A stretch of 64,000 bases of DNA, from positions 48,280 through 112,279 of the IMG/VR virus record IMGVR_UViG_3300030202_002737; one strand, given 5' to 3'. Under the pieces are notes generated by a model. It saw nothing but the letters and a program-made list of their open reading frames with translations, did not search any database and had not been told where the DNA came from. The position numbers and the translations under genes are program-made. Position 1 is the stretch's first letter. Every line of letters begins with the position of its first letter. Origin of the DNA: a virus. Positions 1-64,000 of the stretch are shown here, one piece after another.

Positions 1-2
1 CT

Positions 3-731
3 ATTGTTGAAAATGTTAGAAAGTCTGACAAAGATAGATTAGTAACTATAGTAGTCGACTCAGTCATGGGTGCATCTACTAAAATTGAAATGGCTATGGA
101 ATATGATAAGGATGGATATGCAACTTCTAAATCTATTATATTAAGTAAAGCTATGAGAAAAGTTACCAATTGGATAGCTAGAGAAAGAATATGTTTAATA
201 TTCACTAATCAGTTAAGAACTAAATTAGGCGTATCGTTTGGAGACCCATGGACAACAGCAGGAGGAAAAGCTTTACCATTTCACTCATCAGTTAGACTTC
301 GTTTGAAAAATACCGGAATGATTAAAGCTAGAGTAAATGGAGCTGATCAGGTTGTTGGAAATAAAACCAATGTACATGTTGTAAAGAATAGAATGGGTCC
401 TCCTAATAGAAAAATTGATTATGAAATATATTATGATAGTGGAATTGACAACTATGGTGGTTGGTTAAATATCATGAAAAATTTTAAATTAGTTTCACAA
501 TCAGGAGCTTGGTATTCATTAGACGATGTTGATCCAGACACGGGAGAAGTTCTAAGTACAGTTAAATTTCAAAGTAAAGATTTTATAGAAAAAGTAATAG
601 AAAACACAGAAATGAAAGACAGATTGTACAATCGAATTTGCGAAGCATATATTTTTAAATATCGTGCTGGTGTAGATGGCGGTATTGATGATGTAGTAGT
701 TGATGAAGAAGTTATAAACGAAGAAGGATAA
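3..731 (+). CDS. uvsX: UvsX/RecA-like recombinase, C-terminal part (5' truncated by the window edge)
   Basis: The reading frame is open from base 3, so the N-terminus with the Walker A motif lies outside the window. The visible 242 codons hold the Walker B-like stretch VTIVVDSV, the QLRTK segment and the GGKALPFHSSVRLRL segment that corresponds to the L2 DNA-binding region of RecA/UvsX proteins. The product would form an ATP-dependent filament on single-stranded DNA and catalyse strand exchange for recombination-dependent replication and repair. The acidic C-terminal tail is usual for the family. It overlaps the next gene by one base (TAATG). An internal ATG at 66 is not the true start because homology continues upstream. 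Confidence 0.9.
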   Translation: MVENVRKSDKDRLVTIVVDSVMGASTKIEMAMEYDKDGYATSKSIILSKAMRKVTNWIARERICLIFTNQLRTKLGVSFGDPWTTAGGKALPFHSSVRLRLKNTGMIKARVNGADQVVGNKTNVHVVKNRMGPPNRKIDYEIYYDSGIDNYGGWLNIMKNFKLVSQSGAWYSLDDVDPDTGEVLSTVKFQSKDFIEKVIENTEMKDRLYNRICEAYIFKYRAGVDGGIDDVVVDEEVINEEG

Positions 732-1780
732 TGAATAAATATCAAGAATTATTTAAGCAACTTCAAATTGAAAAAGAAAGTATTCCACAAGGGCCTGACG
801 ATCATTTAATGATTTTTGACGGCCTGAATACTTTTATTAGAAGTTTTTCTGCAACGCCATCTACCAATGAAGATGGAGAACATATAGGAGGCATTACTGG
901 ATTTTTATATAGCATTGGAAAATGTGTTAGAGATTTTAAACCATCTAGGTGTATTATTGTTTTTGATGGTGTAGGTGGATCTAAGCGAAGAAAAAAGATT
1001 TACAAAGATTATAAAGGTAATCGTGTTAATAAAACAAGGTTACGAAGACATGATCATCATATGCCTAGTATTGAGCATGAGCAAGAAGCTATGCGACATC
1101 AATTCAGCAGATTAGTTTCATATTTAGATGCATTACCAGTTACCTTTTTATCAATGGATGGAATTGAAGCAGATGATACTATTGCATATATTACTGAAAT
1201 GTATGAAGCTAAAAGTAAAAAAATAACAATTGTATCAACTGACAGAGACTTTTATCAATTAATTAATGATAAAATTCAAATTTGGTCACCTATTAAAAAG
1301 AAATTGTATGATACAGAAAAATTATTAGATGAATTTCAAGTACACCCTAAAAACTATGTATTATATAGAGCATTTACAGGAGATAAGTCAGATAATATTC
1401 CTGGTGTAATGGGTATAGGGCCAAAGACATTATTAAAACATGTTCCTAATTTGAATCAAGAACAAGAATATAAATTAGATAATCTTTGGGAAACATGTAA
1501 CAAAAACATTGATGAATCTAAAACATATAAAAAGATATTAGATAATGAAAATATAATATCTGACAATTGGAAACTAATGAATCTAAAACTATTAGATATT
1601 CCAGCACAAACAAAAAGTAATATTAGAAAAATAATGGAATCGACTGTATCTGAATTAAATAAAGTAGAATTTAGAAAACTATTTATGGAAGATAAGATGT
1701 GGTCCGTTATGAAAAATATGCCTGATTGGTTAAACAATACATGGTTATCATTGAGTGCCTTCGCACAAAAAACAAAATAA
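731..1780 (+). CDS. rnh: RNase H / 5'-3' exonuclease of the FEN-1 (T4 Rnh) family
   Basis: This 349-residue protein has the 5'-nuclease layout: an N-terminal acidic cluster (MIFDGLNTF), IIVFDGVGG, GIEADDT, then STDRDF, and the helix-3-turn-helix region GDKSDNIPGVMGIGPKT near residues 218-234. Family members remove RNA primers and 5' flaps during lagging-strand synthesis using two metal ions held by these aspartates. Its place between uvsX and the helicase supports a replisome role. The start codon overlaps the uvsX stop, which suggests translational coupling. Confidence 0.9.
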   Translation: MNKYQELFKQLQIEKESIPQGPDDHLMIFDGLNTFIRSFSATPSTNEDGEHIGGITGFLYSIGKCVRDFKPSRCIIVFDGVGGSKRRKKIYKDYKGNRVNKTRLRRHDHHMPSIEHEQEAMRHQFSRLVSYLDALPVTFLSMDGIEADDTIAYITEMYEAKSKKITIVSTDRDFYQLINDKIQIWSPIKKKLYDTEKLLDEFQVHPKNYVLYRAFTGDKSDNIPGVMGIGPKTLLKHVPNLNQEQEYKLDNLWETCNKNIDESKTYKKILDNENIISDNWKLMNLKLLDIPAQTKSNIRKIMESTVSELNKVEFRKLFMEDKMWSVMKNMPDWLNNTWLSLSAFAQKTK

Positions 1781-1781
1781 A

Positions 1782-1810
1782 TTGGATTTAATATTTATTT
1801 TTTATATAAT
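1782..1810 (+). promoter_or_regulatory. Promoter TTGGAT-17-TATAAT before the helicase gene
   Basis: TTGGAT at 1782-1787, a 17-bp spacer, TATAAT at 1805-1810. The ATG follows after only 5 bp, so the transcript would be leaderless or nearly so. One of 21 matching sites in the window. Confidence 0.7.
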
Positions 1811-1815
1811 AGTTT

Positions 1816-3171
1816 ATGACAGATAAGTTAAGTGAGTATGGATGGTCTTTTCAGGTTAAAGTTTTGGCAGCTATGTTTGTGGATAGAACATTTCTTCAAC
1901 AGATTGCTGATATTATTCAATCAGATTATTTTGAATCTGATGCTAATAGTTGGTTATTAGATATATTAATAGAACATTTTCGAGAATATAAAACGCCCCC
2001 TTCAAAAGACGTTTTAAAAGTTAAAGTTACTGAAATAGACAATGATATTCTTAAAGCAGCAATTTTAGAACAATTAAAAGATGTATTTCGATATATGGAG
2101 TCAGATGATTTAGACTTTGTAAAAAATGAAATACTAAAATTTTGTAAGAATCAAGAAATTAAGCGAGCTATTATGGATTCAGTTGGACTACTAAAATTAG
2201 GTAGTTATGATGAAATAAAAAGCAAAATGGATTCTGCAATGAAAGCTGGAGCTGACACAGATATTGGCCATGAATATAAAAAAGATGTTGTAGCAAGATA
2301 TACCGAATCAGCTAGGCATACTATAAGCACTGGATGGGATGTAATTGACGATTTAATGGATGGCGGATTAGCTCCCGGCGAATTAGGCGTAGTAATGGCT
2401 CCTGCAGGAATTGGTAAATCATGGATGCTTATTAATATTGGAGCTAATGCTGTAAAGCAAGGAAAAACAGTTATACATTATACGTTAGAATTAAACGATA
2501 ATTATGTAGGTCAACGATATGATAGTGTAGTAACTGGTATTGCAGCTCAAAACTTAAAACATCACACAGACGATATAGAAGAAAAATTAGAAACACTTCC
2601 AGGTGAGTTGATTATAAAATATTATCCAACAAAATCTACAGGTGTAATGGGTATTAAAGCTCATATTGAAAAAACTATAATGCTAGGAAATACTCCAGAT
2701 TTAATTGTAGTAGATTATGGCGATCTTTTAAAGGTTAATACTAAAAAAGATAAGCATGAAGCATTAGAAGAATTATATGAAGAAATGAGAGGCATGGCAG
2801 GCGAATATAATATTCCAGTTTGGACAGCATCTCAAGCAGGTAGGTCTGCATTGGAAGATGATATTATAGAAGCTGATAAAATTGCTTCTTCATATGGTAA
2901 AGTAATGGTAGCTGACTTTTTAATGTCATTGTCTAGAAAAGTAGAAGATAAGTTATCAGGAACAGGTAGAGGTCATGTTATTAAAAACAGATTTGGTCCA
3001 GATGGTATTACATTACCAAGTAAAATAAATACAAATAACGGTCAGTTTAATTTCTTTGAACCGCAGACTACTCAAGGTAGACAAACAACTCAAACAATGA
3101 AGACAGGCGAAACATTAGTTAAGAAAAATTTAGCACAAAAGTTTAAAGATCTAGGCGGAAGTTTAGGGTAG
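1816..3171 (+). CDS. Replicative DNA helicase, DnaB/gp41-like (SF4)
   Basis: The 451-residue protein has an N-terminal helical domain and a RecA-fold motor with Walker A APAGIGKS at residues 195-202 and Walker B LIVVDYGD. The later WTASQAGRSA and HVIKNRFGPDG stretches match the sensor and arginine-finger region of hexameric 5'-3' helicases. It would unwind the fork together with the polymerase and primase. No primase gene is seen nearby. The start is placed at 1816 because the N-terminus SFQVKVLAAMFVD fits the family. This puts the ATG only 5 bp after the promoter -10 box. Confidence 0.9.
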   Translation: MTDKLSEYGWSFQVKVLAAMFVDRTFLQQIADIIQSDYFESDANSWLLDILIEHFREYKTPPSKDVLKVKVTEIDNDILKAAILEQLKDVFRYMESDDLDFVKNEILKFCKNQEIKRAIMDSVGLLKLGSYDEIKSKMDSAMKAGADTDIGHEYKKDVVARYTESARHTISTGWDVIDDLMDGGLAPGELGVVMAPAGIGKSWMLINIGANAVKQGKTVIHYTLELNDNYVGQRYDSVVTGIAAQNLKHHTDDIEEKLETLPGELIIKYYPTKSTGVMGIKAHIEKTIMLGNTPDLIVVDYGDLLKVNTKKDKHEALEELYEEMRGMAGEYNIPVWTASQAGRSALEDDIIEADKIASSYGKVMVADFLMSLSRKVEDKLSGTGRGHVIKNRFGPDGITLPSKINTNNGQFNFFEPQTTQGRQTTQTMKTGETLVKKNLAQKFKDLGGSLG

Positions 3172-3195
3172 TAATCATATTTATAATAAATTAAT

Positions 3196-3225
3196 AATAG
3201 GCCTTTCAAATGGAGGCCTATTTTT
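3196..3225 (+). terminator. Rho-independent-like terminator after the helicase gene
   Basis: A 9-bp perfect stem (AATAGGCCT at 3196-3204 with AGGCCTATT at 3214-3222) and a 9-base loop are followed by a T run. It separates the helicase from the ribonucleotide reductase gene. Confidence 0.75.
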
Positions 3226-3240
3226 GTCTAAAATAAAAAA

Positions 3241-3245
3241 AGGAG
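3241..3245 (+). promoter_or_regulatory. Shine-Dalgarno site that fixes the reductase start
   Basis: AGGAG lies 8 bases before the ATG at 3254. An in-frame TTG at 3224 would sit in the terminator tail and has no such site, so the ATG is preferred. Confidence 0.7.
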
Positions 3246-3253
3246 TCATATAT

Positions 3254-5113
3254 ATGAACATTTCAAACAAAATTTTATCAGATATAACAGTGCATATGAA
3301 ATATGCCAAATACATCCCAGAATTTAATAGGAGAGAAACATGGGACGAGCTCGTTACACGAAACAAAAATATGCATATTAAAAGGTACCCAAACTTAAAA
3401 GATGAAATTGAAGATGTTTATAAAATGGTTTATAATAAAAAAATATTGCCATCAATGAGATCATTACAATTTGGCGGCAAACCAATTGAAATATCACCTA
3501 ATCGGGTGTATAATTGTGCTTATTTACCATTAGATCATATTGACTCATTTAGTGAGATAATGTTCTTATTATTAGGCGGTACCGGAGTAGGTTATTCAGT
3601 ACAAAAACATCATGTAGCTAAATTACCACCTGTTAACAAACCTTACGCTAAAAGAAAACGTAGATTTTTAATAGGCGATTCAATTGAAGGTTGGGCAGAC
3701 GCTATCAAAGTGTTAATGAAATCATATTTAAATGGTAAAAGCTCACGAATAGAATTTGATTATTCTGACGTTAGACCCAAAGGAGCTCAATTAGTAACAT
3801 CAGGAGGGAAAGCTCCAGGCCCACAACCATTAAAAGAATGCATTCTAAAAGTAACAGGTATATTAGATGCTAGAGAAGACGGCGATAAGCTATCAACGTT
3901 AGAAGTACATGATATAGTTTGTCATATTGCAGACGCAGTTTTAGCCGGAGGAATTAGGAGAGCAGCATTAATTAGTTTATTTAGTGCAGATGATGATCAA
4001 ATGATTGGATGTAAAGCTGGTAACTGGTGGGAAACAGATCCCCAAAGAGGTAGATCAAATAACTCTGCAGTATTAATGAGACATAAAATTACTAAATCAT
4101 TTTTTATGGATCTATGGAAACGAGTTGAATTATCAGGAGCTGGAGAACCAGGTATATATTTTAATAATGATAAAGATTGGGGTACTAATCCTTGTTGCGA
4201 AATAGCATTAAGACCATATCAATTTTGCAACTTATGTGAAGTAAATGCATCTGACTTAGAATCACAAGAAGATTTTAATGCTAGAGTAAAAGGAGCTGCA
4301 TTTATAGGAACATTACAAGCAGGATATACCGACTTTCATTATTTAAGAGATGTATGGAGAGAAACTACAGAAAAAGATGCGTTAATTGGAGTATCAATGA
4401 CCGGTATAGGATCAGGAACAGTATTAGGCTATGATATGAAAAAAGGAGCCGATGTTGTTAAGCGAGAAAATACAAGAGTAGCTAAATTAATTGGTATTAA
4501 CCGAGCAGCACGTTGTACAACCGTTAAACCAGCTGGAACTACATCTTTAGCATTGGGAACATCGTCTGGTATTCATGCATGGCATAATGATTTTTATATT
4601 AGAAGAGTTAGAGTTGGTAAAAATGAATCAATATATAAGTATTTAGTTGAAAACCACCCTGAATTAGTAGAAGATGAGTATTTTAGACCCCATGACACTG
4701 CAGTAATTAGTGTACCACAAAAAGCACCAGATGGAGCTATAATGAGAACAGAGTCTCCTTTTCAATTATTAGAAAGAATTAAAAAAGTAGCCATGGAATG
4801 GGTAGCCCCAGGTCATCGTAATGGTAGTAACACTCACAACGTGTCTGCAACTGTCAGCTTGAAAGATACAGAATGGAAAGATGCTGGCGAATGGATGTGG
4901 GATAACAGAAAACATTATAACGGGTTATCAGTATTAAATTATGATGGCGGTAGTTATACTCAAGCACCATTCGAAGATTGTTCAGAAGAAACATATAATA
5001 GATTAATGGAAACGTTAAAAGAAGTAGATGTTTCAAATATTATTGAACTAGATGATAATACCGATTTATCAGGAGAATTAGCTTGTGCTGGTGGAGCTTG
5101 TGAGATACAATAA
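3254..5113 (+). CDS. nrdJ: Adenosylcobalamin-dependent (class II) ribonucleoside-triphosphate reductase
   Basis: The 619-residue product converts ribonucleotides to deoxyribonucleotides for phage DNA synthesis. NCAYLPLD carries one redox cysteine. NPCCEIALRPYQFCNLCEV carries the active-site Cys/Glu and the partner cysteine. The tail CAGGACEIQ has the C-x4-C pair used for re-reduction. GGTGVGYSVQ and AGGIRRAAL also match monomeric class II enzymes, which need B12 but not oxygen or a second subunit. The length is somewhat below the roughly 740 residues of the Lactobacillus enzyme. The host or its surroundings must supply cobalamin. Confidence 0.9.
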   Translation: MNISNKILSDITVHMKYAKYIPEFNRRETWDELVTRNKNMHIKRYPNLKDEIEDVYKMVYNKKILPSMRSLQFGGKPIEISPNRVYNCAYLPLDHIDSFSEIMFLLLGGTGVGYSVQKHHVAKLPPVNKPYAKRKRRFLIGDSIEGWADAIKVLMKSYLNGKSSRIEFDYSDVRPKGAQLVTSGGKAPGPQPLKECILKVTGILDAREDGDKLSTLEVHDIVCHIADAVLAGGIRRAALISLFSADDDQMIGCKAGNWWETDPQRGRSNNSAVLMRHKITKSFFMDLWKRVELSGAGEPGIYFNNDKDWGTNPCCEIALRPYQFCNLCEVNASDLESQEDFNARVKGAAFIGTLQAGYTDFHYLRDVWRETTEKDALIGVSMTGIGSGTVLGYDMKKGADVVKRENTRVAKLIGINRAARCTTVKPAGTTSLALGTSSGIHAWHNDFYIRRVRVGKNESIYKYLVENHPELVEDEYFRPHDTAVISVPQKAPDGAIMRTESPFQLLERIKKVAMEWVAPGHRNGSNTHNVSATVSLKDTEWKDAGEWMWDNRKHYNGLSVLNYDGGSYTQAPFEDCSEETYNRLMETLKEVDVSNIIELDDNTDLSGELACAGGACEIQ

Positions 5114-5151
5114 TGAGAGCAGATGATTGGATAACAAGATTATATTATGGT

Positions 5152-5180
5152 TTGGATATTTAATAAAAATTTATTATAAT
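5152..5180 (+). promoter_or_regulatory. Promoter TTGGAT-17-TATAAT before groEL
   Basis: TTGGAT 5152-5157, 17-bp spacer, TATAAT 5175-5180, 11 bp before the groEL ATG. A 16-codon ORF at 5113-5163 overlaps it and is probably not a gene. Confidence 0.7.
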
Positions 5181-5182
5181 AA

Positions 5183-6835
<1,653 letters not shown>

Positions 6836-6846
6836 AAAATAAAAGA

Positions 6847-7161
6847 ATGAGTTTTAGTTTTTTAGATCCAAATAAAGTTGACCGAAATATGTTTTACAAA
6901 TGTGTAAATACATTGTCAGATAAAGATGGTATAGAGCTACATATGCTCAATGACGCTGTTTTACTCGATTATAATAAAAACCTAGATGAATTTTTATCAT
7001 ATTTAATCTCAGTAGGAGAACATCTTGAAGAATATGAAAAATGTAGTCAATTGATTATACAACAAAAAAAATATAAAAAATGGTTAACAATTAATTTAGA
7101 AACTGTTAAATCAGTATCCGAATTATTAAGTAGCTTAAAATTAAAACATGATAGTAAATAA
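6847..7161 (+). CDS. Hypothetical protein, 104 aa
   Basis: I do not recognise this protein. It is helical, with a Leu/Glu-rich middle (LISVGEHLEEYEKC) and a Lys-rich end. It is the first gene after a promoter and stops one base before the start of the FolE2-like gene, so the two are likely co-transcribed. Confidence 0.7.
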   Translation: MSFSFLDPNKVDRNMFYKCVNTLSDKDGIELHMLNDAVLLDYNKNLDEFLSYLISVGEHLEEYEKCSQLIIQQKKYKKWLTINLETVKSVSELLSSLKLKHDSK

Positions 7162-7162
7162 T

Positions 7163-8182
7163 ATGGCAGAAAAAAATAATACTAAATATGAGTGGTTCGA
7201 TGATGTCGAATCTCATAAAATAGCAGAAGAAAATAAACATTCAGTAAATTATCATGAACCTGAACGAGATTATGATTCAGACTATAAACCAACTAAAAAT
7301 GATATAGAAACATTTCCAGATTTACAAAATGGCCCTTCTTCTTTAATACAAGGAGCTCCTGTAGCTATTCAACAAGTTGGTATTCATAATTTTCGTCTTC
7401 CTTTAAAATATAAAAAGCGTGATGGCGGTGATATTGAATTAGAAACTAAAGTAACTGGAAATGTTTCTTTAGCAGCACATAAAAAAGGTATTAACATGTC
7501 TCGTATTATGCGATCATTTTATAAGTTTAAAGATGATTATGTCTTCGGAGAATTAGATACTATTTTATTAAAGTATAAAGATGATTTAGAATCATTTGAT
7601 GCTAAGATTGGATTACATTTTTCATATCCAATATTACAACCATCATTAAGATCTGATAATGCTGGATATCAATATTATAATGTAACATTAGAAGGCAATA
7701 TTGACGACAAAGGAACTTTTAAAAAGATACTTCACTTTGACTTTGTATATTCATCTGCATGTCCTTGTTCATATGAATTAGCAGAATATGCTAGAAAATA
7801 TAGGAATAAAGCTACAGTATCACATTCACAAAGATCTGTTGCAAGAATATCAGTAGAGTTTGATGAATTAGTATGGATTGAAGATCTACAAGAAATTTGT
7901 GAAAAAGCTTTACGTACTGAAACTCAAGTTGTTGTTAAACGTGAAGATGAAATGGCATTTGCTGAATTAAATGGATCATATTTAAAATTTGTTGAAGATG
8001 CAGCTAGATTATTGTATGAACAATTAATTGAGGATAAAAGAATTAAAGATTTTAGAGTTATTTGCTCACATCAAGAATCGCTACACTCACATGACGCAGT
8101 ATCAGTAATATTAGCACCTAATAGCAAATTTTCTAGTGATATTCCGCATGAATTATGGTCAAGCTTAATACATATATCATAA
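7163..8182 (+). CDS. folE2: GTP cyclohydrolase I type IB (FolE2)
   Basis: FolE2 opens GTP to dihydroneopterin triphosphate, the first step to both folate and 7-deazaguanines. The core is clear: VGIHNFRLPLKYK, SRIMRSFYKF, SSACPCSYELAEY with the metal/active-site cysteine, SHSQRSVARISVEF with the conserved His, and a C-terminal CSHQESLHSHDAVSVI. The 339-residue product has an acidic N-terminal extension. An ATG at 7148 is possible, but the one at 7163 directly follows the upstream stop. QueD and QueE follow in the same operon, so the role is in 7-deazaguanine synthesis. Confidence 0.9.
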   Translation: MAEKNNTKYEWFDDVESHKIAEENKHSVNYHEPERDYDSDYKPTKNDIETFPDLQNGPSSLIQGAPVAIQQVGIHNFRLPLKYKKRDGGDIELETKVTGNVSLAAHKKGINMSRIMRSFYKFKDDYVFGELDTILLKYKDDLESFDAKIGLHFSYPILQPSLRSDNAGYQYYNVTLEGNIDDKGTFKKILHFDFVYSSACPCSYELAEYARKYRNKATVSHSQRSVARISVEFDELVWIEDLQEICEKALRTETQVVVKREDEMAFAELNGSYLKFVEDAARLLYEQLIEDKRIKDFRVICSHQESLHSHDAVSVILAPNSKFSSDIPHELWSSLIHIS

Positions 8183-8183
8183 C

Positions 8184-8339
8184 ATGAAGTATCCAGACGC
8201 AAAAAAGCACCAAATAGTAAGTTTTATTAAATCATTTGTTCGAATATTAGGATATTGTATGTTACCATTTGATATGGTAATAGCCGCAGTAACTTTAGTA
8301 ATAAGCGAAGGAATAGGAATTTTAGAAGAATTAGTATAA
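8184..8339 (+). CDS. Small membrane protein, 51 aa
   Basis: This short gene lies between folE2 and queD. It has a basic N-terminus and one or two hydrophobic segments (ILGYCMLPFDMVIAAVTLVI). The stop overlaps the queD start (TAATG). Function unknown; its place inside the modification operon is the only clue. Confidence 0.6.
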   Translation: MKYPDAKKHQIVSFIKSFVRILGYCMLPFDMVIAAVTLVISEGIGILEELV

Positions 8340-8803
8340 TGGGAAAACATCAATCAAGTAAAGTTTTTGACGGATTTAGTACAGTGTTTCGTCAATGGAA
8401 AGCAGAAAATACACATTGTAGATTTTTACATGGGTATGGAATATCATTTAAAGTATATTTTGAAGGTGAATTAGACCACAGAAATTGGGTTTGGGACTTT
8501 GGAGGAATGAAAAGAGCTAAAACTCTTATAGATGGAATGCAACCTAAAGCTTGGATGGATTATATGTTTGACCATACTGTAGTAGCAGCAAAAGACGATC
8601 CTGCAGTTGATGTTTTAGAAGAAATGAATGAAAGAGGTATTATACAATTGAGATGGATCGAAGCAACAGGCGCCGAAAAGTTTGCTGAATATATTTATAA
8701 CAAGTTAAATGACTTTGTTAAAACAGAAACAGATAACAGAGTAAGAGTTACAAAAGTTAAGTTCATGGAGCACGGTAAAAATGCAGCATATTATGGTGAA
8801 TAA
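8339..8803 (+). CDS. queD: 6-carboxy-tetrahydropterin synthase-like protein (QueD)
   Basis: QueD converts dihydroneopterin triphosphate to 6-carboxy-tetrahydropterin. The 154-residue PTPS fold shows the catalytic-Cys region as THCRFLHGYG, then WDFGGMK, a FDHT stretch and EKFAEYIYNKL. The usual zinc ligands are altered: the first His region reads STVFRQW, and the HGH pair reads HGY. This is an atypical QueD, though its context between folE2 and queE supports the call. The start overlaps the upstream stop. Confidence 0.82.
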   Translation: MGKHQSSKVFDGFSTVFRQWKAENTHCRFLHGYGISFKVYFEGELDHRNWVWDFGGMKRAKTLIDGMQPKAWMDYMFDHTVVAAKDDPAVDVLEEMNERGIIQLRWIEATGAEKFAEYIYNKLNDFVKTETDNRVRVTKVKFMEHGKNAAYYGE

Positions 8804-9578
8804 AAAATTAAAAAGACTTAAAGATTATAATAAAACAATTCCTGTATTAGAAATATATAGATGTGTTCAATCAGAAGGGTCAAGATTTGGAAGACCCACA
8901 ATAGCAGTTAGAACAACAGGATGTACACATAGATGCTACTTTGGAGAAGGTGGTTGGTGTGATAGTTGGTATACAAGTATTCATCCAGAAAAAGGTACAT
9001 TTACATTTAATGATATTATTAAAATATATGATGAAAATCCTCATGTAAAAGAAATGATGTTAACTGGTGGATCACCAACAATGCATCCAGCATTAGTAAA
9101 TGAAATTATGCACTTTGCAAACGAAAGGGGAATATTAGTTACTATTGAAACAGAAGGAAGTCATTTTCTCGAAACTGATTATCCAATTGACTTAATATCT
9201 TTATCTCCTAAATTTTCTAATTCAGTTCCTGTCTTAGGTGCAATAACTCCTAATGGATCAGTTACAGATGAACGAATGATTAAAGTTCATAATAGATTAA
9301 GAATGAATAAAGATGCAATGCGTAAGACATTAGATTATCATAAAGATTATCATTTTAAACCTGTATGGGATGGCACTGAAAAGAATCTAAAAGAAATAGA
9401 AGAATTTAGAATTGAAATGGATATTCCTAAACATAAAACTTATGTAATGCCGGCTGGAGATACTAGAAAAACATTAATGGAGATGTATCCTATAGTATTT
9501 GAAATGGTAGCAGAACATGGCTATAATATGACAGGAAGAGATCATATTATAGCATATGACACTGAAAGAGGAGTATAA
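8793..9578 (+). CDS. queE: 7-carboxy-7-deazaguanine synthase (QueE), radical SAM
   Basis: QueE contracts 6-carboxy-tetrahydropterin to 7-carboxy-7-deazaguanine (CDG) with a [4Fe-4S]/SAM radical. The cluster motif is TGCTHRCYFGEGGWCDSW, a C-x3-C-x7-C spacing rather than the textbook C-x3-C-x2-C, as seen in divergent QueE proteins. EIYRCVQSEGSRFGRPT, LTGGSPTMHP and TIETEGS fit the family. The start overlaps queD; an ATG four codons upstream (8781) is also possible. Confidence 0.88.
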   Translation: MVNKKLKRLKDYNKTIPVLEIYRCVQSEGSRFGRPTIAVRTTGCTHRCYFGEGGWCDSWYTSIHPEKGTFTFNDIIKIYDENPHVKEMMLTGGSPTMHPALVNEIMHFANERGILVTIETEGSHFLETDYPIDLISLSPKFSNSVPVLGAITPNGSVTDERMIKVHNRLRMNKDAMRKTLDYHKDYHFKPVWDGTEKNLKEIEEFRIEMDIPKHKTYVMPAGDTRKTLMEMYPIVFEMVAEHGYNMTGRDHIIAYDTERGV

Positions 9579-9709
9579 TGGATGAAGCATTAGAACTATT
9601 AAATGAGATAGAAGAAAATGTTAATATTTGTTGTGCAATAACAATGGATCCTGATGAAGTTCAGGAAATGATAGATAAATTACGAAATATATTAGAAAAC
9701 ACAAAATAA
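9578..9709 (+). CDS. Hypothetical acidic protein, 43 aa
   Basis: A short acidic, helical protein coupled by TAATG to the queE stop. It has a Cys-Cys pair near the middle (NICCAI). No function can be assigned. Confidence 0.55.
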   Translation: MDEALELLNEIEENVNICCAITMDPDEVQEMIDKLRNILENTK

Positions 9710-9718
9710 GGAAAAGTT

Positions 9719-10018
9719 ATGAAAATGCAACCAATGGGAGATCAAGTATTGATCCGAGAACAAGAAAAATCTGATAAAACAGAATCTGGAATTATATTAG
9801 TAGATGCTGGGTATGACGAAGAATTTGTATATGCCGATGTAATCGCAGTTGGACCTGGATTATTTACACAAACAGGAAATAGAATACCAATGTCAGTCTC
9901 AAAAGATGACGTTGTATTAATTAGTAAAAATAATTTAGGTACACAGAAAAAAGTAAAATTTGATAACATTGACTATATTCTAGTAAGAGAAATGGAAATA
10001 TCAATGGTGTCAAACTAA
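9719..10018 (+). CDS. groES: Co-chaperonin GroES (Cpn10)
   Basis: The 99-residue product caps the GroEL ring. MQPMGDQVLIREQEKSDK followed by TESGIIL corresponds to the conserved N-terminal strand and the mobile loop that contacts GroEL. VIAVGPG and the closing DYILVREMEI also match Cpn10. It has a ribosome site (AAGGAAAAG) 8-9 bases upstream. It sits about 2.9 kb after groEL rather than directly before it as in bacteria. Confidence 0.93.
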   Translation: MKMQPMGDQVLIREQEKSDKTESGIILVDAGYDEEFVYADVIAVGPGLFTQTGNRIPMSVSKDDVVLISKNNLGTQKKVKFDNIDYILVREMEISMVSN

Positions 10019-10029
10019 ATTTTGGTTAA

Positions 10030-10572
10030 ATGAAAAATTATATCATATTATTTCTAATACTTGTTGGATGTAAGAAAATCGATGAAAATGGGTTTAAAAC
10101 ATATACCATTAAGCAAGGAAATCATAAATCAAACTATGGAATGAAATTTACTAGATCAAATTGTTTAAATTTTCAAGTAATATTTGATTCATCTGCTATA
10201 TATACAACCACAGATCCTATAAATCAATTTGATATTAATAAATTATATGGCCTAAGCGATTGTGGCGATTTTCATACCGAGTCATCAATTCGAATTGGTT
10301 GGCGCTGGTTAAATGATAGTTTGGAACTACATTGGTTTAAACATGATGGTAATTTTGAATTTGATAAAATTAAATGTGTAGATTTAAATACCATAATTAA
10401 TTGTAGTATACAATTCACAGATGCAGAATATAAAATTGTAATAGACAACACTCAAATATTTATTAATAGACCATGTTCCAGATCTAACAATTCTAAATAT
10501 TATACATGGCCGTATTTTGGCGGAACTGAAACAGCTCCCCATGATATAAAAATAAAAATAAAAAGTATATAA
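10030..10572 (+). CDS. Putative lipoprotein, 180 aa
   Basis: The N-terminus is a lipoprotein signal peptide: a short basic start, a hydrophobic run and a lipobox LVGC with the modified Cys near residue 14. The mature part is rich in beta-prone and aromatic residues and contains several cysteines. It would be anchored in the host envelope. Phage lipoproteins can block superinfection, but nothing in the sequence proves that here. It lies between groES and phoH. Confidence 0.65.
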   Translation: MKNYIILFLILVGCKKIDENGFKTYTIKQGNHKSNYGMKFTRSNCLNFQVIFDSSAIYTTTDPINQFDINKLYGLSDCGDFHTESSIRIGWRWLNDSLELHWFKHDGNFEFDKIKCVDLNTIINCSIQFTDAEYKIVIDNTQIFINRPCSRSNNSKYYTWPYFGGTETAPHDIKIKIKSI

Positions 10573-10573
10573 T

Positions 10574-11236
10574 ATGCCAGATAACAAAGATAAGACTCCA
10601 CCGAAAGGTAATGTAAGATTTTCAATTTCATTATCGGAAGAACAAAAATTAGCAAAAGCTGAAATATTAATGCATCCATATAATTTTATTATAGGTAAAG
10701 CAGGAAGTGGCAAAACATTGTTAGCAGTTCAAGTTGCATTGGATATGTTTTTCAAAAGGAGTGTTAATCAAATCATTATTACCAGACCAACTGTATCAAA
10801 TGAAGATAATGGGTATTTACCAGGCTCATTAACTGAAAAAATGGAGCCATGGTTAGTTCCAATTCGGTCTAATATGAGAAAGGTATATAATAAACCTCAA
10901 ATATTAGAAAAAATGGAAAATGATGAAAATATTGAATTAGTATCATTATCTCATTTTAGAGGAAGAACTTTTGAAAATTCGTGTGTAATCATCGATGAAT
11001 TTCAAAATTTAACCAAACAACAGTTAGGAATGGTATTAGGTAGATTAGGTAAAGGATCCACAATGATATTAACAGGAGACCCGCAACAAATTGATTTAAA
11101 ATTTAGTAATGATTCGGCAATACATGATGTACCTAAAGTTAAAGGATCTAATTTTGTTCATGCTGTTACTTTAAAAGACAACCATAGACATTCTGCATTA
11201 AATGAAGTATTACGATTATTACAATCTTACTCATAA
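10574..11236 (+). CDS. phoH: PhoH-like ATPase
   Basis: The 220-residue P-loop ATPase has Walker A GKAGSGKT at residues 41-48, ITRPTVSNED, Walker B VIIDEFQN, and LTGDPQQID, the order seen in PhoH proteins. PhoH is common in large phages. It has been linked to RNA metabolism and phosphate stress, but its phage role is unsettled. Confidence 0.88.
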   Translation: MPDNKDKTPPKGNVRFSISLSEEQKLAKAEILMHPYNFIIGKAGSGKTLLAVQVALDMFFKRSVNQIIITRPTVSNEDNGYLPGSLTEKMEPWLVPIRSNMRKVYNKPQILEKMENDENIELVSLSHFRGRTFENSCVIIDEFQNLTKQQLGMVLGRLGKGSTMILTGDPQQIDLKFSNDSAIHDVPKVKGSNFVHAVTLKDNHRHSALNEVLRLLQSYS

Positions 11237-11238
11237 AC

Positions 11239-11267
11239 TTGGATAATTTAAAATTATTTCTTATTAT
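11239..11267 (+). promoter_or_regulatory. Promoter TTGGAT-17-TATTAT before the UV endonuclease gene
   Basis: TTGGAT 11239-11244, 17 bp, TATTAT 11262-11267, with the common TTTCT just before the -10. The ATG follows 10 bp later. Confidence 0.7.
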
Positions 11268-11277
11268 ATAATAAAAT

Positions 11278-12312
11278 ATGATTAGATATGGCTATGCGTG
11301 CGTTAACGCAACACTAACGAATAGACCCAAGAAATTAGGCGGTAGAGTTACTACTTCCCGTACGGCTAGAAAAGCTTCTTGGTATCCTAATAATTTACAA
11401 CTTATTAGTGACAAAGCATTAGACAATGCAAAAGATTTACTCACTTATCTCAAATGGAATGAAGAGCATGGTATTACGTTATTTCGTGTAGGCTCTGAAT
11501 TATTTCCATGGCATGATCAATACGAATTACATGATCTTCCAGACTACGAAGAAATTGCTCAGCACTTATTCGCTGCAGGTGAATTTGCTAGGCAACATGG
11601 TCATAGATTAACTACACATCCTGGTCCGTTCCATGTATTAGGTTCCCCTAGACAAGATGTTGTAGAAAAAAGTATTATTGGCTTAGAACGACATTCTGAA
11701 ATGTTTGATCTTATGGGGTATGAGCCATCGTTTCATAACAAGATCAATATTCATGTAGCTGGTGCTTATGGTGATCGTGAAGCTACTGCTAAGCGGTGGA
11801 TCAAGACTTGGCAACGACTATCTGACTCCCTAAAAGCTAGATTAGTTTTAGAAAACGATGACAAGGCATCTATGTACAGCGTAAGGCATCTATACGACCT
11901 TATACACCAAGAAATTGGTATTCCTATTACATTTGACTATTGGCATCATACCTTCTGTACAGGCGATTTAACAGAACGTCAAGCATTCTTTATGGCAAAG
12001 TCTACCTGGGATAAACATGGTGTTACTCAATGTACTCATTACTCTGAGTCTAGACGACAAGAGCAAAAGTTATTGATAGAAAAAATGTTGAATCATAATA
12101 ATATACCATTATCAGAATTACACTTATGGCCGACCTTTGAAAAAGAATACAAAATATTTAGCAAGATCAAAGAGCCTGCTCATGCAGATTATATTGTGAA
12201 TACTCCTAATACTTATAACGTTGAAAATCTAGACATCGTTGTAGAAGCTAAAGCAAAAGAGTTAGCTATTTTACCGGTATTGGAAAAACAAAAAAAATTA
12301 CTTATAATATAA
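11278..12312 (+). CDS. uvsE: UV-damage endonuclease (UvdE/UvsE)
   Basis: UVDE nicks DNA 5' of UV photoproducts, starting an alternative excision repair. The 344-residue TIM-barrel protein carries the conserved RYGYACVN start, ITLFRVGSELFPW, LTTHPGPFHVLGSP, INIHVAGAYGD, LVLENDD and ITFDYWHHTF, with the metal-binding His, Glu and Asp residues in place. Codon use is visibly less AT-biased than in its neighbours (for example CTC, CCG and CGT codons), which hints at recent transfer from a bacterium. Confidence 0.92.
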   Translation: MIRYGYACVNATLTNRPKKLGGRVTTSRTARKASWYPNNLQLISDKALDNAKDLLTYLKWNEEHGITLFRVGSELFPWHDQYELHDLPDYEEIAQHLFAAGEFARQHGHRLTTHPGPFHVLGSPRQDVVEKSIIGLERHSEMFDLMGYEPSFHNKINIHVAGAYGDREATAKRWIKTWQRLSDSLKARLVLENDDKASMYSVRHLYDLIHQEIGIPITFDYWHHTFCTGDLTERQAFFMAKSTWDKHGVTQCTHYSESRRQEQKLLIEKMLNHNNIPLSELHLWPTFEKEYKIFSKIKEPAHADYIVNTPNTYNVENLDIVVEAKAKELAILPVLEKQKKLLII

Positions 12313-12314
12313 AT

Positions 12315-12542
12315 ATGATAGAATTTTTAGGATGGTTTAGTACAGCATTAGTACTATTAGGTTACATATGTAATGCTCGACAGTTAACATATATTGCAAT
12401 GATTGCTTGGATTATAGGAGATACTGGATGGATAGTATATGATTTCTTTATTGATAACTTTAGTCATTTAGTATTAAGTTTTGTCATTATATCGATTAAT
12501 GTATATGGAATGTATAATATAAAAAAAGCGCAAAAGAAATAA
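12315..12542 (+). CDS. Small integral membrane protein, 75 aa
   Basis: Almost the whole protein is hydrophobic, with two or three membrane helices and a basic tail (NIKKAQKK). It somewhat resembles small PnuC/YgjV-like inner-membrane proteins, but the match is weak. It lies between uvsE and the polymerase gene with near-zero spacing. Confidence 0.65.
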   Translation: MIEFLGWFSTALVLLGYICNARQLTYIAMIAWIIGDTGWIVYDFFIDNFSHLVLSFVIISINVYGMYNIKKAQKK

Positions 12543-15062
12543 ATGTATCAGAATATAGCATATCATAAAAAAACAAGCACAATGCACGTATGGGATGACG
12601 AATTAGGTCATAAAACTTTTAAGTTTAAGCCATATGGGTATATTCCAGATCCGAGTGGAGAATATATATCATTAAATGGAACTAAGTTAGCAAAGACTCC
12701 AGGTAATCATAGAGATAATTCAGATGCATATGAATCTGACTTAAATGAAGAGGTTAGAACATTAATAGACTTATATTATGAATCTGATTTAGTCTCGACT
12801 GGCCATGCTGATTTCTTCTTTGATATTGAAACAGCAAAAGACGCAGATGGTTATTCTACTCCGCAAGATGTTAGAACCGAAATAACATCGATAGCATATT
12901 ATGACAAAGTTGGTAAAGATAGAAGAGTATTAGTATTAGACAAAGAAAATAGATTATCTGATGATATTATATATGGTGATAACTATACTGTTGAGGTATT
13001 TGACAATGAAGCTAACTTATTAATTAAATTTATTAACTATTTTTCAGAAATACAACCTACTGTTATAACTGGTTGGAATACTGATGGATATGATATTCCT
13101 TATCTTATTAATAGGATTAAAAAAGTGTTAGGTCCTAAGTCTGCAAATAAATTATCACCAGCTGGGATTGTAGAATGGAATAAGCATCGCGAAAAATATA
13201 AAATATTTGGCGTATCGAGTTTAGATTATATTAAATTATATAAGAACTTTACATATTCAGAACTTCCTAATTATAGATTAGACACTGTAGGTAAAACAGA
13301 ATTAGGCAAAGGTAAAATTGAATATGATGGCGACTTAGACGATTTATTTGTTTCAGATATTAACAAGTTTATAGAATATAATATGACGGATGTTGATCTT
13401 GTATATGAGTTAGATGAAAAATTACAATTAATTAACTTAGCAAGAACAATATGTCACAAAGGCCATGTTCCATATGAAGACGTTTATTATGCATCTAAAT
13501 ATCTAGACGGCGCCGCTATTGTAGATTTAAAAAGAAACGGGCTGGTAGCTCCAAATAAACAATTTAGATTTGTTGAAGACGAAGAGCAGAATAAATTAGC
13601 AGGCGCATATGTTATGCCTCCAATTCCAGGATTATATAAATGGATATATGATTTAGATTTAACTTCTCTGTATCCTTCAATTATTATGAGTCTTAATATA
13701 TCTCCAGAAACAAAAATAGGCGTTATTCCAAATTGGAAACAAGAATCATTATTAAGTAAAGAAGCTGTTAGTGTACAATGTAATGGCCAAACTATACCAG
13801 ATATTAAACAATGGTTAATTGATAATAAATTTACTGTTGCAAGTAACGGAGTAGTATATGATACAAGAAGTAAAGGATTCTTACCAAAGATATTAGAGAA
13901 ATGGTTTGACGAACGTGTTAAATTTAAGAATGAGCGAGATAATCATGAAGTTGGTAGTGATAAGTATAAATTTTATGATGCAATGCAATTAACACAAAAA
14001 GTATTGTTAAATTCATTTTATGGAGTATTAGGATTAAAGACATTTAGATTTCATGACTTAGACAATGCAGGAGCTATTACAGCAACTGGCCAAAGTGTTA
14101 TTAAATTTTCAGCAAAAGTTATTAATAAATATTATGAAAAGGAAGTTGGCAAAGATTATTTTATTAACGCTAATGGCAACAAAGCCGAATTTTCATTTTA
14201 TACGGATACAGATTCAACATTTGTATCTAGTTTACCTCTTATAGAAAAAAGATATCCCGGATTTGATGAATCAGATGAAAAGTTTATGATTGAAAAAACA
14301 AATGACATTGCGTCTGAGATACAAGCTCATGTTAACAAAATGTATGATCAATATGCAGTTCACTTTCATAATACATTTGATCATCGATGGCAAATTAAAC
14401 AAGAATATGTTGCTAAATCTGGTCTATGGATAGCAAAAAAGAGATATGCTCAATGGGTAATCTTTAAAGAAGGAAAACCCACAGATAAAATGGATATTAA
14501 AGGTCTAGACGTAGTAAGATCATCTTTCCCTACAGAGTTTAAAACTATAATGAAAGAAACATTATGGTATGTACTCAAAGAAAAGTCAAAAAATGACACA
14601 ACTAATTTAATAATGGATTTTAAAGACAAAATACAAGATTCTCCAATATTAGATGTTATGAAGAATACAGGTGTTAAAAATGTCACAAAGTATACAAAAG
14701 GTAGAAAGCCATTATCTGGATATCTGTCTGGAACTCCGATTCATGTTAAATCTGCAATTAATTACAATGATATGTTAAAACATTTAGGTATTAATAGAAG
14801 AAGTAAAGTAATTCCTGAAATTCAGAATGGAGATAAAATTAAATGGGCATATCTTAAAACAAACGCTATGGGGTTTGATTCTATTGCCCTTCGTGGTTAT
14901 GATGATCCAAGAGAATTAACAGAATTTGTAGAAAAATATATTGATAGGAATAAGATATTTGATAGAGAGATTCGTGGCAAATTAGATGATTTTTATGCAT
15001 CTATGAATTGGGATAAACTTCCTGAAAATAATAATATGAATAAATTCTTTTCATTTGGATAA
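12543..15062 (+). CDS. DNA polymerase, family B (T4 gp43-like)
   Basis: The 839-residue replicative polymerase has a proofreading domain with Exo I FFFDIETAKD and Exo II TGWNTDGYDIPYLI. The polymerase motifs are A (YDLDLTSLYPSIIMS), B (LLNSFYGVLG) and C (FYTDTDST at about residues 552-559), followed by KKRYAQWV. The length fits phage family B enzymes. It works with the clamp and loader genes at 19-22 kb. Confidence 0.95.
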   Translation: MYQNIAYHKKTSTMHVWDDELGHKTFKFKPYGYIPDPSGEYISLNGTKLAKTPGNHRDNSDAYESDLNEEVRTLIDLYYESDLVSTGHADFFFDIETAKDADGYSTPQDVRTEITSIAYYDKVGKDRRVLVLDKENRLSDDIIYGDNYTVEVFDNEANLLIKFINYFSEIQPTVITGWNTDGYDIPYLINRIKKVLGPKSANKLSPAGIVEWNKHREKYKIFGVSSLDYIKLYKNFTYSELPNYRLDTVGKTELGKGKIEYDGDLDDLFVSDINKFIEYNMTDVDLVYELDEKLQLINLARTICHKGHVPYEDVYYASKYLDGAAIVDLKRNGLVAPNKQFRFVEDEEQNKLAGAYVMPPIPGLYKWIYDLDLTSLYPSIIMSLNISPETKIGVIPNWKQESLLSKEAVSVQCNGQTIPDIKQWLIDNKFTVASNGVVYDTRSKGFLPKILEKWFDERVKFKNERDNHEVGSDKYKFYDAMQLTQKVLLNSFYGVLGLKTFRFHDLDNAGAITATGQSVIKFSAKVINKYYEKEVGKDYFINANGNKAEFSFYTDTDSTFVSSLPLIEKRYPGFDESDEKFMIEKTNDIASEIQAHVNKMYDQYAVHFHNTFDHRWQIKQEYVAKSGLWIAKKRYAQWVIFKEGKPTDKMDIKGLDVVRSSFPTEFKTIMKETLWYVLKEKSKNDTTNLIMDFKDKIQDSPILDVMKNTGVKNVTKYTKGRKPLSGYLSGTPIHVKSAINYNDMLKHLGINRRSKVIPEIQNGDKIKWAYLKTNAMGFDSIALRGYDDPRELTEFVEKYIDRNKIFDREIRGKLDDFYASMNWDKLPENNNMNKFFSFG

Positions 15063-15083
15063 TTCAATAAAATTAATTATAAT
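15055..15083 (+). promoter_or_regulatory. Promoter TTGGAT-17-TATAAT after the polymerase gene
   Basis: TTGGAT 15055-15060 overlaps the last polymerase codons; TATAAT 15078-15083. The ATG at 15095 follows 11 bp later. Confidence 0.7.
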
Positions 15084-15094
15084 ATAGAAAAAAT

Positions 15095-15547
15095 ATGTAC
15101 GGTAAACATCAATGGAAAGGGAGAGAAGTAGAAGGTCGATATTCAGATCTTATGACTTTCTTCGTAAGAGATTTAAATCATAATATGCGAAGCACTTATG
15201 GTTTAGAAGTAAAATCTATAATATCATATCCTCATTATTATTTTACAATTGAATTTATGAAAAAGTCTATGAAGGACGAAAAATATCTAGAAACAATTAG
15301 AGGTATTTTAAATGAATCTAAAAGTGCTGTTACTATAGAAGCTACTAAAGACACATTAGATACAATTAAGCCGGATCTATTTAATAGATGTCATATTATT
15401 TATAGAATCAGTGATCCTTATTTAGAAATGCTTAAAGACACTGACACATTATCAATTGACGCAGGCTGGTATAGAGTTCATCAAGTAACTAAATGCAATA
15501 TGATGGAAATAAGTCCAGATAACTATAAATTTGACGAAGAAATTTAA
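15095..15547 (+). CDS. Hypothetical protein, 150 aa
   Basis: Not recognised. A soluble mixed alpha/beta protein with aromatic-rich YPHYYFTIEF and a central helical part. It heads the operon that contains the second PTPS-like gene, the DpdA-like gene and the clamp. Stop and start overlap with the next gene (TAATG). Confidence 0.7.
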   Translation: MYGKHQWKGREVEGRYSDLMTFFVRDLNHNMRSTYGLEVKSIISYPHYYFTIEFMKKSMKDEKYLETIRGILNESKSAVTIEATKDTLDTIKPDLFNRCHIIYRISDPYLEMLKDTDTLSIDAGWYRVHQVTKCNMMEISPDNYKFDEEI

Positions 15548-16065
15548 TGAGTAAATGCCCATATACAAACTTTAAAACTCGGGTGTTAGATTATATTAAT
15601 ATACTAAGAACTCCTAGGGAAGAATATGGTAATATGCCTCCTTGTCCATTTGTTGGAGGAGAACTAGATAAAAATAAATTATTAATAGAAAAATTTGATC
15701 CAATTCAAAATACATTAATAGAAATGGTAGAAAGCTTCGAAAATACAGATTACGATAGTGCATTATTTGTACAAGTTTCTGATATTGAGTTAAAACAAAA
15801 AGATACAGCTGGTTATCAAGATTTTATTAATAAAACTTTGCGTGAAAATGGATATAAACATTTAAAGTGTATTTGTTTCAATCCAAATGATAAATTAAAT
15901 ATAAATGGATTTAATGCAAGAAGTTTAGCACCATATTTTTTAATTAATATAGCTAAAGCATCTGTTTTAAATGAAGCACATGATAATTTAATGAAAACAA
16001 GTTATTATAATAATATGAATGAAAAATATTTAAAATATTTACATGTTAATAAAGAAAAAATATGA
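15547..16065 (+). CDS. Hypothetical protein with PCPF motif, 172 aa
   Basis: Not identified. It has an early NMPPCPFV segment and an alpha/beta body (DYDSALFVQVSD, HLKCICFNPND). A PCPF motif near the N-terminus recalls DUF1415-like proteins, but the match is not convincing. It overlaps the next gene by four bases (ATGA). Confidence 0.65.
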   Translation: MSKCPYTNFKTRVLDYINILRTPREEYGNMPPCPFVGGELDKNKLLIEKFDPIQNTLIEMVESFENTDYDSALFVQVSDIELKQKDTAGYQDFINKTLRENGYKHLKCICFNPNDKLNINGFNARSLAPYFLINIAKASVLNEAHDNLMKTSYYNNMNEKYLKYLHVNKEKI

Positions 16066-16403
16066 AATATTCAGTAGTAGTATCATTTAGCTTAGAAGGG
16101 TTCCATTGTTGGCCAGAAGCTAAAGAAATATTTCCAGAAGTAGGATTTTTATCCGATAGTCATAGGCATATGTTCGGATTTCGTTGTTATGCAAAAGTAA
16201 CACATACAGATAGAGATGAAGAATTTATCTTAATGCAAAGAAAATTAAAAAAACAATTGAGAACTAACTTTGATGGAAATATATTACAATTTGGTAGAAT
16301 GAGTTGTGAAGATATAGGCGAATGGTTATTAGAACAAAATGATAATCTATATAAAGTAGAGGTTTGGGAAGATTGGGAAAATGGAGCAATAATAGAAAGA
16401 TGA
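16062..16403 (+). CDS. Second, divergent PTPS/QueD-fold protein; possible CDG decarboxylase
   Basis: The 113-residue protein has a QueD-like plan. EGFHCWPEA supplies the first His, and SDSHRHMFGFRCYAKV supplies an HxH pair followed by the usual beta strand. SCEDIGEWLLE and KVEVWEDWENGA resemble the TAENLA and ET regions near the end of PTPS proteins. Unlike QueD, it has no catalytic Cys before the HxH pair. A zinc-binding PTPS fold without the QueD nucleophile, in an operon with the DpdA-like gene, suggests another step on the 7-deazaguanine. DpdL (7-carboxy-7-deazaguanine decarboxylase) is one candidate. The fold call is moderate and the reaction is speculative. Confidence 0.6.
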   Translation: MKYSVVVSFSLEGFHCWPEAKEIFPEVGFLSDSHRHMFGFRCYAKVTHTDRDEEFILMQRKLKKQLRTNFDGNILQFGRMSCEDIGEWLLEQNDNLYKVEVWEDWENGAIIER

Positions 16404-17566
16404 AAAAAGTATTTTATTTTGGACTAGAGCCTTTAAAGGCAAGATATACATATCAGTTATCAAAAGAATGGATGCCGGCAACGTTCGAGCCATATTCAGA
16501 TAAAGTAGAATTTATTGATGTTGAAGGAGAATTTGATCCTGATCAGCAAATAAAGGTAGGAGCTGTATTAGATGCAGTCGGTAGAGGTAAGTTTGCTATG
16601 AGTCAATGTAGCAATTTTCTTGATATGTTAAATAAAGACGAAGTTAATAATGGCGATGTAATATTTTTACAAGATTATTGGCATCCGGGTATTGAATCAA
16701 TATTATATGCATTAGATTTATATGGAATAAAGGTAGATATATATGCAATGCTACATGCTCAAAGTGTAGATGAATATGATTTTACATATCCAATGAGAAG
16801 TTGGATGCGAGGCTTTGAATTAGGATTAGATAAAAGAATGACCGGTATCTTTGTAGGTTCGACAATTCATAAAGATCAATTGCGTGAAGCAGGATTTGAA
16901 TCTCCTATACATGTTGTGTCATTGCCATTGCATTTAGAAATGACTCTTGATAAATATCCAGAATATGATAAAGAAGCAAAAAAGAAATCAATAGTTGTAT
17001 ATTCTAGTAGATTAGATAAAGAAAAAAATCCGTTTTTCATGATGGCTGTTGCTAAACAATATTTAACAGAGTTTCCTGGTGCAGAATGGCACGTAACAAC
17101 ATCTGGTAAAGAGTTCAAGTCAATGTTACCTGGAGTAATAGATGCATTGTATAAATTAGCAGATGAGATGCCTAATTTTAAATTATTAAAGAATTTGACT
17201 AAACAAGAATATTATAAAGAATTAGCAGAAGCAAAAATACAATTTAATTCATCATTACAAGATTATGTATCATGGACTGTATTAGAGTCGACTGCATTTG
17301 GTTGTGATATGGTATTTCCAAATTTTAGATCATTTCCAGAATTTATACCAGCAGATAAATTATATACACCATTTAACGTAGGATCTGCAGTTATTAGATT
17401 GCATGAAGTAATGCAAATAAAACAACCAAATTACAATATAGCATATCTAGCAGATTTAGGTAGGCAGATGGAAGGATATATTGTATCAAATGGAATAGAC
17501 CAAGAAATTAATATTTGGCATGAAGCTGAATATTGTAAACATTTATTAAATAAAAACGAGGAATAA
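16400..17566 (+). CDS. Glycosyltransferase, GT-B fold (group 1-like)
   Basis: The 388-residue protein ends in a GT4-like domain: IVVYSSRLDKEKNPF, then EWHVTTSG, LLKNLTKQEYYKEL and SSLQDYVSWTVLESTAFGCDMVFPN, which is the donor-binding E-x7-E region. The start at 16400 overlaps the upstream stop by ATGA. It lies inside the DNA-modification operon rather than in the sugar island, so the acceptor could be modified DNA. That is only a guess from position. Confidence 0.78.
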   Translation: MKKVFYFGLEPLKARYTYQLSKEWMPATFEPYSDKVEFIDVEGEFDPDQQIKVGAVLDAVGRGKFAMSQCSNFLDMLNKDEVNNGDVIFLQDYWHPGIESILYALDLYGIKVDIYAMLHAQSVDEYDFTYPMRSWMRGFELGLDKRMTGIFVGSTIHKDQLREAGFESPIHVVSLPLHLEMTLDKYPEYDKEAKKKSIVVYSSRLDKEKNPFFMMAVAKQYLTEFPGAEWHVTTSGKEFKSMLPGVIDALYKLADEMPNFKLLKNLTKQEYYKELAEAKIQFNSSLQDYVSWTVLESTAFGCDMVFPNFRSFPEFIPADKLYTPFNVGSAVIRLHEVMQIKQPNYNIAYLADLGRQMEGYIVSNGIDQEINIWHEAEYCKHLLNKNEE

Positions 17567-17568
17567 AC

Positions 17569-17748
17569 ATGAAAATTGATGTACAAGGAATACAAGAAAT
17601 AAAGTCGACTATAGAGACTCCATTTCAAGCTCTAGCAGAGCAACTAGATAAAAAAGGATGTTTAGATAAACAAACTACTGAAATAGTAACGTTTATATTT
17701 GAACAATTTTCAAAATTAGGCGAAAAGCCATGGGAGATAGTAGATTAA
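17569..17748 (+). CDS. Hypothetical protein, 59 aa
   Basis: A short acidic helical protein that ends in KPWEIVD. It has an upstream AGGAA site, and its stop overlaps the start of the DpdA-like gene (TAATG), so it is a likely member of the same operon. Function unknown. Confidence 0.6.
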   Translation: MKIDVQGIQEIKSTIETPFQALAEQLDKKGCLDKQTTEIVTFIFEQFSKLGEKPWEIVD

Positions 17749-18998
17749 TGGATAAGAATTTTATATATTATCCGTCATTATCGGCTGGGAGTATGGTATC
17801 TGCATTCAAGAAAAATACAAAATTTGAAGATGGAACTACAACTAGATTCTTTTCAAAAGAGTATCCAGAAGAATGGAGACATCCATATTTCTTAATCACC
17901 GCAGGACACCATTTCAAAAAAATGGACTTTCGGGATCAGATGGGGTTAGATGACGAGGTATTAGTATTTGGAGATTCAGGAGGATTCCAAATAGCAACTG
18001 GAGCTTTAAAATGGGATAGTACAATTCGTGAGCGTATATTTGAATGGTTAGAACATAACTCAGACGTAGCAGCAAATTTAGATATTCCACCTAGAGCAAA
18101 ATACGAAAACCGATTCGCAGAATCAATGGATATAAGTTTTGATAACTTTAAATATTTTGAATCTAAACAAACAGGTAAAACAGACTTCTTAAATGTTATT
18201 CAAGGTACATATCATGAAGAATATGCACAATGGTATCATAAATTTAAAGATTTTGCATTTAATGGATGGTGTATTGGAGGCCCTAAGAAATTAGTAGACT
18301 TTATGTATGTTATAGCATTAATGCTTAAAGAGAGAGAATTTGAAAAGAAACATATAAAGTATATACACTTATTAGGTATATCAAAAATATCAGACTTCTT
18401 TATATTAGCAACATTACAAAAGCTAGTTAATAAGTTAACTGATGATAGAGTATTGTTTTCAACAGATTCTAGCTCTCCAGGACAATATCCTGTATTTGGA
18501 ACATATCTTCATTCTGGTAATTATAAAACTCAAACATTTACTGAGTTATATTTTCCGAAGAATAATGAGTATAGAAGAAAAAAACATGCAAATATGGCAA
18601 ACCCTGTAGTTAATATTGATACATCGAGACATGTACCATGTAGTATAGATTGTCCAGCTTGTAAAGACTTTACATATGATTACTTAGGTGGACAAACAGC
18701 AGCCGGATTAGATAGATATAGTCAAGAAGGAATGCCAAGAATGGTTATACATAATACTCATTTATATGTAAATATTGCTAAAGATGTTAGCAAACTAGTA
18801 AATAATCATGTTGAATTGTTAGAAACAGCAATTCCAAAGGACTTATATGATGTTATATTATCATTGCATGCAATGTTTGAAGATCCTGATAATGCAATGA
18901 ATGTTTATGCAACATACAAGAAAACATATAAGAAATTTGGTGGTGATAGTATATCAACTACTGATGCAAATCAATTTAATAAGTTTTTTAAAATATAA
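17748..18998 (+). CDS. dpdA: DpdA-like DNA-guanine transglycosylase (TGT fold)
   Basis: The 416-residue TIM-barrel protein resembles tRNA-guanine transglycosylases. It has FGDSGGFQIATGALKW with the family DSGGFQ motif, LNVIQGTYHEEY, GWCIGGPK, LFSTDSSSP for the second Asp region, and a cysteine cluster CSIDCPAC for the structural zinc. In phages with FolE/QueD/QueE genes, such proteins (DpdA) exchange guanine in DNA for a 7-deazaguanine, protecting it from restriction. The gene has a TAATG overlap with the small gene upstream. No tRNA queuosine genes are nearby, which supports a DNA substrate. Confidence 0.85.
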   Translation: MDKNFIYYPSLSAGSMVSAFKKNTKFEDGTTTRFFSKEYPEEWRHPYFLITAGHHFKKMDFRDQMGLDDEVLVFGDSGGFQIATGALKWDSTIRERIFEWLEHNSDVAANLDIPPRAKYENRFAESMDISFDNFKYFESKQTGKTDFLNVIQGTYHEEYAQWYHKFKDFAFNGWCIGGPKKLVDFMYVIALMLKEREFEKKHIKYIHLLGISKISDFFILATLQKLVNKLTDDRVLFSTDSSSPGQYPVFGTYLHSGNYKTQTFTELYFPKNNEYRRKKHANMANPVVNIDTSRHVPCSIDCPACKDFTYDYLGGQTAAGLDRYSQEGMPRMVIHNTHLYVNIAKDVSKLVNNHVELLETAIPKDLYDVILSLHAMFEDPDNAMNVYATYKKTYKKFGGDSISTTDANQFNKFFKI

Positions 18999-19010
18999 AA
19001 AGGTAGAAAA

Positions 19011-19718
19011 ATGGAAAAAAGTAAATTACAATCATTTATAAACAGATATTACTTAGCAGGCAACTGTGAAGCTGTAACTGTTAAAGCAAATGGCGAATCT
19101 GTTAATTGTGAATTAATAGATGTAGATCAAACCGTAGTAGGTAAAGTTAAATGGAAAACAGATCCATTTATGTCAGGAGAATTAGGTATTAATCATACTG
19201 GTGCGTTAACTAAAATGTTATCTGCAGTAGGCGAGAAAATTGACATTGAAGTTAATGATGCACAAGGCAAGAATTATGCAATGAAGATAAAAGAAGGAAG
19301 CACAACAATGACTTTTATGTTAGCTGATACTTCTGTTATACCTGCAGTCCCATCAATTAATGCAGAACCTGAATATGAGGTTACAATTGATATTGACGAA
19401 CTATTTGTTAATAAATTTATTAAAGCTAAAAATGCATTACCAGACGCAAAGAATTTTGCAGTACAAGTTCAAAATGGTAAAATTAAATTTATTATTAATT
19501 ATACAACTATTAATTCAGACAATGTTACCTTTGAAATAGGCGGTACAGCGAATGATTTAGATCCAATTTGTTTTTCAGCTGATAAGCTAAAGGAAGTATT
19601 AACTGCAAACAAAGGCGATAAAGGTATAATGCATATATCATCAAATGGATTAGCAAGAATAGATTTTACTGGTACTGACTTTGATTCAAATTATTGGTTA
19701 GTTCAATTACAAAATTAA
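19011..19718 (+). CDS. DNA polymerase sliding clamp (T4 gp45-like)
   Basis: The 235-residue protein has the two-domain PCNA/gp45 pattern of repeated strands and the order and size of phage clamps (for example LQSFINRYYLAG near the start, then KNALPDAKNFAVQVQNGKI). It would tether the polymerase to DNA and, in T4-type phages, also activates late transcription. The clamp-loader genes follow. An AAAGG site precedes the start. Confidence 0.85.
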   Translation: MEKSKLQSFINRYYLAGNCEAVTVKANGESVNCELIDVDQTVVGKVKWKTDPFMSGELGINHTGALTKMLSAVGEKIDIEVNDAQGKNYAMKIKEGSTTMTFMLADTSVIPAVPSINAEPEYEVTIDIDELFVNKFIKAKNALPDAKNFAVQVQNGKIKFIINYTTINSDNVTFEIGGTANDLDPICFSADKLKEVLTANKGDKGIMHISSNGLARIDFTGTDFDSNYWLVQLQN

Positions 19719-19720
19719 TT

Positions 19721-20149
19721 ATGGAAGTGCGAGTAATAAATAAATCAGATAATGATCTTCCTAGCTATGAAACATTAGGAAGTGCGGGGTGCGATGTTAG
19801 ATCAACTCATTCAGCAACAATAGGTCAAGGTTTGAGTACATTAATTAAAACCGGATTATATGTTGAAATTCCAGTAGGGTATGAAATACAAGTAAGACCT
19901 AGAAGTGGATTAGCATATAAAAAACAAATAACAGTTTTGAATTCTCCTGGCACTATAGACGCAGATTATAGAGGAGAAATTGGAGTAATTTTAATTAATC
20001 ATGGATTATCAACGGTTACTTTAGAAAAAGGCGAACGAATAGGACAATTAGTATTAAATAAAGTTGAACAAATAGAATGGAATCCTGTATTAGCATTAGC
20101 TGACACTACAAGAGGTTCTGGAGGCTTTGGTTCAACAGGAAAACAATAA
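19721..20149 (+). CDS. dut: dUTP diphosphatase (dUTPase)
   Basis: The 142-residue trimeric dUTPase has all five motifs: SAGCDVRS, PRSGLAYKK, GTIDADYRGEIGV, ERIGQLV and RGSGGFGSTG. It hydrolyses dUTP to dUMP, which keeps uracil out of DNA and feeds thymidylate synthesis. The ATG at 19721 follows the clamp stop by two bases. Confidence 0.95.
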   Translation: MEVRVINKSDNDLPSYETLGSAGCDVRSTHSATIGQGLSTLIKTGLYVEIPVGYEIQVRPRSGLAYKKQITVLNSPGTIDADYRGEIGVILINHGLSTVTLEKGERIGQLVLNKVEQIEWNPVLALADTTRGSGGFGSTGKQ

Positions 20150-20152
20150 ATT

Positions 20153-21079
20153 ATGTTTGGAGTAACAGAAAATACACTTTGGGTAGAATCATTTAGACCC
20201 GATACATTAGACGGATATATTGGTAATGAACATATTATTGATAAAGTCAAAATATTCATTGAAAATGGCGATGTTCCGCATTTATTATTTTATGGTGGAG
20301 CAGGCACAGGTAAGACTACATTAGCAAAGATCATTGCAAATAATGTAGATGCTGATTTAATGTATATTAATGCATCTGACGAAAACTCAGTAGACGCAGT
20401 AAGAGATAAAATAAAAAGATATGCATCTACAGTAGGATTTAAACGATGGAAAATTGTTATATTAGATGAAGCTGACTATCTTACCCCTAATGCACAAGCA
20501 GCATTAAGAAACTTAATGGAAACATATAGTAAGACTACAAGATTTATATTAACATGTAATTATGTTGAAAAGATTATAGATCCAATACAAAGTAGATGTC
20601 AGACATTTGGAATCGCACCTCCAGGCAAAGCAGACGTTGCAAAAAGATTAGTTACTGTGTTAGAAGAGAAACAAGTTGAATATGAAATAAAAGATGTAGC
20701 AGCTATTATTAATTCTTCATATCCAGATATTCGTAGAGCAATTAATGCAGCACAAAGTCATGTTGTGAAAGGCAAATTAGTATTAGACAAAAATAGTGTT
20801 GTTCAAGCTAATTATATGACTGAATTATTAAATATTTTAAAAAATATTAAAGATAAAAAAGAATCTTTTAAGCAGATACGACAAATTATTGCAGATAGTA
20901 AAGTTAAAGATTTTACACCATTATATACATTTTTATTTGATAATTTAGATGAATTTGCAACTGGTAGTATAGCAGCATGTATATTAATTATTGCAGAATC
21001 TCAATATACAGATACTAGCGTAGTTGATAAAGAAATTAATACCATGGCAATGTTTGTTAAGTTAATGAATGAATTATAA
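20153..21079 (+). CDS. Clamp loader large subunit (T4 gp44-like, RFC family)
   Basis: This AAA+ ATPase of 308 residues has ESFRPDTLDGYIG, Walker A GGAGTGKT at residues 48-55, Walker B IVILDEADYL, sensor 1 FILTCNY and the SRC motif (IQSRCQTFGI) typical of RFC/gp44 subunits. It loads the clamp onto primed DNA. The gp62-like partner is at 21510. Confidence 0.93.
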   Translation: MFGVTENTLWVESFRPDTLDGYIGNEHIIDKVKIFIENGDVPHLLFYGGAGTGKTTLAKIIANNVDADLMYINASDENSVDAVRDKIKRYASTVGFKRWKIVILDEADYLTPNAQAALRNLMETYSKTTRFILTCNYVEKIIDPIQSRCQTFGIAPPGKADVAKRLVTVLEEKQVEYEIKDVAAIINSSYPDIRRAINAAQSHVVKGKLVLDKNSVVQANYMTELLNILKNIKDKKESFKQIRQIIADSKVKDFTPLYTFLFDNLDEFATGSIAACILIIAESQYTDTSVVDKEINTMAMFVKLMNEL

Positions 21080-21088
21080 AGGAATATT

Positions 21089-21301
21089 ATGAACAAAAAT
21101 CAACCAAATATTAATCCAGCTGATGCTGAGCCAATGATATGCTCTAATTGCAGCGGAATGTATTTTAGACAAGTAATGTGCATTAATAAATTATCTAGAT
21201 TCATAACAGGACATGATAAAGACACTGTTATCCCAGTACCGGTATTTAGATGCGATGATTGTGGCCATGTTCCAGAAGAATTTCAACCAGAGGTAAGATA
21301 A
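21089..21301 (+). CDS. Zinc-ribbon protein, 70 aa
   Basis: Two Cys pairs (CSNC near residue 18 and CDDC near residue 56) form a likely zinc ribbon. Such small proteins are often found beside phage clamp-loader genes, but no role can be given. An AAAGG site precedes the ATG, and the stop overlaps the next start. Confidence 0.7.
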   Translation: MNKNQPNINPADAEPMICSNCSGMYFRQVMCINKLSRFITGHDKDTVIPVPVFRCDDCGHVPEEFQPEVR

Positions 21302-21513
21302 TGGGAGCTCCTTACCCAAAACTCCCCGTTGTTTTAGTATTTAAATCATCTAATAGAAAAAATGCTAAAACCAAAATGAAAGTATTTAAAAACAAAAATA
21401 TTGACATTGTTAATGGAAAGAAAATGCCGGGCGTACCTGACAATGCGGTAATACTAGAATTAGCAATCGGCGAATCATTTATTGACACATATAAACAAAA
21501 ATATAAACTATGA
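21301..21513 (+). CDS. Hypothetical basic protein, 70 aa
   Basis: Unknown small Lys-rich protein ending in SFIDTYKQKYKL. Start at 21301 overlaps the upstream stop (TAATG), and its end overlaps the gp62-like gene by four bases (ATGA), giving a tight coupled block. Confidence 0.65.
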   Translation: MGAPYPKLPVVLVFKSSNRKNAKTKMKVFKNKNIDIVNGKKMPGVPDNAVILELAIGESFIDTYKQKYKL

Positions 21514-21953
21514 CAAAGAAACCTGCAACTATCTTCGATTTTATTAACGGAATGACACATGAAAAGAAAGAATGGTCTAAATATACAGATATAGACAAAA
21601 AGAAATTCTCTCCTTTTATTGTTAATAGATGGTTATCAATGAAAATGGAACTAATTGAAGTAATTAATCAGTTACAAAAATATACAATTGGGTTATTATC
21701 GCCTAGAGATACTTATCGTCTCTATCACGGCTTATTACCAGCCCAGAGAACCTTTGCTAAGTACATTAAAGGAAAAAAGGAAGATAAGTATAATACTGAT
21801 TTAGTTTCACAAATTGCAGACCACTATCTAGTAAGTAAAACAGAAGCCATTGATTACATTGAATTAATGCCTAAAGATAGTTGCAGTACTTTGTTATCAA
21901 TGTATGGATATAATACAAAAGAAATTAAAACAATGTTAAAAGGGAAGAAATGA
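21510..21953 (+). CDS. Clamp loader small subunit (T4 gp62-like)
   Basis: The 147-residue protein fits the gp62 pattern. FDFINGMTHEKKEW is followed by KFSPFIVNRWLSM, a Met-rich helical turn, and the QRTFAKYIKGKKE segment that resembles the RGKRYGKWAK end of T4 gp62. It would complete the gp44/62 loader. Sequence similarity is low but order, size and position after the large subunit agree. Confidence 0.75.
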   Translation: MTKKPATIFDFINGMTHEKKEWSKYTDIDKKKFSPFIVNRWLSMKMELIEVINQLQKYTIGLLSPRDTYRLYHGLLPAQRTFAKYIKGKKEDKYNTDLVSQIADHYLVSKTEAIDYIELMPKDSCSTLLSMYGYNTKEIKTMLKGKK

Positions 21954-22177
21954 CATTTGAATCAACAAATACAGGATCAATTAATACTCAATATCATTAT
22001 GTTGGTAAATCGAGTCTATACAAATTTGCAGAAGAATGGGACTTAAACTCATATGAGTTTGACATACTTAAACGTATAGTTAGGTGCAGAAAAAAAGGAT
22101 CATTCGAAGAAGATCTAAAAAAGTCAAAGGATTTAATTGATATTTATCTTACTGAACATTTGGATCAATCCGAATAA
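21950..22177 (+). CDS. DUF3310-like small protein, 75 aa
   Basis: The pattern YHYVGKSSLYKFAEEW ... FDILKRIVRCRKKGSFEEDLKKS resembles DUF3310 proteins, which are short helical phage proteins of uncertain function sometimes called nucleotide-kinase-like. The call rests on the K-G-x5-DLKK stretch. It ends at the next promoter. Confidence 0.55.
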   Translation: MTFESTNTGSINTQYHYVGKSSLYKFAEEWDLNSYEFDILKRIVRCRKKGSFEEDLKKSKDLIDIYLTEHLDQSE

Positions 22178-22188
22178 TTTCTTATAAT
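22160..22188 (+). promoter_or_regulatory. Promoter TTGGAT-17-TATAAT at the 3' end of the DUF3310-like gene
   Basis: TTGGAT 22160-22165 lies inside the upstream gene; TATAAT 22183-22188, 14 bp before the ATG at 22203. Confidence 0.7.
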
Positions 22189-22202
22189 ATAATAAAAATA
22201 TT

Positions 22203-22787
22203 ATGGCAAATAACGTATATACTGTTGTAAGTATAGAATCATCTGTAGAAGTTCTAAAAAATTTCGCAGACAAATTATTTACTCCAGAAGTAGAAGAAGC
22301 TGATTGGCAACTTAAAAGTAGTATAATAGCTGATAACTTATATGGATTATTATATAAAGATTATCCTAAAGACAATTTAACTAGAGATTGGATGATTGAA
22401 AATGTAGGAGCAAAATGGTGTTTTGTACACGATTGGCATATAGATGACGATATAATTGATTTAACATTTGATTCAGCATGGTATCCACCAGAAGAATTAT
22501 TTCATGAACTAGCAGATTGGTTTACAAAGCGTGGTGAATTCGAAATGGAAGCTAGAAGTGAAGATGAAGCATATTTACATGTATCAGGAGGTTATGCAAA
22601 TCATAATGGATCTGATTTTATTTGTGATGATGAAGATCTTCCAGAATATCCAGATGAAGACGATTTTATAGAAAATAAAGATCAATATGCTTATGATGAA
22701 GCAGTTGAAAATTTTTATGATAAAATTTCTGAAATAAAAGATGATCTTATAAATGAGTGTAAACAAGGCCTTTTAATCTACCCATAA
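22203..22787 (+). CDS. YubB/Api92-like ferredoxin-fold protein, 194 aa
   Basis: WCFVHDWHIDDD and LTFDSAWYPPEELFHELADWF match the core of the YubB ferredoxin-like family (DUF1281) found on plasmids and phages. The C-terminal half is strongly acidic (DDEDLPEYPDEDDF). Function of the family is unknown. It is the first gene after a promoter. Confidence 0.65.
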   Translation: MANNVYTVVSIESSVEVLKNFADKLFTPEVEEADWQLKSSIIADNLYGLLYKDYPKDNLTRDWMIENVGAKWCFVHDWHIDDDIIDLTFDSAWYPPEELFHELADWFTKRGEFEMEARSEDEAYLHVSGGYANHNGSDFICDDEDLPEYPDEDDFIENKDQYAYDEAVENFYDKISEIKDDLINECKQGLLIYP

Positions 22788-22789
22788 TT

Positions 22790-23743
22790 ATGAAAACCGG
22801 ATATATAAACCCAATATATAAATTATCATTAAATGATGTATCAAAAGTTCCGGCTAAGATATCATATTCACAATGGTCAATGTTTTCAAAATGTCCTAAA
22901 CAATGGAAGCTTTCATATATTGATAAGTTAGCTCCATTTACTCATAGTATTGCAACATGTTTTGGAACTGCCTTCCATGAAACATTGCAAGAATATTTAA
23001 CTGTATTATATACTGATTCAGTCAAGGCAGCAAATGAAATAAATCTTCACGATTTGCTATTAACATATTTGAAGTTAGAATATAGCAAAGGAGTAAAAGC
23101 AAATAATGGAGAACATTTTTCAACCCCAACTGAATTAGCAGAACATTTAAATGATGGAGTACAAATATTAGATTGGTTCAAAAAAAGAAGATCTCAATAT
23201 TTTTCTACTAAAAATATGGAACTAGTTGGGATAGAAGTAGAATTAGGAGTACCAGCATCATCAGTTAATAAAAATGTTTATTGGTACGGATTTATAGATA
23301 TTGTAGTTAGAGATACTGTATTAAATACAATAAAAATAATAGATATTAAAACTAGCCGAATGGGCTGGAACAAATGGCAAAAAGCTGATAAGCTTAAAGC
23401 AGCACAATTGGTTGCTTATAAAAAATACTTTTCCGACCAATTTGGAACTCCAATTGACAATATTGATATTGAATTCTTTATAGTGAAACGAAAGTTACTA
23501 GAAGAATCAATGTTTCCACAAAAGCGTATACAGATACTTAATCCGGCTTCTGGATCAATTACTAGAAAAAAGATTCAACGTGATATTGACTCATTTATAG
23601 AATTTTGTTTTGATGAAACTGGCAAGAAGCGAGTAGAACAAAATTATCTATCTATTGCTGGTAAAGGATCTAAACATTGTAAGTGGTGTCCATTTAAGAT
23701 GGATTATGATAATTGTCCCAAAGAAGATAGGATTCGTCAATAA
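22790..23743 (+). CDS. PD-(D/E)XK nuclease, Cas4/RecB-like, with C-terminal cysteines
   Basis: SYSQWSMFSKCPKQWKLSYID is the usual start of RecB/Cas4-type nucleases. GTAFHETLQEY, YGFIDIVV and IIDIKTSR supply the His, Asp and D-x-K catalytic residues. Near the end HCKWCPF and NCPKE, with the N-terminal Cys, could hold an iron-sulfur cluster. It would process DNA ends for recombination or degrade host DNA. Length is 317 residues. Confidence 0.82.
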   Translation: MKTGYINPIYKLSLNDVSKVPAKISYSQWSMFSKCPKQWKLSYIDKLAPFTHSIATCFGTAFHETLQEYLTVLYTDSVKAANEINLHDLLLTYLKLEYSKGVKANNGEHFSTPTELAEHLNDGVQILDWFKKRRSQYFSTKNMELVGIEVELGVPASSVNKNVYWYGFIDIVVRDTVLNTIKIIDIKTSRMGWNKWQKADKLKAAQLVAYKKYFSDQFGTPIDNIDIEFFIVKRKLLEESMFPQKRIQILNPASGSITRKKIQRDIDSFIEFCFDETGKKRVEQNYLSIAGKGSKHCKWCPFKMDYDNCPKEDRIRQ

Positions 23744-23756
23744 TTTTTAATATAAT
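23728..23756 (+). promoter_or_regulatory. Promoter TAGGAT-17-TATAAT
   Basis: TAGGAT 23728-23733, 17 bp, TATAAT 23751-23756. It serves the gene at 23773, which also has an AAAAAGG ribosome site. Confidence 0.6.
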
Positions 23757-23772
23757 AAATAAAAAGGAAAAT

Positions 23773-24021
23773 ATGAATGGATTATTATTAGACGCTTTAT
23801 ATGCAAAATACCATGCACAAAAAGCAGTAGCAGTAGCAAAGTTAGATGTTTATTTAAACAATGCAGTTGGAATAGGCGAACACCCAGATTTAGTTGCAGA
23901 AATAGATAAGTTTATAGAAAAGTTTGCAGATGCACAAGGTAAATTAGACGCACTAAAAATGATGTTAGCACATACCACAGATGCTAAAACTCCAACCACA
24001 AAAACAGTTATCAAAGGATAA
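23773..24021 (+). CDS. Hypothetical helical protein, 82 aa
   Basis: Ala/Leu/Lys-rich amphipathic helices with a central VGIGEHPDLVAEID segment. Similar short helical proteins occur in other large phages without a known role. It is followed directly by the SLOG-like gene. Confidence 0.65.
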   Translation: MNGLLLDALYAKYHAQKAVAVAKLDVYLNNAVGIGEHPDLVAEIDKFIEKFADAQGKLDALKMMLAHTTDAKTPTTKTVIKG

Positions 24022-24423
24022 ATGAAAATTGCTGTTATTGGAAATAAAGAATGGCAAAATAAAAGAAAAGTACAACAAGTACTTTCAGAATTAAAACAAA
24101 AATTTAAACAAGAATTAATTATTGTATCTGGTGGAGGCTCTGAAGGAGCTAATCATATGGTTAAAAAATTTGCATTAGAATTTGGAATATCATATCAAGA
24201 ATATAATCCATCATATACAGGAAGAAATTTATATTCAATGTTACCAGAGTCATATTATGGAAAGAAATATCACTTTTCGCAATTATTACATAGAATGAAA
24301 TTATTGGCAGAAAATTGTGATTATATGATAATTATGAATAATGAAAATAATTTGAATCCGCAATTAAAAACAGCATATAATAAAATAAAAAAATTAAAAA
24401 AGCCTGTTGTTATTTTAGGTTGA
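24022..24423 (+). CDS. SLOG/YspA-like (DUF2493-type) Rossmann protein
   Basis: MKIAVIGNKEW and IIVSGGGSEGANHMVKKFA match the glycine-rich nucleotide-binding loop of the SLOG superfamily (DprA, YspA and lysine-decarboxylase-like proteins). Such proteins bind nucleotides or nucleotide-derived signals. The 133-residue size fits stand-alone YspA-type members. Confidence 0.7.
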   Translation: MKIAVIGNKEWQNKRKVQQVLSELKQKFKQELIIVSGGGSEGANHMVKKFALEFGISYQEYNPSYTGRNLYSMLPESYYGKKYHFSQLLHRMKLLAENCDYMIIMNNENNLNPQLKTAYNKIKKLKKPVVILG

Positions 24424-24444
24424 TATTTATAATAAAGTTATTAT
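24416..24444 (+). promoter_or_regulatory. Promoter TAGGTT-17-TATTAT before the sugar island
   Basis: TAGGTT 24416-24421, 17 bp, TATTAT 24439-24444. The -35 box is the weakest of the series. It is the only promoter-like site seen before the roughly 12-kb glycosyltransferase operon. Confidence 0.5.
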
Positions 24445-24463
24445 ATATTTATAAAGGTTATTA

Positions 24464-25921
24464 ATGAAAAAAAAGAAAATTCTGTTATTAGCAGACGATT
24501 TTAGATTACCTTCTGGAATTGGAACCATTTCAAAAGAAATTATTTTAAATACAGTACACAAATATGATTGGGTACAAATAGGAGCAGCAGTTAAACATCC
24601 AGATACTGGAAAAATGTTTGATTTATCTGCAGATGTTCGTCGGGAAACAGGCGTTCAAGATGCAGACGTAAAAGTTATACCATCTGATGGATATGGAAAT
24701 AGAAATTTATTATTTGCAATAATTCAATCAGAAAAACCAGACGCTATATTCCACTTTACCGATCCGAGATATTGGGAATGGTTATACGCATTAGAACATG
24801 AAATTAAAACATCATTTAATATTCCATTGATATATTATTCAATTTGGGACGATCTACCATATCCAATGTGGAATGCCCCATTTTACGGTAGCTGTGACTT
24901 AATAATGGGAATTTCGAAACAATCTGATAATATACATCGAGAGGTGTTGGAACAGAACGGATTTGGGGTGTATGACTTTGATACAGAAGACAACACTAAA
25001 AAGCCAGATCCAAATTTGGAATGGGATGAAGTAATTACTGGATATGTTCCGCATGGGTTGAACCATAATATATATAAACCTATATCCGAAACAGATACAA
25101 CATATAAAAAGTTTCATGATGATATAAAACTTAAAAATGGAATTGAATTTTTAGTATTTTGGAATAATCGTAATATCAGGCGAAAACAGCCTGGAGATGT
25201 AATATTAGCATTCAAGAAATTTAGAGATAATTTACCAAAAGATAAACAAGATACAGTAGGGTTGCTAATGCATACTCAAATTGTAGATAATAATGGCACA
25301 GACCTTAGAACAATACATGAAAATATTGCACCAGATTGTAAAATATTATTTTCAGAAGCCAGAATATCTTCAGTAGAATTAAATGCAATGTATAATGTTG
25401 CAGACGTAACTATTAATATTGCGTCTAACGAAGGATGGGGATTGAGTAGTACAGAATCATTGTTATCAGGTACTCCAATTATTAATAATGTTACAGGTGG
25501 ATTACAAGATCAATGTAGATTTGAAGATGCTGATGGTAATTGGTTAAGATTTAACGGAGAATTTTCTACCAATCATAAAGGTAATTTTAAAAAGCATGGC
25601 AAATGGGTACAACCAGTATTTCCATCTAATCGATCTATGCAAGGTTCACCTAAAACTCCATATATTTTTGACGACAGATGTCAATATGAAGAAGTATCAG
25701 ATGCAATTGCAGCATGGTATTTTACACCAGCAGAAGAGAGAGAAGAATGTGGCGAAGCTGGCAGGGAGTTTTGTTTATCTCATGGATTAACATCAAAACA
25801 AATGGGTAATAAAATGATCGAAATGATCGACTTTTTATTCGATTATCCTAAAGATAAAAGACCAAAATATACATTAAATAAAGTAGAATCAACAACATAT
25901 AAAGAAATGGGTATAGTATGA
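24464..25921 (+). CDS. Glycosyltransferase family 4-like, 485 aa
   Basis: A GT-B enzyme. The N-terminal acceptor domain starts ILLLADDFRLPSGIGTISKE. The C-terminal domain has FLVFWNNRNIRRKQPGD and NEGWGLSSTESLLSGTPII, the E-x7-E donor-sugar region. It opens the sugar island and has an AAAGG ribosome site. Donor and acceptor cannot be told from sequence. Confidence 0.82.
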   Translation: MKKKKILLLADDFRLPSGIGTISKEIILNTVHKYDWVQIGAAVKHPDTGKMFDLSADVRRETGVQDADVKVIPSDGYGNRNLLFAIIQSEKPDAIFHFTDPRYWEWLYALEHEIKTSFNIPLIYYSIWDDLPYPMWNAPFYGSCDLIMGISKQSDNIHREVLEQNGFGVYDFDTEDNTKKPDPNLEWDEVITGYVPHGLNHNIYKPISETDTTYKKFHDDIKLKNGIEFLVFWNNRNIRRKQPGDVILAFKKFRDNLPKDKQDTVGLLMHTQIVDNNGTDLRTIHENIAPDCKILFSEARISSVELNAMYNVADVTINIASNEGWGLSSTESLLSGTPIINNVTGGLQDQCRFEDADGNWLRFNGEFSTNHKGNFKKHGKWVQPVFPSNRSMQGSPKTPYIFDDRCQYEEVSDAIAAWYFTPAEEREECGEAGREFCLSHGLTSKQMGNKMIEMIDFLFDYPKDKRPKYTLNKVESTTYKEMGIV

Positions 25922-27231
25922 AAAAATGTGTTATTTCAAGTCCAGTAGCTACACAATCGGGGTACGGACATCACGCGCGAGAATTTATTAGTCATATAAT
26001 AGAACAAAAAGAAACAGAATGGGATATTAAATTACTTTCAATGCCATGGGGCAACACCCCATTTACATATCCAGTACCAACAGAATGGCAAAGTAAATTT
26101 GTTCCACTTCCATTATCAGAACAACCAGATATATGGGTTCAGATAACAGTACCAAATGAATTTCAAAAAGTTGGTAGATATAATATTGGGGTAACAGCTG
26201 GTACCGAAGGCGATGTAGGTCCAAAAGAATGGATTGAATGTATTAATAGAATGGATGTTATTGTTGTACCATCTGAGTTTACTAAACAAACTTTTATAAA
26301 TACTGCTAAAAAACATAATATGTTGATATCTACTGATATACAAGTCATATCAGAATATTTTGATCAATCTATATATAAACCAATTAAAGACAAATCATTA
26401 ACAATATTAAATGATATTCATGAACAGTTTTGTTATTTATTTGTTGGCCATTGGCTAGAAGGCCAATTGGGCGAAGATAGAAAAAATATTAGTGGCCTAA
26501 TTAACGTATTTTTTGAAACATTTAAAAATAAAACAAATGTTCCAGGATTAATATTAAAAACTGGAGGAGCAACATATTCAGTAACTGACAAGCATGCAAT
26601 TGAACATAAGATTAATCAAATTCGTGCACTATACCCTAAACAAACAAAATTACCTAATGTTTATCTATTACATGGAGACTTAACTGATGATGAAATGAAT
26701 TTACTTTATAATCATACAAAGGTTAAATCAATGATATCATTTACTAAAGCTGAAGGGTTTGGTCGTCCATTATTAGAGTTTGCAACAACAGGTAAGCCTA
26801 TTATAGCTCCACATTATTCGGGACAAGCTGATTTTTTACAAAAAGAAAATATTATTGCATTAATTGGAGGATTAACACCAATACACCAATCAGCACAGAA
26901 TCCATTTTTAATTAATGAAGCTAAATGGTTTACTCCGGATTATGGATATGCAAAAAAAGCATTAAAAGAAGTTCATAAACAATATAATAAATTTTTACCA
27001 GGTTCTAGAGCTCAGAAAAAATTTGTTAATGAAAAATTCACTAGAAATTCAATGAAAGAAAAATATAGTAAGTTAATTGAAACTATTGATATTGGAACTA
27101 AACATATACCTGATACAACGCAATTACAGTTACCTAAATTATCGTTGCCTAAAATAAATAAAACAACAAAATCTAGTTTACCTAATTCCGGAAATACAAA
27201 TATTAAATTACCAAAGTTGAACAAAGTATGA
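25918..27231 (+). CDS. Glycosyltransferase group 1, 437 aa
   Basis: A GT-B protein with SGYGHHAREFI near the start and SFTKAEGFGRPLLEFATTGKPIIAPHYSG in the donor-binding part. A low-complexity tail rich in Lys, Leu, Pro and Asn (repeated KLPKL/SLPK units near residues 405-437) follows the enzyme domain. Overlaps its upstream neighbour by ATGA. Confidence 0.8.
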   Translation: MKKCVISSPVATQSGYGHHAREFISHIIEQKETEWDIKLLSMPWGNTPFTYPVPTEWQSKFVPLPLSEQPDIWVQITVPNEFQKVGRYNIGVTAGTEGDVGPKEWIECINRMDVIVVPSEFTKQTFINTAKKHNMLISTDIQVISEYFDQSIYKPIKDKSLTILNDIHEQFCYLFVGHWLEGQLGEDRKNISGLINVFFETFKNKTNVPGLILKTGGATYSVTDKHAIEHKINQIRALYPKQTKLPNVYLLHGDLTDDEMNLLYNHTKVKSMISFTKAEGFGRPLLEFATTGKPIIAPHYSGQADFLQKENIIALIGGLTPIHQSAQNPFLINEAKWFTPDYGYAKKALKEVHKQYNKFLPGSRAQKKFVNEKFTRNSMKEKYSKLIETIDIGTKHIPDTTQLQLPKLSLPKINKTTKSSLPNSGNTNIKLPKLNKV

Positions 27232-27857
27232 AAATAGGATATTTTATAACAGCTTGTAATGAATTTGAAGAATTGGCAAGATTATTACTAATGCTAAAAA
27301 CAAATATTTCTGATACTGATTGTATAGGAATATTATTAGATGAGACAAATCATACTGATGAAGTTCGGGAATTATGTGAGAAATTTTTACTTCCCGATGA
27401 TTCAATTCGATTAGCATATGCCCCATTAAATAATGATTTTGCTACATTTAAAAATACTGGCTATGAATTATTCCGTGATTGTGATTGGATATTTCAATTG
27501 GATGCAGACGAGATACCTTCTGAGATTCTAGTTAATAATTTACATCCTATATTAGAAATGAATCCTAGTGTCGAATTAATATACATACCAAGAATAAATA
27601 CAGTTGAAGGCTTAACTCAAACTCATATAGAAAAATGGGAATGGCAAGTTAATAACGAAGGATGGGTCAATTGGCCTGATTATCAAGGTAGAATATATAA
27701 ACGAGACAAAAATATAAATTGGGTAGGAAAAGTACATGAAAGAATAGAAGGGCATAAAGCTTTATCTCAAGTGCCACCTAATGAAGAATTAGCATTACAT
27801 CATCCAAAGACAATAGATAAACAAGAACGTCAAAACGAATATTACGAAACGATTTAA
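27228..27857 (+). CDS. Glycosyltransferase family 2 (GT-A), 209 aa
   Basis: MKIGYFITACNEFEELARLL is a typical GT2 start, and IFQLDADEI carries the DxD-type metal/donor site. GWVNWPDYQGRIYKR and VHERIEGHK resemble the SPBP/tetratricopeptide-type GT2 enzymes that act on surface glycans. Overlaps both neighbours by stop/start coupling. Confidence 0.78.
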   Translation: MKIGYFITACNEFEELARLLLMLKTNISDTDCIGILLDETNHTDEVRELCEKFLLPDDSIRLAYAPLNNDFATFKNTGYELFRDCDWIFQLDADEIPSEILVNNLHPILEMNPSVELIYIPRINTVEGLTQTHIEKWEWQVNNEGWVNWPDYQGRIYKRDKNINWVGKVHERIEGHKALSQVPPNEELALHHPKTIDKQERQNEYYETI

Positions 27858-28546
27858 TGAGTTGGCTATCTGAATATATTGATTGTATTGTCTATATAAA
27901 TCTAGACGAAAGACAAGACAGGCGTACTAAATGTGAAGAAGCGCTTAATAGTGTAAATATTACTAATTATTACCGAGTTCCAGCTATTAAAGATAATATC
28001 GGTATACGAGGTTGTACATTATCACATTATAATATAGTAAAGCATGCTAAAGAAAATAATTATAAAAATATATTAATATTTGAAGATGATTTTACTATTA
28101 CTAATCCTTCTACATTTAAATCTACTTTATTAGCATCATTACAACAAATTGAAACAAATAATCTAAGTCCTCATATGCTTTATTTAGGCGGCAATTTATT
28201 AACTGGATATGTTGAAACTAATAAAAAGATCGATAAAAATTTATTTAGAATAGGCGGAGCAAAAACAACTCATTCATACATTGTTTATGAAAGTATGTAT
28301 GATACTATACTAAACAAATATGATAACGTTAACTTTTATGATAATACCATATGGTCAGGTCCTAGCCGTGTAAATATTGATTTTTATTATCTTTCTGAAA
28401 TACATCATAATCCTAATTATAATATATTTGGTTGTTATCCTTGCCTAACAGATCAAGCAGATGATTATAGTGATATAGAGCAGAAAGTTGTAAATTATAA
28501 TTTATCACAATCTTGGAATTCAATATTAGAGGATAGTAATGATTAG
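27857..28546 (+). CDS. Glycosyltransferase family 25-like (LPS type), 229 aa
   Basis: IVYINLDERQDRRTKCEEAL, the GCTLSHYNIVKHA segment and LIFEDDF match GT25 enzymes such as LPS galactosyl- or glucosyltransferases. ALS/TLSH and EDD are the family's conserved donor-binding parts. Part of the same coupled operon. Confidence 0.78.
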   Translation: MSWLSEYIDCIVYINLDERQDRRTKCEEALNSVNITNYYRVPAIKDNIGIRGCTLSHYNIVKHAKENNYKNILIFEDDFTITNPSTFKSTLLASLQQIETNNLSPHMLYLGGNLLTGYVETNKKIDKNLFRIGGAKTTHSYIVYESMYDTILNKYDNVNFYDNTIWSGPSRVNIDFYYLSEIHHNPNYNIFGCYPCLTDQADDYSDIEQKVVNYNLSQSWNSILEDSND

Positions 28547-29282
28547 CTGTAAACTACAAGGAGGTTTAGGTAACTACTTATTTCAAGTAGCTGCAATGTA
28601 CTCATTGTCTGAAGATGTAGGTTTTAATATCCAAGATGCTACACAAGTGCATGGCAATATTAAAAAGTATCTTAGAAATATATTTAGAAAAATAAATCAA
28701 AATGTTGAAGGATTGCAATATGAGTATGATGAACCATCTTTTACATATCAACCACTACCTACATATAATAACATACTATTCAACGGATATTTTCAAAGTG
28801 AAAAATATCTAGATAGGATAAAAATATTAGATTTATATTCAATTGATAAAGCTTCAAATACATATATACAAACTAAATATGCTAATATGTTATCAAATTC
28901 TGTTTCTATTCATGTACGACGGGGTGATTATTTAAATAAACAAGATAAACATCCTGTACAGGATATAAATTATTATAATTCAGCTATGACATATTTCAAT
29001 AATTGTGATAATTTTCTTATATTTAGTGATGATATAGTATGGTGTAAAAATAATTTTGTAGGCGATAAATTTATATTTATCGAAGGAGAAGAAGATTATA
29101 TAGATTTGTGGTTAATGTCATTATGCAATCATAATATAATTGCAAATTCATCATTTAGCTGGTGGGGGGCATGGTTAAATAAAAATAATAATAAAACAGT
29201 AATTGCTCCTAAAAATTGGTTTGGTCCTAATAAAAAATTAGATCCAACTGATTTATATTGTAAAGATTGGTTAGTAATATGA
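28539..29282 (+). CDS. Alpha-1,2-fucosyltransferase-like glycosyltransferase (GT11)
   Basis: The GT11 signature is clear: LQGGLGNYLFQVAAMYSL at the start, SIHVRRGDYLN at residues 123-133, NCDNFLIFSDD, and SSFSWWGAWL near the end. GT11 enzymes transfer L-fucose from GDP-fucose; close relatives can use GDP-colitose. The GDP-sugar genes lie directly downstream, which supports a fucose- or colitose-type donor. Confidence 0.87.
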   Translation: MISCKLQGGLGNYLFQVAAMYSLSEDVGFNIQDATQVHGNIKKYLRNIFRKINQNVEGLQYEYDEPSFTYQPLPTYNNILFNGYFQSEKYLDRIKILDLYSIDKASNTYIQTKYANMLSNSVSIHVRRGDYLNKQDKHPVQDINYYNSAMTYFNNCDNFLIFSDDIVWCKNNFVGDKFIFIEGEEDYIDLWLMSLCNHNIIANSSFSWWGAWLNKNNNKTVIAPKNWFGPNKKLDPTDLYCKDWLVI

Positions 29283-30115
29283 GTAAATTAAAATTAAAAA
29301 TAATAGAACAAACGTTTTGTCATTGTGAATATAGTAATAATCCTATGCCACCTGTATCTTTTTCAGATAATATAGAATGGGATAGAAACGTATCTCATAA
29401 TGAAGATTTAGTATTTTATACCGACAGCGATATTATGAAAGGCGATAAATCGGGCCACCGCAAAAAAATAGCATGGTTAATAGAACCATATGTTAAACAA
29501 CCCGATTGTTATGAATGGGTATTAAATAACAATCATTTATTTGATTATGTATTAACTAATGAAAAAAAATTACTAGATAAAGGCGAAAATTTCATTTATT
29601 ATCCTTTTGGCGGATGCTGGATAGAACCAGAAAATAGAATGTTTCATAATAAAACTAAAATAGTAAGTATTATCGCATCAGGAAAAAGCAATGTTCCTGA
29701 TCATTTAAAAAGGCATGAACTAATACAACGATGGGGCAATGTTATTGATGTTATGGGTAGAGGATATAATCCAATTGATAGTATAACTACTGGATTAAAA
29801 GATTATGCATTTCATATTGCAATGGAAAATCAACGGCGAGATCTACATTTTTCCGAAAAATTAATTAATCCTATTATGACCGGAACAATTCCAATCTATT
29901 GGGGTATGCCGTCAATTGGAGATTATTTTGATACGCGCGGGATGATTATAATGAATGATATAGAAGAATTTCCTAATATATATGCATCATTAGGACAAGA
30001 TTTATATAATGAAAAATTACCATATGCTAAAGAAAATTTCGAAACTGCAAAAAAATATATATTGTCAGAAGATTGGATGTATGAGAATATTTTTACTTTA
30101 ATGGGAATTATATAA
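29279..30115 (+). CDS. Alpha-1,3-fucosyltransferase-like glycosyltransferase (GT10)
   Basis: KDYAFHIAMENQRRDLHFSE then KLINPIMTGTIPIYWG resembles the GT10 donor-binding motif, in which FENS-like residues are followed by EK and a P-V-x-W/G end. The protein has 278 residues. Start at 29279 overlaps the upstream stop. The donor is probably GDP-fucose or GDP-colitose, as for the gene before it. Confidence 0.72.
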   Translation: MSKLKLKIIEQTFCHCEYSNNPMPPVSFSDNIEWDRNVSHNEDLVFYTDSDIMKGDKSGHRKKIAWLIEPYVKQPDCYEWVLNNNHLFDYVLTNEKKLLDKGENFIYYPFGGCWIEPENRMFHNKTKIVSIIASGKSNVPDHLKRHELIQRWGNVIDVMGRGYNPIDSITTGLKDYAFHIAMENQRRDLHFSEKLINPIMTGTIPIYWGMPSIGDYFDTRGMIIMNDIEEFPNIYASLGQDLYNEKLPYAKENFETAKKYILSEDWMYENIFTLMGII

Positions 30116-31002
30116 TGAAACAAATATTAGTTACAGGCGGCACAAGTACGGTAGGCAAGCATCTTAAGGAAATATTACCTGATGCAATTTATATTAGTAG
30201 CACTGATTGTGATTTGACAGATATAAAAATGGTTAGGTGGTTGATATCATCATATACACCTGATATAGTTGTTCATTTAGCTGCTAAGGTTGGCGGCATA
30301 CAAGATAACATTGCTAAACCTGCAGAATACTTTGATGATAACATATTAATGAATACTAACATATTGAAAGTTTCTCATGAATATAAGGTCAAAAGATTTA
30401 TTGGAATATTAAGTACATGTATATATCCAGATAAGGTAGATTCATATCCTATGAAAGAAGAAGTAATGTTTGCCGGCCCGCCAACTCCTACTAATTTTAG
30501 TTATGGATATGCTAAACGAGCATTAGCAGTACAGATCGAAGCATATAATAAGCAATATGGTACGGCGTATAATTATATTACACCATGTAATTTATATAGT
30601 GAATATGATAATTTTGATAATGATAATAAAATGCATTTTATTACCGCTTTGTTAAAAAAGATTAAAACGAGTAATGGTGAATTAAATTTATTAGGTACTG
30701 GAAAGCCACTTCGTCAGTTTATGTATGCCGGAGATCTTGCTAAGGTTATTAAGTTAACTATTGAAAATGATGTTACTGAAAGTTTCAATATTGCATATCC
30801 AAAAAATCAATCAATTAATGACTTAGCTGAAAAAGCATTAGGTTCTTTAAAGAAAAATTATTATATTAAATATAATAATCCAGAGCTAGATGGCCAATAT
30901 CGTAAAGATGTTGATACAACAAAAATGCTATCATTATTTCCGGAATTCAAATTTACTTCATATGAAGAAGGCATAAAAAAAGTATATGATAAAATTAGTT
31001 AG
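30115..31002 (+). CDS. GDP-sugar epimerase/reductase: GDP-colitose synthase (ColC) or GDP-L-fucose synthase (Fcl)
   Basis: A short-chain dehydrogenase-fold enzyme with NADP-binding VTGGTSTVGKHL, HLAAKVGGI, catalytic STCIYP (Ser and Cys) and YGYAKRA (Tyr and Lys), and MHFITALLKK carrying the epimerase His. All of these are Fcl/ColC residues. Fcl makes GDP-L-fucose from the Gmd product. ColC does the same chemistry on the 3-deoxy intermediate made by ColD. The ColD-like gene directly downstream tips the balance towards ColC. Confidence 0.82.
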   Translation: MKQILVTGGTSTVGKHLKEILPDAIYISSTDCDLTDIKMVRWLISSYTPDIVVHLAAKVGGIQDNIAKPAEYFDDNILMNTNILKVSHEYKVKRFIGILSTCIYPDKVDSYPMKEEVMFAGPPTPTNFSYGYAKRALAVQIEAYNKQYGTAYNYITPCNLYSEYDNFDNDNKMHFITALLKKIKTSNGELNLLGTGKPLRQFMYAGDLAKVIKLTIENDVTESFNIAYPKNQSINDLAEKALGSLKKNYYIKYNNPELDGQYRKDVDTTKMLSLFPEFKFTSYEEGIKKVYDKIS

Positions 31003-32140
31003 CGATACAATAGATAAACAAGATATAACAGCGCTTGTCGAATGGTTACAACAAGATCCAATACCAAGACTTACTAAAGGCGAATTAACCAAGCGGTTAG
31101 AAGAAAAATGGGCTAAGAAAATAGGAACAAAATATTCTGTATTTGTTAATTCAGGATCTTCTTCTATTTTATTAACCTTAGCTGCTTTAAAGTATTCAAA
31201 TAAATTAAAGAACAATAAAATTATAGTACCTGCATTAAGCTGGGCAACAGATGTTAGCTCACCTATGTTGTTAGGGTATGAAACTTATATGTGTGATTGT
31301 AATTTAGAAGACTTATCTTGTGACTTAGATCATTTAGAAAAATTATTTAAAGAACATAATCCTTCTACATTTATTTTAGTTTCGCCGTTAGGTTTAGTAC
31401 CTGATATGAAGAGAGTGGTAGACCTATGCAAAAAATATGATGTATTACTTTTAGAAGATGTATGTGAAAGCATGGGATCTAAATACCAAGAACAGTACCT
31501 AGGAAGTTTTGGATTAGCATCTTTTTACTCAATGTATTTTGGTCATCACCTATCCACAATAGAAGGAGGGTTTATTAATACCGATGATGAAGATTTATAT
31601 CATTTATTGTTAATGATTAGAAGCCATGGATGGGATAGAGATTTACCTAAAGATAAACAAAAAGAATTAAGAGATAAGTATAAATGCACAGAATTCAATT
31701 CTTTGTATAATTTTTATGTACCAGGAATGAACGTAAGATCAACTGACTTACAAGCATTTATAGGTTTAAGAGCTATAAAGAAATTAGATGATTATTCTCA
31801 AAGACGTAGAGTTAACTTTAAACATTATATAAATTTAATAAAAAATAATGAATTAGAACTAAAAGAAAATAAAAATGATTTTGTTTCTAGTTTTGCTATT
31901 CCTATATTACATTCAAAAAGAGATGAAATTATTAAAGAATTACAAGATAACAAGATTGAAGTTAGACCTTTAATCGCAGGTAACATGGCAAATAAACCGA
32001 TGTGGTATAATGAAAATGATATACCATCATTATCAAACTGCGAATCATTAGATAAGTCAGGATTTTATATTCCTAATCATCAAGATTTAACGAAAAAAGA
32101 TATGAACTTAATAATAGACATAATAAACAAATATGAGTAA
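30986..32140 (+). CDS. colD: GDP-4-keto-6-deoxymannose 3-dehydratase (ColD-like), PLP-dependent
   Basis: The fold is that of a DegT/DnrJ/EryC1 aminotransferase, but the PLP lysine is replaced: the active-site loop reads YFGHHLSTIEGG with His188, the change that turns this fold into the ColD 3-dehydratase. SGSSSILLTL binds the PLP phosphate, and LLLEDVCESMGS has the PLP-ring Asp/Glu region. The enzyme removes the 3-hydroxyl from GDP-4-keto-6-deoxymannose. With Gmd and the ColC/Fcl-type enzyme, the product would be GDP-colitose. Length is 384 residues, about that of ColD. Confidence 0.87.
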   Translation: MIKLVSDTIDKQDITALVEWLQQDPIPRLTKGELTKRLEEKWAKKIGTKYSVFVNSGSSSILLTLAALKYSNKLKNNKIIVPALSWATDVSSPMLLGYETYMCDCNLEDLSCDLDHLEKLFKEHNPSTFILVSPLGLVPDMKRVVDLCKKYDVLLLEDVCESMGSKYQEQYLGSFGLASFYSMYFGHHLSTIEGGFINTDDEDLYHLLLMIRSHGWDRDLPKDKQKELRDKYKCTEFNSLYNFYVPGMNVRSTDLQAFIGLRAIKKLDDYSQRRRVNFKHYINLIKNNELELKENKNDFVSSFAIPILHSKRDEIIKELQDNKIEVRPLIAGNMANKPMWYNENDIPSLSNCESLDKSGFYIPNHQDLTKKDMNLIIDIINKYE

Positions 32141-33113
32141 AGTAGCATTAATAACTGGAATAAATGGCCAAGACGGATCATATCTGTCAGAACTATTAGT
32201 GGAAAAAGGTTATGAAATTTGGGGAATACTAAAACGTAACTCTGTAGCAGAAAATCAAACAGCTAGGATTCCGGACAGATTATTTAAACAAGTCAAATTA
32301 GAATATGCTGATATGACAGATATGTCATCACTTATTCGAGTATTGCAATTATGTAAACCTGATGAAATATATAATCTAGCTGCTCAATCCCATGTAAGAA
32401 TTAGTTTTGATCAACCAATATATACGACAGATTCTATTGCAATGGGTACGCTGAATTTGTTAGAAGCTATACGGCTAACTTGTCCAAGCGCAAAAATGTA
32501 TCAAGCAAGTAGCTCGGAGATGTTTGGTAATACTATAGATGCCGACGGATACCAAAGAGAAACAACACCTCTTAATCCAGTATCTCCATATGGCTGTGCA
32601 AAAGTATTTGGATATAACATATGTAGAAATTATAGGAATGCATACAATATGTTTATATCAAATGGAATATTATTTAATCATGAATCTCCAAGGCGCGGCA
32701 CAAATTTTGTAACTAACAAAGTAGTAAAAGAAGCTGTCAAAATTAAATTAGGATTATCGAAACAGTTATTACTTGGTAATTTAGATGCTAGTAGAGATTG
32801 GGGACACGCAAAGGATTATGTATATGCAATGTGGTTAATGTTACAACATGATAAACCAGATGATTTTGTATGTTCAACCGGAGTATCACATACAGTAAGG
32901 GATTTAGTTGAATATGTATTTAATAAATTAGGAATGGATTATGAATGTTATGTTACCCAGGATAAAAAATATTATAGATCAGAAGAGTTAGAATTTTTAA
33001 AAGGAGATTGTTCAAAAACACAGAAGCAACTTAACTGGAAACATAAATATACATTTGAGTCTATGTTAGATGAAATGATTAACTATTGGATTGAATATTA
33101 TGAAAAAGCTTAA
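32133..33113 (+). CDS. gmd: GDP-mannose 4,6-dehydratase (Gmd)
   Basis: The first enzyme of the GDP-fucose and GDP-colitose paths. Visible motifs are ALITGINGQDGSYLSELL (NADP binding), IYNLAAQSHV, ASSSEMFGNT with the catalytic Thr/Glu region, PLNPVSPYGCAKVFG (Tyr and Lys), NHESPRRGTNFVTNKV and NLDASRDWGHAKDYV. All are Gmd hallmarks. Length is 326 residues, slightly short for Gmd. Host GDP-mannose is the presumed substrate. Confidence 0.95.
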   Translation: MSKVALITGINGQDGSYLSELLVEKGYEIWGILKRNSVAENQTARIPDRLFKQVKLEYADMTDMSSLIRVLQLCKPDEIYNLAAQSHVRISFDQPIYTTDSIAMGTLNLLEAIRLTCPSAKMYQASSSEMFGNTIDADGYQRETTPLNPVSPYGCAKVFGYNICRNYRNAYNMFISNGILFNHESPRRGTNFVTNKVVKEAVKIKLGLSKQLLLGNLDASRDWGHAKDYVYAMWLMLQHDKPDDFVCSTGVSHTVRDLVEYVFNKLGMDYECYVTQDKKYYRSEELEFLKGDCSKTQKQLNWKHKYTFESMLDEMINYWIEYYEKA

Positions 33114-33858
33114 AGTATTAGCAGTTATAGTAAATTATGGAGAAGATCAACTCCAATATTTAGAACAAGTAGTTCGAGAATTAAAATCATTTAAAAAATA
33201 TAATGTTACTATAATAGTAAATAGTAATGTTAAATTAGATATTGCAGGGATTGATTATGTTAATGAAGTACGACTAAATGATTATCAGCATTTGCCAGCA
33301 ACATGTAAACAAGTAATACACCATTATAAAGATGAGTTTGATGGTTTTATTTATACAGAAAATGATCATTTATGGCAAGAACATCATTTAGATAATCATA
33401 TACGATATTCAGAATTATTACCAGAAAATAGAATACCAGGATTGATTCAATATGAAGAAACACCTAATGGTGATAAATCTTATTGTGCATTTTTAGATAA
33501 TCATTTTATTAAGGGATCAAAAGAAAAACATTCAGATTTAGAATTTTGTAGATTATCAAATGTACATCAAGCAAGTTATTTTATAACAAAAGAACAATTA
33601 TACAGAGTAATTCAATACAATCCAAAGTACTTTGAAAACTTATGTTCCCCTGATACTAAAACTATGAATTATAGTGTAAAATGTAGAGTAAATACTGATT
33701 TATTTGAATTTAGTAATTGGGAAAAAGTTATATGTATTTCAGAATTTGAAGATAATATAATACATCATTTACCAAATTTTTATGTTGCCGGGGAGAATGG
33801 CAGAGCAAAATTTTATCGCAATCATGAAACAATGTTAGAATGGATAAAGGAAATATAA
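33100..33858 (+). CDS. Putative GT-A glycosyltransferase, 252 aa
   Basis: KVLAVIVNYGEDQLQYLEQVV and later GFIYTENDHLWQE suggest a nucleotide-sugar-binding GT-A fold, with END in place of a DxD motif. The C-terminal part has a Gly/Arg/Asn-rich loop (VAGENGRAKFYRN). The ATG at 33100 overlaps the gmd end. Specificity unknown. Confidence 0.6.
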   Translation: MKKLKVLAVIVNYGEDQLQYLEQVVRELKSFKKYNVTIIVNSNVKLDIAGIDYVNEVRLNDYQHLPATCKQVIHHYKDEFDGFIYTENDHLWQEHHLDNHIRYSELLPENRIPGLIQYEETPNGDKSYCAFLDNHFIKGSKEKHSDLEFCRLSNVHQASYFITKEQLYRVIQYNPKYFENLCSPDTKTMNYSVKCRVNTDLFEFSNWEKVICISEFEDNIIHHLPNFYVAGENGRAKFYRNHETMLEWIKEI

Positions 33859-33859
33859 T

Positions 33860-34408
33860 ATGGAATTAGATTTAAAACAGATCAATGATATTAATTTATC
33901 AGAATTAGGAGATATAATAACAGAACAAGAATTTAAACAATATTTTGTATCTGACGGAGGACGTGAACATTATAAGTTATTAGCATACTTTAGCACGTTA
34001 TTCGAAAATGAAATTTTATTAGATATTGGTACATATAAAGGATGTTCATCATTAGCATTATCATATAATACTAATAATAAAGTTAAATCATTTGATCTAG
34101 GAGATTATAAACGAGTGTCTAAAAATTTAGATAATATAGATTATATACTAGGCGATTTTACCGATAGTGAGTATAAAGATCTATTAATGAAATCTCCATT
34201 AATAATGTTAGATACAGATCACGAAGGACCATTTGAACATAAAGCATATCAATATCTAAAAGATATTAATTGGAAAGGATATCTGTTATTAGACGATATT
34301 CATTTAAATGCTCCAATGAAAGAATTTTGGAATCAAATTGATAATGAAAAGTATGATATTACCTCAATGGGACATTGGTCTGGAACAGGATTAGTTATTT
34401 TTAAGTAA
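33860..34408 (+). CDS. Class I SAM-dependent methyltransferase-like protein, 182 aa
   Basis: EILLDIGTYKGCSSLALSY is the glycine-rich SAM-binding motif I. SFDLGDY and YILGDFTD fit motifs II and III, and GYLLLDDIHLNAP resembles the DDI segment of Methyltransf_24 proteins. Within the sugar island, it could methylate a glycan. Confidence 0.7.
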   Translation: MELDLKQINDINLSELGDIITEQEFKQYFVSDGGREHYKLLAYFSTLFENEILLDIGTYKGCSSLALSYNTNNKVKSFDLGDYKRVSKNLDNIDYILGDFTDSEYKDLLMKSPLIMLDTDHEGPFEHKAYQYLKDINWKGYLLLDDIHLNAPMKEFWNQIDNEKYDITSMGHWSGTGLVIFK

Positions 34409-34411
34409 ATT

Positions 34412-35137
34412 ATGAAATTAGGAACAGTTATAAGTTATTGTACAAATGATGAGTCGTTTATACGAGATTGTATAGATGCAGCAATACAAGTTAGCGATGA
34501 AGTTATAGTGCCTATTAGTACTCATCTATATGACGGTACGCCCGAAGATTTAGAGTCAATAAAAAAATTATCAGAAGAATACCCAAATGTTAATTTTACA
34601 ACATTTGATTGGACTCCGGGATATCATCCTAGATATTGGCACAATATGTCTCGTATTATTGGAAACCATTTATTAAAAAATAATATCGATTGGGTGTTAT
34701 TTATTGATTCTGATGAAATAATCGATGTTGAATTATTTACAAAATTTATTAATAATGAAACAATTGATGATCATGATAGTTATAAATTAGGATGTTATTG
34801 GTATTTTCGAGAAATGAATATTAGATCAAAGACATATGAAGATTCTCCTGTATTAGTTCGTAAACATTTAGTACATATCGATCCTAATAATTTACAAATT
34901 GAACGAGAACAGTTACATGAAGTATTAAATGTTCCTAAACAACGAATGATATTACAAGATGGAAAGCCATTATTACATCATTATAGTTGGGTTCGAACAA
35001 AAGAACAAATGATACAAAAGGTTAAAGCATGGGGACACAATACAGATAAGGATTGGGTATCATTAATAGAAGAAGAATTCTCTAGGCCATTCAATGGTAA
35101 ATGTTTTGTTAATAATTATGAATTTGAAGTTATATGA
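34412..35137 (+). CDS. Glycosyltransferase family 2-like, 241 aa
   Basis: A GT-A protein: GTVISYCTNDESFIRDCID at the start, and WVLFIDSDEIIDVE with the metal-binding DSD. A His-rich C-terminal part (LLHHYSWVRTKEQMIQKV) recalls GT2 enzymes that end in H-Y-x-W. It overlaps the next gene by ATGA. Confidence 0.75.
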   Translation: MKLGTVISYCTNDESFIRDCIDAAIQVSDEVIVPISTHLYDGTPEDLESIKKLSEEYPNVNFTTFDWTPGYHPRYWHNMSRIIGNHLLKNNIDWVLFIDSDEIIDVELFTKFINNETIDDHDSYKLGCYWYFREMNIRSKTYEDSPVLVRKHLVHIDPNNLQIEREQLHEVLNVPKQRMILQDGKPLLHHYSWVRTKEQMIQKVKAWGHNTDKDWVSLIEEEFSRPFNGKCFVNNYEFEVI

Positions 35138-35823
35138 AAATAATATATAGAATATCCGACGCTGGCTATAAAAAAGAAAAGCCAGAATATATAGCCAATG
35201 AAAAATGTTTAGCTAATGCTACTAAAGTATTTAAAGATGCTGAATGGTCTATTATAGCAGATAATGTGTCTAAAGAGACTAGCGGTATGATTGAAAAGTA
35301 TAAATCAAAAGATCATATTCGTTATGCTAGTGAGGGAAATGGAGCCGCTACTTTTAATTTAGCATTAGATGAAGCATTAACCTATAATGATGACGATATA
35401 GTTTATTTTATAGAGAATGATTATTTACATAAACCAAACTCAAAAAAAATATTAGAAGAAGGAATCAAATTAGGAGCATCATTTGTAGCATTATATGATC
35501 ATCCAGATAAATATTTAGATCCAAGCAAAGGCGGCAATCCGTATTGCGAAGGCGGCGGAGAAGATACAAGAGTTTATCTAACAGATTCATGTCATTGGAA
35601 AATAACTAATTCAACTACTATGACATTTGCTGCAAAAGTATCTACATTAAAACGGGTAGAACCGATACTACGAAAACATACATCAACTACACATCCGAAT
35701 GATTTTCATATGTTTTTAGAATTACGAGAACAAGGAGAGTTACTTATAACACCATTACCAGGCTATGCAACCCATGGAGAGACCAAATGGCTATCACCTT
35801 TAACAGATTGGAGTAAAGTATGA
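35134..35823 (+). CDS. Putative GT-A glycosyltransferase, 229 aa
   Basis: IVYFIENDYLHKPNS has an END-type donor/metal site in a GT-A setting, and the C-terminal GYATHGETKWLSPL looks like the end of such domains. It resembles the protein encoded at 33100 in its END motif. Substrates are unknown. Confidence 0.62.
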   Translation: MKIIYRISDAGYKKEKPEYIANEKCLANATKVFKDAEWSIIADNVSKETSGMIEKYKSKDHIRYASEGNGAATFNLALDEALTYNDDDIVYFIENDYLHKPNSKKILEEGIKLGASFVALYDHPDKYLDPSKGGNPYCEGGGEDTRVYLTDSCHWKITNSTTMTFAAKVSTLKRVEPILRKHTSTTHPNDFHMFLELREQGELLITPLPGYATHGETKWLSPLTDWSKV

Positions 35824-36575
35824 TTAGTGTTATTATACCAACATATAAATCACCAGAATATCTAGATCTATGCTTAGAATCAGCAATTGTAGGGCAAGAT
35901 GATGAAAATCAAATTATAGTAGTGGTAGATGGTTTTTATGACTTAAATAAAGAAGTTTTAGAAAAATGGAAAGATAATATAGATATCTTAAATTTAGAAC
36001 AAAACGTAGGATTATGTCGAGGAACTAACTTAGGAGTATATAATGCAAAACATGATAATATTTTAATTGTAAATGATGACAATGTTTTTCCTTTAGAATG
36101 GGATATCCAATTAAACTATTGGAAACTTCAAGATAATCATATGATTGTGCCAAATCAAATAGAACCTAATCCATCTATATTTCCCCAATTCCATATAAAA
36201 GATTTCGGATCTGATCCTAAAATATTTAATTTAGATAATTATTGGGGATATGAAAATACAATCGCAAAAAAAATAATAGATGTAACAGGATCCACATTAC
36301 CTATTTATATGAAAAAGAAAGATTTTATTAGAATAGGTGGATGGGATGAAAACTATGAATTAGGTATGGTTGCAGATTGGGATTTCTTTTTAAAATGTAA
36401 TTTATCGGGTATAGGTTCATCTAGAATATATAATTGTCATTTCTATCACTTTGCGTCTGTTTCAGCAAATGGGGAGAAGAGACAACAAGCTGAACAATTA
36501 GGACATGAATATGCTAAATATAAATGGGGCAATTATATAAAACACAACCCAGAAAATAATTTAAAATTTATATAA
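35820..36575 (+). CDS. Glycosyltransferase family 2, 251 aa
   Basis: MISVIIPTYKSPEYLDLCLESAI is a textbook GT2 start. ILIVNDDNVFP has the DDN metal/donor motif, and GGWDENYELGMVADWDFFLK is the acceptor-side segment with the ED-like catalytic acid. It is the last gene of the sugar island. Confidence 0.87.
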   Translation: MISVIIPTYKSPEYLDLCLESAIVGQDDENQIIVVVDGFYDLNKEVLEKWKDNIDILNLEQNVGLCRGTNLGVYNAKHDNILIVNDDNVFPLEWDIQLNYWKLQDNHMIVPNQIEPNPSIFPQFHIKDFGSDPKIFNLDNYWGYENTIAKKIIDVTGSTLPIYMKKKDFIRIGGWDENYELGMVADWDFFLKCNLSGIGSSRIYNCHFYHFASVSANGEKRQQAEQLGHEYAKYKWGNYIKHNPENNLKFI

Positions 36576-36614
36576 GTTATTAGTTTTGATATATATTTAT
36601 TAAAAAAGGTAAAT

Positions 36615-37229
36615 ATGTATACAAAAGAAGCTATAGAAACAGCTGTTAAGGCAAAAGGTTATAAATGGTTTGAAGATCATAAAAATCTAGGCTATGACGT
36701 TAATATAGTAGGAATTCGAAATTCTGAAACTGATAACGAAGTTACTAATAAATTTGACGATAAAATCACAGTATCATATAAAATAGATAGTGAATGGCAA
36801 TTTCACTGTTATGATGCTACAACAGATCCTGGAAAACATTGGGTAGAAAATATAATGAATAAGCATGGCGTTGCTATTTTAAAACCAGGTCAATATAGAA
36901 GTTCTCATAAAATAAGACTTCATGGCGGAAGATATGAAGCGTTAGGACAACAAAAACCAGTAAAAGTTTACAGAGATAAGAATTTAGACGGTAAATATGA
37001 TTTATCCGAAGAAAATGTAATGGAAGGCCTTTATGGTATTAACATACACAGAGCAACTAAATATGCTGGAAGAAAATCATCACAAATAGATAAATGGTCA
37101 GCTGGTTGTCAAGTAATAGCTGCTAATGATGATTGGACAGCGTTCATGAAGATAATGAGAAAAGCTAGAGCAATTTGGGGCAATTCATTTACATACACAT
37201 TACTAGAGAGTAAAGATATAAACAAATAA
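36615..37229 (+). CDS. L,D-transpeptidase-like (YkuD-like) protein, candidate lysis enzyme
   Basis: Near the C-terminus GINIHRATKYAG and DKWSAGCQVIA give the spaced His and SxGC that form the Cys/His site of L,D-transpeptidase folds. The 204-residue protein has no signal peptide. Similar phage proteins sit in lysis cassettes, and the next gene is holin-like. A cell-wall-cleaving or -modifying role is likely, but the reaction is not proven by sequence. An AAAAAAGG ribosome site precedes the ATG. Confidence 0.65.
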   Translation: MYTKEAIETAVKAKGYKWFEDHKNLGYDVNIVGIRNSETDNEVTNKFDDKITVSYKIDSEWQFHCYDATTDPGKHWVENIMNKHGVAILKPGQYRSSHKIRLHGGRYEALGQQKPVKVYRDKNLDGKYDLSEENVMEGLYGINIHRATKYAGRKSSQIDKWSAGCQVIAANDDWTAFMKIMRKARAIWGNSFTYTLLESKDINK

Positions 37230-37242
37230 TTAAAAAGTTATT

Positions 37243-37533
37243 ATGAATACAAACAAGTTATTGCTAAAAGCAAGGAAAAGACTCATGGCCTTTAGAGACA
37301 TGTTTAAAGACAATAATGATATAAATGAAAAAAATGTTGTAGGATTTGCATCATTTGCAGTAATGGTACTATTCGCAATTGCAGATATAGTTACAGGTTG
37401 GACCGGAAATCCATTACATGTTAACGAATTTATTTATAACTCATTTTTATGGATAACTTTAGGAAGCTTCGGAATATCAGAAGCTGGCAAAATTTTTGGG
37501 AAATCAAATCCCGGTGAGGAAATACAAGAATGA
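37243..37533 (+). CDS. Holin-like small membrane protein, 96 aa
   Basis: The N-terminus is basic and charged. Two hydrophobic segments follow (VVGFASFAVMVLFAIADIV and FIYNSFLWITLGSFGISEAG), then an acidic tail. This is the size and layout of a class II holin-like protein. Its position right after the putative lysin supports the call. Confidence 0.6.
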   Translation: MNTNKLLLKARKRLMAFRDMFKDNNDINEKNVVGFASFAVMVLFAIADIVTGWTGNPLHVNEFIYNSFLWITLGSFGISEAGKIFGKSNPGEEIQE

Positions 37534-38642
37534 AAAAACTATTATTAATATTTTTATGTATAATAAGTTTTAATGCAAACTCTCAATTTGTTAAAAAGTT
37601 TTTCAAGTACTCAACAATATATGCATCTGGTAATATAGGCCAGCCACTGCAAGAATCTAACAAAGATTGGTATGTAACACAAGATAGTCGTTTAACTGAT
37701 GTAACTGAAGTATACCCGTTTGATTATAGAATTTCTGTTGGCATTAGAAAAATAGCTAGATTTGATTATGAAGTTAAACCTAATGTATTTTACGACGGCT
37801 CAGAAGAAAATGTTGGATGGAAATCTAATATAGGAGCAGTCAAAGGGTTTGAATACTTGTTTGCAAGAGATTGGGTAAGGCAATGGGGAGATAACTTTAA
37901 CAATCAAAGTTATTTTTTAAGATATCTAGGCAATTGGTGGGTAGGATCAATTAAGTTTAATGAATTCGGTGTAGCTGATTTAAAATATGCTCAAGCCGAT
38001 TTAAGATTTAGATGGGCAATTGGAAAGCATTTAAATTTATCAATTGGAAGCTTAGTAAGATCTCATGGTCCATATGGATACAATCCTATAGGTATATATC
38101 TTCGGGATAATGCTTGGTGGACATTAGCGTATCAATATAACTACACAGATCAACCATATCAATTAATCGACTTTACTAGTGCACAACCTGATACTATAAT
38201 TGATTGGATGTGGAAAGATCCAGACGGCAATGAAATAGCAAGTTCCGATGAAGAATTTAGAACACATTATTATGGAGATATTGTAAATGATTTTCAAAAC
38301 GAAAAATTATCTGAAGTTGGCGGCTTATTTACATTATCCGCAGTTATTGGAATCGATTGGTATCATTACGCTAAAAATGAAAGAGTATGGGGTCATGCTT
38401 GGGCTAATATAATACCTAGGCATAAACATATATATGGAGACGAAAATTTTAGTTATTCTCGATTTGTATCCAGAAATCCAGAAACATTAGGCCAGACACA
38501 ATGGATTGATTATAATATAGGATTAATGTTTGGAGCTAAGATAAGCAAAGGATTAGGCATATTTTTAGAAGGAAACTATTTGAAGTATTGGGATAGAGTA
38601 GTATATTCTAGTAAAGTGGGTATTAATTATCAATTTAAGTAA
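37530..38642 (+). CDS. Exported outer-membrane beta-barrel-like protein, 370 aa
   Basis: It starts with a signal peptide (KKLLLIFLCIISFNANSQ) whose end is typical of Bacteroidota. The mature part is rich in Tyr, Trp and alternating hydrophobic residues. It contains repeated strand-like segments (YFLRYLGNWWVGSIKF, YAQADLRFRWAIGKHLNL) and closes with VGINYQFK, which resembles a barrel-end strand. It would lie in the host outer membrane, perhaps for lysis or to mask receptors. It overlaps the holin-like gene by ATGA. Confidence 0.68.
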   Translation: MKKLLLIFLCIISFNANSQFVKKFFKYSTIYASGNIGQPLQESNKDWYVTQDSRLTDVTEVYPFDYRISVGIRKIARFDYEVKPNVFYDGSEENVGWKSNIGAVKGFEYLFARDWVRQWGDNFNNQSYFLRYLGNWWVGSIKFNEFGVADLKYAQADLRFRWAIGKHLNLSIGSLVRSHGPYGYNPIGIYLRDNAWWTLAYQYNYTDQPYQLIDFTSAQPDTIIDWMWKDPDGNEIASSDEEFRTHYYGDIVNDFQNEKLSEVGGLFTLSAVIGIDWYHYAKNERVWGHAWANIIPRHKHIYGDENFSYSRFVSRNPETLGQTQWIDYNIGLMFGAKISKGLGIFLEGNYLKYWDRVVYSSKVGINYQFK

Positions 38643-38647
38643 ATATC

Positions 38648-38950
38648 ATGGGAAAACAATTAGACGAAGACACTGGGTTTAAAATAACAATAAAAACTCT
38701 AATAGCCATAGCAATAGGAATTACTACAGTAGTAAGTTTCTGGTTTGCATTTCAATCAGATCTAGATGACATCAGAAGTGAAATTGAAGAAGCAAAAAAA
38801 TTACCTGATCCTGTAATCTCTAGAGATGAATATGATTTAAAAGATCAACTTATACGACAAACAATAATGTCGACACAAGAAGATGTACAAGACATTAAAA
38901 TTAAAATTGATAAAATCGATGATTATATTAGAAATGGAAAAAGACGATGA
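38648..38950 (+). CDS. Membrane-anchored coiled-coil protein, spanin-like candidate, 100 aa
   Basis: A single N-terminal membrane helix (LIAIAIGITTVVSFWFAF) is followed by a charged, helical periplasmic part with heptad-like pattern. The layout is that of an inner-membrane spanin, and the gene sits in the presumed lysis block. No lipoprotein o-spanin gene is obvious next to it. Confidence 0.5.
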   Translation: MGKQLDEDTGFKITIKTLIAIAIGITTVVSFWFAFQSDLDDIRSEIEEAKKLPDPVISRDEYDLKDQLIRQTIMSTQEDVQDIKIKIDKIDDYIRNGKRR

Positions 38951-39324
38951 AAATAATTAAAATATTATTATTAGCATTACTTCCTAGCTTAGGTGCTATT
39001 AGTGCACAAGAAACCATTACATCAACAAATTTCAAAACAAAAACACAAAAAGGAGTTACAGTTGTTGAATTTAATGCTCCATTTAATAAACAAAATAATT
39101 TTGCACAGTGGAAAAGATTAGAACATTGTCATTATTATAGAGTCTGTATACAAGGAAGTCCTGATTTAAAAAAGAAATATAAAATATATTCTTATCCTAC
39201 GATATTAATATTTCAAAATGGTTATGTAGAAAATAAATTCAAAGGTAATATTATGTTAGAATTAGATGCTACCTTCGAAGAAATACAAAAATCAATTGAC
39301 GAACTATTTTTAGAGAAATTTTAA
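38947..39324 (+). CDS. Exported thioredoxin-fold protein lacking the CxxC site
   Basis: A signal peptide (KIIKILLLALLPSLGAISAQ) is followed by a thioredoxin-like body. VTVVEFNAP corresponds to the strand before the active site, and YSYPTILIFQNGY contains the conserved cis-proline strand and the following beta hairpin. The CxxC motif is absent; two cysteines occur later (EHCHYYRVCIQ). It may be a binding or structural variant instead of a reductase. Length 125 residues. Confidence 0.65.
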   Translation: MKIIKILLLALLPSLGAISAQETITSTNFKTKTQKGVTVVEFNAPFNKQNNFAQWKRLEHCHYYRVCIQGSPDLKKKYKIYSYPTILIFQNGYVENKFKGNIMLELDATFEEIQKSIDELFLEKF

Positions 39325-39360
39325 TATAATTGAATATAGATAAGGTTAGCAAAAAATAAC

Positions 39361-39389
39361 TAGGATAATTTATGTTTTTTTATTATAAT
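39361..39389 (+). promoter_or_regulatory. Promoter TAGGAT-17-TATAAT with a leaderless start
   Basis: TAGGAT 39361-39366, 17 bp, TATAAT 39384-39389, and the ATG only 5 bp later at 39395. Confidence 0.65.
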
Positions 39390-39394
39390 AAGTT

Positions 39395-39742
39395 ATGAGT
39401 TATAGATTAATCACATTTTCAGTATTATTATTTTTATTAGGACATATATTTGTTTGGATGCAATTAAATGGCCCAATACTTTGGCCAATGTTAAAAAAAT
39501 ATAAATTTTTATTAGCCATTATGGGTATTCCAATAACTTATATATTCATGGAAGCTACAAGACTTACAATTGAAGGGTTTGAAGGCTTATTTTGGCCTGG
39601 TAGATTTGTTGCATTTGTTTGTGGTATTACTATTTTTACATTATTTACTTACTTGTTTAAAGGCGAAGCTATAACATTAAAAACTGCTACTTCATTATTA
39701 TTAGCATTTTCAATTATAATAATTCAATTGTTTTGGAAATAA
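39395..39742 (+). CDS. Small multi-pass membrane protein, 115 aa
   Basis: Four hydrophobic segments span almost the whole chain. The pattern weakly recalls half of a DMT-type transporter, but it could equally be a phage-specific membrane protein. It has its own promoter and would be translated from a leaderless mRNA. Confidence 0.65.
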   Translation: MSYRLITFSVLLFLLGHIFVWMQLNGPILWPMLKKYKFLLAIMGIPITYIFMEATRLTIEGFEGLFWPGRFVAFVCGITIFTLFTYLFKGEAITLKTATSLLLAFSIIIIQLFWK

Positions 39743-39745
39743 ACA

Positions 39746-39761
39746 TATTTATATATAAATA
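39746..39761 (+). promoter_or_regulatory. Candidate late promoter: 16-bp palindrome containing TATAAATA
   Basis: TATTTATATATAAATA is a perfect palindrome and includes TATAAATA (39754-39761), the core of T4 late promoters, 17 bp before the ATG at 39779. The identical 16-mer recurs at 48646-48661. Confidence 0.45.
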
Positions 39762-39778
39762 AAACGGATATATATATC

Positions 39779-41896
39779 ATGAACATAGAACAAATAATAT
39801 TAGAAGAATATTCTAAGCTACAAGAACAAGCAGCGTATAAGCTTAGACAAGGATTACCGGCCGGATATAAAGAAAAAAACAAAGAAATTGATTCTGGCGG
39901 AGAAATGTCAATCTATGCAGTAAAATTATTTATTAAATTTTTTAAATTTCTAAAAAAAGAATATCCAGAAGTATCTATAGAAATTACTGCAGGACATGAT
40001 AAATTTCATGATAAATATAATTCAAGCCATAATACAGGAGAAGCATTAGATTTTGTAGTTACTAGTAGTTCTGCAGATAAAGCCAAAGTAGCACAAGCAT
40101 TAAAACAATTTAAATCATCTAATTCAGATTTTTCATATTTAGACGAATATGAAACACCGACTGAACACGCAACTGGTCCTCATTTTCATATTCAATATAA
40201 CGGTGCATCAAGTCAAGGTAACATGTTAGCAAAGGATGTTACTAATATAGATTCTGCAGAATCTAATAATGATCCAGAAGGATGGAATTTTGTTCATCCT
40301 ATAGCTAAGATTAAAGATGAAGATGAATGGACAGCAATAGACTATTTTCAAACAGTATTAGACTTCGCAGGATTTATTCCTGGGTTTGGAGATATATTAG
40401 ATATTATTAATGCCGCAATATACTTTGGACGAGGCAAATATATAGATGGTGTCTTATCATCAATAGCAGTAATACCAGTAGCAGGAAGTATTTTAAGTAG
40501 TAGTTTAAAAGTAGCATTTAAATCAATCGGAATGGGTAAAGTTACTAGAGCGTTACGTAAAGCTACAAAAGGTAATCCTGGAGATATGCAGAAAATATGG
40601 GAAACGATGTTGAAAGATGGTTATATTGATGGAGCTACATTAAAACAATTTGCTAAAGCAGGAGATCAAGTAGCCGGATTATTAACAAAAAGTGTTAGAA
40701 AATTAGAAAAAGCCGGGATACCAGTTCCAGACGTAGCATATAGACAAATGGATAATATTGCTAACACTATAAGAACGATCGTACCAGAAGAAAAGACACT
40801 GTCTACAATGGCAAAAATAGCTAAAGGTACAGGAAAAGTTATTAAAACAACTGCTAAAGGCACATATAATATTGGTAAAAGAATTGTTGGGTTACCACTA
40901 CGTTTAGTTTTATCTCCAATAACAATTCCAGCGTCAATGCTTAAAGCATCAATAAGAGTTGTAACAGGCAATCTTGGAAAAGGATCGACTAGTTTATTAA
41001 AAAGATTTGTTGGTAAAAGTGGAGATAATATAGCTGATATGGAAAGAGCAGTACGATCATTGTTTAAACGTAAACTTGCTGCTAGTCCTTTATTGTTAGC
41101 TAATATGATAAAAACAAATGGCAATGTACTCGGTGGTAGTAAATACTTTAAAAATCTAGATCCATATACACTTGATATATTAACAGATTTACATAAAAAA
41201 CCAGTTAAAGAAATTGAAGACATATTAAAGTCATTAATACAAAAAAATAATACATTAAATTTTTCTGCAGGAGATTATAAAAATTTAGTAAAAGATGTTA
41301 GTGATATAGCAGCAAAAAAAGGCAACCCATACTATAATACATTTATTAAAGATGAAGTAATTAATTGGTCAGCAGGAACTTCCCCTGGCCTTAAATTTGC
41401 TGGAGCGTGGGATGCAAAGCCATGGTATGATTGGCCTAATACGAAAGGCGTTAAGACGTTAGATGTATTAAGTAATGAGATACAAGATGCAGGAGATAAA
41501 TTAGGATTAAATGATACCGATGATGCGCAGGGAGTAATATTACAATCATTGGTTATAGCATTACGATACGCTGGTGCAATTGATGGCGAAGACATGGAAG
41601 CTATTAAAGATTTCGGAAAGACCAATATTAAACCAATATTATCACCAGTAAAAACAAAACTTAGTCAACTAGCTAGTAAATATGCAACTCCAGAAAACGC
41701 AAAGGCCGGCGCCAAGGCGATTAAAGCAACAGTATATGATGATATTCCTGGATTGCAAGAAGATGGACGAGAGATCGAAGCTTCTGTAGCTACTGCATCT
41801 CAAAAATGGAATTACTTATCAACCCACGCTTCAGAGTTTTCAGCAAGTACATGGGAATTCTTAACAATGGCTTGGGAAGTTTATAAACAGGTATAA
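39779..41896 (+). CDS. Large multidomain protein: M15-type peptidase plus polymorphic-toxin-like domain
   Basis: The 705-residue protein has three parts. (1) A short N-terminal helix, MNIEQIILEEYSKLQEQ, with possible prohead-protease sites after ILE and LQE. (2) At about residues 35-145, SSHNTGEALDFVV and HATGPHFHIQYNG give the H-x6-D and HxH zinc site of D-Ala-D-Ala/M15 peptidases. (3) At about 190-245, FAGFIPGFGDILDIINAAIYF and IAVIPVAGSI match the hydrophobic domain found in polymorphic toxins, followed by a long helical, Lys-rich part. It is likely a virion or injected protein. Confidence 0.68.
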   Translation: MNIEQIILEEYSKLQEQAAYKLRQGLPAGYKEKNKEIDSGGEMSIYAVKLFIKFFKFLKKEYPEVSIEITAGHDKFHDKYNSSHNTGEALDFVVTSSSADKAKVAQALKQFKSSNSDFSYLDEYETPTEHATGPHFHIQYNGASSQGNMLAKDVTNIDSAESNNDPEGWNFVHPIAKIKDEDEWTAIDYFQTVLDFAGFIPGFGDILDIINAAIYFGRGKYIDGVLSSIAVIPVAGSILSSSLKVAFKSIGMGKVTRALRKATKGNPGDMQKIWETMLKDGYIDGATLKQFAKAGDQVAGLLTKSVRKLEKAGIPVPDVAYRQMDNIANTIRTIVPEEKTLSTMAKIAKGTGKVIKTTAKGTYNIGKRIVGLPLRLVLSPITIPASMLKASIRVVTGNLGKGSTSLLKRFVGKSGDNIADMERAVRSLFKRKLAASPLLLANMIKTNGNVLGGSKYFKNLDPYTLDILTDLHKKPVKEIEDILKSLIQKNNTLNFSAGDYKNLVKDVSDIAAKKGNPYYNTFIKDEVINWSAGTSPGLKFAGAWDAKPWYDWPNTKGVKTLDVLSNEIQDAGDKLGLNDTDDAQGVILQSLVIALRYAGAIDGEDMEAIKDFGKTNIKPILSPVKTKLSQLASKYATPENAKAGAKAIKATVYDDIPGLQEDGREIEASVATASQKWNYLSTHASEFSASTWEFLTMAWEVYKQV

Positions 41897-41904
41897 CTAT
41901 AGTG

Positions 41905-43053
41905 ATGAAAATTAACGAATATCAAACACAAACAGAATTGAATCCTAAATTATGGGTTGATGGAGAATTCAATCCCAAATTACGCATACAACTGCTTAAA
42001 ATTGCAAGGGCCTTTTATAAATTCCTAGGTACTGATGCAGAAATAAAAGATGTTACATTAACAGGTAGTAATGCAAATTATAATTGGACTAAACATTCTG
42101 ATATTGATTTACATTTAATTATTAATTATTATGATATCAATGATAATTTATTATTAGTTCGAGAATTAATGCAAGCTAAAAAGAATATATGGAATAATAC
42201 ATATCCTATAGAATTCAAAGGAATGAATATAGAGTTATATGCACAAGACTTAAATGAACCACATACTTCATCAGGCGTATATTCATTATTTAATGATGCC
42301 TGGATAAAAAAGCCAGACGCTAGGGTTATATCAGTAGAAGACGCTGATATCAGTACAAAATCAAAACCATATGAATATGCTATTGATGATTTAGATCCAT
42401 ATGACAATAATTTATTAGATAAAATTCAAAAGCTCAAGTCTCGTTTAAAACAACTTAGACAGACTGGTCTAGAAACAGTTGGCGAATATTCTATAGAAAA
42501 TCTAGCTTTTAAATCATTAAGAAATTCAGGCCATTTAGAAAAATTAAGTGACTTGGAAAAAGATATAACAATGATACAATTATCTCCTAGGCTAGAAATA
42601 AAAGAAAATAATAATATATTTTCTGCAGATGATGAAGAGTCATGGCCATCAGGACCATTTGGAAAGAAAGATGACTATGCAGACGAATCTGGCGATTCAT
42701 ATAAAAGAGCTAAGGATTGGCAAATTGATAAACCAGGCGAAGATGAAGCAACTAAAGGCACGGGTTATATAAAAGAAAAAAAAGATAAAAAGTCTAGTAA
42801 AATAGATATGGTACTACCAAGAGGCCAACAAAAAGTATTAAAAGCAGAAGATGCAGATTATAACAGAGGTCTATTAGTTAAACTTTTAGATAACGGCGGA
42901 TATGAAATGGCATATTGGTATGACAAACCAGACAAACCTTATCCGGTTGAAATTATTGTTGATGGTAAAAGTATAAAAACAGATGGAAAAGTAGTAAAAA
43001 TGAAATTTCATCCAAAAGACTACTACGACAAACAAGATAAGGATAAAAAATGA
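41905..43053 (+). CDS. Nucleotidyltransferase-like protein, 383 aa
   Basis: VTLTGSNANYNWTKHSDIDLHLII carries the GS ... DxD signature of the nucleotidyltransferase fold (near residues 50-72); a third acid may lie at IELYAQD. The C-terminal half is acidic and Lys-rich, of low complexity. Large phages often carry such a protein near virion genes, with unknown role. Start: the ATG at 41905 is preferred over the adjacent GTG. Confidence 0.68.
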   Translation: MKINEYQTQTELNPKLWVDGEFNPKLRIQLLKIARAFYKFLGTDAEIKDVTLTGSNANYNWTKHSDIDLHLIINYYDINDNLLLVRELMQAKKNIWNNTYPIEFKGMNIELYAQDLNEPHTSSGVYSLFNDAWIKKPDARVISVEDADISTKSKPYEYAIDDLDPYDNNLLDKIQKLKSRLKQLRQTGLETVGEYSIENLAFKSLRNSGHLEKLSDLEKDITMIQLSPRLEIKENNNIFSADDEESWPSGPFGKKDDYADESGDSYKRAKDWQIDKPGEDEATKGTGYIKEKKDKKSSKIDMVLPRGQQKVLKAEDADYNRGLLVKLLDNGGYEMAYWYDKPDKPYPVEIIVDGKSIKTDGKVVKMKFHPKDYYDKQDKDKK

Positions 43054-43214
43054 AATCGAGAGGTTTAGGTGACGACATAAAAAAAATTACATCTGCTATT
43101 AAATTAGATCAATTAGCAGAAAAAATAGCAAAACTAACTTCTAGTGATTGCGGATGCGATGCCAGGCAAGAAAAATTAAATAAAATGTTTCCATATAAAA
43201 AGGATAAAAAATGA
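43050..43214 (+). CDS. Small protein with CGCD motif, 54 aa
   Basis: KSRGLGDDIKKITSAIKLDQ at the start and DCGCDARQEKLNKMFPYK near the end resemble a family of very short phage proteins seen beside structural genes in large phages. No function is known to me. Overlaps at both ends by ATGA. Confidence 0.65.
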   Translation: MKSRGLGDDIKKITSAIKLDQLAEKIAKLTSSDCGCDARQEKLNKMFPYKKDKK

Positions 43215-43762
43215 AAACAAACAAATTAAAAGAAAATATGAGAAGATTCGGTACCAAGAATCTAAAAAAATTAACAGAACAAAGTAAAGAAAAAATGTTA
43301 GACCCAGTTGTTAAAGCATATGATGATGTATTAAAACAACAAGGATTTACCTATTACCTATTCGATCATCCATGGGATGTGTATGAATACCGTAACTCAG
43401 AAGGACTTTTGACTTTAATATGCCTCTTAGCCTATGATATGCATGTAAGAGGCAGCGCAAGTCCCCCGTCTGAAAGCGAAGCCACTGTAAAAATAATTCC
43501 AGTTGCAGATCTAAGCCAACGAGAAATAGACCCTAACAAATTCCGTCAATATATGGACCCGGGAACATCTACATATGGCCATGATGAGAAGATCTTCCAT
43601 ATGGATCACCAAGCAATAGAATTTACAATCCCTCCAGATAATTTCTTAATAAATAAAAAAGCTAAATTAAAAAGTCAACTTCAGAAGATGATATCAAAAT
43701 ACGGTAAAGCTCCCATGGATCCACGTCGACGTGGATCTGATCCACGAGAGCCACGTGGCTAA
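43211..43762 (+). CDS. Hypothetical protein with tag-like N-terminus, 183 aa
   Basis: The basic N-terminus (KTNKLKENMRRFGTKNLKKL followed by TEQ) has two possible prohead-protease sites, after LKE and LTE. The middle is alpha/beta and unrecognised. Base use is less AT-rich than in neighbours, and the 3' end encodes an Arg/Pro-rich tail (DPRRRGSDPREPRG) from a palindromic CCACG-rich sequence. Possibly an internal head protein. Confidence 0.62.
   Translation: MKTNKLKENMRRFGTKNLKKLTEQSKEKMLDPVVKAYDDVLKQQGFTYYLFDHPWDVYEYRNSEGLLTLICLLAYDMHVRGSASPPSESEATVKIIPVADLSQREIDPNKFRQYMDPGTSTYGHDEKIFHMDHQAIEFTIPPDNFLINKKAKLKSQLQKMISKYGKAPMDPRRRGSDPREPRG
43718..43737 (+). repeat. Perfect 20-bp palindrome in the 3' end of the 43211 gene
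   Basis: GATCCACGTCGACGTGGATC is its own reverse complement and lies in a GC-rich patch with two further CCACG units up to 43760. Confidence 0.8.
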
Positions 43763-43781
43763 TAAACTTTAGGAAATACCA

Positions 43782-44243
43782 ATGATTAAACTCAAAGACA
43801 TATTAAAAGAAAATCCAAATTTAGATATCAAATGGCCAAAACTGAAGCCGGGTGAATTTGCAATTGTGAGTAGCAATATTGTTTCTGAACAATATCACAA
43901 AAGTCGATTTGAATTACGGTTAAATATACAAGATAAATTCGGAAACACTCCGGCAGATTATATTGCACCAAATAGTATTATTAAGGATGCTAAGATTTAT
44001 TATTATTCAAATGACAGAAAGTTTTGGACGCATGATGAGCATCCAAATTGGAATCAAGAATTTAGAGTTAAATTTATAGGTTCTAAATATATAGAAATCG
44101 ATGGGTGGGATTGGACTCGCACACCAGGGAGAGAGCCTTATAAGATTACAAGAGAACAAGCAGAAACAATAAATTCTGCCTCAGCTGGCACATATAAAAT
44201 TGATTTATCTTCTCAACAGTTTTTCGGAAGGAAACACGAATGA
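43782..44243 (+). CDS. Hypothetical protein with MIKLKDILKEN tag, 153 aa
   Basis: The first ten residues nearly match those of the next protein (MIKLKNILFE), although the rest differ. A cleavage after ILKE is consistent with T4-type prohead protease sites (L/I-x-E). The remainder is beta-rich and unrecognised. Likely a packaged or virion-associated protein. Confidence 0.6.
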   Translation: MIKLKDILKENPNLDIKWPKLKPGEFAIVSSNIVSEQYHKSRFELRLNIQDKFGNTPADYIAPNSIIKDAKIYYYSNDRKFWTHDEHPNWNQEFRVKFIGSKYIEIDGWDWTRTPGREPYKITREQAETINSASAGTYKIDLSSQQFFGRKHE

Positions 44244-45034
44244 TTAAATTAAAAAACATATTATTTGAGAATACTAGATCCGACGTTACATTAAGTGATA
44301 TGTTCCATAAGAATAAAACTATTAAGCACGGTGAATCACAAATAATAAACGGACCTTTAAATTTATTTCAAAAATTATTTATATCAAAACATCCAGACGA
44401 TGCAAAAAATATGAAACCGCCAATGACAAAGCCTGATAACTCATTTGGCGATAATACATCTAGAGCTATAGCAATTGTTAATGATATCAAAGATCCAAAA
44501 GACTTAACATCATTTTCATTAGGTAAAAACACAATGATAAAACTAGGAGTTGCTGAACCAAAAAAACAACGTGATTGGATTAAAGCTGAGTCTGATTTTA
44601 ATAATGGCATAACAATTGTAAAAGGATTAAATAGTCGTGGATTTTCTTTAAAGGAGTCTTGTGCTATTGCCGGCAATCTTTGGGTTGAATCTAAATTCTC
44701 TCCGACTGCTATTAATAGTTCTTCTAAAGCATATGGTATCGCACAATGGTTAGGAAGTAGATATAAATCATTTATTAAATATACTGAAGATAACAAATTA
44801 ACCAAAGACTCATTATCAGCACAATTAGATTTTTTAACTAAAGAATTAACAGATTCAAAATTTAATAAATACGAAGCATTAATGTTTAAGCGAGCGATGG
44901 CATATGGAGATAGTGTTGAAGATAAGACACATGGGTTTGCTGCAAAGGTAGAGAGAGCCGGAGCCGATGTTCAAAAAAGCTTAAGCAGGCGGCAAGGCGC
45001 TGCAATTGAATTATATAATTATTTTTCAAAATAA
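44240..45034 (+). CDS. Phage tail-lysozyme-like peptidoglycan hydrolase
   Basis: After the tag MIKLKNILFEN and a linker of about 110 residues, CAIAGNLWVESKFSPTAINS, then YGIAQWLGSRYKSFIKY and LSAQLDFLTKEL match the phage tail-lysozyme family (Phage_lysozyme2), with the catalytic Glu in WVES. The enzyme probably opens the cell wall during entry. It overlaps the previous gene by ATGA. Length is 264 residues. Confidence 0.78.
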   Translation: MIKLKNILFENTRSDVTLSDMFHKNKTIKHGESQIINGPLNLFQKLFISKHPDDAKNMKPPMTKPDNSFGDNTSRAIAIVNDIKDPKDLTSFSLGKNTMIKLGVAEPKKQRDWIKAESDFNNGITIVKGLNSRGFSLKESCAIAGNLWVESKFSPTAINSSSKAYGIAQWLGSRYKSFIKYTEDNKLTKDSLSAQLDFLTKELTDSKFNKYEALMFKRAMAYGDSVEDKTHGFAAKVERAGADVQKSLSRRQGAAIELYNYFSK

Positions 45035-45039
45035 TAAGG

Positions 45040-45068
45040 TTGTATAATTCCTAAAAAATTATTATAAT
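45040..45068 (+). promoter_or_regulatory. Promoter TTGTAT-17-TATAAT with a leaderless start
   Basis: TTGTAT 45040-45045, 17 bp, TATAAT 45063-45068; ATG 5 bp later at 45074. Confidence 0.6.
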
Positions 45069-45073
45069 ATATT

Positions 45074-45280
45074 ATGACAATTAATAACGAAACAGATTAT
45101 ACCGACAAATTAATTTGTAGTGCAATTGATTCAATGGAAACGTCTGACTGGACCTGGCCATCTAATTGGACTACCACACAAAAGAAATATTTTCTTAAAG
45201 AGTGTTTATCATGGTTAGAAACAAAACAAGAATATGAACGTTGTCAAATTATATTAGATGTCCAAAAAGAAATACAATAA
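45074..45280 (+). CDS. Hypothetical protein, 68 aa
   Basis: Trp-rich (SDWTWPSNW) with a helical, charged end. Unknown. It overlaps the start of the ClpS-like gene by 23 bases, in a different frame. Confidence 0.6.
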   Translation: MTINNETDYTDKLICSAIDSMETSDWTWPSNWTTTQKKYFLKECLSWLETKQEYERCQIILDVQKEIQ

Positions 45281-45524
45281 AAGAGGCAAGTACACTGTAT
45301 TCGTATTTGATGATAATGTAAACACCATCGATCATGTAATAAACCAATTGCGTGATGTATGTGGACATAACCATTACCAAGCAATACAATGTACTACTAT
45401 CATACACTCTAACGGAAAGTGTGATGTTTTTACTGGTCCATATAATATATGTTATGAAATTTCTGACGACTTGGCTCAAGCTGGTCTAACCGTTGTAATT
45501 GTTAGTAAAAAAAATAAAAAATGA
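45258..45524 (+). CDS. clpS: ClpS-like adaptor protein, 88 aa
   Basis: YTVFVFDDNVNTIDHVINQL matches the ClpS start, in which an N/D-D pair binds the alpha-amino group of N-degrons and TMxxV-type residues line the pocket. HYQAIQCTTIIHSNGKCDV corresponds to the A-x6-VH-x2-G helix and strand of ClpS. ClpS hands N-end-rule substrates to ClpAP/ClpCP and blocks other substrates. A phage version could redirect host proteolysis. The N-terminal extension is short and basic. Confidence 0.8.
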   Translation: MSKKKYNKRGKYTVFVFDDNVNTIDHVINQLRDVCGHNHYQAIQCTTIIHSNGKCDVFTGPYNICYEISDDLAQAGLTVVIVSKKNKK

Positions 45525-45706
45525 AATTGTTTGACAAAATAAAGCTAGGGCTGTATCATGCATCTTATCATAGAAATTATAAGAAAGCAGTTAAAGCTAA
45601 AGATGTAAAAAATATATATAAATTTAAAAAATATATTTATAAAGCAGAAGATGCATGGAGAAAAGTAATATTAATATCAAAAAAATACGAGGAAACAAAT
45701 GAGTAA
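45521..45706 (+). CDS. Hypothetical basic protein, 61 aa
   Basis: Tyr- and Lys-rich helical protein directly after the ClpS-like gene and coupled to it by ATGA. Possibly a helical-repeat fragment. No homologue recognised. Confidence 0.6.
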   Translation: MKLFDKIKLGLYHASYHRNYKKAVKAKDVKNIYKFKKYIYKAEDAWRKVILISKKYEETNE

Positions 45707-46088
45707 AAAAGCAACAATTGGAATGTCGCCAAAAGATCGATCAATGAATATTATTGATAAATTTATACAACGGTCAGATAAAAAAGAAAAATACAAAGAA
45801 CGCCTTCCTGCTCGAAGAAAAGCAAAAGACGTACCGATGGACTTATGGCCATTAAAAGATCAAATTGAATATTGGGAAAATCAAACTACAGCTCAAAAAT
45901 TTGATAGGAAATATACTAGTTATATCGATTGGTTTTATATGCTTGAAGAAATATCAGGACAATATCATACTACATTTATAGATCAAGTATCAAATCATAA
46001 AGAAAGACTTACAGAACTATTTAACACTAAAATGTTACCTAGAGACGCATTAGAGTTGTTAAGGAAAGAAGGAATTATTTGGATCTAA
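45699..46088 (+). CDS. Hypothetical protein, 129 aa
   Basis: A basic N-terminal half and an aromatic C-terminal half (YTSYIDWFYMLEEISGQYH). It overlaps the gene before it and abuts the HNH gene. Function unknown. Confidence 0.62.
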   Translation: MSKKATIGMSPKDRSMNIIDKFIQRSDKKEKYKERLPARRKAKDVPMDLWPLKDQIEYWENQTTAQKFDRKYTSYIDWFYMLEEISGQYHTTFIDQVSNHKERLTELFNTKMLPRDALELLRKEGIIWI

Positions 46089-46640
46089 ATGAAAAAAGAT
46101 TTTAAATATATCTATGGCATTGGCAAACAATCTTTAAACTTTACTGAAAATGATATACGTTATGCAATGGAAAACACAAAGTCAAATTCAGAAGCAGCTA
46201 GATTTCTCAAAGTATCATTTACAACATATAAAAAATATGCAAAAATGTATACTGATTCAGCGACTGATAAAACATTATGGGATCTACATAAAAATCAAGC
46301 TGGTAAAGGTATACGAAAAGATGTAGTAAAAGCTAATTCTGGTCCATATACAATTGATAAAATACTACAAGGAGAACATCCTAATTATCCAACATGGAAG
46401 TTACGAAATAGATTGTTGGCATTGGGTATATTTGAAGAAAAATGTTCATGTTGTGGGTATCAAGAACGACGTGTAACTGATGACACTACTCCATTATTAT
46501 TAGATCATATTGATGGTGACACAACTAATCATCGCATTGAAAATTTACAAATGTTATGTTTAAATTGTTATTATATGCAGGTTGGAAATCCATTTAATCA
46601 AGATAAAGAGCATTTTTGGAATTATAATTTATTAGAATAA
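46089..46640 (+). CDS. HNH-type endonuclease with N-terminal helix-turn-helix-like region
   Basis: KCSCCGYQ, LLLDHIDGDTTNHRIENLQM and LCLNCYYMQ give the zinc Cys pairs and the D-H ... N core of HNH nucleases. The last His of the usual NCHxxT end is replaced by Tyr, so activity may be reduced. TENDIRYAME followed by NSEAARFLKVSFTTYKKYA looks like a DNA-binding helix-turn-helix. It could be a free-standing homing or packaging-related nuclease. Confidence 0.75.
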   Translation: MKKDFKYIYGIGKQSLNFTENDIRYAMENTKSNSEAARFLKVSFTTYKKYAKMYTDSATDKTLWDLHKNQAGKGIRKDVVKANSGPYTIDKILQGEHPNYPTWKLRNRLLALGIFEEKCSCCGYQERRVTDDTTPLLLDHIDGDTTNHRIENLQMLCLNCYYMQVGNPFNQDKEHFWNYNLLE

Positions 46641-47263
46641 TGCATGAGACAATAGAAATATCAGGTAAGTACAGAAATTTAGTAACACAGCTGTCACGTT
46701 TGGTTTTACGGCAAATTAAAGTATCTAAACACAAACGATTAAGTTATGAAGTAGTAATGTTCAAAGAGATTATTAATCGAGACATTCCATTACATTTTTA
46801 TTTAGGTCTGCAAACAAAATATTCAACTAATCTTTGTGTTACAGGAGATGCATATAATCCTACAGAACCAGTAAGTGATCAAATACCTTATATAGAAGTT
46901 TCAATTGAAACTACTGGAGAGAAAACCCATTTAAGTCATATTGCATTACGATTAGGTAACACATTAAGACATGAAATAGAACATATCACTCAAAGTGGAC
47001 TGAATACATTACCAGGAAAGTATTTGCCTGATGATCAAAAATTACGAGAAACAGCAACAAATGCGCAATATCATTTGTTAGATAAAGAAATACCAGCAAT
47101 GCTACATGGATTACATACTCAAGCAAAAAAAGAACGTAAACCATTTTTAGAAAAATTGTATGAATATTTAGATGAAACATATTTATTAGAAAGTGATATG
47201 GAATCTATTAAATCCATATGGTTAAGCAAAGCAAAGGAGTTAAATTTATGCCCGGAAAAATAA
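46640..47263 (+). CDS. Putative zinc metalloprotease (HEIEH), 207 aa
   Basis: NTLRHEIEHITQSG carries an HExxH zinc site at residues 111-115. RETATNAQYHLLDKEIPA follows and may supply the third ligand (Glu). Proteins with a HEIEHLTQ-type motif are frequent in large phages, perhaps as virion or host-targeting proteases. The stop lies beyond the start of the next gene. Confidence 0.68.
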   Translation: MHETIEISGKYRNLVTQLSRLVLRQIKVSKHKRLSYEVVMFKEIINRDIPLHFYLGLQTKYSTNLCVTGDAYNPTEPVSDQIPYIEVSIETTGEKTHLSHIALRLGNTLRHEIEHITQSGLNTLPGKYLPDDQKLRETATNAQYHLLDKEIPAMLHGLHTQAKKERKPFLEKLYEYLDETYLLESDMESIKSIWLSKAKELNLCPEK

Positions 47264-47691
47264 AAGGTATTGATGGAAAAGAATGTTGGAAAGGATACCG
47301 ATATGGTGGAACATCTGATGGTAAAGACAAATGTATAAAAGTAGAAGAATATGATGTAGAAAATCGTCAAGATCTTGTAGAATTTATAGAATTTATACGT
47401 GAATATAAACCAAGCATCCAAGAAGCTGAATACAGAGGCCGTAAAGTCAAGCTAGGCAAACCAATGCGTGGTGATGTTAAAAAATTTAAAGTATATGTTA
47501 AGAATCCAAAAGGTAATGTAGTTAAAGTTAATTTTGGTCATGGTGGTACTTCTGCAAAGAAAGCAGGACAAAAAACTATGAGAATAAGAAAGTCTAATCC
47601 AAAAGCTAGAAAAAGTTTTAGAGCAAGACATAATTGCGACTCTCCAGGCCCTAGACATAAAGCTAGATATTGGTCATGCAGAAAATGGTAA
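47248..47691 (+). CDS. Conserved phage protein with basic Cys-containing C-terminus, 147 aa
   Basis: GIDGKECWKGYRYGGTSDGK at the start and KSFRARHNCDSPGPRHKARY then WSCRKW at the end match a family common in large phages (DUF5872-like). The C-terminal region is strongly basic, suggesting nucleic-acid binding. An AAAGGAG site 47232-47238 fixes the start at 47248. The role is unknown; packaging or virion association is possible. Confidence 0.62.
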   Translation: MPGKIKGIDGKECWKGYRYGGTSDGKDKCIKVEEYDVENRQDLVEFIEFIREYKPSIQEAEYRGRKVKLGKPMRGDVKKFKVYVKNPKGNVVKVNFGHGGTSAKKAGQKTMRIRKSNPKARKSFRARHNCDSPGPRHKARYWSCRKW

Positions 47692-47702
47692 TAAGGAACG
47701 AT

Positions 47703-47864
47703 ATGACAAATTCAGATATAATAGAAGAAATATTATTTAAATCACATTCATTACATATACAAGAAGAAGTGATGGGATATGCACAAACACTATTAATTGA
47801 CAATCCTAAAATCGGTAAAGCTACAGCATACCAACAAGCTTTCGATGAAATTTCGAATCAATAG
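47703..47864 (+). CDS. Hypothetical acidic protein, 53 aa
   Basis: Short helical protein starting TNSDIIEEILFKSHSLHIQE, with an AAGGA site just upstream of the ATG at 47703. Unknown. Confidence 0.58.
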   Translation: MTNSDIIEEILFKSHSLHIQEEVMGYAQTLLIDNPKIGKATAYQQAFDEISNQ

Positions 47865-47979
47865 AATATTATACTTTTTACTAGTAACGTTATTATTAAT
47901 ATACGTATGTATAACAACCAGTATATATAATCATGATAGATCCAAACGACGAAGATTATACAGATCACCCATATGGTGA
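47845..47979 (+). CDS. Small single-pass membrane protein, 44 aa
   Basis: The ATG at 47845 lies within the end of the gene before, in another frame. A basic start is followed by one membrane helix (LYFLLVTLLLIYVCITTSIY) and an Arg-rich tail. Such peptides can be regulators or anti-host factors, but this is unproven. Confidence 0.45.
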   Translation: MKFRINRILYFLLVTLLLIYVCITTSIYNHDRSKRRRLYRSPIW

Positions 47980-47995
47980 CGTATTTGAATATTAA
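47933..47995 (+). CDS. Possible 20-aa acidic peptide
   Basis: MIDPNDEDYTDHPYGDVFEY overlaps the membrane peptide in another frame. It is too short to be sure, but its acidic, Tyr-rich composition differs from random sequence. Confidence 0.25.
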   Translation: MIDPNDEDYTDHPYGDVFEY

Positions 47996-48056
47996 ACTTA
48001 ATACAAATTTAATATTAAATTAATGTTCTTTAAATCATATTGATATAATTATTAAT

Positions 48057-48263
48057 ATGAAAAAAGTTATTATAATATTATTAGCATTATTTTTAGTTAC
48101 AAATTGTAAGAATGAGTATATCATTGTTTCAACTTCAAATTGTAAATATTATAAAGGATTAGAAATTTCTCAATATCAAAGTCATGACGGTACAAATTAT
48201 CTTGAAGATCTCATGGTAGTATTTCCAGATACTACATATTTAAAATATAATGAAAAATTATAA
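48057..48263 (+). CDS. Small putative lipoprotein, 68 aa
   Basis: KKVIIILLALFLVTNCKNEY is a lipoprotein signal with lipobox VTNC. The mature peptide is about 50 residues and Tyr-rich. It would sit in the host envelope; a spanin-like or exclusion role is possible. It overlaps the next gene. Confidence 0.6.
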   Translation: MKKVIIILLALFLVTNCKNEYIIVSTSNCKYYKGLEISQYQSHDGTNYLEDLMVVFPDTTYLKYNEKL

Positions 48264-48606
48264 AAGAAAAATACCTAAAGAAGTACGTAGAAGATTATTA
48301 GAAAGGCGTACAAGGATCTTTACTAGATGGCTTAAAATTAATTTTGAAAAGCCTTATACTATATTCCTAGCAGCATTCTTTCCTTTTGCACAAGCATTTT
48401 TAGCATCTGTAATAGTTATATACACAGATCCATCAAAATCAAGCTGGCAATCAAATATAGCTTTATTCGTAGTTGCTGGATTATATTATCTTGCTTTTGC
48501 TATGAACTCTCAACGTGCAACCAAAGGTTCTTGGTTAGGATTAGTATTACTTGTTACCTTTGGAGCATTCGGTATTATCTGCGGAAAATTGATGCTAACA
48601 AATTAA
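48250..48606 (+). CDS. Integral membrane protein, 118 aa
   Basis: A strongly basic cytoplasmic N-terminus (RKIPKEVRRRLLERRTR) is followed by three likely membrane helices. Not assigned to a family. It ends the operon that starts near 45074. Confidence 0.65.
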   Translation: MKNYKRKIPKEVRRRLLERRTRIFTRWLKINFEKPYTIFLAAFFPFAQAFLASVIVIYTDPSKSSWQSNIALFVVAGLYYLAFAMNSQRATKGSWLGLVLLVTFGAFGIICGKLMLTN

Positions 48607-48645
48607 TAATACTTCCCGATAAATGTGTAACTTAGACTAGATCTA

Positions 48646-48661
48646 TATTTATATATAAATA
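48646..48661 (+). promoter_or_regulatory. Candidate late promoter: second copy of the TATAAATA palindrome
   Basis: The same 16-mer as at 39746-39761, here flanked by AGATCT on both sides so that a longer imperfect palindrome forms. It lies 23 bp before the ATG at 48685, which also has a GAGGGAG ribosome site. Confidence 0.45.
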
Positions 48662-48684
48662 GATCTTTATTTCGAGGGAGCACA

Positions 48685-50085
48685 ATGAACATTAAATTTA
48701 CTACACTACTATTAATAGTTATAATATTCTTATCTAATTTAGGAATTTCTCAATGTGACAATGGTACTAATTATTATCCTAGTACTGTATATACTCCAGA
48801 TGATAACATTTGGGGGTCTGCTACTACTTATAATTATGCCGGCGAAATTATTAAAGTTAACATAGTTTCAGGAGATGAATACCAATTTTCTACATGTTCG
48901 AGTTATGGTGGAGTTACCGCTACATATGATACTCAGTTAACTCTTATAGATGAGTTAGGATCAGTTGTAGATTTTAATGATGATTTTAGTGGTTGTGGTT
49001 TGACTTCTTATATTAAATATACAGCTACTTATACAGGCGTTTTATATGTACACTTAAATGAATATAACTGCGCTTCTAATTCTACTTCTACAGAAGTAAG
49101 GATATATAAAACTCCTGTCGCCGGCGGAAGTACTGATGAAGTTACTATTGGAGATCCTAATTCTACTTTACAAAACGGCAGAGTTCCTGCTTATGGATAT
49201 TATGATTATAGTTGGAGTGCAGCAATATATACTGCAACTGAATTAGGCGGATTCCCTAGAACAATAGAAAAAATTAGTTGGAATGTCACTAATGGAAATT
49301 CGATGACTTTAAATAATCAAGAGATATGGATCGCTCATACTCTAGAAGAAGAATTTCCTGACGGTACAATGCCAGATGTAGGTAATGGTCCTTGGAATGG
49401 GTTTGTTAAAGTTTTCAGTGGAAGTTTACCATTCTCACCAGGATGGAACGAGATAGTTTTAAACCTTCCTTTTAATTTTAATGGATCGGAAAACTTATTA
49501 ATTAAAGTAGTAAATAATCATGGATCTTGGGCTTCTAGTTATCCTGAATTTCAATATACTAGCAAAGCTAATTCAGTAGTATATAATTATGATGATGGAA
49601 GCTTCCCTCCGTCTATAGGATACAGAAATTCATATAGACCTAATACACGATTCGGATTCAGCACTGGAAATTCTTTGCCGATTGTGTTAGTTTCATTCGA
49701 AGGAGAAAATCTAGGGAATTATGTTAAGTTAGAATGGGTAGTTGCATCTCAAGTAAATAACGATTATTATACAATTGAAAAATCATTAGATGCTTATGAT
49801 TGGGAAGAAATATCTATGCAATATGGAGCAGGAAATACAAACCAAGTAATGACTTATATAACATATGATGAAAATCCTAATATAGGTCACAATTATTATA
49901 GATTAACTCAAACAGATTTTGACGGCGTATTTGAAACATTTAATCCAATTGCAGTTACTATTAAACCAGAAAGGAAAGAAGTGATAAGTAGAACAAATTT
50001 ATTAGGCCAGGAGGTAGATGAATTATATTCTGGTATTAGTATATTAATTTGGGATAATGGAGATATACAAAAAATAATTAAATAA
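48685..50085 (+). CDS. Secreted protein with Bacteroidota type IX-secretion sorting domain
   Basis: The 466-residue protein begins with a signal peptide (residues about 1-22, ending GISQ). The first domain is Cys-containing and beta-rich (EYQFSTCSSYGGVTATYDTQ). A middle beta domain follows. Near residue 330, LPIVLVSFEGENLGNYVKLEW and later YYRLTQTDFDGVFETF match the domain that precedes C-terminal sorting signals in Bacteroidota. The end, TNLLGQEVDELYSGISILIW then DNGDIQKIIK, has the layout of a type A sorting domain. The protein would be exported to the host cell surface by the host's own machinery, or it is a virion protein built from such domains. Confidence 0.82.
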   Translation: MNIKFTTLLLIVIIFLSNLGISQCDNGTNYYPSTVYTPDDNIWGSATTYNYAGEIIKVNIVSGDEYQFSTCSSYGGVTATYDTQLTLIDELGSVVDFNDDFSGCGLTSYIKYTATYTGVLYVHLNEYNCASNSTSTEVRIYKTPVAGGSTDEVTIGDPNSTLQNGRVPAYGYYDYSWSAAIYTATELGGFPRTIEKISWNVTNGNSMTLNNQEIWIAHTLEEEFPDGTMPDVGNGPWNGFVKVFSGSLPFSPGWNEIVLNLPFNFNGSENLLIKVVNNHGSWASSYPEFQYTSKANSVVYNYDDGSFPPSIGYRNSYRPNTRFGFSTGNSLPIVLVSFEGENLGNYVKLEWVVASQVNNDYYTIEKSLDAYDWEEISMQYGAGNTNQVMTYITYDENPNIGHNYYRLTQTDFDGVFETFNPIAVTIKPERKEVISRTNLLGQEVDELYSGISILIWDNGDIQKIIK

Positions 50086-50088
50086 AGG

Positions 50089-50117
50089 TTGGATATCATA
50101 TCTTAATTTCTTATTAT
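50089..50117 (+). promoter_or_regulatory. Promoter TTGGAT-17-TATTAT before the AAA+ ATPase gene
   Basis: TTGGAT 50089-50094, 17 bp, TATTAT 50112-50117; 25 bp before the ATG. Confidence 0.7.
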
Positions 50118-50142
50118 ATAGAAAATAAATAAAATATAAGAT

Positions 50143-51282
50143 ATGAAAGAAGTAGAAGTTTATGGTTCCGTTACCACAGAAGACGGAGAGTTTATCAAAG
50201 TAGTTAGTACCAATGGTGATGACATTACAGATCTATTCAGAGATGATATGATCAAGATAGCATATGAAAATGGTGAAGCATTAAAATATAATGAAGAAAC
50301 CGGCAGAGCTAAAAGGATCGATCCAGATCAATTGCCTAATCCAACTCCTAAGAAAAAAGAAGTAGTTAAAGATGAAGATCCAGTATTGGCATTCATTAGT
50401 AACGCTCCTGCAATTAAGCCAGATCATTTAGAAATTACAGATATCAAATGGAAGTATCTAATTAGGTCAGCAGTTAGAGGTAAAAATATTATGATGGTTG
50501 GACCTGCAGGGTCAGGTAAGACAGAAGCAGCAAAGGCATTGCCTACGGCAACTGATAGACCATTCTTTTATTTTAACTTAGGTGCTACGCAAGATCCTAG
50601 ATCAACATTAATTGGTAATACGCATTTTAAGAACAATGAGACAATGTTTGATGAATCGGCATTCATTAAGGCGATAAAGACAGAAAATGCAGTAATCCTT
50701 TTAGATGAGCTGTCTAGAGCGCATCCTGAAGCATGGAATATATTAATGACTGTATTGGATGAAGGACAACGATATTTGAGATTAGATGAGAATATCGATG
50801 CACCATTAGTCAACGTAGCTCAAGGAGTATCATTTATTGCAACGGCTAATATTGGTACAGAATATACATCTACTAGAGTATTAGATAGAGCATTAATGGA
50901 TAGATTTGAAGTTATTGAAGTAGACATATTATCTAAAGAAAGAGAACATGTTTTATTAAGTAAACGATTTGGTAATAAGGTTGAAGATAGCTTATTAGAA
51001 TCTGTAGCAGATATAGCTGATGTAACTAGAAAAGAGTGGAGATCAGATGAAGGCAAACTAAGCACAATGATATCGACACGTATGACAGTTAGAATTTGTG
51101 AGTTGTTAGCAGATGGCTTTACATTAGAAGAAGCTGCGGAGGTAGGCATCCTTCCATTCTTTGATGCATCGGGCGGAGGCGACTCTGAAAGATTATTTGT
51201 TAAGCAAGTTATTCAGAAACATTTAGGTACCGCAGAAGAAGATATCTTTAATGTAGGAGAAGAAAAAGTAGAAGAAGAGTAG
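50143..51282 (+). CDS. MoxR/CobS-like AAA+ ATPase
   Basis: The 379-residue protein has Walker A GPAGSGKT at residues 120-127, Walker B NAVILLDELSRAH, sensor 1 FIATANIGTEY and an arginine-finger region DRALMDRFEVIEV, the MoxR/CobS order. An N-terminal region of about 90 residues is acidic. MoxR ATPases work with VWA-domain partners as chaperones that remodel or load metal into targets. The VWA partner is at 51830. Confidence 0.87.
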   Translation: MKEVEVYGSVTTEDGEFIKVVSTNGDDITDLFRDDMIKIAYENGEALKYNEETGRAKRIDPDQLPNPTPKKKEVVKDEDPVLAFISNAPAIKPDHLEITDIKWKYLIRSAVRGKNIMMVGPAGSGKTEAAKALPTATDRPFFYFNLGATQDPRSTLIGNTHFKNNETMFDESAFIKAIKTENAVILLDELSRAHPEAWNILMTVLDEGQRYLRLDENIDAPLVNVAQGVSFIATANIGTEYTSTRVLDRALMDRFEVIEVDILSKEREHVLLSKRFGNKVEDSLLESVADIADVTRKEWRSDEGKLSTMISTRMTVRICELLADGFTLEEAAEVGILPFFDASGGGDSERLFVKQVIQKHLGTAEEDIFNVGEEKVEEE

Positions 51283-51293
51283 TATTAAAAAGT

Positions 51294-51392
51294 ACGCAGC
51301 TATGCGTCAAATAGCATCTTTCATATCTTAAGGGAGTCAAAGTAGATCGATCTACTGCCATCTGTATACGGACAGCGCTGACTCCCTTTTTA
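51294..51392 (+). ncRNA. Structured RNA element with three-way-junction fold and terminator
   Basis: A hairpin (ACGCA 51294-51298 with TGCGT 51303-51307) is followed by a closing 10-bp stem (AAGGGAGTCA 51330-51339 with TGACTCCCTT 51379-51388) that encloses a perfect 16-bp palindrome (51341-51356) and a CTGT/ACAG hairpin. A T run follows. It lies between the ATPase and the next gene, so it may be an attenuator or a small RNA as well as a terminator. Confidence 0.6.
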
Positions 51393-51399
51393 AAGTATT

Positions 51400-51413
51400 G
51401 TTGGGTTCTTTGA
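51400..51413 (+). repeat. Left arm of a 14-bp inverted repeat flanking the 51434 gene
   Basis: GTTGGGTTCTTTGA at 51400-51413 is the exact reverse complement of TCAAAGAACCCAAC at 51763-51776. Confidence 0.8.
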
Positions 51414-51433
51414 CATAATAAGAAAGGAAGCAT

Positions 51434-51754
51434 ATGGAAACAAATATGTTATTAGGAATCCTTATCGGAGCTGGTACTGTAGCTTTATTGGCATTTTTTG
51501 CTTATAGGGTAAAGGTATCTTTTGATAGGGTAAACAGAAATTTCTCAGATTTAAACACAGATATATACAGTAGTTTAGATCAATTTAAAAACCAAGTAGA
51601 TCATATGATAGAAAACGTTGACAGAGCATTACATGAAAATGTAGATGATGTATATAGAACAATGGATTCTAGATTTGATAAAACAGAATCAAAAATAGTG
51701 GACTTAGTTAAAGCAAGAACTAAGCATACTAGATTTGCAGATAAAATAAAGTAA
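51434..51754 (+). CDS. Membrane-anchored coiled-coil protein, 106 aa
   Basis: One N-terminal membrane helix (LLGILIGAGTVALLAFFAY) and a long charged helix with heptad-like spacing. An AAAGGAAG site precedes the ATG. It sits between the AAA+ gene and the VWA gene, so it could anchor that complex to the membrane. The whole gene is bracketed by a 14-bp inverted repeat. Confidence 0.62.
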   Translation: METNMLLGILIGAGTVALLAFFAYRVKVSFDRVNRNFSDLNTDIYSSLDQFKNQVDHMIENVDRALHENVDDVYRTMDSRFDKTESKIVDLVKARTKHTRFADKIK

Positions 51755-51762
51755 ATTAATCT

Positions 51763-51782
51763 TCAAAGAACCCAACTTTTTT
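51763..51782 (+). terminator. Right arm of the inverted repeat followed by six T residues
   Basis: TCAAAGAACCCAAC is followed by TTTTTT. It has no local partner; pairing with 51400-51413 would close a loop of about 350 nt around the gene and form a terminator-like stem. Confidence 0.45.
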
Positions 51783-51783
51783 C

Positions 51784-51812
51784 TTGGAATTATGAATTAC
51801 TTTTCTTATTAT
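51784..51812 (+). promoter_or_regulatory. Promoter TTGGAA-17-TATTAT before the VWA gene
   Basis: TTGGAA 51784-51789, 17 bp, TATTAT 51807-51812, then an AAAAGGAG ribosome site and the ATG at 51830. Confidence 0.68.
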
Positions 51813-51829
51813 ATATAAAAAGGAGATAT

Positions 51830-53842
51830 ATGAAAAAATTACGAATTAGAAAGACAACAGCAAATCCAATCAAAACATATCAAACGTCTGCATCTAGCTA
51901 TTGGTTTGACGCTATTGATACGGATTTTAATTATAAAGTCAATAACAAACGACATGTAGATCATACAAAATTGGCCTCAGCACAAAGAGCTATAGGTAAT
52001 TTTGTTAATATTGTAACAGGTAAACAAATCCCAGTACGTTTTCAAAATAATGGAGATAGCTATACTGATGGCAGGTCAGTTACTATAGGATCTAAAATAG
52101 AAGATAAGAATTTTGATTCAACCGTTGGTTTAGCATTACATGAAGGTTCTCATATTGCATTAACTAATTTTAATTTATTAGACAGTTTATCAATTGGAAG
52201 TAGATTCCATAGTCATATAGCTATGAGAGGCGGAGATCCTGATATGGATATGGTTGAATCTGATATCTTAAAGGTTAAGGATTTATTTAATTGGGTAGAA
52301 GACAGAAGAATTGACTACCATATTTATACAAGTGCTCCAGGTTACAGAAAATATTATGAATCTATGTATGAAAAATATTTCAATGCAAAGATTGTAGACA
52401 AAGCTTTGAAGTCTAATGAAAAGACAGATGAGGATTGGGACTCATATATGTTTAGGATTATTAATTTAACTAATCCTAATAGAAGAGTGGATGCGTTAGA
52501 AGTATTACCCCAAATATGGGATCTAATTGATCTTAAAAATATTAATAGACTTAAGACATCTGAAGATGCTTTAAATGTAGCAATAGAAGTTTATAAGCTA
52601 ATTAGAAAGCAAGTTAATGAAAGTCAAAGTAAGAAGCAAACCAAGACGCCTGTCGGATCTAATCCGGGAGACTGTAAAGGGAAAGAACAAAAGACAAAAG
52701 GTTCACAAAATGGTAACTGTGGAGCAGCTGATACAAAAGCCGAAAATGATGAATTATCACAAAGAGAAAAAGAAAGACTTGTAAAGCAGATTGCAAAGCA
52801 AGAAGATTTTGTTAATGGTAATACTAAGAAAATTGGTAGGCTTTCTAAGAAGGATACCCAAATTGTAAAAAGTCTTAAAGACTCAGGAACAGAAAATAAT
52901 CCAGTTAATACTAATATGTCAGCAGGTCCAATGTATAATGTAGATTGTATCGTTATAAAGAAAATGACTTATTCAGTTATGTGTCATATGGATACAATAT
53001 TTGATTCATATAGTTTACAAAGAGGCTCAGAATCTAAAAGTTACTACGGGCCTGGAACAGGAGTACAAGAAGGTATTATTTTAGGTAAACAGTTAGGTAA
53101 AAAGTTACAATTGAGAAATGAAGAAAAGTCATTGAAGTCGACAAGATTGAATACGGGTAAGATTGATAGAAGATTGATATCTCAATTAGGATTTCAAAAT
53201 GCCAATGTGTTTCATAGAATAGTAACTGATAGATATAAGAATTTCTTTATACATATTTCAATTGATGCATCAGGCTCAATGGGAGGACAAAGATTTCAAA
53301 ATGCTATTAAGTCAGCGGTAGCAATTGCTCAAGCCGCATCTATGACAACAGGTATTAGAGTTCAAATCTCTTTGAGAGGAACAAGTCATCTTAATGGTAA
53401 TACAGAAAAGACAGTTACGGTATATGCATATGATAGTGCAGTAGACAAAATGTCAAAGATTAAAAGTTATTTTCCATACCTTAGAACATTTGGATGCACT
53501 CCAGAAGGGTTGTCATTTAAAAGTATACTACCTTATATAAAAGCAGATGCAAAAGGCGATGAGTCTATCTTTATTAATTATTCAGATGGATGTCCAAGTT
53601 CAGTAAGTGGAGCTGCTTGGGGATATAGTGGAATTGAATTTACTAAAAAAGTTGTAAATGAAATGAAAGAGCTGGGTATTAGTGTGTTATCATATTATAT
53701 TGATGGCAAATCAGACGGATATTCAGCAGATTATTTTAGAAGAATGTATGGTAAGAATTCAGAATTTATAGATACATGTAATCTTACTCAAATATCAAAA
53801 TCAATGAATAACAAGTTTTTAGAATTATCAGAATCAATATAA
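51830..53842 (+). CDS. CobT-like protein: zincin motif plus C-terminal VWA domain
   Basis: The 670-residue protein has LALHEGSHIAL with HExxH at residues 104-108, a charged Lys/Gln/Asn-rich linker at about 265-345, and a VWA domain in which HISIDASGSMGGQRF (MIDAS, Asp479) binds a metal. FINYSDGCPSS is the later MIDAS part. VWA proteins of this type pair with MoxR/CobS ATPases, here at 50143. The combination with a metalloprotease-like motif is repeated in other large phages; the target is unknown. Confidence 0.82.
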   Translation: MKKLRIRKTTANPIKTYQTSASSYWFDAIDTDFNYKVNNKRHVDHTKLASAQRAIGNFVNIVTGKQIPVRFQNNGDSYTDGRSVTIGSKIEDKNFDSTVGLALHEGSHIALTNFNLLDSLSIGSRFHSHIAMRGGDPDMDMVESDILKVKDLFNWVEDRRIDYHIYTSAPGYRKYYESMYEKYFNAKIVDKALKSNEKTDEDWDSYMFRIINLTNPNRRVDALEVLPQIWDLIDLKNINRLKTSEDALNVAIEVYKLIRKQVNESQSKKQTKTPVGSNPGDCKGKEQKTKGSQNGNCGAADTKAENDELSQREKERLVKQIAKQEDFVNGNTKKIGRLSKKDTQIVKSLKDSGTENNPVNTNMSAGPMYNVDCIVIKKMTYSVMCHMDTIFDSYSLQRGSESKSYYGPGTGVQEGIILGKQLGKKLQLRNEEKSLKSTRLNTGKIDRRLISQLGFQNANVFHRIVTDRYKNFFIHISIDASGSMGGQRFQNAIKSAVAIAQAASMTTGIRVQISLRGTSHLNGNTEKTVTVYAYDSAVDKMSKIKSYFPYLRTFGCTPEGLSFKSILPYIKADAKGDESIFINYSDGCPSSVSGAAWGYSGIEFTKKVVNEMKELGISVLSYYIDGKSDGYSADYFRRMYGKNSEFIDTCNLTQISKSMNNKFLELSESI

Positions 53843-53848
53843 AATAAA

Positions 53849-54391
53849 ATGGTAACAAAAAGAGAACAAAAAGATGGGAGAGTCATTACTCTCCCAGTAT
53901 ATGTTAGTAATCATATAACAGACGAAATGATTAGATTATTCCTAAAGTCAGGCAAAGCAATGTCTGTTAACGCAGGAAGAATATCAGAGCAAGTAGTACT
54001 TCCTTATCTAGAAACCCATTTTGGATGTAAAGGCGAAGTAGTAGATGCAGATGGATATGATCATTTATTTACTAATGGTATTAAAAATGAACATAAGAAA
54101 TTAGTCATTACGGGTACTAAGACAACTGCAATAGCAAAACGATTAGGTGAGAATAAGCGAGGCAAATGCGATACAATATCATTTCATCATCCAGCTAAGA
54201 ACGCTATTTATGTTATAGACTCTAAAATATTTTATGACCATGTAGCATTAAATCATGATAAATATTGTAATACATATGACGTAATGTTTTATCGTGACAT
54301 GGAACTAGAAGGCAAAGGAAAACGCAAAAAAAGTTACACAAGAACCAATACTGAAATGTTATTAAAGTATGCAACGAAGGTAGAATTATAA
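53849..54391 (+). CDS. Hypothetical protein, possible PD-(D/E)XK-like fold, 180 aa
   Basis: VVDADGYDHLFTNGIKNEHK has a D ... E-x-K arrangement like that of restriction-type nucleases, and AIYVIDSKIFYDH follows. The helical N-terminus (RISEQVVLPYLETHFG) is also seen in some Type II restriction enzymes. The match is suggestive only. It follows the VWA gene by six bases. Confidence 0.5.
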   Translation: MVTKREQKDGRVITLPVYVSNHITDEMIRLFLKSGKAMSVNAGRISEQVVLPYLETHFGCKGEVVDADGYDHLFTNGIKNEHKKLVITGTKTTAIAKRLGENKRGKCDTISFHHPAKNAIYVIDSKIFYDHVALNHDKYCNTYDVMFYRDMELEGKGKRKKSYTRTNTEMLLKYATKVEL

Positions 54392-54550
54392 ATGGAAGAA
54401 GTAACATTATTACAAGTTATAGGTTGGTCATTATTTATTGGATTAGCGTGTATAGGTGCATTAACATTAATGTACCTTTCGCACAATTGGATCTTAGATT
54501 TAAGACAAAGAAAAAAACGCAAAACGGTTTGGGAAATTCCAAAAAAATAA
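54392..54550 (+). CDS. Small single-pass membrane protein, 52 aa
   Basis: One membrane helix (VIGWSLFIGLACIGALTLMY) and a basic tail (RQRKKRKTVWEIPKK). The 3' end contains the -35 box of the next promoter. Confidence 0.6.
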   Translation: MEEVTLLQVIGWSLFIGLACIGALTLMYLSHNWILDLRQRKKRKTVWEIPKK

Positions 54551-54557
54551 TTATAAT
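54529..54557 (+). promoter_or_regulatory. Promoter TTGGGA-17-TATAAT with a leaderless start
   Basis: TTGGGA 54529-54534 lies inside the upstream gene; TATAAT 54552-54557; ATG 5 bp later at 54563. Confidence 0.62.
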
Positions 54558-54562
54558 AAATT

Positions 54563-54820
54563 ATGAAGACAGAACAAATAGAACGTAATGAATTGATAGC
54601 TAGGAGAGTACCACCAGGTGATAATTGGATCCTAGTAGATGATTCAGCTGACACAGTACATCCAAGTTTAACTGATGCATTAGAAGCTTGGTTTAGTATG
54701 GCTGGTGAAAAGGTAGAGTTTAGATTAGCTCCATTGGATAGTAAATTATATGCTATTAGATATGAAGAACGACAAGTAGAACAACCCAAACCAAAGAAGT
54801 TTAATTTATACGGAGAATGA
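54563..54820 (+). CDS. Hypothetical protein, 85 aa
   Basis: Soluble, acidic, with a Trp-containing beta part (NWILVDDSADTVHPSLTDAL). It is coupled to the HPRT gene by an overlapping TGATG. Function unknown. Confidence 0.62.
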   Translation: MKTEQIERNELIARRVPPGDNWILVDDSADTVHPSLTDALEAWFSMAGEKVEFRLAPLDSKLYAIRYEERQVEQPKPKKFNLYGE

Positions 54821-55323
54821 TGAAACAGTTAATAACAGAAAAAGAAATAGATATACAAAGTAAGATTGTAGCTAAACAAATTAACGATAAACATCGAGGC
54901 GACAAGACTCCAGTAGTCTTTGTTGGACTGTTAAATGGATGTTTTATGTTTTATTCTGACTTTATAAAAAATATTACATTTGATATGGAATGTGATTTCA
55001 TGAGAGTAAAATCATATATTGGGAAAAAGAAACAAGGCGATGTTGAAATAACAAAAGACTTAGAAACATCTATTAAAGGTAAACATGTATATATTGTAGA
55101 TGACATATATGACACGGGTAATACAGTACAAGCTGTTATAAGATATTTACAAGTTAAAAACCCATCTGAGATATCTATAGTTACATTATTAAAACGTAAC
55201 GACTCACCTGTTATTAGTAATCATTATAATGTCATTGAAATTGCAGATGAATGGGTAATAGGATATGGATTAGACGATGAGAACGGGCATTGTAGAAACT
55301 ATAAAACTATATACGAGATATGA
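54820..55323 (+). CDS. hpt: Hypoxanthine-guanine phosphoribosyltransferase-like enzyme
   Basis: VVFVGLLNGCFMFYSDF, the PRPP motif VYIVDDIYDTGNT and EWVIGYGLDDENGHCRN match bacterial HPRTs of about 170-180 residues. It would make IMP or GMP from the base and PRPP. In a phage with 7-deazaguanine genes, it may serve purine salvage after host DNA breakdown. The ATG at 54820 is preferred over 54817 because of its spacing from GGAG. Confidence 0.88.
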   Translation: MKQLITEKEIDIQSKIVAKQINDKHRGDKTPVVFVGLLNGCFMFYSDFIKNITFDMECDFMRVKSYIGKKKQGDVEITKDLETSIKGKHVYIVDDIYDTGNTVQAVIRYLQVKNPSEISIVTLLKRNDSPVISNHYNVIEIADEWVIGYGLDDENGHCRNYKTIYEI

Positions 55324-55700
55324 CAGAGATACTATTATTATTGATTGCATTTATATTATTGATTATACTACTTCCAGTTGTAATTATTTATATGTTACTG
55401 AAATATCTATTAACCGGTAAGAAACGAATGATCACCGTTTGGGCTTGTAGGACAGCAAGATCAATCGATGTATTTGCTAATGTAGAAGCTTCTGAATTAT
55501 TTAATGATATATTAATTAAGTCAGGCGGATATAAATTCGGGAATAAACAAGAAACTATATCATCTGTACTAGGGAAGAATCAAGTATTAAAAACATTAAC
55601 AAAGGTGGGAAATGGCCTACGAATAATATTAGATTGGATCGAACCCAATCATTGTTTATTATCAATTAATGATGATTTAACTAACACAACAAAACAATAA
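55320..55700 (+). CDS. Membrane-anchored hypothetical protein, 126 aa
   Basis: A long N-terminal hydrophobic stretch (LLLLIAFILLIILLPVVIIY) anchors a soluble part of about 95 residues that I do not recognise. Coupled to the HPRT gene by ATGA. Confidence 0.6.
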   Translation: MTEILLLLIAFILLIILLPVVIIYMLLKYLLTGKKRMITVWACRTARSIDVFANVEASELFNDILIKSGGYKFGNKQETISSVLGKNQVLKTLTKVGNGLRIILDWIEPNHCLLSINDDLTNTTKQ

Positions 55701-55711
55701 AGGATAAAGGA

Positions 55712-55882
55712 ATGAGTAAATTTAAAGTAGGCGACAAGGCATACAAGCCAAAAGGGTATAAATTTCCATGTACTATTGTATCAATATTTGAAACTCTAGC
55801 AGGAGAAGTGCGTATAGTTGGAGAAATGGATAATAATATGATGTTACATATATTTAATGAAAACCAATTAGAACAAAGATGA
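55712..55882 (+). CDS. Hypothetical beta-rich protein, 56 aa
   Basis: FKVGDKAYKPKGYKFPCTIV looks like the start of a small SH3- or KOW-like barrel. AAAGG precedes the ATG. It overlaps the next gene by ATGA. Confidence 0.55.
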   Translation: MSKFKVGDKAYKPKGYKFPCTIVSIFETLAGEVRIVGEMDNNMMLHIFNENQLEQR

Positions 55883-56034
55883 GTGAAAAGGATGTTGTGT
55901 ATGCATTAGAATTATTGCATACAGTTCAAATAAAAAGAGAATCAATTGGATTTGCTTCATTTATAGATAAAAAATTTAATAAGTTAAGTAAAACAGATAA
56001 AGAAAAGCTTTGGCAAGAATACTTGGATAAATGA
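55879..56034 (+). CDS. Hypothetical protein, 51 aa, ending in LDK
   Basis: Helical, charged. Its last codons and stop (TTGGATAAATGA) form the -35 region of the next promoter, exactly as at the end of the 56652 gene. Confidence 0.55.
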   Translation: MSEKDVVYALELLHTVQIKRESIGFASFIDKKFNKLSKTDKEKLWQEYLDK

Positions 56035-56051
56035 AATAGTTTTCTTATTAT
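56023..56051 (+). promoter_or_regulatory. Promoter TTGGAT-17-TATTAT
   Basis: TTGGAT 56023-56028, 17 bp, TATTAT 56046-56051. Nearly identical over about 38 bp to the site at 56934. Confidence 0.7.
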
Positions 56052-56065
56052 AAAGAAAAAGAGTT

Positions 56066-56335
56066 ATGAAAGAATATCAATTAGGAGACTCATGGTCATC
56101 AGATTTTGACTATGATGGAATGTTACAAAAAGGTATGGAGGCTAATATTAATTGGCCTATCGAAGATTTAAAAGAACTATATCATTCGTTTGAAGATGTA
56201 AATTATCATCGTGAAGCTGGATACTTGTGGGGAGCAATAGCAGAATTAAGATCTGGTAATAAAGTCCAAGCAGGAGATGACTTCGAAGATTTCAATAACG
56301 AATGCACAAAAACACTTACAGGATGGAATGTGTAA
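56066..56335 (+). CDS. Hypothetical acidic protein, 89 aa
   Basis: Acidic, Trp-containing (YQLGDSWSSDFDYDGML). Its 3' end overlaps the start of the Cys-rich gene in another frame. Unknown role. Confidence 0.6.
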   Translation: MKEYQLGDSWSSDFDYDGMLQKGMEANINWPIEDLKELYHSFEDVNYHREAGYLWGAIAELRSGNKVQAGDDFEDFNNECTKTLTGWNV

Positions 56336-56475
56336 TTTGTAATGATCCAGTATATGGATATGGGAACAATCCGTACCCAGTAGCCGAAGAAGGAAGCTGT
56401 TGTGATGATTGCAATATGACAGTAGTATTACCAGAAAGATTAAAACTAATATATAACGATGAAAGTAATAATTAA
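56323..56475 (+). CDS. Small Cys-rich (zinc-binding) protein, 50 aa
   Basis: CVICND, then GYGNNPYPVAEEGSCCDDCN and VVLPERLK match a short phage protein family with two Cys pairs that probably bind one zinc. It overlaps both neighbours. Confidence 0.65.
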   Translation: MECVICNDPVYGYGNNPYPVAEEGSCCDDCNMTVVLPERLKLIYNDESNN

Positions 56476-56644
56476 ACATAACCCGGAATACACAACTCCA
56501 GTTGAAGTATATGATGTAGAAGATATAAACGACGCTAGGGATCTATTAGATGAATCAGCCCAAGGCTTTGGACAAGGCATTATATTAACTAATGATGAAT
56601 TTGACGATATATGCGCCAATTGGTATGCTTCACAAATAGCTTGA
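56459..56644 (+). CDS. Hypothetical protein, 61 aa
   Basis: Begins with a strand and NPEYTTPVEVYDVEDINDAR, then an acidic helix. Unknown; coupled to its neighbours. Confidence 0.58.
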   Translation: MKVIIKHNPEYTTPVEVYDVEDINDARDLLDESAQGFGQGIILTNDEFDDICANWYASQIA

Positions 56645-56651
56645 AACAAAG

Positions 56652-56945
56652 ATGAATATATCTAAATTGGTACCTAGTAAATGGTATTATGCTATTAGAG
56701 AATATGGCGATACCCAGTATGTACATCAAAAAAAACTAAAACCTTGTTACCTAGGAGATAATGTACATCTTCATAATCGTAATGGTATATATCATGTAGT
56801 TGATGTTGATTGGTGGTCTTTTACTACCCAAACACGAAATGGAAACACTGTTCGAAGAGAGTGGAGACACTTTAAGTGTCTAGCTGGAGGCAAATGGAAT
56901 ATTACTAGAGAAATAAATTACTATACAAATAACTTGGATAAATGA
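56652..56945 (+). CDS. Hypothetical protein, 97 aa, ending in LDK
   Basis: Trp/Tyr-rich beta protein (WYYAIREYGDTQYVHQKKL). Its last three codons and stop are shared with the next promoter's -35 box. Confidence 0.6.
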   Translation: MNISKLVPSKWYYAIREYGDTQYVHQKKLKPCYLGDNVHLHNRNGIYHVVDVDWWSFTTQTRNGNTVRREWRHFKCLAGGKWNITREINYYTNNLDK

Positions 56946-56962
56946 AATTGTTTTCTTATTAT
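56934..56962 (+). promoter_or_regulatory. Promoter TTGGAT-17-TATTAT before the SWIM/ligase operon
   Basis: TTGGAT 56934-56939, 17 bp, TATTAT 56957-56962; 16 bp before the ATG at 56979. Confidence 0.7.
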
Positions 56963-56978
56963 ATAGAAAAAATAAATC

Positions 56979-57170
56979 ATGAGCCAAAGTTGGAAATTTA
57001 GAGAGATGGGCAGCCGTAATAAAAAGACCGGCAAGTTGTCATACTATAACGTTACAGTGACAGATCATAAGATATCTGATTGCGAATGTAAAGCTAGAGA
57101 GTTTAGTCCATATACTCCATGTAAACATATGAAACGGTTAAAAGAAAAATTATCACATTATAATATTTAA
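56979..57170 (+). CDS. SWIM-type zinc-finger protein, 63 aa
   Basis: ISDCECKAREFSPYTPCKHM has the C-x-C-xn-C-x-H pattern of SWIM domains, which bind DNA or proteins. The N-terminal part is basic. It lies three bases before the ligase gene, so a DNA-related role is plausible. Confidence 0.68.
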   Translation: MSQSWKFREMGSRNKKTGKLSYYNVTVTDHKISDCECKAREFSPYTPCKHMKRLKEKLSHYNI

Positions 57171-57173
57171 GAT

Positions 57174-58490
57174 ATGCTAGAGAGATTACAAAAATTTGTT
57201 GATGAAATGAAATCCACTTCATCACTCATTGAAAAAAAAGTTATTATAGATTCAATAAAGAATGATGAGTTCATTACATCGTCATTAAATTATACATATG
57301 ATCCTTATAAAAAGTATTATGTAACCAGCAAAACATGTAAAAAGAATAAAGATTTGCTAGGTCATTCAAATACATATGGTAGTATCTTTACTTTATTAGA
57401 TGATTTGGCAAACCGAGTTTGTACAGGTCATGATGCAATCGCAAATGTGAATAGATTTATTTTAGAGAATAAACAATATGAAGATTTAATTTTTTCTATT
57501 ATAGATAGAAACTTAGAGATTAGAGCATCCGATTCGGTTATCAATAAAGTTATACCAAATTTAATTCCAACATTTGATGTCGCATTAGCAACTAAGTATG
57601 AACCTAAGTTTTGTGATTTTGAAACAGAAATATGGTATGCATCTAGGAAATTAGATGGAGTGAGATGTATTATCCGAAAAGAAGGCAAAAAGATAACTGC
57701 TTATTCCAGACAAGGAAATGAGTTTACAACCTTACAAAAAGTATTAGATGATGTTAAATATATTGGAGATGAAATAAGTTTTGATATAACAAATATGTCT
57801 GGCGATTTTGTATTAGACGGGGAAATTTGTCTTATGGATAACTATGGAAATGAAAACTTCCAAGGCATCATGAAACAAATTAAAAGAAAAGATCATACTA
57901 TAGAGAATCCAAAGTACATTATATTTGATTGTATGTCAATTGAAGAATTTGATTCAAAAGAAGGACATATCAATTTATCAGAAAGGCTACAAAGATTACC
58001 ATCATACGATGGAATACTCGGCGACACAAAAACATTGAGTGTATTAGAACAATATCCAATTGATACCGATCAACAATTATCAGATATGATTAGCAATGCT
58101 GAATATCTAGGACATGAAGGCGTTATGCTAAGAAAAGATAGTCCATACGAAGGCAAGAGATCTAAAAACTTATTGAAATGTAAAAAATTCTTTGATGCAG
58201 AATATGAAGTGTTAGACATAGAATTTAATGACCTTCGTGTAATTAGAGAAGGTAAAGAAGTTGTAATACCAATGTTAGCTAATGTATGGATCGAACATAA
58301 AGGTTACAAAGTTGCAGTTGGATCCGGATGGAATCAAGAACAAAGAATACGGTACCAAGCAAATCCAGAACAATTGTTAGGTAAAACAATTACCGTTCAA
58401 TACTTTGAAGAGACAATGAATCAAGAAGGCGGAATGAGCTTAAGATTCCCAACCGTAAAACATGTTTATGAAAATGGAAGAAATGTATAA
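57174..58490 (+). CDS. ATP-dependent DNA ligase
   Basis: The 438-residue protein has motif I ASRKLDGVR with the nucleotide-accepting Lys159, motif III-like FVLDGEIC, GHEGVMLRKDS (motif IV) and LLKCKKF (motif V), then an OB-fold tail. The N-terminal helical domain is like that of T4 ligase. It seals nicks after replication and repair. Confidence 0.92.
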   Translation: MLERLQKFVDEMKSTSSLIEKKVIIDSIKNDEFITSSLNYTYDPYKKYYVTSKTCKKNKDLLGHSNTYGSIFTLLDDLANRVCTGHDAIANVNRFILENKQYEDLIFSIIDRNLEIRASDSVINKVIPNLIPTFDVALATKYEPKFCDFETEIWYASRKLDGVRCIIRKEGKKITAYSRQGNEFTTLQKVLDDVKYIGDEISFDITNMSGDFVLDGEICLMDNYGNENFQGIMKQIKRKDHTIENPKYIIFDCMSIEEFDSKEGHINLSERLQRLPSYDGILGDTKTLSVLEQYPIDTDQQLSDMISNAEYLGHEGVMLRKDSPYEGKRSKNLLKCKKFFDAEYEVLDIEFNDLRVIREGKEVVIPMLANVWIEHKGYKVAVGSGWNQEQRIRYQANPEQLLGKTITVQYFEETMNQEGGMSLRFPTVKHVYENGRNV

Positions 58491-58497
58491 TAAAAAC

Positions 58498-58526
58498 TTG
58501 GATTATTGAAATTAATTCCTTATTAT
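58498..58526 (+). promoter_or_regulatory. Promoter TTGGAT-17-TATTAT after the ligase gene
   Basis: TTGGAT 58498-58503, 17 bp, TATTAT 58521-58526; 16 bp before the ATG at 58543. Confidence 0.7.
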
Positions 58527-58542
58527 ATATAAAAATAAAGAT

Positions 58543-58779
58543 ATGAAAGAAAGTGGTAAATTAATACAAGAGCGTCTCTTAGATGCACAAAATGAATTGA
58601 ATAATGCACTTCATAGTGCTCCAATAAATTATTCACACGAACGAATACAAGAAGCCTTTTCAACCCTTAAGTTTTGGTTGAATAAAAGGATGGCATATGA
58701 TTTATATACAGGCAAAGTAGATCCTTTAACAAATGACCGTTCAGACTCTAAAAATTACCTTTTAACTTCAGAAATATGA
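58543..58779 (+). CDS. Hypothetical protein, 78 aa
   Basis: Helical with LIQERLLDAQNELNNALHSA. Unknown. Overlaps the next gene by ATGA. Confidence 0.62.
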   Translation: MKESGKLIQERLLDAQNELNNALHSAPINYSHERIQEAFSTLKFWLNKRMAYDLYTGKVDPLTNDRSDSKNYLLTSEI

Positions 58780-59009
58780 GAACAATAAAAACAAACACAG
58801 ACGGGTGGGATTGCGTACCCGAACTAAAAGAGGTAGCAGATATCCTAGAAGGCCTCCGGGAAGAAAAATATGAGATAGATAATTGTGTAAGGAAAACATC
58901 ATTAAATGATATGGTTACACAATTGAAAGATCAATTACAAAAAGCTTTAGATGAGTTAGAGTATATCGACATAGACGTTGAATATAAAACGGTTTATGAT
59001 TATGATTAA
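58776..59009 (+). CDS. Hypothetical acidic helical protein, 77 aa
   Basis: Coiled-coil-like MVTQLKDQLQKALDELEYID region and an acidic tail. Unknown role; in the same coupled set as its neighbours. Confidence 0.6.
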   Translation: MRTIKTNTDGWDCVPELKEVADILEGLREEKYEIDNCVRKTSLNDMVTQLKDQLQKALDELEYIDIDVEYKTVYDYD

Positions 59010-59265
59010 TGAAATGTATTGGGATAACTTTAACGTAGAGTTATATAATAAAATTAAAAAAATAAAAATGGATAATAAAGAAGAATATCAGTCTGTAAGT
59101 CAAGCAGAGACAGTAGACAAGTTTAGACGTGTATTAATGGAAGTGTTTGATGGAGATGCAGAAGCAATGCTATCAGAAATAGAACGTAGAGCCGCTGAGT
59201 CAGAAGACTATGAGACTGCAGCACAAATGAGAGATTTGACTATTAAATTAAAAAAGTCTGATTGA
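59002..59265 (+). CDS. Small protein with UVR-like motif, 87 aa
   Basis: The C-terminal EIERRAAESEDYETAAQMRD resembles the UVR helix pair found in UvrB, UvrC, ClpC and McsA, which mediates contacts with partner proteins. The start is uncertain: ATGs at 58996, 59002 and 59068 are all possible. Confidence 0.55.
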   Translation: MINEMYWDNFNVELYNKIKKIKMDNKEEYQSVSQAETVDKFRRVLMEVFDGDAEAMLSEIERRAAESEDYETAAQMRDLTIKLKKSD

Positions 59266-59293
59266 TTAGTAAAACTGTGATATATATATCATT

Positions 59294-59416
59294 ATGAAAT
59301 CAATTAAAGTTACCATGAAGGAAATATATGATGCTATGCGTCCTTCAGTACAAAAAAATAAAAAAAAGTATACACGTAAAAACAAGCATAAAAATAATAA
59401 AGAGTCAAGCCAATGA
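59294..59416 (+). CDS. Very basic small protein, 40 aa
   Basis: The second half is Lys/Asn-rich (NKKKYTRKNKHKNNK), so nucleic-acid binding is likely. Overlaps the next gene by ATGA. An ATATATATAT stretch lies just upstream. Confidence 0.5.
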   Translation: MKSIKVTMKEIYDAMRPSVQKNKKKYTRKNKHKNNKESSQ

Positions 59417-59631
59417 AATATCTAATACATAGATTACAAGGTGATTTAAATTTACAAATCGAAGAATTTAAAACCAAAGAAGAGGTAGATAAAAAACGAA
59501 AATACTGGCACCAGCAGTATCATGATGTTATAATATTAGATGAAAATGATATTAATGAATTATATTTAAAATCTAGCGGTACTAGTACAACTGACAGAAT
59601 TGTACGAGATAATCCAACATGGAGCCTATAA
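59413..59631 (+). CDS. Hypothetical protein, 72 aa
   Basis: Mixed alpha/beta with FKTKEEVDKKRKYWHQQYHD. Unknown. The stop overlaps the next start (TAATG). Confidence 0.58.
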   Translation: MKYLIHRLQGDLNLQIEEFKTKEEVDKKRKYWHQQYHDVIILDENDINELYLKSSGTSTTDRIVRDNPTWSL

Positions 59632-59891
59632 TGAAATCATCAATTAGAACATATAGAATTATATCTATCACATTAATGATACTTTGTGGAGTAATCTTAA
59701 TGCATTCGAACCATCAAAAGAATAAAGCAGCAGAAATGGTAGATGAACATTTTGATTTAGTCGAAGAATATTATCACGTCTTTGATGAAGTATTAAAATT
59801 AGAACAGGAAACGTCTCAGCTATATGATAAAATAGATAGCTTGGAATGGTACATACTAGAATCAGAAAAAATAGACACAACAAATGAATAA
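59631..59891 (+). CDS. Membrane-anchored coiled-coil protein, 86 aa
   Basis: One N-terminal membrane helix (ISITLMILCGVILM) followed by an acidic heptad-like helix. The topology is like that of small spanin or regulator proteins. The role is unknown. Confidence 0.58.
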   Translation: MKSSIRTYRIISITLMILCGVILMHSNHQKNKAAEMVDEHFDLVEEYYHVFDEVLKLEQETSQLYDKIDSLEWYILESEKIDTTNE

Positions 59892-59988
59892 TATAGATTC
59901 AATAATTAAACGTTACTTCAGGATACGAAGGAACCGGTTAGCAAGAAGAATAGCAAGAATAGTTTTATTAAAATTTATAGTACGTTAG
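59884..59988 (+). CDS. Very basic Arg-rich peptide, 34 aa
   Basis: An Arg-rich core (RYFRIRRNRLARRIARIV) with an amphipathic helical pattern. It could bind RNA or membranes. Overlaps the previous gene in another frame. Confidence 0.4.
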   Translation: MNNIDSIIKRYFRIRRNRLARRIARIVLLKFIVR

Positions 59989-60026
59989 TACGTCTCTACG
60001 AGACATATAACATAAAAAGGAAATAA

Positions 60027-60119
60027 ATGTCAGTACCAGTAACACCAGTAAATATTTTAGTATGTTGGTTTATAGTAGTAGCAATAGTTGCATTCATAGT
60101 AACAAAACAATCCAAATAA
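60027..60119 (+). CDS. Tiny membrane peptide, 30 aa
   Basis: A single membrane helix (ILVCWFIVVAIVAFIV) with a good AAAAAGG ribosome site. Unknown role. Confidence 0.45.
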   Translation: MSVPVTPVNILVCWFIVVAIVAFIVTKQSK

Positions 60120-60127
60120 CATTGAGT

Positions 60128-60214
60128 ATGGATGACCCAATTATAATGCAAAGTGTAATGATAATGTTTATCATGATATTTGCCGTTGCAACAATACTTA
60201 AAGATGAATTATGA
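60128..60214 (+). CDS. Tiny Met-rich membrane peptide, 28 aa
   Basis: A Met/Ile-rich hydrophobic helix (MIMFIMIFAVATIL). Its stop overlaps the next gene (ATGA), which supports real translation. Confidence 0.42.
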   Translation: MDDPIIMQSVMIMFIMIFAVATILKDEL

Positions 60215-60393
60215 GTGATAAAACAATAATTAAATTGGCAGAAGAAATATCATTTAGATTGCTAGCTACCAAGAATCATGATGACTTTGATTGGTTGGTA
60301 GAACAGTTATCCGATTATATTGAGGATGAGCAATTAAAGATAATTAAGGATATGGAAGATCTTTATGGACCAAATAAAGCTTACGGAGTATGA
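60211..60393 (+). CDS. Hypothetical acidic protein, 60 aa
   Basis: Helical and acidic (FDWLVEQLSDYIEDEQ). Coupled to both neighbours by ATGA. Unknown. Confidence 0.58.
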   Translation: MSDKTIIKLAEEISFRLLATKNHDDFDWLVEQLSDYIEDEQLKIIKDMEDLYGPNKAYGV

Positions 60394-60671
60394 TAAATTC
60401 GGGAAGAGAATGGGATTGGATGGACAAGAAAAAGAAGACGGATGAGCATTGTCATTACTCCGGACTACCATCACCAACGGCATATGGCACAGATGAAGTA
60501 GGATCCGGACAACCTTCACCAGGTGACTATGAACATGCAACTCTTATTTTAAAAGAAGCATCAGCTTATGGTTTAGAATGGGAAGTCAAAGAGACAGCAG
60601 CAAAGTATGTGAAAGAAGGATACAGGTATGTTGACGCTTTTGAAATGGCATATCAAGATTGGGTAAAATGA
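60390..60671 (+). CDS. Hypothetical protein, 93 aa
   Basis: Charged Trp/Lys start, then a Pro/Gly-rich linker (YSGLPSPTAYGTDEVGSGQ) and a helical C-terminus. Its stop is directly followed by the structured non-coding stretch. Confidence 0.6.
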   Translation: MINSGREWDWMDKKKKTDEHCHYSGLPSPTAYGTDEVGSGQPSPGDYEHATLILKEASAYGLEWEVKETAAKYVKEGYRYVDAFEMAYQDWVK

Positions 60672-60899
60672 AGACACGTGCCTTTTAATCAAAGGCTAGT
60701 TCAGTCCATAGAATGATGAGAAATGGTTTGATAGCCATATGGAAATATCTTAGCAGCAATTAAATTTGCAAGAGTGTATGAGGATAAACGCGAGACGTTG
60801 AGGTTGTGTCGCCAGGCGCAGATTAGTCGTCCTTGAGATAGCGTTCATTTAGTTAAGATTAATAATTAAGAAGGGGAAATTGCAATGTTTCCCCTTTTT
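60672..60899 (+). ncRNA. Candidate structured non-coding RNA with terminator
   Basis: About 230 bases without a plausible gene and with higher GC than the neighbours. It has a perfect GCCTTT/AAAGGC hairpin (60680-60685 with 60691-60696) and a distant pairing of AACGC (60787-60791) with GCGTT (60841-60845) around a GC-rich core. It ends in a strong terminator. It does not look like tRNA or tmRNA. Confidence 0.5.
60871..60899 (+). terminator. Strong Rho-independent-like terminator
   Basis: AAGGGGAAA (60871-60879) pairs with TTTCCCCTT (60888-60896) over an 8-base loop, followed by T residues. Confidence 0.85.
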
Positions 60900-60916
60900 A
60901 TAAAAGACATTGAAAT

Positions 60917-61027
60917 ATGAAAAAAATTATAAAATTAATTAAAAAGGCTTTTGCCTATAGCAAATGGATAGAAGAAGAAAAGATCCGGATAGCAATAAAA
61001 AATAATTCAGCAGACGGTTTAAGATGA
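60917..61027 (+). CDS. Small basic peptide, 36 aa
   Basis: KKIIKLIKKAFAYSKWIEEE forms an amphipathic helix. It overlaps the next gene by ATGA. Unknown role. Confidence 0.45.
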   Translation: MKKIIKLIKKAFAYSKWIEEEKIRIAIKNNSADGLR

Positions 61028-61227
61028 AAAAAAGACTATATATATTGAAAGAGTATTTAAAGTATAAGAAGCATATAGCATATGTAGAGAATAGAGTATT
61101 AGAAGTGAGACAAAGCATATGTAAACAAGCTATTATATATGGTGTCGTGAATGAAACCCATAGAGAGTTATATTTGAAGTACAATGACTATCTTAAGACA
61201 TTTGATCCGGATTTACTTTTAGACTAA
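61024..61227 (+). CDS. Hypothetical basic helical protein, 67 aa
   Basis: Lys/Tyr-rich helices (KKRLYILKEYLKYKKHIAYV). The last gene before the 560-bp non-coding stretch. Unknown. Confidence 0.55.
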   Translation: MKKRLYILKEYLKYKKHIAYVENRVLEVRQSICKQAIIYGVVNETHRELYLKYNDYLKTFDPDLLLD

Positions 61228-61470
61228 TATTGGTATATTATGCATATCGAGTACTACCGGGTGTAGAAATCATATGGTATGTAGTACTCCTGGGAACCAT
61301 ATTGAAGGTCGATGAAAAGTGCCGTACAAGTAGAATTCACGGTACTAGGGTAATCAAGGTATGGAGTGTGTAGGTAGGCTAGACAAGAAAGTAAACCTTC
61401 CTTTCAGGCGCGTAGCAAAGTTTTTATAGGGCATACCTTCTATATCTCCTAGAAGATAGGGGAGAAGGCC
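61228..61470 (+). ncRNA. Second candidate structured RNA region
   Basis: No gene is supported here. Three local stems are visible: GAGTACTAC (61249-61257) with GTAGTACTC (61281-61289), GTGCCGT (61319-61325) with ACGGTAC (61339-61345), and a nested pair CCTTCT (61436-61441)/AGAAGG (61463-61468) around TATCT/AGATA. GC content is above that of the neighbourhood. Confidence 0.45.
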
Positions 61471-61475
61471 AGAAG

Positions 61476-61692
61476 TTATTTTTAGTCCAATATACGTGCT
61501 TATTTTTAGAAGTATTTTTAGTCCAATATGTGTTTATTTTTAGTCCAATACCCATTTATTTTTAGTCCGATACCAGTATACTTTTAGAATGGTGGCTACT
61601 TTTAGTCCAATACCCATTTATTTTTAGTCCAATATGCGTTTATTTTTAGAATAATATACATTTACTTTTAGACTAATATGTGCTTTTAGATG
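61476..61692 (+). repeat. Iteron-like array of 11 TTTTAG units, mostly 22 bp apart
   Basis: TTTTAG cores start at 61480, 61504, 61516, 61538, 61560, 61582, 61600, 61622, 61644, 61666 and 61684. Six of the ten steps are exactly 22 bp. Five cores continue as TTTTAGTCCAATA. The minus strand shows TATTGGACTAAAA units. A further core is at 61731. The array ends about 50 bp before a promoter. Confidence 0.85.
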
Positions 61693-61743
61693 CGTTATAT
61701 AAGGTTTCCTAGCTATACAGCGTAAAGTTTTTTTAGAAAAAGG

Positions 61744-61772
61744 TTGGATTCTTGGAGTATTCTTCTTATTAT
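61744..61772 (+). promoter_or_regulatory. Promoter TTGGAT-17-TATTAT after the repeat array
   Basis: TTGGAT 61744-61749, 17 bp, TATTAT 61767-61772; 18 bp before the ATG at 61791. Confidence 0.7.
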
Positions 61773-61790
61773 ATAGAAAAATAAAAAGAT

Positions 61791-62015
61791 ATGACAAGAG
61801 CAAGTACATTTTATAAAAGGAATTATACAAATGGTTATCAGGAGAAAATTGATTATTGGGCGACGGAATTAATGATCGCAGTAAAATATGATGACGGCTT
61901 GAATATGCAGAAAGCAAAAAAGAAATTAGATCATTTCGTACCAAAGCAACGAGAGTTTATCTTAAAGAAAAATCAAGACCTCCTAGGAGAAAGAATAGGA
62001 TTGATAACGAAATAA
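61791..62015 (+). CDS. Hypothetical basic protein, 74 aa
   Basis: Helical, with NGYQEKIDYWATELMIAVKY. A single-gene transcription unit with its own promoter and terminator. Unknown. Confidence 0.62.
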   Translation: MTRASTFYKRNYTNGYQEKIDYWATELMIAVKYDDGLNMQKAKKKLDHFVPKQREFILKKNQDLLGERIGLITK

Positions 62016-62064
62016 AAATATCGCCCTGGTATATGGCATTAATTATATACTCATATCTCTAAAT

Positions 62065-62096
62065 GGGCGCAGACTTCATATCCCTGCGCCCTTTCT
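62065..62096 (+). terminator. Terminator with GC-rich stem
   Basis: GGGCGCAG (62065-62072) pairs with CTGCGCCC (62084-62091) and is followed by a T-rich stretch. Confidence 0.82.
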
Positions 62097-62153
62097 TACT
62101 TTTTGGATAATAATATTGTGAATAACTTTTTTTAAACTTTTCTGGTAAAATGC

Positions 62154-62182
62154 TTGACACGTGTACTTTTTTTCCTTATATT
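62154..62182 (+). promoter_or_regulatory. Strong promoter TTGACA-17-TATATT
   Basis: TTGACA 62154-62159 (perfect -35), 17 bp, TATATT 62177-62182. CGTGT follows the -35, as at 62587 and 63796. Confidence 0.75.
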
Positions 62183-62206
62183 TAAGTAAATTAAAAAATA
62201 AGATAT

Positions 62207-62362
62207 ATGTATAGTTTAAATTGTGATTATTATGAAAGAGAGTTCGAAACGATTGATGAGCTCGTAGATGATGTAATTAGTTCGGGTATGGATCCGAATT
62301 ATGTAATTATGTATAATGGTGTCGGGACGGGCAGCGAGGTAATAGATTTTATTCAATTTTAA
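62207..62362 (+). CDS. Hypothetical acidic protein, 51 aa
   Basis: Acidic with a YYEREFETIDELVDDVISSG helix and a C-terminal strand. First gene after a strong promoter, so probably early expressed. Confidence 0.55.
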   Translation: MYSLNCDYYEREFETIDELVDDVISSGMDPNYVIMYNGVGTGSEVIDFIQF

Positions 62363-62372
62363 AAAAAGAGAT

Positions 62373-62552
62373 ATGGACCAAGTAGAATTAAATGATTGGT
62401 TAAGTAAAATAATCCCAATCATAAATCAATTAAAGGAAATCGATGTAGATGGTGAGCAGCTGCAATACATATTAGAAGAGATTGGTATGGATGAGCAGAT
62501 GTATAAGCAGTTACATGTTACGTATGGCACTAATAAGGGTTGGATGCCTTAA
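62373..62552 (+). CDS. Hypothetical protein, 59 aa
   Basis: Helical, acidic (QVELNDWLSKIIPIINQLKE). Shares the transcript of the gene before it, and AAAGAG precedes its ATG. Unknown. Confidence 0.55.
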   Translation: MDQVELNDWLSKIIPIINQLKEIDVDGEQLQYILEEIGMDEQMYKQLHVTYGTNKGWMP

Positions 62553-62586
62553 TAGAAAAATAATTTAAAAATAATTAGGAAAAAGG

Positions 62587-62615
62587 TTGACACGTGTTGA
62601 TTTTTTTCTTATATT
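62587..62615 (+). promoter_or_regulatory. Strong promoter TTGACA-17-TATATT
   Basis: TTGACA 62587-62592, 17 bp, TATATT 62610-62615, then an AAAAGGA ribosome site. Confidence 0.75.
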
Positions 62616-62638
62616 TAAGTATAATTAAAAAAAAGGAT

Positions 62639-63196
62639 ATGAAATTAGATGTTAGTATTAGATTTAAAAATGGGTATGATGCAATTACTAAAGCAGATAC
62701 CAGAGCAAAAAAAGAAAATAAAGATTGTGTAGTTAGAGCATTTATGAATGCATTCGATGTATCATATAATGAATCGCATAAATTTGTTGAAAAGCATTTT
62801 GATAGAAAACGTAGGAAAGGGACATTTGGATGTGCTAGAAAGATGTTGAAGATGGTTGACAAAAGCATTCCTAGTTTAAATAGGAAGAAAGTTGTGCATG
62901 TTGGATCACATCCGAAAAGAGGAATGTCTGGTAATACATTATTGAATACACAATATCCCATCTTTAAAAGATCCAGACTTAATGGAGAAACGATTATTGA
63001 AAAAACATATGCGGGCTATACCGTAGGAAAGTTTATTCAGCAGCACCAGCAAGGGACTTATATAATATTAGTGGCAAAGCATGCATTAGCAGTTAAAGAC
63101 GGCGTGATGATAGATAATGGAGATCAAAACGATGCGCTTCTGCAAAACCAATTAAGGGATCAGCGAAGATGTATGGAAATATTTAAGATAATTTAA
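62639..63196 (+). CDS. Papain-like cysteine-peptidase-fold protein, 185 aa
   Basis: ENKDCVVRAFMNAFDVSYNE places a Cys at the start of a helix, and much later GTYIILVAKHALAVKDGVMI then DNGD supplies a His strand and an Asn/Asp, the order of papain-like (C39-like) peptidases. Similar proteins are frequent in phages. It has its own strong promoter, so it may act early on host proteins. Start at 62639 chosen from the ribosome site. Confidence 0.65.
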   Translation: MKLDVSIRFKNGYDAITKADTRAKKENKDCVVRAFMNAFDVSYNESHKFVEKHFDRKRRKGTFGCARKMLKMVDKSIPSLNRKKVVHVGSHPKRGMSGNTLLNTQYPIFKRSRLNGETIIEKTYAGYTVGKFIQQHQQGTYIILVAKHALAVKDGVMIDNGDQNDALLQNQLRDQRRCMEIFKII

Positions 63197-63219
63197 TTTA
63201 AAAATAGTTAGGAAAAGAT

Positions 63220-63248
63220 TAGGATCCTAACTTTATTTACCTTATATT
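63220..63248 (+). promoter_or_regulatory. Promoter TAGGAT-17-TATATT
   Basis: TAGGAT 63220-63225, 17 bp, TATATT 63243-63248; 24 bp before the ATG at 63273. Confidence 0.65.
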
Positions 63249-63272
63249 AGTGTATATTAAAAAATAAGAGAT

Positions 63273-63479
63273 ATGAAAAAAGAAAATTTTAAATACAAAA
63301 AGGAAGTAGCAGAAGCTATATCATTAATGAATAATGAGCTGTTTAAATTTAGACATTCCCATGGGTTAAAGCAATTAACTAATGAGGATGCGCTGTTAAA
63401 GAAAAAGGTCGAGCAAATACAATTCGATTTCTGGAAATTGCAAGATGAAATAGAAGCACAGTTATTATATAAAAAATAA
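63273..63479 (+). CDS. Hypothetical helical protein, 68 aa
   Basis: Charged helices (KKEVAEAISLMNNELFKF). Probably early, as it follows its own promoter. AAGAG precedes the ATG. Unknown. Confidence 0.6.
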   Translation: MKKENFKYKKEVAEAISLMNNELFKFRHSHGLKQLTNEDALLKKKVEQIQFDFWKLQDEIEAQLLYKK

Positions 63480-63484
63480 GAGAT

Positions 63485-63763
63485 ATGATTAAATTTGAAG
63501 AATTGAATAGAATTTTAGAAAAAGTAAAGCAGGCGCCTGGTAATGATGATGTGACATATGAAGTGCAAGGATATAAGACTGCATATGATTTATGTGATGA
63601 GGGTTATGATTACTCGACGGTAACTTTAAAGATGGGATTATTTAGTAATGTGTATCTGGATGACATCCCGTTAAAACATTTAAGCATAAGCCAATTCCAG
63701 GATGTGATCACAATGATATTCTCAGTATCACATTATGAAGAGAATATTTTCCAGACAATTTAA
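63485..63763 (+). CDS. Hypothetical protein, 92 aa
   Basis: Acidic, mixed alpha/beta, with DDVTYEVQGYKTAYDLCDEG. Same transcript as the gene before it. Unknown. Confidence 0.6.
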   Translation: MIKFEELNRILEKVKQAPGNDDVTYEVQGYKTAYDLCDEGYDYSTVTLKMGLFSNVYLDDIPLKHLSISQFQDVITMIFSVSHYEENIFQTI

Positions 63764-63795
63764 AAAAAAGATTTGAAAAATAAATGGGAAAAAGG

Positions 63796-63824
63796 TTGAC
63801 TCGTGTTCTTTTTTTCCTTATATT
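63796..63824 (+). promoter_or_regulatory. Strong promoter TTGACT-17-TATATT
   Basis: TTGACT 63796-63801, 17 bp, TATATT 63819-63824; 23 bp before the ATG at 63848. Confidence 0.72.
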
Positions 63825-63847
63825 AGTGTATATTAAAAATAAGAGAT

Positions 63848-63988
63848 ATGAAATTAAATGGAGGATTATTAAGTGAAGGCACATCAGAATATGTTAAACT
63901 GAGAAAAGCGTGGAAAGCGTGGAATGCCAAATGTCACCCAGAAGACCGAATTGATTGGGAAGACTATTATGACGAGCACAAAAAATAA
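63848..63988 (+). CDS. Hypothetical charged protein, 46 aa
   Basis: Trp-rich and charged (KLRKAWKAWNAKCHPEDRID). The last complete gene in the window, with its own promoter. Confidence 0.55.
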   Translation: MKLNGGLLSEGTSEYVKLRKAWKAWNAKCHPEDRIDWEDYYDEHKK

Positions 63989-64000
63989 TTTAAAAAACTT

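Follow-up and report, generated by a model that had tools for sequence, protein, structure and literature searches.

The ORF described here raises the question of whether a phage can send a protein of its own to the surface of a Bacteroidota cell by way of the host type IX secretion system (T9SS), and what such a protein would do there. The window, i.e., the whole 64,000-nucleotide stretch that was analysed, is taken from IMG/VR record IMGVR_UViG_3300030202_002737 (positions 48,280 to 112,279). The 112,279-base record is that of a T4-like myovirus: it encodes a terminase (TerL), portal, major head protein, sheath, tube, and UvsX, together with a DNA polymerase, a DnaB-like helicase, a clamp loader, RNR, and GroEL. 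The initial annotation described a phage gene for a secreted protein with a signal peptide, a beta-rich body, an LPIVLVSF...YYRLTQTDFDG domain, and an LLGQEV...NGDIQKIIK tail; all of these elements are present as described, and the ORF has exactly the boundaries given in Table 1, within a genuine tailed-phage genome.

The window protein and its domains

A purine-rich sequence, GAGGGAG, lies a short way 5' of the ATG start. Cleavage of the signal peptide is predicted before Q23 (between NLGIS and QCDN), and residues 5-19 form a hydrophobic helix in the AF2 model, which has a mean pLDDT of 82.7 over the whole protein. Full-length homologues at 61-65% identity are found in other phage contigs, and pairwise dN/dS across phages is 0.13-0.29 over the whole gene; the ORF is thus a maintained gene, beyond what chance would give. 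Beta-rich domain 1 is common to proteins of loci L001, L109, L116, L121, and others by alignment, with no match in the Pfam scan, and beta-rich domain 2 also occurs in L008, a bacterial cargo protein from Crocinitomicaceae. Curated profiles and sequences (Pfam, NCBIfam, PHROGs, and PDB sequences) yielded nothing usable for the window protein. The Pfam family Ig_GEX2_N, with an E value of 0.009, fell below the cut-off and was taken as a chance match, and a Foldseek search against PDB gave generic beta-sandwich multidomain matches only (TM < 0.25), which were not used. Structural matches in BFVD were mostly to unnamed proteins of uncultured phages.

Table 1. Features of the cargo gene, its product, and its upstream neighbours (window coordinates)
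Feature	Position	Strand	Basis
Phage-encoded predicted T9SS cargo CDS, 466 aa, ATG start	48685..50085	+	ORF, homologues, dN/dS, AF2 model
Sec signal peptide MNIKFTTLLLIVIIFLSNLGIS then QC, residues 1-22	48685..48750	+	Sequence, model
Beta-rich domain 1, residues 23-143, CDNGTNYYP...YDTQLTLIDELG...NDDF	48751..49113	+	Alignment, model
Beta-rich domain 2, residues 152-328, jelly-roll-like	49138..49668	+	Alignment, model
Ig/FnIII-like module, residues 331-425, LPIVLVSF...YYRLTQTDFDG...	49675..49959	+	Sequence comparison
Short CTD (looks like) KPERKEVISRTNLLGQEVDELYSGISILIWDNGDIQKIIK, 40 aa, residues 427-466	49963..50082	+	A2 profile, model, motif layout
Putative lipoprotein, 68 aa (MKKVIIILLALFLVTNC...), possible envelope partner	48057..48263	+	Neighbour
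Membrane protein, 118 aa, ends 79 nt upstream of cargo gene	48250..48606	+	Neighbour

A short tail and the curated sorting-domain profiles

The tail had been read as a type IX sorting domain, for which a search with the sorting-domain families was the proposed check; that search came back empty, which is, taken literally, the outcome named as a refutation of that reading. PF18962 matched nowhere in the record, and neither NCBIfam, including TIGR04183, nor PHROGs matched the window protein even at E <= 10; Pfam gave only sub-threshold matches to the protein, none of them in the tail. Sibling proteins of loci L121, L125, L129, L102, and L005 do match the canonical type A sorting-domain profile, whereas the window protein does not. 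The A2 profile, on the other hand, matches the window tail in the record with an E value of 1.8e-19; this is the one short-tail protein of the phage, and no long-tail match was found in its record. The tail is a short form missed by the curated models, and not a canonical sorting domain. Its length is 40 residues with three predicted strands, as against the 70-80 residues and seven-stranded beta-sandwich, with a PNP start, of the TIGR04183/PF18962 Por_Secre_tail. It lacks a PNP motif, and only five residues separate its motif B from its motif D. The two forms are nonetheless alike in being C-terminal, in following an Ig-like module on signal-peptide proteins, in possessing a motif B-like xLxGxxV, a conserved motif D glycine, and a terminal lysine-containing motif, and in being exchanged between sibling phage proteins. 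In the siblings, the long tails show the same motifs but extend further on the N-terminal side, and their motifs B and D are wider apart; common descent of short and long tails is weakly supported because hhalign aligned only the motif B region of the two (prob 39.6, E 3e-4).

In residue order, the tail consists of a strand (433-437), the motif B-like NLLGQEV (438-444), the spacer DELYS, the motif D-like G450 with a strand following (451-456), and the motif E-like QKIIK (462-466). The AF2 model places strands at 433-437, 451-456, and 461-465, and the block formed by residues 421-466 has a pLDDT of 78-92. Among 42 aligned tails from phages and bacteria, G441 and G450 are invariant and N438, G459, and K463 are at least 90% conserved; motif D of the window tail is without the tyrosine of GxY. 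Among the ORFs of this analysis, 88 of 89 tail matches end no more than 10 residues from the C-terminus. A signal peptide was found in 65 of 73 complete phage proteins containing the Ig-like module but in only 39 of 555 other phage ORFs, counted with a simple heuristic on complete N-termini among related rows, so that a p-value is merely indicative.

The closest parallel is found in Prevotella intermedia, where short CTDs of 43-55 residues, with 1-6 residues between motifs B and D rather than the 10-17 of the long form, make up one three-stranded sheet with predicted PorV binding, and where cleavage and glycosylation were shown by experiment (Ye et al. 2025, PMC11969387). According to a review (PMC5445135), the secretion signal was narrowed down to the C-terminal 22 residues of a CTD, which contain motifs D and E. 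The window tail has the same B-D-E motif order, a B-D spacing within the same 1-6 residues, and three predicted strands, and in both cases short and long CTDs coexist. It differs in being slightly shorter and in having a motif D without GxY, the likeness being one of motif layout, and in its lineage, which here is Crocinitomicaceae and other Flavobacteriales plus phages. From its C-terminal location and B-D-E spacing, the window tail looks like a short CTD.

Exchange of tails and spread of the module among phages and bacteria

The most direct evidence on what the short tail does comes from its replacement. The window protein is 58% identical to that of L121 over residues 3-424, the match ending right at the tail, and the L121 tail is a TIGR04183 domain above the cut-off (E 8.1e-7); a structural model of this long-tailed sibling had low confidence (mean pLDDT 67) and was not used. 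At one conserved cargo locus of related phages, with the same flanking genes on both sides, short tails are present in L002, L088, L090, L093, L095, L096, and L099, and long tails in L121 and L136. This natural exchange argues that the short tail is functionally equivalent to the long one. L002 and L087 have the Ig-like modules nearest to that of the window protein but differ in their bodies; body, module, and tail therefore recombine. In these comparative tests, the tail behaves as a T9SS signal, and that part of the original assignment holds, although the tail is not the standard domain and the profiles fail to find it.

Those copies of the Ig/FnIII-like module (window 49675-49959 and loci L001-L165) that were scanned had no Pfam or NCBIfam match, and the module appears to be an unmodelled domain family. 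It is encoded in 157 IMG/VR stretches and in at least 567 bacterial genome stretches, mostly before long tails in the latter; among the 80 of these that were kept, nearly all are from Bacteroidota according to their record titles. In both phages and Bacteroidota, the module sits just before a short or a long T9SS tail. Of the 87 bacterial proteins classified, 17 had the short tail, as did 73 of 88 phage proteins; this sample is biased toward the short class because the search query itself had a short tail. Sixteen large phage records, chosen because they contain the module, were searched, and it was found in every one; four of them are 462-642 kb in size, and TIGR04183 is above the cut-off in 12 of the 16. 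The four huge phages (L003-L006; LR745206, LR756504, LR756500, and LR756502; 462-642 kb and unannotated) encode short- or long-tailed T9SS cargo, and a single genome has as many as three TIGR04183 matches. Our search of the open-licence literature yielded nothing on T9SS in huge phages, nor any report of long/short tail exchange at one locus.

On the module tree, phage and bacterial labels require 11 changes, compared to about 49 in shuffles, and there is a 41-row all-phage group with weak support (80); the tree was built from a short alignment of 105 columns and leaves many forks unresolved. The tree suggests long circulation of the module among phages with some exchange with bacteria. It also bears on the idea that the gene is a moron, i.e., a host gene passively captured and without a role in the phage. 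The module is indeed common in Bacteroidota, with the many loci noted above, and cargo bodies differ between phages, but the clustering of phage copies on the tree, purifying selection on the gene, and a locus conserved throughout a phage group all make passive capture highly improbable.

By sequence, T9SS-bearing bacteria also place this short tail on proteins of their own. It is present on 1-12 ORFs per genome in 10 of 12 selected Bacteroidota genomes; a PorV-family protein was above the cut-off in all 12, and PorV co-occurrence is a poor discriminator because both genomes without the short tail also encode PorV. In the family of genome G001, which is probably Crocinitomicaceae, 43 of 80 genomes have the short tail, whereas a phylum-wide sample had it in just one of 148 genomes, and that one was the seed. 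L008, from Crocinitomicaceae, shares 37% identity with the window protein over residues 165-463, a match that runs through the tail. A bacterial leucine-rich-repeat protein carries the short tail in the absence of the Ig-like module, so tail and module are separable. As of the 2025 study, P. intermedia was the sole species of the phylum reported with both long and short CTDs (PMC11969387), and in the open-licence literature that we searched, no short CTD was reported for phages or for bacteria of the Crocinitomicaceae type; the present data suggest that these bacteria are a second lineage with both forms. Cargo of these bacteria and their phages is under-annotated because the curated sorting-domain models miss the short signal. 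With natural pairs in which the same body ends in a long or in a short tail, the minimal T9SS signal can be tested directly.

Probable export of the cargo and its possible purpose

The window protein is most likely cargo exported via the T9SS of the host. Its Sec signal peptide would take it across the inner membrane; the translocon of the host, together with the PorV shuttle, would then recognise the 40-residue short sorting domain with its motifs B, D, and E and three predicted strands. The beta-sandwich body would be carried outside and probably become attached to the outer surface. There, the cargo displayed during infection may mask surface receptors, bind to them, or compete with them. 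Architecture, conservation, tail exchange, and presence in bacteria with a T9SS are computational results; from them we infer export, PorV binding, and attachment of the cargo, and the infected cell thus probably displays a virus-made adhesin-like protein on its surface.

Ig-like domains are widespread in phage structural proteins, and the initial annotation had offered recruitment into the virion as its second option, the protein then being a decoration or receptor-binding component that uses Bacteroidota-type domains merely as binding modules. In the L001 group, the cargo gene does come after a gene for a 2376-residue, possible virion protein. However, the head and tail genes of the present record are at 3-35 kb, whereas the cargo gene lies outside this structural block at about 97-98 kb, some 60 kb away. 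The signal peptide is conserved, many bacterial proteins that belong to no virion share the C-terminal arrangement, and the tail swaps with a canonical T9SS signal. A virion component is therefore very unlikely.

Host-surface export, by comparison, was supported by the comparative tests, but the accompanying judgement that it would be unusual was not, because phage T9SS cargo as such is already known, having been reported in 2019-2020. Cryophage encodes three T9SS cargo proteins with type A sorting domains, and its authors suggested that these hijack the host system and may serve in superinfection exclusion (PMC7468147); a lineage of crAss-like gut phages encodes proteins with T9SS sorting domains (PMC6949934). 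Like the Cryophage proteins, the window protein is phage-encoded predicted T9SS cargo of a class with variable bodies, but theirs were annotated as type A domains on an endoglucanase, a GH39 protein, and a PA14 protein, whereas the window protein has a short CTD and a body without an enzyme match. The crAss-like proteins, also phage gene products with T9SS sorting domains, differ in having BACON bodies and recognised sorting domains, and in coming from gut crAss-like phages. With the present data, phage use of host type IX export passes from isolated reports to a widespread, modular class of phage genes.

Pfam matches in 47 phage cargo proteins were mostly to binding modules (CUB in eight, MAM in seven, and P-domain in two), and there were no enzyme domains among them. 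In flavobacteria, mutations in gliding genes lead to phage resistance, and the gliding adhesins SprB and RemA, which leave the cell through the T9SS, are possible phage receptors (PMC13288928). Masking of or competition for receptors is the leading guess because cargo bodies are mostly binding modules and T9SS adhesins are candidate receptors; that superinfection exclusion, or some related change of the surface, is the purpose is a guess by analogy, and for superinfection exclusion one that is less likely right than wrong. The same candidate receptors would also suit a decoy substrate that jams or competes for the host T9SS and so lowers the display of host adhesins or receptors, the body hardly mattering; across phages, the tail is indeed retained on widely differing bodies. 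A pure decoy has no need of a conserved body, yet the body is under purifying selection, as measured over the whole gene, and we regard a decoy as quite unlikely.

Exported cargo might instead act chiefly as infection ends and the cell lyses, with released phage, debris, or adjacent cells as conceivable targets. In L103-L114, the cargo gene abuts (<1 kb) a putative M15-type endolysin gene and one for a spanin-like lipoprotein, their identities having been read from sequence, and a late role is a possibility because this phage group has its cargo gene beside lysis-type genes. However, the cargo gene of the window is about 10 kb from a holin-like gene and outside any lysis cassette, and that of the L002 group is at another locus; a mainly lysis-stage role is unlikely, if less so than a decoy.

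Returning to surface display, a broader reading has somewhat less than an even chance of being correct: phages of Crocinitomicaceae-type Bacteroidota would maintain a dedicated, swappable slot for surface cargo, long shared among phages and tagged with either a long or a minimal 40-residue signal. If true, adhesin-like bodies with a swappable tag would re-dress the surface of the infected cell so as to mask receptors or exclude superinfection; the short tag would represent a second lineage of minimal T9SS signals that are functional, and would predict the host lineage where it occurs.

Several other genes in the window may concern the cell envelope or lie close to the cargo gene. L097 and L121 likewise encode a member of the family of the 118-residue upstream membrane protein (Table 1) close to their cargo gene. 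Just 3' of the cargo gene is a pair encoding a MoxR-type AAA ATPase and a CobT/VWA-like protein (50143-53842), and at 46640-47263 is a gene for a 207-residue protein with an HExxH-like stretch (RHEIEHITQ), a possible metalloprotease with no PHROG or Pfam match. The 370-residue product of 37530-38642 has a signal peptide, is beta-barrel-like, ends in ...GINYQFK, and had no Pfam or PHROG match; it is possibly a phage-encoded outer-membrane protein. A 125-residue thioredoxin-fold protein (38947-39324; PF00085, E 1.8e-5) is probably periplasmic because it has a signal peptide. Lastly, positions 24464-33113 comprise a sugar-modification cluster of glycosyltransferases, an aminotransferase, and nucleotide-sugar epimerases.
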